In this document: positions 1 through 38,067 of the stretch, piece by piece | How the letters are laid out: the number at the start of each line of letters is the position of its first letter | Numbering within the stretch: position 1 is the stretch's first letter | DNA from: Pseudonocardia sp. | GTDB lineage: Bacteria; Actinomycetota; Actinomycetes; Mycobacteriales; Pseudonocardiaceae | Assembly (NCBI GenBank): GCA_029263115.1 | Contig: JAJCYC010000175.1 | Coordinates: 1 to 38,067, forward strand | Direction of reading: 5' to 3' | Length of the DNA: 38,067 nucleotides | The notes under the pieces: generated by a model | The model's database searches: none | What the model was told of the DNA's origin: nothing | The model's input: only the letters and a program-made list of their open reading frames with translations | Position numbers and translations under genes: made by a program

Positions 1-30
1 CTGAGCCAGGATCAAACTCTCCATAGAAAC
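1..30 (-). rRNA. 16S rRNA, 5' end only
   Basis: The first 20 bases are the exact reverse complement of the universal bacterial 16S start region (27F primer site), so a 16S gene begins here and runs leftwards out of the window. The mature 5' end is placed at about base 30 by analogy with other 16S genes and is not exact. Only the extreme 5' end is visible. Confidence 0.95.
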
Positions 31-387
31 CTGAACTCACAAAAACAACACAAACTGGCACAAACAAACCAACACAACCCCAAAAGGGTCATGCAAAAAA
101 GCTCAGCACACTGTTGAGTTCTCAAAAGACACCTGCGCACCATCACATACTGCCGCTAAGCGGTATGCTCCGGGGTTGTGCCCCACGGTACATCCTGCTG
201 ATCCTCGCGGACCCAGGGGGGTACCTCGTGGAGCGAACCAGTGGACCGGCCTTATCCGATGTCCGTGTGGACTTCGTTTTGTCCGGCGCCCTGCTGGCAG
301 AGAGAAAGTTACGGGATGCCCAAGAACCCCTGAAATCCGGGGGTAGCAAAACGACTGTGACCTGCGAAAAGGCCGTGTTTCTCGGGC
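31..387 (-). promoter_or_regulatory. rRNA operon leader and upstream region
   Basis: This stretch of about 350 bp between the 16S start and the CtaG gene has no convincing gene. Read on the minus strand it contains GAGAACTCAACAGTGTGCT (about 105-123), which resembles the conserved leader block in front of actinobacterial 16S genes, followed by an AT-rich stretch. An inverted repeat (CATAC..CCGCT / AGCGGTATG, about 146-166) and a short hairpin with CCCC/GGGG arms (about 326-342) are also present. I could not identify a confident -35/-10 pair. The ORFs on either strand here look like chance. Confidence 0.6.
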
Positions 388-2619
388 TCAGCGCGGAGGC
401 TGGTCCGCCGAGCCCCGGGGCCTGCTGGACGCACCTCCGGACCGTCGCCGCGCCTGCGACGGTCCGGCCGGGGCATCGTCGCCGCGCGCCATCCCGGTTC
501 CGTCGTCGAGCGTGCCCGCTGCGGCCCCGCCGCCCTCGGCCGCCGCGGGGCGCGCCGCGCCGGGTTCCTCGGGAGTGACCGGACCGGGCGTCGCCATCTG
601 GCGCAGCATCGCGTTGTACGCGGCACGCTCCGCGTCCCCGTCCCGGTCCGCCTGCCGGTCGCCGCGCCGGGCCAGGCGTTCGTCGATCCGGGCCCACTGG
701 GCCACCAGCGCGATCACCACGACCAGCATCGGCACCTCCCCGGTCGCCCAGGCGAGTCCGCCGCCCAACCGCTGGTCGGCGAGCAGGTCGGGTACCCAGG
801 GCAGGCGCAGGCCGGAGTAGAAGAACCGGCCTATCACCTGGTCGCTGGCCATGAGAGCCACCCCGAAGAACGCGTGGAAGGGCACCGACGCGAACAGCAC
901 CCCCAGTCGCACGACGGGCGCCATCGGCCGCGGTGACGGGTCCACCCCGATCAGCGGCCAGAAGAACAGGAAGCCGGTGACCAGGAAGTGCACCTTCATG
1001 ATCAGGTGCGCCGGGTGCCACGGCAGCGCGTCCTCGAAGAGCCCGGAGAAGTACAGCGCGTAGTACGAGCCGACGAACAGCGGAACCGTGACCAGCGGAT
1101 GGGTCAGCCACCGGGCGGGCGCGGAGTGCAACGCCGACAGGAGCCACTCCCTGGGCCCCGGCGGCGAACCACGCCCGGTGGGGTGCAACGACCGAAGCGC
1201 CAGGGTCGCCGGGGCACCGAGCACCAGCAGGATGGGCGCGAGCATCGAGAGCAGCATGTGCTGGCCCATGTGGACGCTGAACATCGCCGGCGCATACCGC
1301 CCGATCCCCGAGGACGTGGCCAGCAGGACCGCCAGGCAACCGGCCAACCAGGCCGCGCACCGGCCGGGCGGCCACCGGTCTCCCCGACGGGCGAGCGTCC
1401 GGACCCCCACCAGGTACAGGACCGCCAGCACGACCGCCGCCGAACCGACGACCAGGTCGAACCGCCAGTCGAACAGCAGGCGCGCCAGAGTCGGTGGCCC
1501 GTCCAGGTCGTACCCGATGACGACCTCCGTCCGCGACGGCGGGTCGAGCGCCTGGGCGGGTGGCGCGGTGCGGCCCAGCGCGACGGCCAGCCCGACCGTA
1601 CCCAGCATGATCAGTACTTCGACCACACCGAGGCGCAGCAACGCCGAAGGACGGCCCTCAGCGGCCGCCCGCACCGCGTGCCGACGTTGCAGGTAGCCGA
1701 GCGCGCCGAGGACCAGCAGAGCCGCCGTCTTGGCCAGCAGCAGCCCGCCGTACCCGGTGCCGACGACGTCCGCGAGCGGGATCCGCACCGCCGCGTTGAG
1801 CACACCCGATGCCGCCATCACCAGCCAGCACACCAACGCCAGCGACGAAAATCGGCCGACCGCGGCGCCCAGCACGCTGCCCGCGCGGGAGTCGTGCCCG
1901 GCCGGCCGCGGCGCATCGCCGGGTGGCATGTCGCCGGGTGCCGCGCGCCCGGCGGCCAGGGCCAGCAGGCCGACCAGTCCGCCGATCCACAGCGCGGCGG
2001 CGACGATGTGCAGCATCAGGCTGTCGGTCGCCAGGTCGTGCGACCCACCGGCGGCCGAGTGCCCGGTGGCGGCCACCGGGAGCAGGCCGAACACCGCCGC
2101 GACCAGCAGCAGCACAGTGGTGCCCCAGGTCAGCGCGATCCGGCAACCGGCGAACACCAGCACCGCGACCAGCGCGGTGACCAGCCACGCGGTGGCCGAC
2201 TCGAGGCGGGGCACCACCGCGACGAGCTGCTCGAAACCCAGCACCGCGGTCAGCGGTCGGCCCAGGGTGTCCGCGACGCTCAACGGGATCATCAGCAGCG
2301 CGGCGACGGTCCAGGTGGCGGCCGCGCACGAACCGGCGCGCAAGGCGCGGTAGCCGTCGACGCCGAGGAACCCGTCGGACTCCGGCGGGGTGAAGAAGGC
2401 CGCGGTGAGCAGCGCCCCGACGGTCAGCACCGCGGCGATCTCACTGATCGTGCGCACGACCGGCAGCCCGTATGTGATCAGCGCGCCCGGATCGGGCAGA
2501 CCCAGCGCCAGGATCGGCCGGGCACCGGTGAGCACCGTCAGGGCGGCCGCGACGAACACCGCGATCGCCGCGCCCACCAAGACCGTCGGCGCCAACCGCG
2601 ACGTCCCCGAACTGCTCAT
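388..2619 (-). CDS. CopD-CtaG fusion membrane protein (copper resistance D domain plus cytochrome c oxidase assembly factor)
   Basis: This is a polytopic membrane protein of about 740 residues. The N-terminal half has the hydrophobic pattern of CopD copper-resistance proteins (MLHIVAAALWIGGL, then LALVCWLVMAASGVLNA). The C-terminal half looks like the caa3-type oxidase assembly factor CtaG (MFSVHMGQHMLLSMLAP, then FHAFFGVALMAS). Such fusions are common in actinobacteria and are thought to handle copper at the membrane, including supply to cytochrome oxidase. The tail of about 100 residues is charged, then Gly/Ala/Pro-rich, and probably cytosolic. I chose ATG 2619; an in-frame GTG at 2631 is possible. 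The open frame continues upstream to 3360, but that part is low-complexity and overlaps a divergent gene. Confidence 0.88.
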   Translation of the reverse strand: MSSSGTSRLAPTVLVGAAIAVFVAAALTVLTGARPILALGLPDPGALITYGLPVVRTISEIAAVLTVGALLTAAFFTPPESDGFLGVDGYRALRAGSCAAATWTVAALLMIPLSVADTLGRPLTAVLGFEQLVAVVPRLESATAWLVTALVAVLVFAGCRIALTWGTTVLLLVAAVFGLLPVAATGHSAAGGSHDLATDSLMLHIVAAALWIGGLVGLLALAAGRAAPGDMPPGDAPRPAGHDSRAGSVLGAAVGRFSSLALVCWLVMAASGVLNAAVRIPLADVVGTGYGGLLLAKTAALLVLGALGYLQRRHAVRAAAEGRPSALLRLGVVEVLIMLGTVGLAVALGRTAPPAQALDPPSRTEVVIGYDLDGPPTLARLLFDWRFDLVVGSAAVVLAVLYLVGVRTLARRGDRWPPGRCAAWLAGCLAVLLATSSGIGRYAPAMFSVHMGQHMLLSMLAPILLVLGAPATLALRSLHPTGRGSPPGPREWLLSALHSAPARWLTHPLVTVPLFVGSYYALYFSGLFEDALPWHPAHLIMKVHFLVTGFLFFWPLIGVDPSPRPMAPVVRLGVLFASVPFHAFFGVALMASDQVIGRFFYSGLRLPWVPDLLADQRLGGGLAWATGEVPMLVVVIALVAQWARIDERLARRGDRQADRDGDAERAAYNAMLRQMATPGPVTPEEPGAARPAAAEGGGAAAGTLDDGTGMARGDDAPAGPSQARRRSGGASSRPRGSADQPPR

Positions 2620-2701
2620 TATCCGTGCCACCGGAACAGCGTAGGCGGGGGCCGGTGGTCCGAGCGGTCGGCGCACAGCTGTGCCCTGCCACACTGACCC
2701 G

Positions 2702-3436
2702 GTGGACAGGGCAGCCGCGGGCCCGGCCCGGCCGGAGACGCCGGGCGCCGCGTCCGACGGGCTCGAGCGGGCCGTCGACCGGAACGGCCGGTCACCCCGG
2801 TCCTGGCTGGCCGGCGCCCTGGCCGGCACCGGGTCGCCGGTGCTGGACCTCGCCCGGCCGAGCCGCGACGGCGAGCTCCTGGAGTTGCGCCACGCCCTCG
2901 ACCAGCCGGAAGGTACGGCGGGGACCGTGGGCCCGGCGCTGGTGCAACCCGGCCGGTTGCCGCTGCGGACGAACGGGGTGGCCGCCGCGCGGTTGGACAT
3001 GTGCCTGCCCCTGGTGGTGCCGCTCGACGACCTGTTCGCGGAGCTGCGGCGAGTGCTGCGCCCGACCGGCACGCTGGCGGCCCTGGTACCGGCGCGTCCG
3101 GGCCGGTCACCGACCGAGGTCCGGGCGTGGTGGCCGTTACGCCGCGTGTTGCGGGGCGGCCCCACGCTGCGCCACGAGTCGGCGTGCGACAACCTCGGCT
3201 GGCTGCTCACGGGGGCCGACTTCGCGGTGCTGATCGACCTCCGACGAACGTTCGGGCTGCCGGTGCCGGACGGCGAGGCCGCTGTGCGGGCCGTCGACGC
3301 GCTCACGACCTCGGGGGTCTGGTCACCGGACCTCGACGCGGGCCGGCTCGCCGACGCCAAGCTCGCGTTGGCCCGCTACGCCGCGCCCGGTCGGGCACTG
3401 CCGGTGCCGCTGCGGTTGCTCGTGGCGCGCCGCTGA
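2702..3436 (+). CDS. Class I SAM-dependent methyltransferase-like protein
   Basis: This protein of about 244 residues resembles a degenerate class I methyltransferase. LDLARPSRDGELLEL sits where the SAM-binding loop is expected but lacks the usual GxGxG. Then comes a segment typical of motif IV to VI (LRRVLRPTGTLAALVP), where the R-V-L-(K/R)-P-(G/T)-G signature marks Methyltransf_11-type proteins. The missing glycine loop suggests weak SAM binding or a non-enzymatic role; that is inference. It is divergent from the CtaG/CopD gene with a gap of about 80 bp that must hold both promoters. I chose GTG 2702; an in-frame ATG at 2681 would add seven residues. The substrate is unknown. Confidence 0.65.
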   Translation: MDRAAAGPARPETPGAASDGLERAVDRNGRSPRSWLAGALAGTGSPVLDLARPSRDGELLELRHALDQPEGTAGTVGPALVQPGRLPLRTNGVAAARLDMCLPLVVPLDDLFAELRRVLRPTGTLAALVPARPGRSPTEVRAWWPLRRVLRGGPTLRHESACDNLGWLLTGADFAVLIDLRRTFGLPVPDGEAAVRAVDALTTSGVWSPDLDAGRLADAKLALARYAAPGRALPVPLRLLVARR

Positions 3437-3489
3437 CGCACCCCGCGCTACCCTCCAGAACGCCGGCCCCGCCCGGTGCGGTAACCACC

Positions 3490-3566
3490 GCCCTCGTAGC
3501 TCAGCTGGACAGAGCATCGGACTTCTAATCCGACGGTCGCAGGTTCGAATCCTGCCGGGGGCACCA
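3490..3566 (+). tRNA. tRNA-Arg (anticodon TCT), CCA encoded
   Basis: The acceptor stem GCCCTCG pairs with CGGGGGC (one G-U pair). The anticodon stem TCGGA/TCCGA encloses the loop CTTCTAA with anticodon TCT (3524-3526), which reads AGA. The T arm is GCAGG-TTCGAAT-CCTGC. A genomic CCA follows the discriminator A. The 3' half is the attachment site of the mobile element that starts here, and the integration leaves the tRNA intact. Confidence 0.97.
3522..3565 (+). repeat. attL core, 44 bp within tRNA-Arg
   Basis: This segment runs from the anticodon loop to the tRNA 3' end and is identical over 44 bp to 33652-33695. It is the left attachment site; the tRNA is rebuilt on this side. Confidence 0.92.
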
Positions 3567-3615
3567 CCTCTGAACAGCAGAGATACCTAGATGTACGGAT
3601 CTTAGCCAGGCATCG

Positions 3616-3633
3616 TGACACGCTACATGACAC
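3616..3633. promoter_or_regulatory. Putative integrase arm-type sites, left end
   Basis: Two direct copies of TGACAC (3616-3621 and 3628-3633) are separated by six bases, giving TGACACgctacaTGACAC. The same two copies with the same six-base gap occur at the right end of the element (33539-33556). The sites lie about 50 bp inside attL, as expected for arm sites of a tyrosine recombinase. They also sit at about -38 to -21 of the integrase promoter, so binding there could regulate the gene. Confidence 0.6.
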
Positions 3634-3641
3634 AGATGCGT

Positions 3642-3647
3642 TAGAAT
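3642..3647 (+). promoter_or_regulatory. -10 box of a probable leaderless integrase promoter
   Basis: TAGAAT fits the actinobacterial -10 pattern TANNNT. It ends six bases before the GTG start codon at 3654, and there is no Shine-Dalgarno sequence. Both facts suggest a leaderless transcript starting at the GTG. The pseudogenised second integrase shows the same layout (TAACCT at 33760-33765, then ATG at 33773). Confidence 0.5.
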
Positions 3648-3653
3648 CCGCAC

Positions 3654-5444
3654 GTGGCAGGCGCAAGGAAGGTCGCCCGCAAGCAGCGCGGAGCCGTGGA
3701 CGAGCTGCCCAGCGGCGCGCTGCGGGTCCGGGTGTACGCGGGCAAGGATCCCGTCTCGGGCAAGCGCCACGACCTGGTCGAAGTCATCCCGGCGGGCCCT
3801 CGGGCTGAGAAGGAGGCCGAGGCGGCCCTGACCCGGCTGCTGAACCAGGTCGACGAGAAGCGGCACCCCCGGACCAGCGCGACGGTCAACCAACTGCTCG
3901 ATCGGCACCTGGAGACGCTCGACGTCGAGAGGTCCACGAGGAAGACCTACGTCGGCTACCTCGACAACCATGTGCGGCCGTTCGTCGGCCAGCTGAAGGC
4001 CGGCGCCCTGGACGCCGAAGGCATCGACTCGCTCGTAGCCGAGATGCGCAGGTGCCGGCGGCACTGCACCGGGCGCGGCCGCGGCTTGGTCGATCACCGA
4101 ACCCACCGGCCCCACGACTGCGACGACCGGTGCCGGCCGCACATCTGTCGGCCGCTGGCCAACTCGTCGGCCCGGCAGGTCGTATTCATCCTCAGCGGCG
4201 CATACGACAAGGCGGTCCGCTGGCGTTGGGTGTCCGCCAACCCCGTGACGCAGGCCGGGAAGCCAGCCGCGCCGACGCCTGATCCCCAGCCGCCGAGCGT
4301 CGAGGACGCCGCCCGGATCATCAAGGAGGCCTGGCGCGACCCGGACTGGGGAACCCTGGTCTGGTTGACCATGACCACCGGCTCCCGGCGCGGCGAGCTG
4401 TGCGCCCTGCGCTGGTCGCACGTCGACCTCGCCACCGGCGTGGTGAAGATCCGACGGGCACTCGGCGAGGCAGACGGCGAGCTGGAGGAGAAGGACACCA
4501 AGACCCACCAGCGCCGGCACGTCACGATCGACCCGCAGACCGTCGTGATCCTGACCGAACACTGGGATCGTTGGGTGGCCCGTGCGGCCGCGCTCGGACT
4601 AACTCTCGGCCGGGACGCATTCGTGTTCTCGATCGCACCGGACGCATCGCAGCCGCTCAAGCCCGGCTCGGTGACCCAACGCTACGGCCGTCTCGCCGAC
4701 CGGCTGGGCATCGACACCCACCTGCACGCGCTGCGGCACTACTCGGCAACCGAGCTGATCGCCGCCGGGGTGGACGTCCGCACCGTCGCTGGGCGACTCG
4801 GCCACGGCGGCGGCGGGGCTACGACCCTGCGCGTCTACGCGGCCTGGCTCGCCGAGGTCGACCAGCGCGCGGCCGCCGGCCTACTTGCTCGCATGCCCGA
4901 ACGGCCAGCGCCCGAGCTCGACCCCGTTGAACGAGCCAAGACCGACCCCCGAAGTCCGACGGAGCACCTCGCCGCCGAGCTGCTCCGCCGCATTCTGTCC
5001 GGCGAGTTCGCCGTCGGCGGCGAGTTGCCACCGATGAAGCAGCTCGCCGCGGAGAACAAGCTCAGCGTCGGAACCGTCCACCGCGCCGTCGCACTCCTCA
5101 AGGAATGGGGCCTGGTCGAGGCGAGTCGCGGCAAGCGCGCACGCGTCATCGCCGCCGAACACTCCGGTGATGATCCGGCCGCCGCGCTGGCCACCGACGC
5201 GCCTCTCGTTGAGGATCGAGCACCCGCGAGCAGCGGCCTGCTCGACCTGGAGATCCGGCACCGGGGCAAACCGTTCCGCCGCCTTACTGCGCGGGCAGAC
5301 CCCCGGGACGCGGCCGCCCTCAGCCGATTACTCGCGGGCGCCCTACGTCGCGCCGGCCGCGACGAAGCAGAGATCGCCGACTACGAGATGGACATCATCG
5401 CCGGTGATCAACTGATCGCGACCTACGTCGACGCCGGACCATAG
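3654..5444 (+). CDS. Tyrosine integrase with C-terminal GntR-type winged helix
   Basis: This 596-residue site-specific recombinase should insert the element into, and with an excisionase remove it from, tRNA-Arg. Residues 1-80 form the arm-binding N-terminal region. Residues about 80-200 form the core-binding domain, which holds a Cys/His-rich insert (RCRRHC ... CDDRCRPHICRPL) that may bind zinc. The catalytic domain shows box I Arg in TTGSRRGELCALRW (about 245), H-x-L-R-H (about 357-361), a His in RLGHGG (about 384) and the nucleophile Tyr in LRVYAAW (about 395). Unusually, about 190 further residues follow. Of these, 435-500 form a GntR-like winged helix (LPPMKQLAAENKLSVGTVHRAV) and the rest is of unknown fold. 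The start is GTG 3654, set by the -10 box six bases upstream. Confidence 0.93.
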   Translation: MAGARKVARKQRGAVDELPSGALRVRVYAGKDPVSGKRHDLVEVIPAGPRAEKEAEAALTRLLNQVDEKRHPRTSATVNQLLDRHLETLDVERSTRKTYVGYLDNHVRPFVGQLKAGALDAEGIDSLVAEMRRCRRHCTGRGRGLVDHRTHRPHDCDDRCRPHICRPLANSSARQVVFILSGAYDKAVRWRWVSANPVTQAGKPAAPTPDPQPPSVEDAARIIKEAWRDPDWGTLVWLTMTTGSRRGELCALRWSHVDLATGVVKIRRALGEADGELEEKDTKTHQRRHVTIDPQTVVILTEHWDRWVARAAALGLTLGRDAFVFSIAPDASQPLKPGSVTQRYGRLADRLGIDTHLHALRHYSATELIAAGVDVRTVAGRLGHGGGGATTLRVYAAWLAEVDQRAAAGLLARMPERPAPELDPVERAKTDPRSPTEHLAAELLRRILSGEFAVGGELPPMKQLAAENKLSVGTVHRAVALLKEWGLVEASRGKRARVIAAEHSGDDPAAALATDAPLVEDRAPASSGLLDLEIRHRGKPFRRLTARADPRDAAALSRLLAGALRRAGRDEAEIADYEMDIIAGDQLIATYVDAGP

Positions 5445-5614
5445 AATTCGGTGCCCGTGGCGGCGCGCGCTGGTACGTTCCGCGAGCTGGCGCCCGCGCG
5501 ACCTGCCACGCTTGGCGTCCGGCAGACGCGGGGCCTCCGGCGGCCGGTCGCGGCCCGGACCCGGCGACCGCTTCCGGGAGGTTTGGGTTTCTCCCTCGCG
5601 GTGCACCCGGTGGG

Positions 5615-5814
5615 CTACACGACGGCGCAAGGCCGGTCCAGCTTCGCGGTCGGCTGGCTCCGAGCCTTGCCCCGCCGTGTGGAGCGGTACCAGCGTTTCG
5701 CGGCCGGGCCCAACGGGCGCCGGCGGCCTTGGCGGTGTCTTTCTCGGCGTAGGGGACGTCGAGCCAGGTCCGCGACCTCGTCGGGGCTGGGTGCCGGGGT
5801 GAGGCGTTGGTCAT
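5615..5814 (-). pseudogene. DUF5710-type gene remnant
   Basis: The peptide WLDVPYAEKDTAKAAGARW is the typical opening of DUF5710 domains, whose role is unknown; they often occur in replication or HNH proteins of mobile elements. The next expected part (AAKRWY..) is found one reading frame away, so a single-base loss has broken the gene, and a stop follows at 5615. A related fragment lies beside the second integrase (36140-36256). The stretch 5445-5614 holds no recognisable gene and may be the eroded rest of this one. Confidence 0.6.
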
Positions 5815-5986
5815 CGCAGACAGCGCTCCGTCCGGGTCGGCTGCTCAGTCAGTGTCGCCGCGACCGGCCTCCGATCGGTCGAGCTGGTCCGGGCGTGTCG
5901 GGGCTCGCGCTGGCCAGGCACAGCGTTCGGACGGCTCTCGCGACTCCGGCCCGGCCGGGGCCGGCGGTCGTGCCATCCTCGCGGGC

Positions 5987-6319
5987 GTGCAGGTGAGTCC
6001 GCCGGAGCCGGTCGAGGCCGGGGGCGCCGAGCAGGCAGACCCTGTTGTCGCTGTCGCCGTGGTGATCTCCCACCTCGGCGTGCTGGTGAGGCGGCGGGTC
6101 GATAGTGCTCCCCCGTGGACCTTCCTGGGCGGCAAGATGGAGCCAGGCGAGACGCCCGTTCAGGCGGCGGTCCGGGAGGTATGGGAAGAGGCCCGCGAGG
6201 TCGTGGCCGCCGTTGGCTCCGGGTTGTCCGAGGTCCGGTGGGTCACCCGCGACCAGCTCGATGAGCTGTTGCCGGACCTGTTCGATCCGGTGCGGAGTTG
6301 GCTCGCCGCATCCGCCTGA
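5987..6319 (+). CDS. Short Nudix hydrolase-like protein, internally shortened
   Basis: This 110-residue protein starts at GTG 5987. The segment GGKMEPGETPVQAAVREVWEEAREV matches the Nudix box G-x5-E-x7-R-E-x-x-E-E, which binds metal for diphosphate hydrolysis. Directly after the box the sequence jumps to LSEVRWVTRDQLDELLPDLF, which in relatives lies near the C-terminus. The roughly 40-60 residues that normally lie between are missing, so the fold is probably incomplete and the gene may be inactive. Nudix genes are typical cargo of actinobacterial integrative elements; in pSAM2 the Nudix protein Pif acts in transfer immunity. A second, complete Nudix gene lies at 30255-30836. Confidence 0.6.
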   Translation: MQVSPPEPVEAGGAEQADPVVAVAVVISHLGVLVRRRVDSAPPWTFLGGKMEPGETPVQAAVREVWEEAREVVAAVGSGLSEVRWVTRDQLDELLPDLFDPVRSWLAASA

Positions 6320-6360
6320 CCGTTGCCCGCTTGCCCTCGAGCGGACACTCCGAGACACTA

Positions 6361-6376
6361 TCGAACGTGCGTTCGA
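6361..6376. promoter_or_regulatory. SOS box (LexA operator)
   Basis: TCGAACGTGCGTTCGA is a perfect match to the actinobacterial LexA operator TCGAAC-N4-GTTCGA. Its last base is the A of the ATG at 6376. A -10-like CACTAT lies at 6355-6360. The overlap with the start codon suggests that LexA represses the gene that follows, and that DNA damage induces it. Confidence 0.75.
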
Positions 6377-6711
6377 TGCGTGAGCCTTGGCGACCGGACC
6401 CGGCGCCGGCGATCGCCGCGTTCGCCGCCCCGACCCCGATCCGCCACGCCCGCCCGGTGTGGGTAGATCTCGACGCGCTGTTCGCCCACGACCCGGCCGG
6501 CGATCAGGCGGTGGTCGACGGGTTGGACCTGACCGGCCGCGCCCGTGGCCTGCTGCTGGAGTGGCGGCGCGGGGCACGCGGTGACTGGCTCGGAGTGGTC
6601 AACTACCAGATCCACTACGCCGACGGCCGCCCCCAACCCACGATCTGGTCCGAGCAGCTCGTCCCGGCCACCGCACTCACCCCGAGAACGGACTCAGTCC
6701 ACCTCGGGTAG
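6376..6711 (+). CDS. Hypothetical protein under SOS-box control
   Basis: This is a soluble protein of 111 residues with no signal peptide or membrane segment, and I do not recognise its family. It is rich in Trp, Asp and Arg, with the blocks VWVDLDALFAHDP, DLTGRARGLLLEWRRG and DWLGVVNYQIHYADGR. The last resembles a short beta-hairpin domain. ATG 6376 is chosen because it follows the Nudix gene closely and coincides with the SOS box; an in-frame upstream start at 6298 would make the LexA site internal. Linkage of SOS response to element excision is known for other ICEs (SXT, ICEBs1), but any such role here is inference. Confidence 0.55.
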   Translation: MREPWRPDPAPAIAAFAAPTPIRHARPVWVDLDALFAHDPAGDQAVVDGLDLTGRARGLLLEWRRGARGDWLGVVNYQIHYADGRPQPTIWSEQLVPATALTPRTDSVHLG

Positions 6712-6740
6712 CAACCCGCCCGGCAGCTTGCCCAGCTACC

Positions 6741-6948
6741 CCGTCGGCCAGCCGCTCGGCGAGCAAGTGCGCCGTCACGCACTGGTGGATCTCGACGAGC
6801 GCGGCCGTCAGTGCCTGCGGGTCGAACGTGCCGTCGGTGGTGAGTCCGGGGGTGTGCATCGCCTCCAGCTCGCCGTCGATGCTGACGGCCAGTGGACGAG
6901 GCGGTCGCGTCGTTCGGCGCGGCGGCCACGAGCAAGTTGAGCGCGGTA
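6741..6948. repeat. Scar duplication of two separated segments (10717-10867 plus 12075-12131)
   Basis: Bases 6741-6891 align without gaps to 10717-10867, the 3' end of the leftward hypothetical gene there. Bases 6892-6948 align to 12075-12131, the 5' end of the restriction-modification gene. The intervening 1.2 kb is absent. This is a degraded second copy of that module with its middle deleted. Neither half is a functional gene: 6712-6973 contains only this scar. Confidence 0.75.
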
Positions 6949-6973
6949 TGGTCGCGGACGCGGACGGCTGGTC

Positions 6974-7618
6974 CTAGCACCACCAACGGCCACGACAGAA
7001 CCGGGACTCGCCCCCGTCGTCCCCGCCACCGGCGTCGAAGTCGTCGGTGTTACCGCCCGGGTCGCTGGCGATGTCCTGGAGGGGCTGGCACTGGTCGCCC
7101 CACCGCCCGTACCCATACAGTTTCGCGTCGGCCACCGACGCCTGAATCGTCGCGGCATGTCCGGGTTCCGCGCCACCGCCGGGGTATGAGTCGGCGTGGC
7201 CGCCCAAGGCTAGCTTTACCGCCAAATCCTGGCCCGGCCCGATCTGGTAGTCGGGCACTAGCACTACCCACCGGTTGCCGTGCTCATCTGTCCCGCCGGG
7301 TGTGACGGTCACCGGGTAGCCGTCCGGCGCCAACGCCCGCGCCCCCGCGAGCGCCGCGTCACCGCGACACGTGCCTGGCGGGTCGACGACTATCCCGGCG
7401 AGCCGCACCACCCTGCCGTCGGACAGCGTGTATGTGGCGGCGTCATGCCGGTTCACGATCGTCAACGGCGAGGGCCGCACCGGCACAGGCGCCACTGACG
7501 GCGCCGGCTGTTGGGCGGCTCGGGGTTCGGGCTGTTGCGCGTCGGCGCACGCACCGAACCCGAACAGTGCCACGAACACCGCGCCCAACCCGACCAGCCA
7601 ACGCCCGCTGTGCTCCAT
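6974..7618 (-). CDS. Secreted, degenerate thermonuclease-like protein
   Basis: The protein has about 214 residues. A positively charged start (MEHSGRW) and hydrophobic stretch (WLVGLGAVFVALFGFGAC) form a signal sequence with a possible lipobox Cys. The middle (LTIVNRHDAATYTLSDGRVVRLAGI, then NRWVVLVPDYQ) follows the layout of staphylococcal-nuclease-fold domains. The arginine of RLAGI and a second Arg in HGNRW are present, but the catalytic Glu expected near VDPPGTC is not visible, so nuclease activity is doubtful. The tail is Gly/Asp-rich. A complete nuclease of the same fold lies at 9443-10645. I chose ATG 7618; GTG 7636 is an alternative. Confidence 0.55.
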   Translation of the reverse strand: MEHSGRWLVGLGAVFVALFGFGACADAQQPEPRAAQQPAPSVAPVPVRPSPLTIVNRHDAATYTLSDGRVVRLAGIVVDPPGTCRGDAALAGARALAPDGYPVTVTPGGTDEHGNRWVVLVPDYQIGPGQDLAVKLALGGHADSYPGGGAEPGHAATIQASVADAKLYGYGRWGDQCQPLQDIASDPGGNTDDFDAGGGDDGGESRFCRGRWWC

Positions 7619-7688
7619 CTTGACCCCCGTCGCCACCTGCCCGTTGTTCGCCGATCACGCCGCATGTGTTACCGCAGGGGGTGAATGG

Positions 7689-7850
7689 GTGGCAACGAAC
7701 AGGCATGTCACCGACCTCACCCCCCAGGATGCCCGGAAACTGATCGGCGAGGAGACCGGTAACGCGTTCGCTCATCAGGACCAAGACCACCGCAACCGGA
7801 CGAAGTTGGCGTCCGTCGTCATCACCCGATCGGGAAGCACGTTCGACTGA
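7689..7850 (+). CDS. Possible small hypothetical protein
   Basis: This is a 53-residue frame starting at GTG 7689 with AGGGGG about eight bases upstream. It reads as a plausible hydrophilic peptide (DLTPQDARKLIGEETGNAF). No family is recognised. It could be the tail of a lost gene or chance. The rest of 7637-7924 shows nothing I can identify. Confidence 0.22.
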   Translation: MATNRHVTDLTPQDARKLIGEETGNAFAHQDQDHRNRTKLASVVITRSGSTFD

Positions 7851-7924
7851 CACCAACGAACCCTCGTTGCTTCGAGAGCGCAGTCAACGAATCATTGGTG
7901 GCTCAATCCTGGGGGGAAGATTTT

Positions 7925-8082
7925 GTGATCAAGTTCCGCATCGTTGTAGTGTCTACCGCAGTCGCCGCACTGGCAGGCAGGTCGTAATCAGCCCCGCGAA
8001 CTGGACGGTCACGAAGATCGAGCCGGCGTCCGGGAGCCAGGTGAAGACGAACCAGACGGTCGTGTTGACCATGACGAAGTAA
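7925..8082 (+). pseudogene. PASTA-domain secreted protein, internally deleted
   Basis: A strong ribosome site (GGGGGGAAGA) precedes GTG 7925, which opens a signal peptide (MIKFRIVVVSTAVAALAG) that stops after about 20 codons. In another frame directly after it comes the end of a PASTA-like domain (NWTVTKIEPASGSQVKTNQ, then TVVLTMTK) to a stop at 8082. Signal peptide and domain end therefore belong to one gene that has lost its middle and changed frame. Small secreted PASTA proteins of this type are common in actinobacteria. No obvious gene lies in 8083-8264. Confidence 0.6.
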
Positions 8083-8264
8083 CGAGGGTTCATCAGCCGA
8101 TTTCGAGGCGTTCCGGAGACGGTCGAGTCACAGCCTTCTCTCCTGAGCCCGACCACCGAGTCGGCGATCTGAACCGCACGCGCGATCAAGCCTGTAACCA
8201 GGACAGGTCACCCCACGATGAGCCGGAGAGGTTGTCATCGACCGCTCGCCAGGAAGGTGCTCGG

Positions 8265-9356
8265 ATGGGATTCTCGTTCAAGGTCGCACCAGGGGTCCGA
8301 GTTCGCGCATCCAGCCGGGGTGTGCGGACCAGCATCGGCCCGCGAGCGGCGCGCCTGCATGTGGGCGGCGGTCGGACCGGCGTCTCTACCGGCACGGGCC
8401 CGGTCAGCTTCTACACCTCGGTGTCTGGGAGCCGACCGCGTCCGCGCAGCGCTGGAGCGTCGCAACGCGCGCTCGCGCAAGCAGCGAAGCAGCAGCAGGC
8501 CGAGGAGATGCAAGCCGCGCTGAACAACGTGATGAACCTGCACCGGCAGCACTTCCCGCCTTCCACCGCCCCGACGGCGCCGCGGCTGCCACGACTCGAC
8601 ACCGCCGCAGTCAAGGCGAAGCACGAGAAGCGGGCACTCAGTGGGATCGGCCCGTTCCAGCGCACCGCTCGAAAAGATGCGCGGTCGACCGCTCTGGCTG
8701 CTGCCGAGCAGGAAATAGCCCAGCTCGAAGCTGAGCAGGAGATCCTGCAACAGCGGCGACAGAGCCAACTGGACCTCTGGTGGCGGGAACTCCAGCACAA
8801 CAAGCCCGAGATCGTGCTCAACGTGCTCGCCGAGGCGTTCGAGGACAACGATGCTCCGGGGGCCGCCGTAGGTGTCATTGGCGACGAGGTGTCGCTGGTG
8901 ATGGTCGCGCCTGATATCGACACTGTGCCGGAGCGCAAGCCTGACCTGACCCCAGCGGGCAATCTGACCCTGAAGAAGCTGACGAAAGCGCAACGGGGTG
9001 CCCTGCACAGCATGGTGGTCGCCTCGCATGTACTGCTCACCGTGCGCGAGGCACTTGCAGTGGCGCAGGGCCTGAACAGCGCCAGGATCGTTGTTCTTGA
9101 GCATTGCGGATTGGACGCATTCGGCAACGCGCGGGTCCAACCAGTGCTGGCCGCGGTCTTTCAGCGCCGACCCCTGGACAACGTGCAGTGGGACCGTGCC
9201 GACGCACTCAGCATCGTCCGCGACGCCTCCACCGAGGCGCTGATGAACATCCACCGAACCACCCACCACCTTGAGCCCCTCAACCTGGGCCAGCATCCCC
9301 AACTCGCGGAGCTTCTTGATCAGGTGGAAACGGGAGATCTGCTCAACCGCAGTTGA
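8265..9356 (+). CDS. DUF4236-domain protein
   Basis: This 363-residue protein starts at ATG 8265 behind AGGAAGG. Residues 1-55 (MGFSFKVAPGVRVRASSRGV, then GVSTGTGPVSFYTSV) are a DUF4236 domain, a short Gly/Arg/Ser-rich beta domain of unknown function that often starts longer proteins. A helical middle (about 75-170), rich in Ala, Gln and Glu, is likely a coiled coil. The C-terminal 190 residues (PEIVLNVLAEAFEDNDAPGAAVGV onwards) look globular and are of unknown fold. The frame is intact and has typical codon use. Its function in the element is unknown. Confidence 0.8.
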   Translation: MGFSFKVAPGVRVRASSRGVRTSIGPRAARLHVGGGRTGVSTGTGPVSFYTSVSGSRPRPRSAGASQRALAQAAKQQQAEEMQAALNNVMNLHRQHFPPSTAPTAPRLPRLDTAAVKAKHEKRALSGIGPFQRTARKDARSTALAAAEQEIAQLEAEQEILQQRRQSQLDLWWRELQHNKPEIVLNVLAEAFEDNDAPGAAVGVIGDEVSLVMVAPDIDTVPERKPDLTPAGNLTLKKLTKAQRGALHSMVVASHVLLTVREALAVAQGLNSARIVVLEHCGLDAFGNARVQPVLAAVFQRRPLDNVQWDRADALSIVRDASTEALMNIHRTTHHLEPLNLGQHPQLAELLDQVETGDLLNRS

Positions 9357-9442
9357 TCTACTCGGGTGTGACCCCTGTAACACCTGATGAGTTGTGGCGA
9401 TAGCTCCCGCAGGCAGAAGGAAATTCCGGGGGGAGCAGGGCC

Positions 9443-10645
9443 ATGAGCGACGGGTTCATTGTGATCGGATGGGTGGTCACCGCCGCCGTAGTTACCGTGC
9501 TGTGGCGGCGTCGGCTGCCCGCGCGACCGGTGTGGCCCGGAGTCCTCGTCGGCCTCGCGCTGGGTCTGCTGTGGCCGCTCACCCTGTGGGTCGCAGTCGG
9601 CATGTGCTGGCACCAGCGTGGTCGCGCTGATGGCCGCTCCGCCGACGATCTCCCGACCCGGATCGCTCAGGCGCACGCCTTCCGTCAGCAGGCCGTGACC
9701 GAGGGCATGCCCGTCTCAGCGGCCTACTGGAGCGAGGAGGCCCAGCGGCTGACCGCGACCAGCGCGGTTGCGGCGCAACCACTCGGGCGCACCCGCACCG
9801 CGACCATCGTGGCGGTCTGCGCGGTGGGATCCGTGGTGTCCGTCAGCGCGTTGGGGGGAGGCGAGCCGCAACGGACGAGTGCGACCGCCCAGCCGTCGAC
9901 CGCCGCCTCGAGCGTGGCGCCCGGCTACGCGGCGCCCGCGCCGGCGCCCGCGCTCGGCCAGGGCAACGCGACCACGCCAGTCGCCACCGAGTCCGCGACC
10001 GTCACGAAGATCATCGACGGAGACACTGTCGAGGTCAGCACGGTGGCCGCTGGACTGCTGACCGTCCGGGTGCTGGGGATCGACAGCCCCGAGGTGGCCG
10101 GCGTCGTGGAGTGCGGTGGGCCGGACGCGCGCGAGTTCGCTACTAGAATTCTGCTCGGACAGGCGGTCGAGCTGGCCATCGACCCCACACAGGACCGCAC
10201 CGACCGGTACAGCCGCGCCCTGCGCTACGTCACCGTCGCCGGCCAGAACTACTCGGTCCTGGTCGCGGACGCCGGCTACGCCAGGGCCTACGTGTTCGCC
10301 AACCGGCCGGTGCAGGCACACCCGTGGATCCTGGCCGCCGAGAACCGGGCCCGCGCGGCCCAGCTGGGCATCTGGGGCGGATCCGTGGCCTGCTCCGAGG
10401 CCCCGCCCCCCGCGCAGCAGCCAGCGCCGCAGCCCGTGCGGCAACTGGCAGCCAAGCCCAAACCGAAGCCCGCGCCCGCCGCACCCGCCCCCGTCGTGCG
10501 AGAACCCGCCAGGAGCTCGGGCGGATCGGCGTACTACAAGAACTGTTCCGCCGCCCGCGCCGCCGGCGCCGCGCCGGTCCGCCGGGGCGACCCCGGATAC
10601 GCCGGACACCTCGACCGCGACGGCGACGGCATCGGCTGCGAATGA
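9443..10645 (+). CDS. Membrane-anchored thermonuclease with Excalibur domain
   Basis: The protein has 400 residues. Residues 5-60 contain hydrophobic segments (VVTAAVVTVLW, then VLVGLALGLLWPLTLWVAVG), and a further segment lies near 115-135, so the protein is anchored with its nuclease probably outside. Residues about 186-315 form a staphylococcal-nuclease domain with all three catalytic residues in place: Arg and Glu in VRVLGIDSPEV, and Arg in DRYSRALRYV. A Pro/Ala/Lys-rich linker leads to a C-terminal Excalibur calcium-binding motif (HLDRDGDGIGCE, last 12 residues). It likely degrades extracellular or incoming nucleic acid with calcium. The start ATG 9443 follows GGGGGGAGCAGGG. Confidence 0.9.
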   Translation: MSDGFIVIGWVVTAAVVTVLWRRRLPARPVWPGVLVGLALGLLWPLTLWVAVGMCWHQRGRADGRSADDLPTRIAQAHAFRQQAVTEGMPVSAAYWSEEAQRLTATSAVAAQPLGRTRTATIVAVCAVGSVVSVSALGGGEPQRTSATAQPSTAASSVAPGYAAPAPAPALGQGNATTPVATESATVTKIIDGDTVEVSTVAAGLLTVRVLGIDSPEVAGVVECGGPDAREFATRILLGQAVELAIDPTQDRTDRYSRALRYVTVAGQNYSVLVADAGYARAYVFANRPVQAHPWILAAENRARAAQLGIWGGSVACSEAPPPAQQPAPQPVRQLAAKPKPKPAPAAPAPVVREPARSSGGSAYYKNCSAARAAGAAPVRRGDPGYAGHLDRDGDGIGCE

Positions 10646-10697
10646 CCCTGCAACCACGGCACCAACGCCCAGCTCCTGCAGAGGAACGAGCTACTCG

Positions 10698-11561
10698 CTA
10701 ACTCGTGTCTATCCGTCCGTCGGCCAGCTGCTCGGCGAGCAGGTGCGCGGTGACGCACTGGTGGATCTCGACGAGTGCGGCGGTCAAGTCTTGCGGGTCG
10801 AGGGTGCCGTCGGTGGTGAGTCCGGGGGTGTGCATCGCCTCCAGCTCGCCGTCGATACTCACGGCCAGGGTGTCGAGTTCGCCGGCAAGCAGCGCGACGC
10901 GGCCGGCGGTGAGTGCTTCGGTCCAGGTATAGGGCAAGCCGCTGGCGACGCCTTGGCGGTGAACGGTCGTGGCACTGATGGCGGTGATGCTCCAGCGGTG
11001 TTCCTGCGTGGTGTTCATGGGTGCAGCGTCGCCCGCGAGCTCGGGTGGTGGGAAGCGATCGCGCCCCGGATACTGCTCAAGGTGCCGCTGGGCGTCGAAC
11101 CAGGCGTCACCGATGACGCGCCACGCCTGCTTGTCACACACCTGCCAGACCAGCCGGTCGACCCGGATACGCAGGTGTGCCGGGATCCCGTTCGCGTGCG
11201 CGGCCGGTACCCACTTCGTGGTGACCTCCACCGGCCCGGACAGCTGGACGCAGATGCCCAACGGGTAGCGCTCTGGGTCGGGGGCGAGCCAGGTTTGAGA
11301 GACCTGCTCGGGCAGCCGCTGGACCGCGAGGTACTGCGCAGCGTCCCAGTGCTGGCGGATCCGGGCGGCGACCGCAGGGTCGGTGAGGTAGACCAGCGCG
11401 TCCCCGATCCGGGCGCTGACCTGCCGCTCGGGTGTGCCGATCGCGTGCGGGTGGATGCCGGTGAGGACGGGGCCGGCGACGCGCAGCACGACCGCGAGCA
11501 CGGTCGAGGTCACCCCGTGGTGTTCGGAGGGCTGGCGCCGGTGGGTGGGGTGGCTGGGCAT
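10698..11561 (-). CDS. Hypothetical protein, leftward, behind a structured leader
   Basis: This is a soluble protein of about 287 residues with no signal peptide; I do not recognise the family. It has a Trp-rich central part (WKVP.., RVDRLVWQVCDKQAWRVIGD) and a helical C-terminus (LDPQDLTAALVEIHQCVTAH). The start ATG 11561 is preceded by AGGGAGC. A copy of its last 50 codons sits in the scar at 6741-6891, showing that the module was once duplicated. Upstream is a leader of about 220 bp with a large hairpin (11641-11865) that recurs in front of the WhiB gene at 17872. Confidence 0.65.
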   Translation of the reverse strand: MPSHPTHRRQPSEHHGVTSTVLAVVLRVAGPVLTGIHPHAIGTPERQVSARIGDALVYLTDPAVAARIRQHWDAAQYLAVQRLPEQVSQTWLAPDPERYPLGICVQLSGPVEVTTKWVPAAHANGIPAHLRIRVDRLVWQVCDKQAWRVIGDAWFDAQRHLEQYPGRDRFPPPELAGDAAPMNTTQEHRWSITAISATTVHRQGVASGLPYTWTEALTAGRVALLAGELDTLAVSIDGELEAMHTPGLTTDGTLDPQDLTAALVEIHQCVTAHLLAEQLADGRIDTS

Positions 11562-11640
11562 GGTGGGTGCTCCCTGATGGGCCGGAGGTCCGCGACCGGG
11601 CCTGTCGGCCCGAGATGCGGGGGGCGGTGCCGTTGCCGCC

Positions 11641-11865
11641 TCCGCGTTGGAGCGCCCGGCAGCGGTCGCAGAGGCTCCGCGCCAAGGGATCAGGGTCGAA
11701 AGATCATGGCCGGGCCGGCAGGCCCCGCGCAGCGGCCCGCAGGGCGGCCATGATCTTTCGGCGCCCCTTGGGGTGGAGGGGCGACCGATGCGAAGCTCGG
11801 GCCGACAGGACCGGCCGATGCAGTCGGGTCCACCCAGGTTCTCGGCCGCGCGGCCCTGAGCGCCC
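11641..11865 (-). ncRNA. Repeated structured leader, copy 1
   Basis: This lies in the gap 11562-12038 upstream of the leftward gene at 11561. A perfect 15-bp inverted repeat (11697-11711 with 11746-11760) sits inside an outer pair CCAAGGG/CCCTTGG (11682-11688 with 11765-11771). The blocks on both sides (AGAGGCTCCGCGCC at 11670-11683; GTGGAGGGGCGA.CGATG at about 11773-11790; GTTCTCGGCC at 11838-11847) recur at matching distances in copy 2 (17931-18147), but the stems differ in sequence and still pair. This fits a structured RNA or cis-regulatory leader. Alternatives are a small mobile repeat or a Cys-containing micro-ORF (ARSLCDRCRA on the minus strand). No gene is seen in 11866-12038. Confidence 0.45.
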
Positions 11866-12038
11866 TGCACTACGGGGTGTGCGCTCCCATCTGGCCCCGG
11901 CGGCGATGGGATCGGTGGCGGTTAAACTGCCTTCCGGACACATCGTCAGCCCGGGCCGGTCGTGCTGGCATGTGGACAACTACGGCGCGGGGATCGGTGG
12001 TTGACCTGCCGTTTCGCTAGGGTCGAGCCCAGGTTCGG

Positions 12039-15000
12039 ATGCTGGGGGGCACGTTGGCGCAACGACCGACGACCGTGGACGAGGCCATCGCGTCGTTCGG
12101 CGCGGCGGCCATGAGCAAGTTGAACGCGGTATCGGTGCGGGGCGAGCCCGAGGATCAGCTGCGGAATCCGCTGGAGACCCTGCTGGCCGACCTCGCGGCG
12201 CTGGCCGGTCTGGACCCGGCGAAGCTGGTTCTGGTCGGGGAGTCATCGCTGGCCGAGATGCACACCCGCCCGGACTTCGCGGTCACCTACGACCACGCGC
12301 TCGTCGGGTACATCGAGGTCAAGGCCCCGGACAAGGGCACTGACCCTCGGCGGTTCCGGACGGGGCACGACAAGCAGCAGTGGCAGCGGCTCAGCGCGCT
12401 GCCCAACCTGATCTACACCAATGGCAACGGGTTCATCCTGCTCCGGGACGGCGAGGCCATCGGGGACGTCGAGCACCTGGTCGGCGATGTCCGCTCGTCC
12501 GGCTCGGACTTGCGGCCCAGCCCGGGTCTGCTGCCCCTGGTCGCCAACTTCCTGGGCTGGACGCCGAGTGCTCCCCGAACGACGCGCCAGCTCGCGCAGA
12601 CCGCAGCCCGGTTGTGCCGGCTGCTGCGCGACGAGGTGAGTGAGCAGCTGGACCGCAAGGACGCTGCGCTCACCACCTTGGCTCAGGAGTGGAAGCAGCT
12701 GCTGTTCCCGAAGGCCACCGAATCCGAGTTCGCCGACGGCTACGCCCAGGCCGTGACGTTCGGGCTGCTGCTGGCTCGGGCCGAGAACATCCCGCTGGAC
12801 GCCGGGATCGACGCGGCCGCCAGGAAGCTGGGCAAGAGCCACTCGCTGATCGGCACCGCGCTGCGCATCCTGACCGACGAAGCCGTGCAGTCCAAGACCC
12901 TGGTCACCTCGGTCCAGACCCTGACCCGGGTCCTCGCGGTGGTCGACTGGTCGACCCTGACCAAGGGCGACCCCGAGGCGTGGCTGTACTTCTACGAGCT
13001 GTTCCTGGCCGAGTACGACAGCGACCTGCGCCGCAAAACCGGCTCGTACTACACCCCACCCGAGGTGGTGGAGGCGATGACGGCGCTGGTCGACGAGGCC
13101 GTCCGCGGCCGACTGAGCGTGCCGGCCGGTCTCGCCGACGACGGCGTGACCATCGTCGACCCGGCCATGGGCACCGGCACATTCCTACTGTCGGTGGTGC
13201 GGACGATCGCCGGCCGCATCGAGGACGACCTCGGCGCCGGCGCGGTCCCGGGTGAGTTGTCCAAGGTGCTGCGCCGGGTGATCGGGTTCGAATTGCAGCT
13301 CGGCCCGTTTGCCGTCGCCCAGCTGCGGCTCCTCGCCGAACTCGTCGAACTCGGACTACCGGCGTCGGCCAGCCCGCCGCTACGCACCTACGCAACGAAC
13401 ACCCTGGACAACCCCTACGTGGAGGACGAGCACCTCGGGGTGTTCTACGAACCGATCGCCCGGTCCCGCCGCGAAGCCAACGAGATCAAGAAGGACGAGG
13501 CGGTCCTGGTCGTGCTCGGTAACCCGCCGTACCGGGAACGAGCCCGCACCGAGGGCGGTTGGATCGAGCAAGGCACCGAGGTCACGCGAGCTCTGCTACG
13601 CGATTTCGTCCCACCGCCCGACTGGGGAGTATCGGCGCACGTCAAACACCTCTACAACCACTACGTCTACTTCTGGCGATGGGCGCTGTGGAAGGTGTTT
13701 GAGCACCACGCCGAGGCCGATCGTGGCGTGATCTGCTTCATCACCGTCGCCGGATTCATCGACGGCCCCGGCTTCGCCCGAATGCGGGAGTGGATGCGGA
13801 GCAAGGCCGACGAGATCTGGGTCATCGACTGCTCCCCCGAAGGCCACCAACCCGCAGTCAGCTCCCGTGTGTTCGAGGCCGTCCAACAGCCGGTGTGCAT
13901 CGTGCTCGCGGTGCGCGATGGATCCTCCGGCACCGGGTTGGCGCCGGTGCGGCATCGCACCCTGGCCGCCGGCAATCGGCGGGGCAAGTTCGACGAGTTG
14001 GCGGGGGTGTCGCTGGGCGACGGCGGCTGGCGCGACTGCGACCACGACGGCCGCGCCCCGTTCACACCCTCCGCTGAGAGCCGGTGGGCGAGTTTCCCCT
14101 CGCTCGACGACGTATTCACCTACTCCGGCTCCGGCACCATGCCAGGCCGAACCTGGGTCGTGGCTCCCGACGCTGACACCCTGCGGCAGCGGTGGCGAGC
14201 GCTGGTTAGCGCCAAACCGGAGCACAAGCCGGATCTGATGTCCGAGCACAAGCGAGACCGGCGGATCGATACCCGGCTCAAGGACAACCTGTCCGGCTAC
14301 CCGGCCACCTCGAAATCGCTCGGGGAGGAGACCGGCGACGGCGCCGAGCCGTTGCGGATCGGGTACCGCTCCTTCGACCGTCAGTGGATCATCCCGGACA
14401 AGCGGCTGATCAATCAGCCCAACCCGCGACTGTGGGCCGCCCGGTCCGAGCAGCAGGTTCACCTCACCGCACTGAGTCGATCCTCGCCGACCGCCGGCCC
14501 AGGAGTGACCTTCTCGGCGCTGGTGCCCGATCTGGACCACTACAAGGGCAGCTTCGGTGGTCGGGCGTACCCGTTGTGGTTGGACGCGGGCGCCGCCACC
14601 TCCAACGTCCGGCCCGCGCTGCTCGCCTCGTTGGAAGCACGCTTCCAACGCCGGCCGACTGGACCGGACATCATGGCCTATCTGGCTGCGGTGTGCGCCC
14701 ATCCCGGCTACCCGGCCACGTTCGCCGACGACCTGACCAACCCCGGCATTCGGGTTCCGATCACCACCGACGCCGAGTTGTTCGCCCAGGCCGCCGACTT
14801 GGGCCGACGGCTGATCTGGCTGCACGCGTACGGGCAACGCTTCGCTGACCCGGCGGCGGGGCGGCCCAAGGGCGCGCCCCGGATGGACAAGCCGCTTGCC
14901 CCCCGGGTGTCCGCTGAGTACCCGATGCCCACCGGCCCAGCCACCGACATGCCCGACGAGCTGCGCCATGACGCTGCCACCGGCCGCCTACATGTCGGAT

Positions 15001-15392
15001 CCGGTGTCATCGAGCACGTCACTGCCGAGATGTGGCGCTACGAGGTTTCCGGGGTGCGGGTGCTGACCAAGTGGTTCAGCTACCGCCGGCGCAGCCGTGA
15101 GCGGCCCTCGATGGGCCGGCGGGTCTCCAAGCTGCTCGACATCCAGCCCGATCACTGGCTACCGGACTACACCCGCGACCTGATCGACCTGCTCAACGTG
15201 CTCGGTCTGCTGGTCGATCTCGAACCGCGCCAGGCCGAGATCTTGGACAAGATCCTCACCGGTCCGCTGCTCGACGTCGCCGATTTGGCACCGGCGCCAT
15301 CCGGAGCCGGCGCATCTAGCCCTGGGAGCTCGAACGACACGTTGGCGATGTTCGATCTACCCGGCTTGGCGAACGAGCAAGAGTCGACGTGA
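12039..15392 (+). CDS. Single-chain restriction-modification enzyme (type ISP/IIG-like)
   Basis: This protein of about 1,117 residues combines cutting and methylation. Near the N-terminus RPDFAVTYDHALVGYIEVKA gives the D...ExK pattern of a PD-(D/E)xK nuclease (Asp about 78, Glu-Val-Lys about 92-94). The middle is an N6-adenine methyltransferase with DPAMGTGTFLL (motif I, about 374) and NPPY (motif IV, about 494). The C-terminal 500 residues should form the target-recognition part. No helicase motifs are visible, so it is shorter than classic type ISP enzymes and closer to type IIG. Alternative starts are TTG 12054, which has a better ribosome site (GGGGGGC), and GTG 12075. A copy of the region from 12075 occurs in the scar at 6892. 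Confidence 0.88.
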   Translation: MLGGTLAQRPTTVDEAIASFGAAAMSKLNAVSVRGEPEDQLRNPLETLLADLAALAGLDPAKLVLVGESSLAEMHTRPDFAVTYDHALVGYIEVKAPDKGTDPRRFRTGHDKQQWQRLSALPNLIYTNGNGFILLRDGEAIGDVEHLVGDVRSSGSDLRPSPGLLPLVANFLGWTPSAPRTTRQLAQTAARLCRLLRDEVSEQLDRKDAALTTLAQEWKQLLFPKATESEFADGYAQAVTFGLLLARAENIPLDAGIDAAARKLGKSHSLIGTALRILTDEAVQSKTLVTSVQTLTRVLAVVDWSTLTKGDPEAWLYFYELFLAEYDSDLRRKTGSYYTPPEVVEAMTALVDEAVRGRLSVPAGLADDGVTIVDPAMGTGTFLLSVVRTIAGRIEDDLGAGAVPGELSKVLRRVIGFELQLGPFAVAQLRLLAELVELGLPASASPPLRTYATNTLDNPYVEDEHLGVFYEPIARSRREANEIKKDEAVLVVLGNPPYRERARTEGGWIEQGTEVTRALLRDFVPPPDWGVSAHVKHLYNHYVYFWRWALWKVFEHHAEADRGVICFITVAGFIDGPGFARMREWMRSKADEIWVIDCSPEGHQPAVSSRVFEAVQQPVCIVLAVRDGSSGTGLAPVRHRTLAAGNRRGKFDELAGVSLGDGGWRDCDHDGRAPFTPSAESRWASFPSLDDVFTYSGSGTMPGRTWVVAPDADTLRQRWRALVSAKPEHKPDLMSEHKRDRRIDTRLKDNLSGYPATSKSLGEETGDGAEPLRIGYRSFDRQWIIPDKRLINQPNPRLWAARSEQQVHLTALSRSSPTAGPGVTFSALVPDLDHYKGSFGGRAYPLWLDAGAATSNVRPALLASLEARFQRRPTGPDIMAYLAAVCAHPGYPATFADDLTNPGIRVPITTDAELFAQAADLGRRLIWLHAYGQRFADPAAGRPKGAPRMDKPLAPRVSAEYPMPTGPATDMPDELRHDAATGRLHVGSGVIEHVTAEMWRYEVSGVRVLTKWFSYRRRSRERPSMGRRVSKLLDIQPDHWLPDYTRDLIDLLNVLGLLVDLEPRQAEILDKILTGPLLDVADLAPAPSGAGASSPGSSNDTLAMFDLPGLANEQEST

Positions 15393-15433
15393 TGCCGCCA
15401 CCATCGCGGCCAGAACCGGTGGGTGACGGCATT

Positions 15434-15484
15434 ACGAAGGGCCGCGCACGGAGACCTCTCGCGGTCCCGCGTCCGGCCCTTCGT
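15434..15484 (+). terminator. Hairpin terminator after the restriction-modification gene
   Basis: ACGAAGGGCCG (15434-15444) pairs perfectly with CGGCCCTTCGT (15474-15484), with more pairing possible inside. It lies between two converging genes and probably ends both transcripts. There is no U tract, as is usual in actinobacteria. Confidence 0.7.
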
Positions 15485-15512
15485 CGTTGTTGATCGCGTA
15501 GTTGTCCGGGTG

Positions 15513-16142
15513 TCAGGCCGGGGTGAAGGTGAGGTTGACTGCCCCGTCCGGGGCGATCGTCAGGTCGAGTCGACCGTCGCGGTTGACCGTGACGGGTCCG
15601 GGGGCGCGAGGGGGAGCATCGGCTCCCCCCATCCGGGCGTCGAACCACCTGATGAAGTCCTGGATCGAGCCGATCTGCGCCACCCGCTGATGGAGCGCGG
15701 TCTGCTCGTGGCCTCGCACGAACTCGCCAGCGAATATCTCGGCGCCGCAGCCGCAGCCACATGGCCAGCCGCCGATCGTGGTCTCGAAGTAGGTGACCGG
15801 GTTGCGCACCCGCGCACTGTCGGGGGTGGGCTTGCCGACGTACGCCTGGTGCACGGCGTGGTCCTCCGCGAGCGGCTCTCCTTCGATGATCTTGCGGCCT
15901 GGTTTGCCGGGCGCGTCCACGATGTCGTCGATCTTGGCGGCCATCACCACCTCGTGGGTGCCCGCGTATGAGAACAGCACGTAGCTCTCTCGCTGCGCCC
16001 GCGCTCCGAGCACCCAGTAACCTCGGTTGTTCCTCCAGTTCTGCATGATCGAGTCGTGCTCGCCCCACCCGTAGAAGGTCCGGTCGAGTGGGTCGGTCGG
16101 GTCGTTGGCGACCTGCTTGCCGGTGAGCGTGATGTGAAGCAT
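15513..16142 (-). CDS. Hypothetical protein with Cys-rich motif, next to the R-M gene
   Basis: The protein has 209 residues and starts at ATG 16142 after GAGAGGG. The N-terminal 110 residues (YGWGEHDSIMQNWRNNRGYW, VLGARAQRESYVLFSY) have a beta-rich look. A short motif CGCGAEIFAGEFVRGH (about 135-150), rich in Cys and His, could bind a metal. It continues into FIRWFDARMGG and a beta-type tail (VTVNRDGRLDLTIAPDGAVN). I do not recognise a named family; a PUA/EVE-like modified-base reader is possible but weakly supported. It converges on the restriction-modification gene, and its own promoter must lie in 16143-16253, where TATCCGGGTAAC and TATCGGGGTAAC occur as near repeats. Confidence 0.6.
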   Translation of the reverse strand: MLHITLTGKQVANDPTDPLDRTFYGWGEHDSIMQNWRNNRGYWVLGARAQRESYVLFSYAGTHEVVMAAKIDDIVDAPGKPGRKIIEGEPLAEDHAVHQAYVGKPTPDSARVRNPVTYFETTIGGWPCGCGCGAEIFAGEFVRGHEQTALHQRVAQIGSIQDFIRWFDARMGGADAPPRAPGPVTVNRDGRLDLTIAPDGAVNLTFTPA

Positions 16143-16253
16143 TGGCGTACCCTCTCTGTCTAGTGAGCCCGTCTATCCGGGTAACAAGAGAGTGCCCGAT
16201 GAGAGATACCTTTAACAAGTAGCAATCCCGAGTATCGGGGTAACGATCGGATC

Positions 16254-16874
16254 TCAGCGGTCCCGCTCGGCGGCGGGGCGCCCTCGGCTTCGCCAGACGA
16301 CTCGCCCGGGCTTGCCCGGCGTTGATTTCCGGCGGTCACAGCAGGCCTCCGGTGGTGTGGCGGGTGGTCTCGGTGGGGTGTCCGGGGTGAGGCCGGTGCG
16401 GTCGAGCAGATCGGCCAGGGCGTGCCCGCGGATCTCGGTCAGCACGTGGCCCAGCTCGCCAGGCAGCGCAGCAGCCGGGCGGCCTCGGCCGAGCGCAGCT
16501 GCCCAACCCGGGAATAGTGGAAGGTGTCATCCACCGCCGCGAGCAGCGCGGCGGCCAGCCACACCGCGTCCTCGCGGGTCAGATCCACCGGGTGGGTTCC
16601 GGGCCGGCTGGGCTTGTAGTTCGTGTCCATCCGCACCAACTGGCGCCACCCGAGGTCAGCGGCCCACTCGATCTCCTCGGGGTGTGCCTCGACGTGCTCG
16701 GCCAACGCCGGGTCCTCCGCGCCGGCCAGGCTGACCGTGACCGTGTTGGCATAGCGGAACTCGGCGCCGGCCGGGGTGAAGCCCTCGACACTCGCGGTGA
16801 ACGCCCGATCCCGGGCCGGGATAGGCGCGCGCTCCCCGCCCGGCTGGTCGGGCGACTGGTGGGTGGGCTCGGTC
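16254..16874 (-). CDS. Hypothetical protein, frame broken near its end
   Basis: The start ATG 16874 lies four bases after the SprT-like gene, so they form an operon. The frame (MTEPTHQSPDQPGG..) runs 145 codons to a TGA at 16439. Shortly before that stop, the adjacent frame picks up a natural continuation (GELGHVLTEIRGHALADLLD) reaching 16254. One missing base near 16450-16460 would explain this, so either the protein is truncated or the sequence has an error. The N-terminal half contains LTREDAVWLAAALLAAVDDT. I do not recognise its family. Confidence 0.5.
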
Positions 16875-16878
16875 ATGA

Positions 16879-17547
16879 TCAGTCCTCCTCGGGTTCGAAC
16901 GTGGTGTCGCAGATGCCGCATGTGATCGGCCCGGCCGCCAGCACCGACGGGGCGACCCGGATGCGTCTGCCACACCCGCACACACACGGCGGCGGGGCCT
17001 TCTTCGCCGGACCGGTGCTGTCGATCTCGACCGCCCGGTGCAGCCGCAACGCCCCGGCCAGCCCGGCGAGGGTGTTCGTGTAGGCGGTGGTTGTGGTGCC
17101 GGGGACGGTGGTGGGTGACCAGCCGATCCGGGGGTCCTTCGCCACGGTGATTCCGAGTTCCTCGGCCAAGGCCTTGAACCGGGCGTTGTGCCAGCGGCCC
17201 TGCCGGCTGGTGTCCTTGATCCCCCGGACATGCGCGAGGGCGTGCGCGGCCTCGTGCAGCAACGTGCCCAGCACCCCGACCGGGCCACGCAGCAGCCCCT
17301 CACCACCGATGAACACCTCCGGCAACCGACCCCCGTCCGGACCGGCGCCGACGCCGGCGTCCAGCCCGGTCTCGGCGTCCGGCCCGGTGTCGGGGTGGGT
17401 GTGCTGCCAGCGCATCGCGGCGAAATGCCCCAGCTTCAACCCGCCGGCCGCCGTCCCGGAGCCAGCGCCGACCACGATCACCGCCGCCGGTACCTCCGGG
17501 TGCCGGCCGCGGATGTCGGCCCATGCCCGCTCCAGCGCGGCAACCAA
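16879..17547 (-). CDS. SprT-like zinc metalloprotease-type protein
   Basis: The protein has 222 residues. LLHEAAHALAHVRG contains the HExxH zinc motif, and the following segment (RWHNARFKALAEELGI) fits SprT-like proteins. A C-terminal zinc ribbon (CVCGCGRRIRV ... CGICDTTF) completes the typical SprT layout. SprT-like proteins are putative proteases, some acting on DNA-protein crosslinks; the substrate here is unknown. The start is uncertain; TTG 17547 gives the longest frame. It sits between a WhiB gene (56 bp upstream) and the next hypothetical gene (4 bp downstream), all leftward. Confidence 0.8.
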   Translation of the reverse strand: MVAALERAWADIRGRHPEVPAAVIVVGAGSGTAAGGLKLGHFAAMRWQHTHPDTGPDAETGLDAGVGAGPDGGRLPEVFIGGEGLLRGPVGVLGTLLHEAAHALAHVRGIKDTSRQGRWHNARFKALAEELGITVAKDPRIGWSPTTVPGTTTTAYTNTLAGLAGALRLHRAVEIDSTGPAKKAPPPCVCGCGRRIRVAPSVLAAGPITCGICDTTFEPEED

Positions 17548-17602
17548 CGGGCACTGATCGGCTGCGTTGACACCGCAGCGTCAACAGCCGTCGTCGCGGC
17601 GC

Positions 17603-17872
17603 TCACGCCGCCCACCGCCGCTCGCACCGAGTGATCGCGTCCTGGGCGCGGGCCAGCTCGCGGCGCTCGTTGGGGGTCATCCCACCCCGAACCCCGAACG
17701 TCACGTCCCGCTGGTCGAGGGCCTCGGTCAGGCACGCCGCCCGGACCGGGCAGGCGGCACAGACCCGCTTCGCGGCGTGCGGCGTCTGGCCGACCTCCGG
17801 GTAGAAGATCTCGGGGTCGGTTTCGCGGCACAGCGCGCTGTCGCGCCACCGCGAGTCGGTGTGCTGCTGCAT
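17603..17872 (-). CDS. WhiB-family iron-sulfur regulator
   Basis: This 89-residue protein has the four WhiB cysteines at 15, 38, 41 and 47 (CxxC then C), which bind a [4Fe-4S] cluster. They are followed by the turn GVRGG, in place of the usual G(V/I)WGG, and a basic helix (NERRELARAQ). WhiB proteins regulate transcription through contact with the sigma factor. I chose ATG 17872; a TTG at 17884 would add four residues. It heads the operon with the SprT-like gene and lies behind copy 2 of the structured leader. Confidence 0.9.
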   Translation of the reverse strand: MQQHTDSRWRDSALCRETDPEIFYPEVGQTPHAAKRVCAACPVRAACLTEALDQRDVTFGVRGGMTPNERRELARAQDAITRCERRWAA

Positions 17873-17930
17873 GGCGGGCTCCAAGTCGGTGTGGTGCTGG
17901 CCCCGTTGTGCGGGGCGGCGGGCTGTGCCT

Positions 17931-18147
17931 GCCGCTTGGAGCTGCCCTGCAGCGCTCGTAGAGGCTCCGCGCCGAGTGGTTCCGGGGTGGTCCGGGCGGG
18001 TGGATCGCAGCTGTTCCGCGATTCACCCGGGCGGATCGGGCCGGGTTCCTCGGCGTGGAGGGGCGAGCGATGCAAGCTCGGGGCCAGGACCACACCCCGC
18101 CGAAGGCGGGTCGACCTTCGGTTCTCGGCCCGCCTGGCCTTGAGGGC
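17931..18147 (-). ncRNA. Repeated structured leader, copy 2
   Basis: This lies upstream of the leftward WhiB gene, inside the gap 17873-18226. It shares flanks with copy 1 (AGAGGCTCCGCGCC; GTGGAGGGGCGAGCGATG; GTTCTCGGCC) at similar spacing. The hairpins use different bases: CGCCGAG/CTCGGCG (17970-17976 with 18049-18055) and, inside, CGGGTGGATCGC/GCGATTCACCCG (17997-18008 with 18018-18029, one G-U pair). Conserved pairing with changed sequence argues for a functional RNA or DNA structure. Its role is unknown. Confidence 0.45.
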
Positions 18148-18226
18148 AGACCCGACCCGCACACCGGCGCGACACGCTGGGCGCTAGCTCGGGAACGGCC
18201 CTGACCTGCGGTGCCACCGTGTGGGC

Positions 18227-18808
18227 ATGGACGAGCAGGCGGTACTGCCCGGCTGGGTGCGGCCGACGCCGTATGAGCTGCGGGATCTGTCGTGCCTCGC
18301 TCTGGGGCTCGTGGTCGAGCAGCGGTCGCGGGATGCGTCCGGCATCGTCGCCGCGCTGGGGTGGTTGTGCGGGCTGCTGCGCGGCCCGGCTACCGGGCGC
18401 ACGGAGGGCGCGGCGTCTCGGGACGTAGCGCTGTGCGAGTTGTGCGCAGCCGAATCGCTGCTCGGTGACGGCGCCCCACCGCCCCCGCTGGAGGAGGTGT
18501 GTCGGATACTCGGTGTGGAGTTCCGGACACCGATGCAGGTTGACGCCGGCTACGCCAGCGGAGTGTGGCGGACGCTGCATTGGGTGCTGGGTTCGGCCTC
18601 GACACCGCCGATGATCCTGCCGATCCGGGGTGCGGACGGCGCGGTGCTGGGTGAGGTCGCGATCTACGCCGAGCTGCTCGCGCGTATGGACGAGACGGCG
18701 GATGCCCGGCAGCGCGAGCAGGCCCGCACCGACGCTGCGGCGCTGGCGGCGGAGTCCCGGCGGCTGGCCGCGCGGATCGAGGACACCGCCGCGCGCGTCC
18801 GCGCCTGA
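18227..18808 (+). CDS. Hypothetical protein with C-terminal coiled coil
   Basis: This 193-residue protein starts at ATG 18227 and is divergent from the WhiB operon. The N-terminal two thirds look globular (PYELRDLSCLALGLVVEQ, VEFRTPMQVDAGYASGVW). The last 45 residues are charged and Ala/Arg/Glu-rich (ARMDETADARQREQARTDAA) and should form a coiled coil. No family is recognised. It converges on the relaxase gene with a gap of 16 bp. Confidence 0.65.
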   Translation: MDEQAVLPGWVRPTPYELRDLSCLALGLVVEQRSRDASGIVAALGWLCGLLRGPATGRTEGAASRDVALCELCAAESLLGDGAPPPPLEEVCRILGVEFRTPMQVDAGYASGVWRTLHWVLGSASTPPMILPIRGADGAVLGEVAIYAELLARMDETADARQREQARTDAAALAAESRRLAARIEDTAARVRA

Positions 18809-18824
18809 TCCGTCCCCGAACCGG

Positions 18825-21800
18825 CTACACATGGTCGACCCGCTCCAGCGCCGGCGCCCCGTCGTCGGTGGAGCGACCGTCCGAGTCGCCGGCCGTCTGG
18901 TCGTCGGTGTGCCAGCGGGCCAATTGCTCGGAGCGGGCTTCCTCGGCTTCGCGGGCCGCGTCGGCGGCGTCGCGTTGGTGCATTTCGACTAGGGCCCGGC
19001 CGGCTCGGCGGACGGAGTCCTTGGCCTCCTCGGCGGTGGTGACCCGGACGGTGTCCTCGTCGGCGCCGGCGTCTTCGTCGGCGGCCAGCTCGCGGATGTC
19101 GATGGTGTCGGGCGGTTGGACGTGCGCCTTGGCCTGGTCTGCCTCGGCCCGATCCACCTGGCCCTCCCCTACAGCGGCCGGGTCCCGCTCCGGAGCTGAC
19201 TCGTCGATGTCCTGGGCGATGTCGGTTTCGGTGATCTCCCGGTGGGGGTCTTCGTCTCGGGTGGCCTGTTCCTGGGCGGCGAACCACTCCTCGGCGGTGA
19301 CCCGCTCGTCCTCGCCGGTGGTGCTGGCGTGGCGGTTGGCGAGTTCGGCGTAGGCGCGGTCATGGGCGGCGCGGCTACCGGCGGTGTGCGCGTACCACTT
19401 GACCCAGACGTCATCGAGTTCGCGCAGCGGGCCGATCTGGCCTTCGAGGGTCTCGGCCAGCGCGGCGGATTCGCGGGCCTGTTGAGCGAGCTGGTCGCGC
19501 TCATCCGGAGCGGTGGCCGCGTGAGCTTGGGCGCCTTTCAGCTCGGCGGCCTGGCGGTGGTGCTGGGCGGCCTGAATCGTGCCGGCCAGCTCGTTGGCGA
19601 CCCGGCGGGGCGCCCAGGGGATCTCGCGCTGGTAGGCGCGGATCCGCATCCGCAACTGCCCGTCGGACATGGCTTGTTCGTGGGTGTCGGCGTCGGAGCG
19701 GCCCAGCGCGCGGGAGGCGGCGCGCCAGGAGGCGTAGGCCTCGATCTGCCCGGATTTGGGCGGTGCCCCGAGAACATCGGTCGGGTCGTCCTGGCCGACC
19801 AGCTCGCGGTGACCAGCCACCACGCCGGCGCGCTCGACCCAGGCGGCCCGCTCGTGCGGGTCGGCGGGGAGCGGGCCGAACGCCTCGAGTGCCCACTGGG
19901 GTGGGTTGTCGGCGAGCTGGGCGCCCAGCTCGAGGCGGCGAGCGTCGCCGGCGTAGGCGATCTCGGCCAGCTGCGCGGCCAGACCACGGTCGTCGGTGGC
20001 CGGCACCCAGTCGGCGAACGTGGCGCCGGCGGGGTCGAAGGTGCGGCCGTGGGTGAGCCGGTGGACCAACACGTTGGAGATCTGCTGGGCGCTGTCCAGG
20101 GTCCGCCCACCCACGGCCTCGGTCAGAGCGGCGCGGGGGTCGCGGCCGGCGATCTCGATCCGGCGCAGGATCGGGGCGAGCTTGCGGCCGCCGTCCTCGG
20201 CGGCCAGGCGCCGGCGTTGGGCGATGGTGATCTCGCCGGTGGCGGCGAGCTCGTCGAGCCAGCCGGCGGTGCGTTCGGCGACGGTGACCTCGGCGACCGC
20301 GGCGAGCCGTTCGGCGGCGGTGCACACGCTCACCGCCTCGGCCGCGGATTCGTCGCCGTAGGCGGTGGCGGACTTCTCGGTGTCGCCGTTCTCCAGGATG
20401 GTCGCCAGGACCGCGCGGGGGTTGCGGGTCAGCGCGTGCGCGACCTCGCCCGGCGCGGCGTCCTCGGCGGCGGTGCGGGTGACGACGTAGAGGTGGTTGG
20501 CCTCCCGACCCCTGGTCGCGGCCGGGTAGAGCGCGGTCGCGGCGGTGTGGGCGGTGGCGATGGTGTGGCCGGTGTCGACGGTGAGGCCCTCCACCGCGTG
20601 CACCGTCGCGGCGTAGCCCAGGGTGAGGTCGTGTTCCACGTAGCCGGCGGGCAGCGTCATCCGCTCCCCGAGCACCTCGACGCCGTAGGGGCCGGCGAGG
20701 GTGACGATCGGGGCGACCACGATCGACCCGTCCTCGCGGGTGTCCAGCACCCGGTAGTGCTCGCGGGTGATCGGGCCGCGCCGGTTGCCGGCGTACCCGG
20801 CCAGCTCCCAGGCCAGGCGGCGGGCCTGCACCACGTCCCCGACGCCGGCGGTCGTGCCGTCCCGGCCCAGCACCAACCCGTCCTCGGCGACCCGCCCGAG
20901 GCTGACGAGCTGGGCGCGGAGGGTGGCGTTGATCCTGGCCGCCTGCTCGTTGGTGTCCACCACCAGCACCGAGTGCTTACCGGCGAGGGTGTCGGCCAGC
21001 CAGCCGTGCCCGGCCTGGTCCTCGGCGGTGTCGAGGGTGCCGCCGTCGCGAATGCGGCCCTCGCGGTGGTAGTCGTCCAGGCAGGCGGGGTCGCCGGCGC
21101 GCAGCCGCAGCGACGCCGCCCGTTCCCAGTCGTCGCGGAAGCGGCGGACCTCGGTCAGCTCGTAGAACGGTCCGCGCTCGACCAGCAGCTCGCCGATCCC
21201 GCCGGCGCCGACCGCGCCGAGTTGGCGGTGGTCCCCGACCAGCAGCAGCTTCGCCCCCACCGCCGCGACCCGGGCGTGCACCGCCGCGACCGCCGGGGCG
21301 TCGGCCATCGACGATTCGTCGATCACCACCAGATCCCCCGCGCCGAGCGTCCAGTCCTGATCGCCGTCGCGGGTGCGGCCCTCGGCCAGCCGGGCCTGCG
21401 TGGCCAACCAGGCGGCGGTGTTCGCCGCCGCCAGGCCCTCGGCCTGCAGGACTCCGGCGGCCTTCTGGCTGGTCGCCAACCCGAACACCCGCCCACCACC
21501 CGCTGGCGGCAGCGGGCCGTCGGCGGCCGGTGACGGCGTCCAGGTCGCCGGGTCGGCCCAGGCCTGGGCCAGCGCGCCGAGTACGAAGCTCTTGCCCGCG
21601 CCGGCCGGCCCGACCAGCGACTCCACCCGGGCGCCGGAGGTGAGGACCCCGGTCAGCACAGCCGCCTGGTCCGCGCCCAGCTCGATTCCCTGCTCGGCCA
21701 GCCGGGCGACGAACGCGCGGGCGTTCGCGGTCGAGGTGGCGCACGCGTCACGGCCCGTGGCGGCGGCCACCAGCAGCCGTTCGGTGTGCAGGTGCTCCGG

Positions 21801-23279
21801 TGTCGCGTAGCGCGCCCGGCCCGGCCCCTGGAAAGCCGAGCTGCCATCCGCCAACCGGAACTGTCGCGCCACCGCCACATCCCCCGGCTTGGCCTGGTCG
21901 AGCGGCACGGCCAGGGCGACTCCTTGTCGGGTGAGTTCGTCGAGCAGCGCGGCGATGCGGGCCGGGTCGGTGATCCCGAGGTAGTCCGGCAGCGCGTTGG
22001 AGATCTCCCGGGTCAGATCCGGCGCGGACCACTTCGCCTGCTTGGCCTGCACCGCCGCCAGCGCGGTCTCCACCACCTCACGCGGCGACCACGACTGCGG
22101 CTCCGGCCGCTCCCCCGCCGCCAGCGCGAGCGCCTCAAGCGCGACCTGCTCGAACCCGCCGCCCAGCTCGGCGGCGAGCTGGGCCTCGACCCGGTCCAGT
22201 CGCTGTTCGACCGTCTCGAACCCAGCCTTCGTACGGCGGGTGGTGAGGTTCGCCTGCCGGCACAACCGGTCGCGCTCCAACGCGGTCGGCGCCCGACCGT
22301 GCCGGGTCTCGAACGCGGCGACCAGCTCGGCAGCTCGCGGCCCGATCGCCCGGCTACGCGAGGACAACAGGTCCCGGACCGCTTGCGGCACCCCGACCAG
22401 CTCGCGGGCCTTGCCGTCCGGGCGGGTCGCCGACAGCACCCCCAGCGACGCCGCGAGGTGCTCTTCCGACGCCCGTTCACCGACCGCGGCGGCGGCCGGG
22501 CGGAACGCGTGGATCGCCCGCGAGTCCAGGGTCCGCCACACCCCGTCCGCGCACAGCACCCGGTTCAGGATCGTGTTGTGGATGTGCAGCTGCGGGTCGT
22601 GGTCGCGGGAGTCGTGCTGGAAGAACGAGGCGACGGTGAACCCGTGCGCGTCGATCCACTGCCCGCCGGCGCCGCCGTGATGACCGATCCTCGAGTAGCC
22701 GGCGTGCTCGGCCATGTAGGCCAGGGCGGCGTTGTTGCCCGCCCAGATCGCGTCCTCCACCGCCTTGCGCAGCACACCCCACGCGGCCCCCGAGTCCGGA
22801 TCACCCGCCCGGCGGGCCGCGATCTCCTGGTGTTCGAACGCGGCGTGCAGCACCGTGATCGACTTCGGCACGCTGAACGTAGCGTCCAGGTAGGACACGT
22901 TGTGCCGGGCACGCTGTCCCGCCTCGACCCGCAGCTCGTCCCGCCGCTGCGCATCCGCGTCCGGCTCGGCCTCCAGCGCGGCCCGGTAGATCTCGTCCTC
23001 GGACAGGTAGTTCCGTCCGGCGTGTCCCAAGGTGGACGCGGTGTCCCACTGGGACGGATCACCGAACCGGGTGTCCCGGGGGTCGAGGAACCGCTCGTAG
23101 AGCCCGATCATGTCCTGGGTCTTGACCAACCCCGACAGGCCGAGCCGTTCCGCGCCGGCGCCGAACCAGCGCCCCGGCGGCTCCCCCTCGGCGACCGCGC
23201 CGGTGTAGTAGTTCTCCCGGCCCTCGCTGGTTGCGTCGGTGTAGTACCGCACCGAGTGCCCCGACCTGATCGTCAGCAT
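18825..23279 (-). CDS. MobF-family relaxase-helicase (TrwC/TraI-like)
   Basis: This protein of 1,484 residues should nick the transfer origin, attach to the 5' end and unwind the strand for transfer. The N-terminal relaxase domain has paired tyrosines (VRYYTD at 11-16, ENYYTG near 25) and the His triad in HDPQLHIHNTILNRV (about 227-241). The helicase part has Walker A VGPAGAGKS (about 557-565) and Walker B VVIDESSM (about 650-657), as in RecD-like TraI helicases. The C-terminal 350 residues are helical and charged. It is the last gene of the leftward conjugation operon, and the start ATG 23279 follows AGAGAGG. The frame is intact throughout. Confidence 0.95.
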   Translation of the reverse strand: MLTIRSGHSVRYYTDATSEGRENYYTGAVAEGEPPGRWFGAGAERLGLSGLVKTQDMIGLYERFLDPRDTRFGDPSQWDTASTLGHAGRNYLSEDEIYRAALEAEPDADAQRRDELRVEAGQRARHNVSYLDATFSVPKSITVLHAAFEHQEIAARRAGDPDSGAAWGVLRKAVEDAIWAGNNAALAYMAEHAGYSRIGHHGGAGGQWIDAHGFTVASFFQHDSRDHDPQLHIHNTILNRVLCADGVWRTLDSRAIHAFRPAAAAVGERASEEHLAASLGVLSATRPDGKARELVGVPQAVRDLLSSRSRAIGPRAAELVAAFETRHGRAPTALERDRLCRQANLTTRRTKAGFETVEQRLDRVEAQLAAELGGGFEQVALEALALAAGERPEPQSWSPREVVETALAAVQAKQAKWSAPDLTREISNALPDYLGITDPARIAALLDELTRQGVALAVPLDQAKPGDVAVARQFRLADGSSAFQGPGRARYATPEHLHTERLLVAAATGRDACATSTANARAFVARLAEQGIELGADQAAVLTGVLTSGARVESLVGPAGAGKSFVLGALAQAWADPATWTPSPAADGPLPPAGGGRVFGLATSQKAAGVLQAEGLAAANTAAWLATQARLAEGRTRDGDQDWTLGAGDLVVIDESSMADAPAVAAVHARVAAVGAKLLLVGDHRQLGAVGAGGIGELLVERGPFYELTEVRRFRDDWERAASLRLRAGDPACLDDYHREGRIRDGGTLDTAEDQAGHGWLADTLAGKHSVLVVDTNEQAARINATLRAQLVSLGRVAEDGLVLGRDGTTAGVGDVVQARRLAWELAGYAGNRRGPITREHYRVLDTREDGSIVVAPIVTLAGPYGVEVLGERMTLPAGYVEHDLTLGYAATVHAVEGLTVDTGHTIATAHTAATALYPAATRGREANHLYVVTRTAAEDAAPGEVAHALTRNPRAVLATILENGDTEKSATAYGDESAAEAVSVCTAAERLAAVAEVTVAERTAGWLDELAATGEITIAQRRRLAAEDGGRKLAPILRRIEIAGRDPRAALTEAVGGRTLDSAQQISNVLVHRLTHGRTFDPAGATFADWVPATDDRGLAAQLAEIAYAGDARRLELGAQLADNPPQWALEAFGPLPADPHERAAWVERAGVVAGHRELVGQDDPTDVLGAPPKSGQIEAYASWRAASRALGRSDADTHEQAMSDGQLRMRIRAYQREIPWAPRRVANELAGTIQAAQHHRQAAELKGAQAHAATAPDERDQLAQQARESAALAETLEGQIGPLRELDDVWVKWYAHTAGSRAAHDRAYAELANRHASTTGEDERVTAEEWFAAQEQATRDEDPHREITETDIAQDIDESAPERDPAAVGEGQVDRAEADQAKAHVQPPDTIDIRELAADEDAGADEDTVRVTTAEEAKDSVRRAGRALVEMHQRDAADAAREAEEARSEQLARWHTDDQTAGDSDGRSTDDGAPALERVDHV

Positions 23280-23280
23280 C

Positions 23281-23535
23281 TCAGACGCACCTCTCTACCT
23301 GGTTCAAGATCGACACTGCGGTTTCGTCGTGCGCCACGGCCGGGGCGCCCGCAGGGCGACACGCCGGAGGCGCAACACGCCCACTGATCGGGATGCCTGG
23401 GTGTGCTGGGTTGTTCATCTCTTGCTTGTGAAGGTGGGTACTACTGGTTGTGACTGGTCTGGTTGCTGATCGTGAGTGGCGGAATCTGGCTGGTGGAGTG
23501 CTGGTGCTGGCGTGGTCGTTCGGTGTGGTGATCAC
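23281..23535 (-). CDS. Possible small protein between DUF2637 gene and relaxase
   Basis: This 84-codon frame tiles exactly between its neighbours. Its ATG (23535) overlaps the TGA of the DUF2637 gene, and its TGA ends one base before the relaxase ATG. That spacing favours translational coupling. The peptide is Thr/Ser/His/Pro-rich at first (TSSTHLHKQEMNNP) with no known family; an internal ATG would give a 45-residue version. The same bases also carry CTGGT repeats that may belong to a transfer origin, so the frame could be incidental. Confidence 0.35.
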   Translation of the reverse strand: MITTPNDHASTSTPPARFRHSRSATRPVTTSSTHLHKQEMNNPAHPGIPISGRVAPPACRPAGAPAVAHDETAVSILNQVERCV

Positions 23536-23540
23536 TGGTC
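23443..23540. other. Candidate oriT region: cluster of CTGGT repeats
   Basis: Six copies of CTGGT on the plus strand (at 23444, 23454, 23459, 23490, 23501 and 23535) lie within 96 bp, directly upstream of the relaxase gene and in a locally T/G-rich stretch. Transfer origins often lie next to the relaxase gene and contain repeats bound by accessory proteins. No nic site can be assigned from sequence alone. Confidence 0.3.
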
Positions 23541-24410
23541 GGGTCCTTGGTCGGTGGGGTCGGTGACCACGTGCAGGCCGTTCGAGCGGTCGCGCAGGGT
23601 GGCGAGTTCGCGGGCGGCGGTGCCTCGGCCGACATCGGCCAGCTCGGCCAGCTCCCGGACAGTGGGCAGCGCGCCGGTCTGCGCGGCGTGTAGCTCGGCG
23701 ACGGTGCGCGCGCGGTCGGCCTGGGACAGGGCCGGACGCGGCCCGACACCCCGTCCCGAGTCGAACCCACCCGGGAGCGCACGACGGTCGGGCGCTCCGT
23801 TCACGGCGTACGGCAACGGCTCCTGGTCGGCGCGGGACGGGACGGGCGGGACTTCCTCAATGGGACGCCCGAGAGCGTCCCGCTGAACCGCCGGCCCGTG
23901 GGACGGGCCACCCCTTCCCGGGACGGCCCCGGCCGGCGTTGACGCGTGCGTGTCAACCGGGGTGCGGGTGGTGCCGATCAGGAACAGAAGGTGCGCGGCG
24001 ATCGCGGCCGCCACCGCCGGCCACGCGCCGACCCCGAACCGCAGCGCGGCCGGCGCCGGGGCCGCCTCCACACCGGCGGGTAGGAGAGCGCCGGCTAGGT
24101 AGGTCGCCTGCGCCAACCCCGACAGCCCGGCGGCCAGGACGACGACCGCCCAGGCGTAGCGGCGCCCGGAACCGTGCAGGCGGGTGGTGGCGGCGTAGGC
24201 GACCAGCGCGAGCCCGTCGGTGATCACCGGGTACAGCCACGCGATCCCGGCCGGCGTCCCGGAGCCGAGCGCGACCACGTACAACCCGTGCGCGGTAGCA
24301 GCGCCGGCCGCGACCACCACGACGAGCCCGGCGAGCCAGACGACCCACCGGCTTCGGCCGGTCTGCTGGCTGTCCGGCCGGAACTGCTGCTCGGCGTCGA
24401 GGTTCGTCAT
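23532..24410 (-). CDS. DUF2637 membrane protein with C-terminal HTH
   Basis: This 292-residue protein has about four membrane segments in residues 20-155 (WVVWLAGLVVVVAAGAATAHG, IAWLYPVITDGLALVAYAAT, YAWAVVVLAAGLSGLAQATYL, WPAVAAAIAAHLLFLIG), the pattern of DUF2637 proteins. These are linked to spread (Spd) functions of actinobacterial plasmids. The C-terminal part (LPTVRELAELADVGRGTAAR) resembles a winged-helix DNA-binding domain. The ATG 24410 overlaps the stop of the preceding gene (ATGA), so they are translationally coupled. A DNA-binding membrane protein beside the relaxase fits a role in transfer. Confidence 0.8.
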   Translation of the reverse strand: MTNLDAEQQFRPDSQQTGRSRWVVWLAGLVVVVAAGAATAHGLYVVALGSGTPAGIAWLYPVITDGLALVAYAATTRLHGSGRRYAWAVVVLAAGLSGLAQATYLAGALLPAGVEAAPAPAALRFGVGAWPAVAAAIAAHLLFLIGTTRTPVDTHASTPAGAVPGRGGPSHGPAVQRDALGRPIEEVPPVPSRADQEPLPYAVNGAPDRRALPGGFDSGRGVGPRPALSQADRARTVAELHAAQTGALPTVRELAELADVGRGTAARELATLRDRSNGLHVVTDPTDQGPDQ

Positions 24411-25072
24411 CGCCGGCCCTCCTTGAGTCGGCGGGTGGCCGCGTCCAGATCGGCCGCGCTGGGTGGCGGCGGTGGCTGGTCGCGGGCGGTGGTCCACCAC
24501 CGCGCGATCGGCTCGACCGACCCGGCGCTGGGCGCGGTCGTCCGGCCGGCCAGATGGGCGTCGGCGGTGTGGTTCTCCAGCGAGCAGCTGCGCGACGCGG
24601 CGCGGATGCGGGTGACCACTCCCGGGCGGGAGCGCTCGTGCCAGTCCCCCGCCGCCGCGATCGTCCCGGTCTCCGGGCCGTAGGCGGCCTGCCAAGCCTG
24701 GTGTAGCCAGGCGAGCTCCTCGACCATGTCGGGGTGCCACAGCCAGCAGTCCGGCAGCTCCCGGGCGGCGATCGGGTAGCGCAGGTAGACCCGCCCGACC
24801 CAGTCGGCCAGCTCCCGCAGGGCCGTGGTCGCCAGCTCCGGGTCGGTGGACTCGGCGATCCAGGACACCGGCCGGACCGGATCGCGGCGCCGGCCGGCGC
24901 CGGCCAGGTCATCGAGGGCCTGGGCCAGCGTCGCGCCGAGCTGGTCGACCCGGGCGTGCAAGTCGGCCGCCTTGCGCACCGCGCGGCGCAGGGTCTCGAC
25001 CTCCCGGGCCAGCCCGGCGACCACGTCGTGGCTGACCGGCTCGCCGGCGGCGTTGGGGGTGGGGGTGGGCAT
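24407..25072 (-). CDS. Conserved hypothetical protein of the conjugation operon
   Basis: This 221-residue soluble protein has a heptad-like N-terminal helix (GLAREVETLRRAVRKAADLH). It then has a Trp-rich domain (LPDCWLWHPDMVEELAWLHQ) with a conserved-looking segment DWHERSRPGVVTRIRAASRS and CSLENH. It recalls DUF4913-type proteins of actinobacterial plasmids, but that match is uncertain. It overlaps both neighbours by 4 bp (ATGA), which places it firmly in the operon between the coupling protein and the DUF2637 gene. Confidence 0.7.
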   Translation of the reverse strand: MPTPTPNAAGEPVSHDVVAGLAREVETLRRAVRKAADLHARVDQLGATLAQALDDLAGAGRRRDPVRPVSWIAESTDPELATTALRELADWVGRVYLRYPIAARELPDCWLWHPDMVEELAWLHQAWQAAYGPETGTIAAAGDWHERSRPGVVTRIRAASRSCSLENHTADAHLAGRTTAPSAGSVEPIARWWTTARDQPPPPPSAADLDAATRRLKEGRR

Positions 25073-27228
25073 CAGTTCCACCGCCCGCGGTCGTTGTCGG
25101 CAACGTGACCGTTGTCGCTGGGCCGCTCCCCGGCCGACGAGCCCACCCGTTCGACGTCCGTGCCGGGCGCGCCGTCGGTGGGCCACGGTGTGGACAGGAC
25201 CTGCACGACCGGCGGCCTGGCTGGCTCGGGCACCGACTCGGCGAGCGCCAGCCGCACTCCCGGTTCCTCCGTGGTCCTGCTCGGGCGACGGAAGCCGGCG
25301 ACCCAGCCTGCGAGCTGCGCCCGGACCCGGGACGCCACGCCGCGCGCGGCACTGACCAGGGCCGACGTCCACCTGGTTGTCGCTGCCGCCACGCCTGCCC
25401 AGGTCAAGACCACCCGCCGGCGCAAAGCGTGCACCGGTCGAGCAATCCCAGCCGCGCAACCGGCGGCCACCGCGCGAGCCCGGACCGGGAGCGAGTTCGG
25501 CCGCTGCACCGCCCGGACGTCCGCCCGAGCCCAGGCCTTCTCCGCGTGCCCGACCACCGGCGGCATCCCGGAGGCGAACACCACCACCTTGTGCGGCGGC
25601 AACTGCGCGAGCTGCGCCGGCGCGAGCACCGGCACCTTCCGCACCGTGCGGGAGGCGACCCGGCCGTGCAGGTCCGTGGTGGTGACCGGCTCGTCGCGCT
25701 CCCCCGCCAGCGTCGACCAGTACGTCAGGTCATCCCGGTCACCAGTGCCACCGAACAGCACCTTCGACGCGGCGTTGTTGATGATCGTCGCCGCCCGAGC
25801 ATCCCCGTACCGGTCGATCAACTGCGACCGCGACTGGAAACAGGCGATGATCACCACGCCGCGTCCACCCATGTCCGCGGACCACCGATCCAGCGGAACC
25901 GGCGAGATCAGCGCCGCCTCATCCAGCGCCAGCGTCAGCGGCGGGTCCAACCGGCCCGACGGTTGGTGCGCGGCCAGCCGGCGGGCCTCGCGTGCGATAT
26001 AGCCGGTCAGCGCGCACACCAGCGGCGCGACCGGTGACTCCTCCCCGCCCAGCAGGTAGACGGTGGCCTTGTTGGCCATCAGCCACTCCACGGAGAATGG
26101 CTGGCCGCCGGTGGCGGCCGTCGCGGCCGCCGGATGGGTCAGCCACGCCAGCGCCGGCATGATCGTGGACGTGATCGACGTGCGGGTGCGCTCGTTGGTC
26201 CCGACGAACTGGGCGGCGTCGGCGACGAACGCCGGCTCCGGCGACTGGCGCAACAACTGCGCGAGCTGCCCCTCGAACCGGTCCGGGTCGGCCACCCAGG
26301 ACTGGACCTCCTGCATCGAACACCCACCCAGCGCGGCGGCGTGCAGCAGCGCGGCCAGCACGCGACGCGCCTGGCCGTCCCAGTAGGCCCGATCCCCACC
26401 CGAGCCCCCGGCGCCGGCGTGCGAGGTGGCCGCGATCATGTCCGCCGCCCGCTCGGCCGCCGTCACCGGATCCGCGCACCCGGTCAACGGATCGAACGTG
26501 ATCGTCGAGGCGAACCGCGCACCGCCCAGACCGACGGCGTTGAACACGAACACCGGACCCTTGCCCGCCCGCAGCTGCGCGGTGTGTGCGTGCAGGTCGG
26601 TGCGGGTCGAGGTGACCAGCACCGCGCCCGGAGCGTCGAGGATCCGCCCGATCAGCCACATCGACTTGCCCATCCGCGGCCCGCCGAACACCAGGATCAC
26701 GTTCTCGATCGAGGACCACACGACCTGGAACCCGACCCGGCACAGTTGCGCCGCGACCTCGATCGTCGGCAACCGACGCCGCGCCCGTCGCGACATCCCA
26801 GCCAGCGAGGGCCGGACCGTGCCCGCCTTCGCCACCACCGCCCGCCGAGACGCCTTCCGGGCGATGTCGACCGAGGACGCGACGCCGGACTTTCGGCGCG
26901 AGCGGGCACCCCAGCGGGTCACCGTCGAGGCCGTGCGCGACCAGCGATGCCACACCACCAACCCGAGCAGCACCGCCGGCGGGATCAACATCGGCCAGGT
27001 GAGCTGCTGGGCGAGGGTCATCGCCGGCAGCACCGCGCCGGCCCCCAAGCCCAGGGCGAGCCGGCGGGCGTAGGCCCGCCACGCCAGCACCGCGCCACCG
27101 GCCAGCACACCGAAGATCACGACGGTGGAGACCGTCGAGGAGGCAAACACCGAACCGGACATGGCCAGGACTCCGTTCAACGCGACGACACTCGACTCGG
27201 GAAGAACCACGCTCGGGGCGCTCATTCG
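25072..27228 (-). CDS. VirD4/TraG-type conjugative coupling protein
   Basis: The protein has about 718 residues. Two to three membrane segments in the first 100 residues (VIFGVLAGGAVLAW, LIPPAVLLGLVVWH) anchor it. The ATPase domain has Walker A GGPRMGKSMWL (about 180) and Walker B LTLALDEAALI (about 433), followed by GRGVVIIACFQSRSQL, typical of T4 coupling proteins that hand the relaxase-DNA complex to a secretion channel. The tail of about 150 residues is Ala/Arg/Pro-rich. The start ATG 27228 overlaps the lipoprotein gene upstream; a start at 27234 is also possible. No matching channel genes are found in the element. Confidence 0.93.
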   Translation of the reverse strand, partial: RMSAPSVVLPESSVVALNGVLAMSGSVFASSTVSTVVIFGVLAGGAVLAWRAYARRLALGLGAGAVLPAMTLAQQLTWPMLIPPAVLLGLVVWHRWSRTASTVTRWGARSRRKSGVASSVDIARKASRRAVVAKAGTVRPSLAGMSRRARRRLPTIEVAAQLCRVGFQVVWSSIENVILVFGGPRMGKSMWLIGRILDAPGAVLVTSTRTDLHAHTAQLRAGKGPVFVFNAVGLGGARFASTITFDPLTGCADPVTAAERAADMIAATSHAGAGGSGGDRAYWDGQARRVLAALLHAAALGGCSMQEVQSWVADPDRFEGQLAQLLRQSPEPAFVADAAQFVGTNERTRTSITSTIMPALAWLTHPAAATAATGGQPFSVEWLMANKATVYLLGGEESPVAPLVCALTGYIAREARRLAAHQPSGRLDPPLTLALDEAALISPVPLDRWSADMGGRGVVIIACFQSRSQLIDRYGDARAATIINNAASKVLFGGTGDRDDLTYWSTLAGERDEPVTTTDLHGRVASRTVRKVPVLAPAQLAQLPPHKVVVFASGMPPVVGHAEKAWARADVRAVQRPNSLPVRARAVAAGCAAGIARPVHALRRRVVLTWAGVAAATTRWTSALVSAARGVASRVRAQLAGWVAGFRRPSRTTEEPGVRLALAESVPEPARPPVVQVLSTPWPTDGAPGTDVERVGSSAGERPSDNGHVADNDRGRWN

Positions 27229-27614
27229 CGCCACCCCTCGATCGCCCGCCGGCTCGGCGGTTCTGCTGGGCTCGGGCGCTCTCCCGCCAGCGCCCCGTGC
27301 AGCAGGGACAGACGGAGCCGGTCGATCGGCTGCCCGGTCAGCGCCAGCACCGCGTCCTCGGCTTCACGACGGGCGCGCTCGGCGTCCCGCCGGGCATGCC
27401 GCTCCTGCGCCCAGCCCCAGACGGCGACCCCGGCAGCAACCAGCGCGAGGAACGCCACACCGATCATCACCGTCAGCAACACAACCTGGCCGCCATCGGC
27501 CGCCGGGGTGTTCACCACCACGGTCGTCGGTGGCTGTGCGGCGTCATCACACCCGGCGAGCAGCACCAGCACGATTCCGCCGGCAGCGAGCCGGAACCTC
27601 TTGCGCGCGGTCAC
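27222..27614 (-). CDS. Small lipoprotein with one membrane segment
   Basis: This 130-residue protein begins with a lipoprotein signal (RLAAGGIVLVLLAGCDDA; lipobox LAGC, Cys at about 22). A membrane segment (VVLLTVMIGVAFLALVAAGV, about 44-66) is followed by a charged helical tail (QERHARRDAERARREAEDAV) that is probably a coiled coil. It overlaps the coupling-protein gene downstream and the gene upstream by a few bases. A role at the membrane with the coupling protein is inferred from position only. Confidence 0.75.
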   Translation of the reverse strand: MTARKRFRLAAGGIVLVLLAGCDDAAQPPTTVVVNTPAADGGQVVLLTVMIGVAFLALVAAGVAVWGWAQERHARRDAERARREAEDAVLALTGQPIDRLRLSLLHGALAGERPSPAEPPSRRAIEGWRE

Positions 27615-27979
27615 GACTGGTCCTCCTCCACCGCAACGTGCCCGATGGCCGACCAGTAGGCGTTTGCCGCGCGCTCGGCCTTGGCCAGGAGCTGGCCGAC
27701 CCGGCCCAGGTGCTCGACCGCCTCGGCCAACCGCTCCTCCGGCTGCTCGCCCGCGTCATCGCGCAGCACCCGGCCGTGGCCGTAGCCGGCGACCTGCCGA
27801 CCGAGCACGCCGGTCAGGGCCTCCAGCGCGCGCAGCGTGTCCACCAACTCCGATGCCAGGCCGTAGAAGTCGCCGTGATCCGGGGTCGCCGAACGCTGGC
27901 TCACTACCGCCGAGCGCCACTCCCCGGAGCCGGCCGCAGCCGCCCGCACCGCCTGGCTCGTCCGCTCCCCCGAGGTCAT
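27611..27979 (-). CDS. Hypothetical small helical protein of the operon
   Basis: This 122-residue soluble protein is mostly helical (YGLASELVDTLRALEALTGV, LAEAVEHLGRVGQLLAKAER). No signal peptide and no recognised family. Its start overlaps the WhiB-HTH stop by 4 bp (ATGA), and its end overlaps the lipoprotein start in the same way, so it is a genuine operon member. Confidence 0.7.
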   Translation of the reverse strand: MTSGERTSQAVRAAAAGSGEWRSAVVSQRSATPDHGDFYGLASELVDTLRALEALTGVLGRQVAGYGHGRVLRDDAGEQPEERLAEAVEHLGRVGQLLAKAERAANAYWSAIGHVAVEEDQS

Positions 27980-28392
27980 GCCGCACCTCGCTCAGCCGTA
28001 CGGATCTGCTGGGCCCACCGCAGGGCCGTCCGCTCCGACACCCCGAGCTCAGCCGCGACCACCGCCGGCGCCCGGCCAGCCGCGAGCGCGGCGCGACCCG
28101 CCTGGGCCCGCTCCCGAGGGGTGGCCTCCGGCGGCGGACCGACCCGCACCGGACGCGAGGCGCCGAGGCCGCGCCGCTCCTCCGCGCTCAACCCACCCGC
28201 AACCCCGTGCGGCAACGTGACCAGCGCCCAGGCCAGGCACTCCGACCGCACCGGGCACCCGGCACAGACCACCTTCGCCTCCGCGACCTGGCGCTCCTGC
28301 ACCGGCCCGGACTCCGCGACCGGGAAGAACACCTCCGGGTCCACGTCGGCGCAGGCCGCGCGCATCCGCCACCCTGATCCGCCGGCGGTCAT
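27976..28392 (-). CDS. WhiB-like protein fused to an HTH domain
   Basis: The protein has 138 residues. Cys 14, 43, 46 and 52 give the WhiB cluster pattern (CAGCPVRSEC), followed by HGVAGGLSAEERR in place of the usual tryptophan turn. The last 45 residues (RAPAVVAAELGVSERTALRW) form a homeodomain-like helix-turn-helix. Ordinary WhiB proteins lack such a domain and rely on a sigma factor to reach DNA, so this one may bind DNA directly; that is inference. I chose ATG 28392, which overlaps the gene before it. It lies early in the conjugation operon and may control it. Confidence 0.85.
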   Translation of the reverse strand: MTAGGSGWRMRAACADVDPEVFFPVAESGPVQERQVAEAKVVCAGCPVRSECLAWALVTLPHGVAGGLSAEERRGLGASRPVRVGPPPEATPRERAQAGRAALAAGRAPAVVAAELGVSERTALRWAQQIRTAERGAA

Positions 28393-28637
28393 CGTCCAAC
28401 CCCCGCAGTGGTCGTGCCCTGCCCCTGCGTCAGCGCCGGCGTAGCCGCGTTGTCCACCGCCGAGAACACCGCCGACACCACACCCGGCAGCCCCGAACCC
28501 ACCGGCGTCGACACGATGAACAACACCGCGAGCGCCGAGAACACCGCCGCCGGACCAGCGGCCCGCGCCTTCACGCACAGCGTCGCCCCGCCAATCACCA
28601 ACAAGATCAAGAGACCGACACCCGGCATCACCTTCAC
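28389..28637 (-). CDS. Small double-pass membrane protein
   Basis: This is an 82-residue protein. Two hydrophobic stretches (MPGVGLLILLVIGGATLCVK and AAVFSALAVLFIVSTPVGSG) and a Thr/Gly tail suggest a small double-pass membrane protein. GTG 28637 overlaps the stop of the excisionase-like gene (GTGA), so translation is coupled; ATG 28628 is an alternative. Small proteins of this kind occur next to coupling-protein genes in actinobacterial elements and are often compared with spread proteins. Confidence 0.7.
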   Translation of the reverse strand: MKVMPGVGLLILLVIGGATLCVKARAAGPAAVFSALAVLFIVSTPVGSGLPGVVSAVFSAVDNAATPALTQGQGTTTAGVGR

Positions 28638-28921
28638 GCCCCCTTCGAGCTGCGCTGGGAGATCTCGGCCGGGTTGCACTCGGGCACCCAGCTGGCGGCG
28701 TCCACGACGCCGTTGTCCGCGACGGCGGCGTCGACCATGGAGTCGACGGCGCGGGCGGGCACGATCAGCCGGCCCCGGATACGGACGGCGGGGAACTCCC
28801 CCGCCGCGATCGCCCGGTAGACGGTCATCGAGGACATCCCGAACAAACGCGCCACCTCGGCGACGCTGTAGAACTGCGGCGCCGAGGGCGCCGACTCGGT
28901 ACTGAGCGGCTGACCGCGCAT
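28634..28921 (-). CDS. Excisionase-like MerR/HTH_17 DNA-binding protein
   Basis: The protein has 95 residues. FYSVAEVARLFGMSSMTVYR followed by FPAVRIRGRLIVPARAVDSM is a complete HTH_17 (excisionase-type) winged helix with its wing. Such proteins act as recombination directionality factors or as operon regulators. It is the first gene of the leftward conjugation operon, and AGGAG stands about seven bases before ATG 28921. It is far from the integrase (25 kb on the map), although the two ends of the element join on excision. A purely regulatory role is equally possible. Confidence 0.75.
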   Translation of the reverse strand: MRGQPLSTESAPSAPQFYSVAEVARLFGMSSMTVYRAIAAGEFPAVRIRGRLIVPARAVDSMVDAAVADNGVVDAASWVPECNPAEISQRSSKGA

Positions 28922-28933
28922 GTGCGTCTCCTC

Positions 28934-28957
28934 TGTACATATGCCGTACGTGTACTG
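28934..28957. promoter_or_regulatory. GTAC repeats in front of the conjugation operon
   Basis: Three GTAC units (28935, 28946 and 28952) occur within 24 bp, giving TGTACA..GTACGTGTAC, 13 to 36 bp before the start of the excisionase-like gene. They are a likely operator for one of the element's regulators. The minus-strand promoter should overlap them. Confidence 0.4.
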
Positions 28958-29046
28958 AACATGTTAGGAACGAGTCGCTAGCGGTGTCAATCGCTGTCGC
29001 CTCGCGTAGCACCGAGATTGCGGCCGGGGACGGGGTCGGCGACAGA

Positions 29047-29086
29047 TGACGCGAGGTGACGCCAGGTGACGCGAGTGATCGCGTCA
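29047..29086. promoter_or_regulatory. Tandem TGACGCGAGG repeats between divergent genes
   Basis: TGACGCGAGG, TGACGCCAGG and TGACGCGAG follow each other without gaps (29047-29075). The last copy also forms an inverted pair with CGCGTCA (29080-29086). The array lies 60-100 bp before the HTH-TPR regulator gene and about 130 bp from the start of the conjugation operon, in the 223-bp divergent gap 28922-29144. It is a good candidate for an operator of the HTH-TPR protein. Confidence 0.55.
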
Positions 29087-29144
29087 GGTACTGATTTCCG
29101 CTGTTCAGCCCCATGACGGCACCTCGATCAGGAACAATGGCCAC

Positions 29145-30272
29145 ATGGGTAATCGGCTGGCACAGGCGCGCGCGGAGCGCGGCTGGAAGAAGGCCCGGCT
29201 GATCCACGAACTCCGAACCGCTGCGGCGCGTCGCAAGGAGAACCTGCCCAAGGACGAGAGCCTCAGCCGGCGAATCGCGGTCTGGGAGAACCAGGGCGGC
29301 GAGGTCGGCGACTTCTACCGGGACCTGCTGTGCGAGGTCTACGGACTACCGGCGGCCGAGCTTGGCCTGGGCGAGCTGCCGCCCGCGATCGCGGAACCCG
29401 AGCCGGTGGCCGCCGAGCTGGCGCAGCGGTTGACGTTCTCCAGGCTCGACGCCGGGCTCGTCGAGCTGCTGCAGGGCCAGACCCAGAGCATCCGGCTACT
29501 GGACCGCCGCCTCGGTGGCGCGGCAATCTTTCAGCAGACCAGCGCGCACGTCGACCACATCGAGCACCTGGTGCGCTACGCACTGCCCGGCGCGGATCGC
29601 GAAGCGGCCGCCGACGAGCTCGGCCAGGCCGCCGCGCTCGCCGGCTGGCAGGCGCTCGACATGGGCCAGCTCAACGAGGCGTGGCGACTGCACGAGCTGG
29701 CCAAGGCCGCCGCGCGGGACAGCGGGGTGACGGCCGGGCTCAGCTACGCGCGGGCGCAGCAGGGGTACGTCCTGCTCGACGCCGGCCGCCCCCGCGACGC
29801 CCTGCGCCTGGTCGAGGCCACCAAGGAGCAGACCGCCGGCGCCGTACCGGCCATGCTCCGGGCGTGGCTGCACGCGGCCGAGGGCGAGGTGCTGGCCACC
29901 CTCGGCGAGCGGGACGCGGCGCTCCGAGCGCTTGACCAAGCCCGGGCCGTCCTGCCCGAGCGAGCAGCCGGGAACGGCCTGCCGTACCTGATGCTCGACC
30001 TCGATCACCTGGAGCGCTGGCGCGGCCACTGCCTCGCGCGCCTCGGCGAGGCGGCGGCGATCGACAGTCTGACGTCGGCGCTGGACGGTATGGGCGAGGG
30101 CCGATACGGGCGGGCTGAGGCGAGCCTGCGCGTCGACCTCGCACTCGCGTTGCAGGCCCGAGGAGACGCGGTCGAGTCCCGAGCCCAGGCCCGGCGCGCC
30201 GCCGAGGTCGCCGGGCGCACGGGGTCGCAACGCCAGCGCCGACGGATCGCCGAGCTACTCCGCGCCGCGTGA
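29145..30272 (+). CDS. XRE-type HTH regulator with TPR-like repeats
   Basis: The protein has 375 residues. The N-terminus (MGNRLAQARAERGWKKARLI ... SLSRRIAVWENQGGEV) is an XRE-like helix-turn-helix. Residues 150-375 consist of helical TPR-type pairs (LAGWQALDMGQLNEAWRLHE, YVLLDAGRPRDALRLVEATK). This layout occurs in regulators that sense peptides or partner proteins (NsdA/BldD-like or Rap/RRNPP style). It is divergent from the conjugation operon across the repeats at 29047-29086 and probably regulates transfer. Its last 18 bp overlap the end of the Nudix gene tail-to-tail. Confidence 0.85.
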   Translation: MGNRLAQARAERGWKKARLIHELRTAAARRKENLPKDESLSRRIAVWENQGGEVGDFYRDLLCEVYGLPAAELGLGELPPAIAEPEPVAAELAQRLTFSRLDAGLVELLQGQTQSIRLLDRRLGGAAIFQQTSAHVDHIEHLVRYALPGADREAAADELGQAAALAGWQALDMGQLNEAWRLHELAKAAARDSGVTAGLSYARAQQGYVLLDAGRPRDALRLVEATKEQTAGAVPAMLRAWLHAAEGEVLATLGERDAALRALDQARAVLPERAAGNGLPYLMLDLDHLERWRGHCLARLGEAAAIDSLTSALDGMGEGRYGRAEASLRVDLALALQARGDAVESRAQARRAAEVAGRTGSQRQRRRIAELLRAA

Positions 30273-30836
30273 CGCCCGCACGCTCGGCCCGCTCAGCGCC
30301 AGAACGTGCAGCAGCCCAACCAGCGAACCCGAGCTGAGTACGCGCCCCTTGGCGATCAGCTCCGGGATCTCGGCCAGCGGCACCCACTCGAAGGTGCCCT
30401 CGTTGACCTCGCTCGCGTCCCCGATGCGCTCCGCGCCCCGCGCAAGGAACACGTGGTGCGCGCTCCGGGCAGTCCCGATCATCGGCTCGAAGGTGACCAG
30501 GTGCTCCAGCGAGCGCGCGCGGTACCCGGTCTCCTCCTCGATCTCCCGAGCGGCGGCCTCGGCGGGCTCCTCCCCGTCCTCGACCACACCGGCCGGCAGC
30601 TCCCAGTTCCACACATCCGGCACGAACCGATGCCGCCAGGCCAGAAGCACGTGCTCCCCGGCGTCGTCGAGCACCACCGCCATCGCCGCCGGCGGAAGGG
30701 TCACCGTGTGGTGCTCGAACCGGTCGCCGGACGGCTGCGAGATGTCCGCCAACCCGACCGTCACCCACCGGTTCTCGTAGATCGGGCGCTCGCTGTGCAC
30801 AACCCAGCGGTCGGCGTCTTCGTCCGGTCGCGTCAC
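30255..30836 (-). CDS. Nudix hydrolase (ADP-ribose pyrophosphatase-like)
   Basis: The protein has 193 residues. A complete Nudix box spans 83-105 (GVVEDGEEPAEAAAREIEEE then TGY), with the REIEEE metal-binding core. The upstream part (HHTVTLPPAAMAVVLDDAGE) and WNWELPAG match ADP-ribose/nucleoside-diphosphate-sugar hydrolases. The substrate is not known. Nudix proteins are standard cargo of actinobacterial elements; Pif of pSAM2 blocks transfer between donors, so a similar role is possible. The start is GTG 30836. The GntR gene lies 33 bp upstream on the same strand and may be cotranscribed. Confidence 0.9.
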   Translation of the reverse strand: MTRPDEDADRWVVHSERPIYENRWVTVGLADISQPSGDRFEHHTVTLPPAAMAVVLDDAGEHVLLAWRHRFVPDVWNWELPAGVVEDGEEPAEAAAREIEEETGYRARSLEHLVTFEPMIGTARSAHHVFLARGAERIGDASEVNEGTFEWVPLAEIPELIAKGRVLSSGSLVGLLHVLALSGPSVRASRGAE

Positions 30837-30869
30837 CCTGCCGACCTTATGGGGTTCGGACAGCGGCCG

Positions 30870-31319
30870 TCAGCGAGAAGCGGGGAAAGCGCCGGCGCCG
30901 TGCCGGATCACAACCACGCCCAGCTCGGCGAGATGCCGGTAAGCCCGCCGCACCGTGTTCCGAGAGGCACCGAACTCGTCCATGAGCGCAGCCTCACTCG
31001 GCAGCGGATCCGCCGACGTGAACTCGCCAGCGTCGATCCGCGTCCGTAGTGCAGTCGCAATCCGCTCGTAGGCAGTGACTGGTTCGTGGTCCACTGGCGG
31101 TCTGCCTACGACTCGCCGTCCCTGACCTGGCACAACCTCGATCAGGCCTTCCTCAGCGAGAACCGCGAGCGCTGCGCGGGCCGTCCCGCGCGCGACGCCG
31201 TAATCCTCACTCAGCGCGAGCTCTGACGGCACCATCGCCCCGGCGGGCAGGTCGCCAGCCCGGACACGCTGACGCAGCTCGTCAGCGATCCGTCTGTAGG
31301 TACCGCGCTCCGCCGCCAC
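30870..31319 (-). CDS. GntR-family regulator with two winged-helix domains
   Basis: The protein has 149 residues. The first GntR winged helix spans about 5-70 (RIADELRQRVRAGDLPAGAM, SEDYGVARGTARAALAVL). The second spans about 80-145 (ERIATALRTRIDAGEFTSAD, DEFGASRNTVRRAYRHLAEL). There is no effector-binding domain. A single chain with two DNA-binding units could bind a palindrome as a monomer. GntR repressors such as KorSA control transfer genes of pSAM2-type elements, so a similar role is likely. The start codon is GTG 31319. Confidence 0.85.
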   Translation of the reverse strand: MAAERGTYRRIADELRQRVRAGDLPAGAMVPSELALSEDYGVARGTARAALAVLAEEGLIEVVPGQGRRVVGRPPVDHEPVTAYERIATALRTRIDAGEFTSADPLPSEAALMDEFGASRNTVRRAYRHLAELGVVVIRHGAGAFPASR

Positions 31320-31367
31320 GCCGCTCCTCTGCCTTTCGCTTTCCCCGCTGAGAGGTTATCGCCCACG

Positions 31368-31381
31368 AGATCCGCGGATCT
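31368..31381. promoter_or_regulatory. Palindrome upstream of the double-GntR gene
   Basis: AGATCCGCGGATCT is a perfect 14-bp palindrome, 49 bp before the GTG of the GntR gene. It is a candidate autoregulatory operator. No gene is seen in the rest of the gap 31320-31581. Confidence 0.4.
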
Positions 31382-31581
31382 GAGTCTCCTCTGGCGTTCA
31401 AGTTGACACCTGCCGGCACCGCACCGGCGCGGTGCCCATGCTGCCGCAGGCGCTCGCACGGCACGCGCGGCCCCAGCTGCTGCTGCCACCGCGACCAAGC
31501 ACCGAGCAGGCCAAGTAACGTCCTCGGTTCTGCTATCGATCACAGCAGTGTCCAGGTTGATCGTCGGCCGTAGGAGATCAA

Positions 31582-32085
31582 GTGTCATCAGGACCAGTCG
31601 GAACGCCCTCGAAAGTTCCGCCCCCGAGTCCTGTCGAGCTTGCGATGTACGCCGCCGTAGCGGCACGACGAACTCAGTTCGATAACCTGATGTGGCAAGT
31701 ACCTATACTAAGCATTACAGCGCAGGCCTTCTTATTCACAGTATCGCTCGGAGCTGACACAAGTCAAACTGCGCGGATAATCGCCGCATCTCTTTCGCTA
31801 ATTACCACAATCCTCACACTGCAGCTGTTCGTGCGGCACCGCCAGTCAGAGATTGCGGACGCTCATTGGCTTGAAGATTATGAACAACGTTTCAATGGAG
31901 AATCATTTCACGGGGTCTCATGGCAGGCGAAGCGCAATGCCACCAGCCCTGCGGCGCAGCCGTTCTCGCCACTCGCTCGAGTCGGCGGGTTTAGGACTTG
32001 GTCGGCTGGACTCGCACTTTTCGGATTAGTGAGCATCATAATTCTCTTTATGGCAGTCGCAGTGCCAGCAACGCTGAAGGGCTGA
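31582..32085 (+). CDS. Small membrane protein, convergent with Shedu nuclease gene
   Basis: This 167-residue protein starts at GTG 31582 after TAGGAGA. Two membrane segments lie at about 40-85 (VPILSITAQAFLFTVSLG, IIAASLSLITTILTLQLFVR), followed by a charged cytosolic loop (HRQSEIADAHWLEDYEQRF) and a last membrane helix (GLALFGLVSIIILFMAVAV). I do not recognise a named family; the layout recalls small membrane effectors in defence islands such as SLATT proteins. Its stop is 2 bp from the end of the Shedu gene on the other strand. Base use is more AT-rich than in neighbours, as in the Shedu gene, so both probably arrived together. Confidence 0.75.
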   Translation: MSSGPVGTPSKVPPPSPVELAMYAAVAARRTQFDNLMWQVPILSITAQAFLFTVSLGADTSQTARIIAASLSLITTILTLQLFVRHRQSEIADAHWLEDYEQRFNGESFHGVSWQAKRNATSPAAQPFSPLARVGGFRTWSAGLALFGLVSIIILFMAVAVPATLKG

Positions 32086-32087
32086 CG

Positions 32088-33347
32088 CTATTCGAGTCGC
32101 GCGGCAAGCTCTACTTGCCATTCAGCACGCGCCAGCACCTCATCGAAGGTGAGGATCTCTGGTTCGTAGAGATTCCGTCGGTAGATCTCAAACGAGCGAT
32201 TCTTATCCTTGTTCACCCCCCCAAACTCGCCACGCATCTCAGTCGACCTCCCAATTACGAGGAACGATCGAGGACGGTGTAGAAAAGTTTCTTGCCCTGT
32301 CGTTGATCCATCCGTGGCCAGGTCGTCAAGGGACTCGCCGATCTGACTGGTAGCCAGATAGACAGTCTGCTGCACCTGGACAACGCCACCGCTCAACTCC
32401 GACGAAGGTGACCAGCAAGCAGGACGGTATGGCCTAGCGGCGAGCAAAGGTGTCATATGGTGCTTAATTTCAGCGAAGGCCATGTGACGGATTCCTCCCG
32501 CAGTTCTCAGAAGCGCATCAGTGCGCTTCCCCGCTCCTGAGATATCGAAGCCCGACACCACCTGCTCTAGTTTCGCAGCATTCCACGAGGTCATGAGCTG
32601 CGTTGATAGGCCGACCCCGAGCATCCAAGGATTCTCCTCAAAGAATGCCTGCCAGACTTTCTCGCTACCACCAAGTCTCGCCTGTTGATCAGCAAACAAG
32701 GATTCATCATCCAAGAGTTCGCGAAAATAGGCGAGCCGCTCTCGCCTACTGGCCAATGCGATGAGGTCTCTCGCCGACTCGTCCTGTGCGATCAGCTCTC
32801 GGAACTGCTCCCTGTTTCTTTCGTATGCTGTACTCACCGCCTCGGGATCGGCGAGCACTTCATCTAAGAGACTGTCGTCGATCCGAACCGTGCGCGGACC
32901 CTCGACATCAAACTGATGCAGATTGGCAAGCAGCCCCACCAGGCGCATCGCTTCATCTCTCTTCAAGTTCAAAATCGGTTCAAGCTTGACCGAGCCATCA
33001 GAGTAAGTGCGCACACGCTCTATCCATAGCTCCTTGACCTTGCTAGCCTCTCGAGCTACGAGCAATTTCAACTGTACTCGTCCAGTTGGGCTCGACATGA
33101 CCACAAGCTCCTCACTGGCCGAATGGGAACACGCGAGAACCTCCCCGACATCGAACACTTTGGAAATAAAGCGGGCAGGTTGACCAAAGTCACGAGAATG
33201 CTGACTACGTATAGGGAATGACTTGCTCAAGTATGTGCGCCACGGAAAACGTCCCGCTGCATACTTGGCAGGATCTCGGTCGTCGAAGAATTCGTCTATG
33301 TCCGTGAAGTTCACAAGGCCACGGTGAGGCTCGGGTCCTTCCGCCAT
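32088..33347 (-). CDS. sduA: Shedu-type anti-phage nuclease (DUF4263)
   Basis: The protein has 419 residues. The C-terminal half is a DUF4263 domain: EKVWQAFFEENPWMLGVGL (about 227-245), then the nuclease core with Asp in GKRTDALLR (about 275) and Glu-x-Lys in FAEIKHH (about 291-293), a PD-(D/E)xK pattern. Then follow the typical Shedu blocks VVQVQQTVYLA and FLVIGRSTEM. The N-terminal 220 residues are a variable domain of unknown fold, as in other Shedu proteins, and may sense phage. Shedu is an established single-gene defence system. ATG 33347 follows AGGAGGG. Lower GC than its surroundings suggests separate acquisition as cargo near the element's right end. Confidence 0.85.
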   Translation of the reverse strand: MAEGPEPHRGLVNFTDIDEFFDDRDPAKYAAGRFPWRTYLSKSFPIRSQHSRDFGQPARFISKVFDVGEVLACSHSASEELVVMSSPTGRVQLKLLVAREASKVKELWIERVRTYSDGSVKLEPILNLKRDEAMRLVGLLANLHQFDVEGPRTVRIDDSLLDEVLADPEAVSTAYERNREQFRELIAQDESARDLIALASRRERLAYFRELLDDESLFADQQARLGGSEKVWQAFFEENPWMLGVGLSTQLMTSWNAAKLEQVVSGFDISGAGKRTDALLRTAGGIRHMAFAEIKHHMTPLLAARPYRPACWSPSSELSGGVVQVQQTVYLATSQIGESLDDLATDGSTTGQETFLHRPRSFLVIGRSTEMRGEFGGVNKDKNRSFEIYRRNLYEPEILTFDEVLARAEWQVELAARLE

Positions 33348-33538
33348 AACCCTCCTGTCGAACTACCGCCACGTTCGAGCGACCGCACTCACTCAGCGTA
33401 GCGGTGGCCCACCTGACCGCGAAGCATGGGACGACGCGTGAGGTCGTAATGCGCTCGGCGGGCGGGAGGGAGTCTCCAAGATTGTCAGAGGCTCGATGGG
33501 CGGGCGGCCGGTCGTGGCGGCCTCCGCGCCCAGTGTCG

Positions 33539-33590
33539 TGACACCATCCATGACACGAAATAGTGTCAACTGCCGCGCCCAGGGGTGTCA
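33539..33590. promoter_or_regulatory. Putative integrase arm-type sites, right end
   Basis: TGACACcatccaTGACAC (33539-33556) repeats the left-end pattern with the same 6-bp gap. Two inverted copies, GTGTCA at 33563-33568 and 33585-33590, follow. All lie 60-115 bp inside the right att core. The gap 33348-33651 holds no gene besides these sites. Confidence 0.6.
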
Positions 33591-33651
33591 CGGAGACCTT
33601 CCGCGAGGTCATAGTTGCTGGTAGATGCCCTAGGCAACGAGGTCTGCCCGC

Positions 33652-33695
33652 CTTCTAATCCGACGGTCGCAGGTTCGAATCCTGCCGGGGGCACC
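33652..33695 (+). repeat. Right att core, copy of tRNA-Arg 3' half
   Basis: This segment is 44 bp identical to 3522-3565 and is the right attachment site of the 30.1-kb element. A second integrase pseudogene starts 78 bp downstream in the same orientation, so this copy is probably also the left att site of an older tandem element. It lacks the 5' half of the tRNA and cannot be a tRNA gene. Confidence 0.92.
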
Positions 33696-33772
33696 CAGGT
33701 CAGAGACTTCTCACCCACCTCCAGCAGGGTGACGTGGAGCTATATGTGGATCGAACGGTTAACCTTCGCCCC

Positions 33773-35171
33773 ATGGCTCCACGTGCCGGCGCCCGGAAAC
33801 GGACCCGGGGTGAGATCGAGACGCTTCCCAGTGGCTCGTGCCGGGTGCGGGTCTACGCGGGTGTCGATCCCATCAGTGACAAGCGGCACTATCTGACTGA
33901 GGTGGCGCCGCCCGGCCCTCGGGCGGCGAAGGACGCCGAGAAGGTCCGAACCAGATTGCTCGCCGAGGTCGACGAGCGTCGGAATCCTCGGACCAAGGCG
34001 ACCGTCGGCCAGCTGCTCGATCGGTACCTCGAGGTGCTCACGGTCGAGGACACCACGCGTCAGGGTTATGAAGGCTGATCCGGAATTACATCCGGCCGAT
34101 TCTCGGCTCATTGTCGATCGGTCGGGTCGACGGCGAGACGCTCGACTCCTTCTACTCCGTTTTGCTGCGGTGCCGAGCCCGGTGCGCGCGGAAGTCGTTC
34201 GTCGAGCACCGGGTCGAGGCCCAATACCAGTAACTTAGCCCTAAGTTACCGGTATTGGGTCGAGGCCAACCACGAGTGCGACAACCGCTGCGGTCCGCAC
34301 CAGTGCCAGCCGCTCAAGAGCGCGACCGTCCGGCAGATCCACATGGTGCTGAACGGAGCCTTCAGCCGCGCCGTCCGGTGGCGCTGGATCGGAACGAACC
34401 TGGTCAAGCAGGCCCAGGCGCCGGCAGCCTCCAACCCTGAGCCGCAACCGCCATCGCCTGCCCAGGCTGCGGCCACTGCGGCCGAGGCGTGGGCCGATCC
34501 CGACTGGGGCATGCTGGTGTGGCTTGCCATGACCACGGGCGCCCGACGCGGCGAGCTGTGCGCGCTGCGCTGGGACCGCATCGACTTCTCGACCGGCGTG
34601 GTGGACATCCGCGCCAGCATCGGACACATCAAGACCCGGGTGTGGGAGAAGGACACCAAGACCCACCAGCGCCGCCGGATCGTTCCCGACGCGCAGACAC
34701 TCGCCCTGCTGCGGGCCTATCTGCGGCACGTCGCCGGCCGTGCGGCAGCGCTCGACGTCGAGCTGCGCACCGACGCCTTCGTCTTCTCCCGCTCCCCCGA
34801 CTGCCTCACCCCGCTCAAGCCCGGGTCGGTCACCCAGCGGTACACCAGGATGTGCACCCGGCTCGGCTGGGACCTGCACCTGCACCAGCTGCGCCACTAC
34901 TGCCACCGAGCTCATCTCCGCCGGTGTCGAAGCCCGCACCGTGGCGGGTCGGCTCGGCCATGCCGGGGGCGGCACGACCACGCTGCGGGTCTACAGCGCG
35001 TGGGTTGCCGAAGCCGACCAGCGAGCGGCGTCGTCGCTCGCGGCCCGGATGCCAGAGCTGCCGAGGGCCGCAGCCGTAGGCGGGGTGCTCGCCCTTCCGG
35101 TACCCGACGGAAGCCCGCGAGCGCGCCGAGCAGTAGCCGCGGAACGCGCCGAACGGGATCCTCCGCCGTGA
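33773..35171 (+). pseudogene. Second tyrosine integrase, inactivated by three lesions
   Basis: The sequence is closely similar to the integrase at 3654 through the whole recombinase part (LPSGSCRVRVYAGVDPISDK; TTGARRGELCALRW; HLHQLRHY; AGRLGHAGGGTTTLRVYSAW). Three lesions break it. One base is lost at about 34074. A 46-bp insertion (38-bp mini element plus 8-bp duplication) sits at 34221-34266. Two bases are lost at about 34901, after LRHY and before the catalytic Tyr. The Cys/His insert is present (RCRARC ... CDNRCGPHQCQPL). It ends soon after the catalytic domain, without the GntR extension. A -10-like TAACCT seven bases before ATG 33773 suggests a leaderless start. Confidence 0.9.
34221..34258. 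mobile_element. 38-bp mini insertion: two abutting IS inverted repeats
   Basis: The left repeat CCAATACCAGTAACTTAG (34221-34238) and its near-perfect inverse (34241-34258, one mismatch) are separated by only two bases. The flanks carry an 8-bp duplication, GTCGAGGC (34213-34220 and 34259-34266). The same 18-bp repeat begins the IS at 37928. Removing 46 bp restores the integrase reading frame locally. It is either an IS that lost all its interior or an extreme MITE-like element. Confidence 0.88.
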
Positions 35172-35193
35172 GCGTCGCGTTCGGCGCGTTCGG

Positions 35194-35929
35194 TCAGCCG
35201 AGGACATGGCTGACCAGGAACGCCGCGATGAAGCCCGCGCAGGTGATCAACCCCACGGAGTTCCCGGCATTCTGGTAGCTCTCGGGCATCATCGTGTCGG
35301 CCAGCATCGTCAGGATCGCCCCGGCAGCGAAGGTCTGGACAAGCGCGACCGTCGCCGGCGACGCACCACCGAGCAGCCCGTAACCTGCCGCCGCCGAGAC
35401 CGCAGCGATCACCGCGACCGCGAGCCACAAGCCGAGAATCCAGCGCACGGATCGTCCCGCTCTACGAAGACCGACCGCCGCGGACAGCGACTCCGGCACG
35501 TTCGACAGGAACACCGCCGCCACCACCGCTGACACCCACCCCCTGCCCGTCGGTGAGTGACACCCCGATCGCCGCGGACTCCGGGATCCCGTCCAACATC
35601 GCCCCCAGCACGATCGCCCCGGCCACCCCACCGGCCTGCCGACCGTCCGAGCGCTTGCGGTCCGCCCCGCCGCGATGGTCCAGGATCCAGTCGCCGGCAT
35701 AGAACGTCAGCGCCCCGCCGAGCAGCCCACCCACGACCGGCCACGCTCCGGCGGCGCGGAAACCCTCCTCGACCAGGTCGAACGCCACAGCCGAGATGAG
35801 CACCCCGGCTCCGAACGCCATCACCGCGCCGATCACCCGCGACGGGATCCCCGGCCAGGCCAGCCCCAACCCCGCACCGACCACCAAAGCGACTCCGCCG
35901 ACGAACCCCCAGAACGCCGCCTCCCACAT
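35194..35929 (-). pseudogene. ZIP-family metal transporter, frameshifted
   Basis: From ATG 35929 the frame gives membrane segments of a ZIP transporter (FVGGVALVVGAGLGLAWPGI, VIGAVMAFGAGVLISAVAFD) and the metal-site helices (IVLGAMLDGIPESAAIGV). Near 35536-35545 the frame shifts by one base in a G-rich run. The rest continues in another frame (VVAAVFLSNVPESLSAAVGL ... VGLITCAGFIAAFLVSHVLG). Both HxxxE-like positions are replaced by NVPES/DGIPES, as in GufA-type ZIPs. It could be a real pseudogene or a base-count error in a G run. Metal uptake or efflux into the cytosol is the family role. Confidence 0.8.
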
Positions 35930-36139
35930 GTCGACCTCTTACCCGGATCAGTCGCTGTCCAAGCGACCGGACGCGGGCGGCGACGTCCGGCTGGCGCGGC
36001 CCCTCCTCGCCGCCGGAGATATCAGGTCTCGGCGCCGAAGGCAGCGGGGAGCTGACCCTGGCCCCAGGGGCCGCAGGCGTGCAAAGCTTTGCGGGCCGCA
36101 AAAATCGTCCGTAGCGTTGAAGTTCGGCTGGCCGCGACA

Positions 36140-36256
36140 CCTGGGGTCGCTCAGCTCAAGGCCTCGGCGGTCCCAACGGGCTCCGGCGGCTTTGACGGTG
36201 TCCTCGTCCCAGTATGGGACGTCCAGCCCGGCCCGTCCCGGCTCTTCGCGGATCAT
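36140..36256 (-). pseudogene. Second DUF5710 remnant
   Basis: GLDVPYWDEDTVKAAGARWD matches the start of a DUF5710 domain and then runs into unrelated sequence. The ATG 36256 overlaps the stop of the remnant upstream (ATGA), so this was once a coupled gene pair. It corresponds to the remnant at 5615-5814 next to the first integrase. Confidence 0.55.
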
Positions 36257-36610
36257 GGGTTGTGCCTCCGGTTCAGCCTGCCGGCCTGCGACCTGGCCGA
36301 GTTCAGCCAGGCTTCGTAGACCACCTCCAGTAGATCCCACTCCCGGGCGGCCAGCGCTGCCGAGCCGGTCCGTGGACCTGGTTCGGCCACAACATCCAGG
36401 TCGGGAGTGCCCGCCGATACCACTCCGACGTCGAGGATCGCGGCGTCGACCAGCACCGCCAACACCTCGCGAGAGCTGATCGGGTCACGACCGCGCGCTG
36501 TGCGTAGGCGGCCAGCAACGGCGCGTCCCGGGTCGTCCATCGGGCATCCGACCCGGTGACCAGCGCGCACCGCCGGGCCACCCACCGGAGCCGGCGCGCC
36601 GTCGGCCAGC
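36253..36610 (-). pseudogene. Broken hypothetical gene upstream of the DUF5710 remnant
   Basis: The natural-looking sequence switches frame. The first part (WVARRCALVTGSDARWTTRD, APLLAAYAQRAVVT) is in one frame and the second (SREVLAVLVDAAILDVGVVS, AAREWDLLEVVYEAWLNSA) in another, with the shift near 36480. The family is not recognised. It is part of the decayed second element. Confidence 0.4.
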
Positions 36611-36623
36611 CACCCGGTCAGCT

Positions 36624-37014
36624 GCTCGCGCGGACCTTCAACTCGAGCTCTACCGGCGCAACGCCGAGCAGAGTGTGATGCTGCTGCATTCGACCTCGTG
36701 GCGGGTCGACGGCCCACACCTGATCTTGACCTACATGGCGGTGCTGAGTAACTCTGGCACCGTTCTCGATCAGTGGAAGGACGCGCGGCCGATCAGCCTT
36801 CCCCTGGTCGAGGCCGTGGGAAAGCCGCCGACACACGCGCCGGCCGAGGCTCCCGCCCCGCGCCACATCGATGTGCTCATGCACGGCCTTCGCCATTTCG
36901 CTCATGGCCACCGACGCGACCTCTGCCGCCGCGCTCACGGAGCCGTGGCCGACGCACCTGCGTCCGCTGCAACCCGCCCTCGCTGGCCTTTACGACCAGG
37001 TGCACTCCGGGTAG
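36624..37014 (+). pseudogene. Broken hypothetical gene, rightward
   Basis: The stretch LELYRRNAEQSVMLLHSTSW, then ILTYMAVLSNSGTVLDQW and RHIDVLMHGLRHF reads like coding sequence with no start in place. After a one-base frame change near 36900 it continues as LMATDATSAAALTEPW and LRPLQPALAGLYDQVHSG to a stop at 37014. The family is not recognised. It has lost its 5' end and its frame. Confidence 0.45.
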
Positions 37015-37150
37015 CGGCAGGATGCGCACCAGGCGCCCGCCCTGAGGGCCGCTGCTCGTCGGACGGACCTCCTGCCTTCGCGACATCGCCGGCGACGAGT
37101 CATCTCGTCTCGTCGCCGGCGGGTAGGACGCTTTTCAGGGAAGTGCCGTT

Positions 37151-37387
37151 CTACTGCTCCGCGCGCTGCTTCGCCTCGGCGGCGGTGGCCTTCGCGCGAG
37201 CCTTCTCGGCTTCGGCTTCCTTCGTTGCGACCTCGCGCTGCGCCTCGGCCTTGTCCTGCTGTGCCTCGCCCTCCCGCTTGAGCGGGTCGTTACCGGTGAG
37301 GATGCCGGCGGCTTCCTTGGTCTTGCCCTTCACGTCCTCGACGACGCCCTTGATCCCTGATTCCGGACCGCTGTCCTTGTCCGCCAT
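37151..37387 (-). CDS. CsbD-like stress protein
   Basis: The protein has 78 residues. SGIKGVVEDVKGKTKEAAGI is the CsbD-like motif, followed by a long Lys/Glu/Ala helix (EAEAEKARAKATAAEAKQRA) with heptad character. CsbD-like proteins are small, abundant, hydrophilic proteins expressed under general stress. The start ATG 37387 has an excellent ribosome site (GAGGAAGAG). It is intact and belongs to the chromosome or the second element's flank. The gaps 37015-37150 and 37433-37666 show nothing else. Confidence 0.85.
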   Translation of the reverse strand: MADKDSGPESGIKGVVEDVKGKTKEAAGILTGNDPLKREGEAQQDKAEAQREVATKEAEAEKARAKATAAEAKQRAEQ

Positions 37388-37666
37388 CTCTTCCTCCACA
37401 GCTTCGTTGGTGTACCGAGCGGTTCGCCGCACTCACCCGAAGCAACCGGGTTCCTAGACGACCGTGCGGGACTACCCTTGACCAGGAGATATCACACATC
37501 GGTCTGCCTACGGTCCGAGGCACCGCCTGGTCCGTGTCCAGCCCGTGCGCTCACACGCTGCGCCCGAGGGATGGCCGGGTGATGATTCGGCGGCATCGCA
37601 TGTCGTCCGCCGGCTTGGATCCGGACACCGACCTCGCCCGGCCCGGGCCAGAAAGCCGAGGAACCC

Positions 37667-37888
37667 ATGCTCGTCGCGTTCTTGACCAAGCGTATCCACC
37701 TCTGGCTGCTGCTCGCGCTCGGCTCACCCGTACTGGCTTGGCTGTTGGGCTTCATCGGCGACCGCATCGAAGCCCGCACCGGACCCACCCGCGTCACGCG
37801 CACCTTGCACAAGGCTCGGGGCTGGCTCACCCGCCGAACCCGAGGACCTCTCGCCGACAAGCAGCGGGCCGATGTGGTCTCCCCGTGA
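37667..37888 (+). CDS. Small single-pass membrane protein
   Basis: The protein has 73 residues. One membrane segment (IHLWLLLALGSPVLAWLLGF, about 10-30) is followed by a basic cytosolic tail (TRTLHKARGWLTRRTRGPL). GAGGAA stands six bases before ATG 37667. No family with known function is recognised. Confidence 0.65.
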   Translation: MLVAFLTKRIHLWLLLALGSPVLAWLLGFIGDRIEARTGPTRVTRTLHKARGWLTRRTRGPLADKQRADVVSP

Positions 37889-37927
37889 CAAAGCAAATCG
37901 CGATCGTGACCTCGCCGTGCTGGCCTC

Positions 37928-38067
37928 CCAATACCAGTAACTTAGGCACGTCGCTTGATGTTGATCAGGTCTGGTGGGGGTTGGACGAGGTGTCGGTCGA
38001 TGGGTTTCTTGGTGGGGAAGGGAGTGCGGTGGGTTTGGCGGACGACGCGCGGGTTGTGTCGTCGGCG
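37928..38067 (-). mobile_element. End of an insertion sequence, IS4-like, cut by window edge
   Basis: The terminal inverted repeat CCAATACCAGTAACTTAG (37928-37945) is identical to the left repeat of the 38-bp mini insertion at 34221. The transposase gene runs leftwards and ends inside the repeat. The rest of the IS lies beyond the window. Confidence 0.8.
37942..38067 (-). CDS. Transposase C-terminus (IS4-like), partial
   Basis: The last 41 codons of a transposase are visible, entering from the right edge. HNPRVVRQTHRTPFPTKKP and then HLVQPPPDLINIKRRA resemble the C-terminal tail of actinobacterial IS4-family transposases, where PRVV(R/K) and a basic Pro-rich ending are usual. The TAA stop (37942-37944) lies inside the terminal inverted repeat. 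The catalytic DDE residues are outside the window, so the family call is tentative. Confidence 0.65.
   Translation of the reverse strand, partial: RRRHNPRVVRQTHRTPFPTKKPIDRHLVQPPPDLINIKRRA

Follow-up and report, generated by a model that had tools for sequence, protein, structure and literature searches.

Why should two blocks of about 220 bp with near-identical flanks stand upstream of two leftward genes, one for a 287-aa protein and one for WhiB, in a Pseudonocardia genome? The window analyzed here is the whole 38,067-nucleotide stretch in which they lie (Pseudonocardia sp., GCA_029263115.1, contig JAJCYC010000175.1, positions 1–38,067, forward strand). A sequence-only reading had placed the blocks at 11641–11865 and 17931–18147, had noted nested hairpins that differ in their bases yet stay paired, and had proposed an RNA leader of the downstream transcripts. 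We found both blocks where they had been placed, with matching flanks and with the hairpins paired in each. Their extents had been drawn too short, and two helices (P0 and P1) had been overlooked: the copies are 43–45 bases longer on the gene side, with ends at 11596 (copy 1) and 17888 (copy 2), because the long-range helix P0 reaches there (Table 1). The two copies lie 6.1 kb apart.

Table 1. Features of the two copies and of neighboring genes in the window.
Feature	Position	Strand	Remark
Copy 1, whole element	11596..11864	-	coordinates on the mRNA-sense strand; selected fold probably on the + strand
Copy 1, 5′ module	11837..11864	-	GCTCAGGGCC...GGCCGAGAACC, helix PA
Copy 1, P0 first strand	11799..11814	-	pairs with 11596-11611
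Copy 1, P0 second strand	11596..11611	-	15/16 positions paired
Copy 1, P1 first strand	11781..11791	-	
Copy 1, P1 second strand	11659..11669	-	
Copy 1, inner 15-bp stem and loop	11697..11760	-	perfect stem of the sequence-only reading
Copy 1, GAGCCTC	11671..11677	-	identical in 68/68 aligned copies
Copy 2, whole element	17888..18147	-	
Copy 2, 5′ module	18120..18147	-	
Copy 2, P0 first strand	18080..18096	-	pairs with 17888-17904
Copy 2, P0 second strand	17888..17904	-	16/17 positions paired
Copy 2, P1 first strand	18064..18073	-	
Copy 2, P1 second strand	17949..17958	-	
Copy 2, GAGCCTC	17961..17967	-	same motif, 68/68 aligned copies
Gene behind copy 1, 287 aa	10698..11561	-	without Pfam or PADLOC match
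SprT-like gene after WhiB	16879..17547	-	below Pfam cut-off
WhiB, gene behind copy 2	17603..17872	-	PF02467
TrwC-type (MOBF) relaxase	18825..23279	-	same strand as both copies
TraG/TrwB-type coupling protein	25072..27234	-	

A profile built only from relatives, before the window copies entered it, recovered both copies in a search of the window (E = 4e-10 for copy 1 and 1e-8 for copy 2), so these matches are more than chance. This search is the only independent test of the window copies, because copy 1 was part of later profile rounds and both copies served to train model R1. A covariance model detects a copy in 47 of the 62 Pseudonocardia genomes, and a single genome can have up to nine; a second, divergent leader class (class B) exists beside class A. 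The 68-sequence set used below derives from 78 nhmmer matches at E ≤ 1e-6, of which 10 were set aside: five whose sequence was already represented (L054, L057, L061, L064, and L085), four that were poor or truncated at an end (L097, L119, L115, and L082), and one divergent second match in L113. The 5′ ends of L111, L112, and L120 were padded in the alignment. A genome survey yielding 150 copies applied stricter filters and may miss weak copies, and breadth beyond the family was gauged by one exact-pattern scan of GTDB genomes, which misses divergent copies. A match on an Amycolatopsis plasmid (L047) was rejected by eye, as its nested hairpin is different. Patterns specific to the window matched viral contigs 0 and 2 times, the two being judged chance by eye. 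A family pattern matched once (L255), and model R1 confirms that match, scoring it equally with L214. When a 24-mer was searched for in 199 relatives with 3 mismatches allowed, most matches were single and looked like chance, and matches were frequent with the reversed control as well. Neither copy matched a known RNA family at the Rfam 15 gathering score, at which only a tRNA was found in the window; permissive searches gave only sub-gathering matches, in keeping with the earlier remark that no named RNA family fits.

In the consensus fold, helix P0 surrounds a covarying stem, P1-P2, plus a hairpin, P3. The arms of P1 are GCATCGGTCGC/GCGACCGCTGC in copy 1 and GCATCGCTCG/CGAGCGCTGC in copy 2. 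Of the 70 predicted pairs, nine show covariation at E < 0.05 (68 aligned copies, tree-based null, predicted pairs only), as judged by our own script modeled on R-scape and with the structure drawn from the same alignment. These pairs are located in PA, P1, P2, two apical hairpins, and P3; P0 and PB contain none of them, and no P0 pair is significant alone in the 68 copies. When the helices were slid by 1–3 columns as a control, there were no covarying pairs. Among the ten strongest covarying column pairs of the whole alignment, seven are predicted pairs, and correction over all column pairs leaves only two pairs significant. The claim of the sequence-only reading that the pairing is selected is supported.

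A called gene on the same strand neighbors 67 of 74 copies, as expected from the claim that the element repeats upstream of genes, and in 44 of 74 the called start lies 75–110 nt behind the profile end. The called downstream proteins (n = 57) fall into 16 BLASTP clusters, although genes were called with our own GC-frame script and some ORF starts and singleton clusters may be wrong. Relatives of the 287-aa protein in other elements are likewise placed behind a leader; a structure model of this protein had a mean pLDDT of 43 and was set aside. A relative of the SprT-like protein in L104 (63% identical) sits directly behind a leader, and a search for PDB sequence relatives of the SprT-like protein at E ≤ 1 gave none.

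The many dispersed copies would suit a MITE-like mobile repeat with incidental hairpins (a small mobile repeat had been raised as an alternative), but compensatory changes in the stems, the fixed orientation described below, and the different gene families behind the copies argue against it. A simple mobile repeat is unlikely because both orientation and, in the 44 copies, start-codon spacing are narrow, and we regard the MITE-like version as very improbable. The second alternative, a micro-ORF, fails because the distances between conserved anchors fall into every frame (27, 22, and 19 of 68 copies, modulo 3) and a stop lies among the ten codons read in 11 of 68 copies; no reading frame is conserved.

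The conserved structure, the same-strand gene with its start in many copies at a narrow spacing, and the many unrelated genes behind the copies, as for an antiterminator, would all be in line with a structured leader at the 5′ end of the downstream mRNA (an attenuator, a put-like processive antiterminator, or a riboswitch-like element) common to several operons of the element. The type of mismatch and the folding energies favor the other strand. Mismatches gained in helices comprised 77 A.C, 28 G.U, and 135 others, compared with 198 changes towards A.C and 236 towards G.U in unpaired columns (Fisher p = 4e-7 vs helices). Counted by cells, the bias comes mainly from P0 (56 A.C, 12 G.U) and P1 (28 A.C, 8 G.U); P2 (27 A.C, 22 G.U) and one apical helix (13 of each) are nearly even, and helix PA is opposite (8 A.C, 15 G.U). 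In class A, 64 of 68 copies have a template strand, the complement of the mRNA, that folds better than expected from dinucleotide composition (20 shuffles), whereas flanking controls (8 shuffles) are unbiased, with the template strand favored in 31 of 67 downstream coding and 35 of 68 upstream flanks. Class B is without strand bias, the template strand being better in 2 of 5 copies by z and in 3 of 5 by energy.

The selected structure probably lies on the template strand, complementary to the mRNA, and the RNA-leader reading probably has the wrong strand because A.C gains exceed G.U gains and folding energy favors the template strand. Copies keep the orientation of relaxase genes that lie tens of kilobases away, and this, like the Rfam result, also weighs against a leader RNA. 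On the strand tests we rejected it, put-like antitermination included, as the best explanation, and we judge it unlikely. An antisense RNA that runs across the element, folds, and regulates the downstream gene would have the selected structure on its own strand, but leaves the orientation to the relaxase gene unexplained; we give it little weight.

A TrwC relaxase gene lies no more than 50 kb from 77 copies, and every one of these copies is on the strand of that gene (64 relaxase loci; 150 copies compared with 128 of 154 TrwC matches, among the matches listed, after 22 TrwC rows on contigs without a copy or representing a second fragment of a counted gene were dropped by hand), against a background of 131 of 205 for other genes near sampled copies at 14 loci. 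The relaxase gene is downstream of the copy in 39 cases and upstream in 38. For the other 73 of the 150 copies, the contig has no counted TrwC match up to 50 kb away. Neighboring copies have the same orientation in 18 cases and the opposite one in a single case, and in other genera all six copies (E < 1e-6) that lie no farther than 50 kb from a TrwC gene are on its strand. Across the 62 genomes, 38 contain both a copy and a TrwC match, 5 TrwC only, 9 a copy only, and 10 neither (p = 0.001); a copy is thus present in 9 of the 19 genomes that have no TrwC match. The folded template strand would, by analogy with plasmid F, be the one transferred.

The same strand and orientation evidence could reflect an ssi/sso site on the transferred strand whose role is to prime second-strand synthesis or to bind an entry protein, and which is not a promoter for the gene behind it; going by the title of a 1997 paper by Masai and Arai, Frpo itself reportedly primes replication. 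Such a site seems to us doubtful, since a promoter would better account for the placement before the called start codons of many different genes and for the presence of several copies on one element.

On the non-template arm of the hairpin, the family consensus has a TTGAC-like box, 16–17 nt, and TAAGC[CT]. This arm outscores the other for such boxes in 57 of 68 copies, and 73.5% of the 68 copies reach at least the shuffle 95th percentile, counts that are not independent because the boxes are conserved by descent. The boxes are weak in the window copies: the −35 box of copy 1 is TTGGGG, and copy 2 is without a good one.

The covarying structure, the template-strand fold, the fixed orientation to the relaxase gene, the many unrelated downstream genes, and the conserved −35/−10-like arrangement lead us to favor, as probable, the reading that each copy is a putative single-stranded-DNA promoter of a conjugative element, a sequence-unrelated actinobacterial counterpart of Frpo, the promoter of this kind in plasmid F. 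Transfer driven by the TrwC-type relaxase would bring one strand into the recipient; this would be the template of the downstream gene, and the element on it would fold into a long hairpin closed by P0, with P1-P2 as main stem and P3 as side hairpin. The stem would offer a double-stranded −35-like box (TTGAC), with a −10-like box (TAAGCT/TAAGCC) in the weakly paired P1/P0 junction. RNA polymerase could then initiate at these boxes and read the gene beyond the element before second-strand synthesis, and conversion to double strand would remove the hairpin and turn the promoter off. Polymerase recognition, early expression, and a part for the downstream genes in establishment would follow from this scheme. 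We lean, slightly beyond an even chance, to a broader proposal: that this promoter family arose independently of Frpo in actinobacterial MOBF elements, is read by actinobacterial RNA polymerase, and drives putative establishment genes (the 287-aa family, a cysteine-rich family before mobF, WhiB, SprT-like, and DUF6459) as DNA enters.

Promoters acting on single-stranded DNA explain how plasmids express anti-defense and establishment genes immediately on entry. A sequence-unrelated family in high-GC Gram-positive bacteria would mean, if the reading is true, that the strategy evolved more than once or diverged beyond sequence searches; the leader would then be a marker for establishment genes in Actinomycetota and a flag for new anti-defense genes. 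The strand test (A.C vs G.U gains plus template-strand energy) offers a cheap separation of single-stranded-DNA elements from RNA leaders elsewhere.

Several known elements resemble these leaders in part. The put RNA of phage HK022 and comparable antitermination leaders are structured and recur ahead of multiple operons in one mobile element; unlike in put, the structure here is selected on the template strand and orientation tracks the relaxase gene. The single-strand origin sti of the rolling-circle plasmid pIJ101 is a structured, strand-specific element, whereas the leader family is repeated in front of different genes.

The single-strand promoter trick is best known from plasmids of enteric bacteria. 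Single-stranded-DNA promoters are described, in the excerpts available, from F and other, mostly enterobacterial, plasmids. The regions of F at the places of Frpo2 and Frpo1, taken from PMC9849209 (L256, 10165–10622 and 15553–16012), are 89% identical and fold with z of −7.09 on the template vs −6.05 on the other strand and −6.56 vs −5.71, respectively. This difference is modest and is gone in the 300 nt directly upstream of ssb (−4.11 vs −4.08); of four F coding controls, one folds better by z on the template strand. Comparison of the 68 copies with the 14.6 kb F leading region gave no significant similarity (best E = 0.003), the matches being 21–31 nt long and outside both Frpo regions. Unlike Frpo, then, the window family is without significant sequence similarity to that region and its promoter role is putative; unlike Frpo and ssi elements, it is GC-rich, has a P0-closed fold with P1-P2 and P3, and occurs in Pseudonocardiaceae. 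Like them, it occurs more than once on a MOBF element, sharing the strand of the relaxase gene and standing upstream of accessory genes, with a stem-loop on the template strand (64/68 in class A; 2/5 by z in class B). The stem also has candidate −35/−10-like boxes, weak in the window copies. As in F, where the two Frpo regions are 4.9 kb apart, the window has two copies at a comparable distance of 6.1 kb.

A consensus fold computed with RNAalifold from 68 full-length copies of class A, the main leader family (263 columns), comprises the 5' module (helices PA and PB), the closing helix P0, the main stem P1-P2 with three apical hairpins, and the side hairpin P3. The two halves of P0 flank all other parts of the leader, one before and one after, and in most relatives each half is able to form its own hairpin. 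The P0 halves of copy 2 seemingly lack such hairpins, yet pair with each other at 16 of 17 positions. All 68 aligned copies share an identical heptamer, GAGCCTC, at the P1/P2 border. Compared by eye, the outer stem P1 differs on both sides between the two window copies, and the sequence-only reading had claimed a structure kept while its sequence changes. Covariation analysis against nulls that preserve tree and base changes bore this out: 9 of 70 predicted pairs covary at E<0.05 (PA 1, P1 3, P2 2, apical hairpins 2, P3 1) and none in slid control helices, with only two pairs remaining significant after correction over all column pairs. Seven of the ten strongest column pairs of the whole alignment are predicted pairs. 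P0 and PB contain no significantly covarying pair at E<0.05 among these 68 copies, and the copy 1 stretch has no codon-position bias in the frame tested. No Rfam family matches the leader, in agreement with the earlier statement that no named RNA family fits.

RNA helices tolerate G.U mismatches more than A.C, and an A.C on one strand is a G.T on the complementary strand. On the mRNA-sense strand, mismatch gains comprised 77 A.C versus 28 G.U (135 other mismatches), compared with 198 versus 236 changes in the same directions at unpaired columns. The A.C bias is located in P0 and P1; P2 is near even and PA shows the opposite. Minimum free energies computed with DNA parameters give the complementary strand the greater stability in 65 of 68 copies, and it is favored beyond dinucleotide-shuffled expectation in 64, with flanking controls even. 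The z scores are -5.69 (complementary) versus -3.60 for copy 1 and -7.02 versus -5.10 for copy 2; the other two copies in this genome, as well as the consensus energies, favor the same strand.

When the template strand, complementary to the mRNA, is folded, its non-template arm in this family reads CCCTTGACgGtGAGtGAGGCCGTGCTAAGC, that is, TTGAC, 16-17 nt and TAAGC[CT], and this arm outscores the other in 57 of 68 copies. The second box (TAAGC[CT]) falls where pairing is weak, in the junction at the base of P1. Of 74 copies, 44 have a called start codon 75-110 nt past the end of the profile, and 67 share their strand with the neighboring called gene. The 57 called downstream proteins sort into 16 clusters; WhiB, a sigma factor, an SprT-like protein, a YAcAr/SLOG protein and DUF6459 are among them. 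Together, the boxes, start-codon spacing, gene strand and variety of downstream genes fit a putative strand-specific entry promoter better than they fit an RNA leader, an antisense RNA, a priming site alone or a mobile repeat. In a chromosomal group of eight loci (L087, L070, L089, L088, L103, L091, L073 and L098), the element begins 34 nt past a small called gene (76-88 aa), inside a run of same-strand genes.

All 77 copies within 50 kb of a match to TrwC, the MOBF relaxase, share its strand (64 relaxase loci). Because only 131 of 205 other called genes (64%; 14 loci around copies) lie on the copy's strand, this is far from chance, but related elements are not independent. Neighboring copies on one contig have the same orientation in 18 of 19 pairs.

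The covariance-model search proposed in the sequence-only reading found a widespread family. The model, R1, was trained on 50 copies, those of the window included, and at E<=1e-4 matches 150 places in 47 of 62 genomes of the genus. In the window's own genome R1 finds four copies, two of them in the window; the third precedes a gene homologous to that for the 287-aa protein, and the fourth adjoins the apparent end of a MobF gene. In the loci fetched, an iterated nhmmer profile gave 78 matches at E<=1e-6, including five duplicates. Distant BLAST against plasmids revealed that MOBF-typed Pseudonocardia plasmids carry homologous leaders, there before a different hypothetical gene; mobF is present in the displayed stretch of three of six plasmid records. 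Queried with one of these plasmid leaders, 390 family genomes gave strong matches (E<1e-6) mainly in the window's genus and a few in other genera. For wider spread, an exact-pattern scan of GTDB genomes yielded 74 stretches, of which R1 matches 49 at E<=1e-5, plus the one viral contig, partly by construction because the search pattern was the 5' module itself. These 49 come from Pseudonocardia, Actinomycetospora, Prauserella, Thermocrispum, Sciscionella and Amycolatopsis, two MAGs labeled Pseudonocardiaceae or Pseudonocardiales, and one labeled Streptosporangiaceae. Weak matches occur in Haloechinothrix (one stretch, E 2e-5) and in two MAGs, one deltaproteobacterial and one planctomycete (E about 1e-4).

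The 5' module alone recurs downstream of a cysteine-rich gene in four loci (L048 4272-4321, L084 3287-3339, L052 4196-4249 and L207 4999-5068); in L048 it stands before mobF, a possible location of oriT. On a plasmid of Amycolatopsis sp. FU40 (L047 5909-6150), the intergenic DNA upstream of kilB and a small gene contains a different long nested hairpin, about 240 nt in length.

The window consists of a conjugative element integrated at a tRNA-Arg gene, 44 nt of whose 3' half recur at 33652-33695. It also carries two integrases and two WhiB genes.

Principal features of the integrated element
Feature	Position	Strand	Remark
tRNA-Arg gene	3490-3566		integration site
Type ISP restriction-modification enzyme	12039-15392	+	
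TrwC-type relaxase	18825-23279	-	
TraG/TrwB-type coupling protein	25072-27234	-	
Shedu	32088-33347	-	

The second WhiB gene (27976-28578) has an extra HTH_23-like match below the Pfam cut-off. The stretches 3490-5444 and 33652-35278 hold the tRNA-Arg gene with its 44-nt repeat and two integrase genes with common repeats, an arrangement consistent with tandem integrated elements. A fused remnant at 6741-6957, matching 10717-10868 and 12075-12140, joins the end of the 287-aa gene to the beginning of the type ISP gene, with the leader between them missing; this suggests that a related copy of the region underwent a deletion long ago.

About 11 weak R1 matches span only model positions 74-174. In the six loci sampled from the divergent class B (L173-L178), P1 is ACTCCGCCCGG/CCGGGCGGAGT, unrelated to that of class A, while GAGCCTC, a P3-like hairpin and a P0-like pair are retained. 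Class B shows no strand bias, the complementary strand being better by z in two of five. A DUF6459 gene (PF20060) follows the leader in L175-L178, all four over the cut-off; the frame is broken in L174, and the L173 sequence stops too soon. In class A, one cluster of three likewise stands before a DUF6459 gene (one member scanned).

Papers retrieved from an open-access library on single-stranded DNA promoters in Gram-positive and conjugative systems concern pLS20, F and leading regions. Judged by titles and the beginnings of abstracts, those retrieved on Frpo in Streptomyces or other actinobacteria describe no such element, and searches for Pseudonocardia structured or non-coding RNA returned nothing relevant. 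According to its legend, an extended figure of PMC11541004 includes one Streptomyces island, on which a promoter may be marked. In plasmid F, ssb and psiB of the leading region and the relaxase gene traI all lie on one strand. Frpo1 and Frpo2 of F are described as folding on the entering strand, which rebuilds -35 and -10 boxes, and as driving leading-gene expression until second-strand synthesis (PMC9849209; PMC11541004). As in the Pseudonocardia leader, the template strand of the F Frpo regions folds better, by a difference that varies with the stretch taken. If promoter activity holds, the leader would be a new variant of the already known single-stranded DNA promoters.
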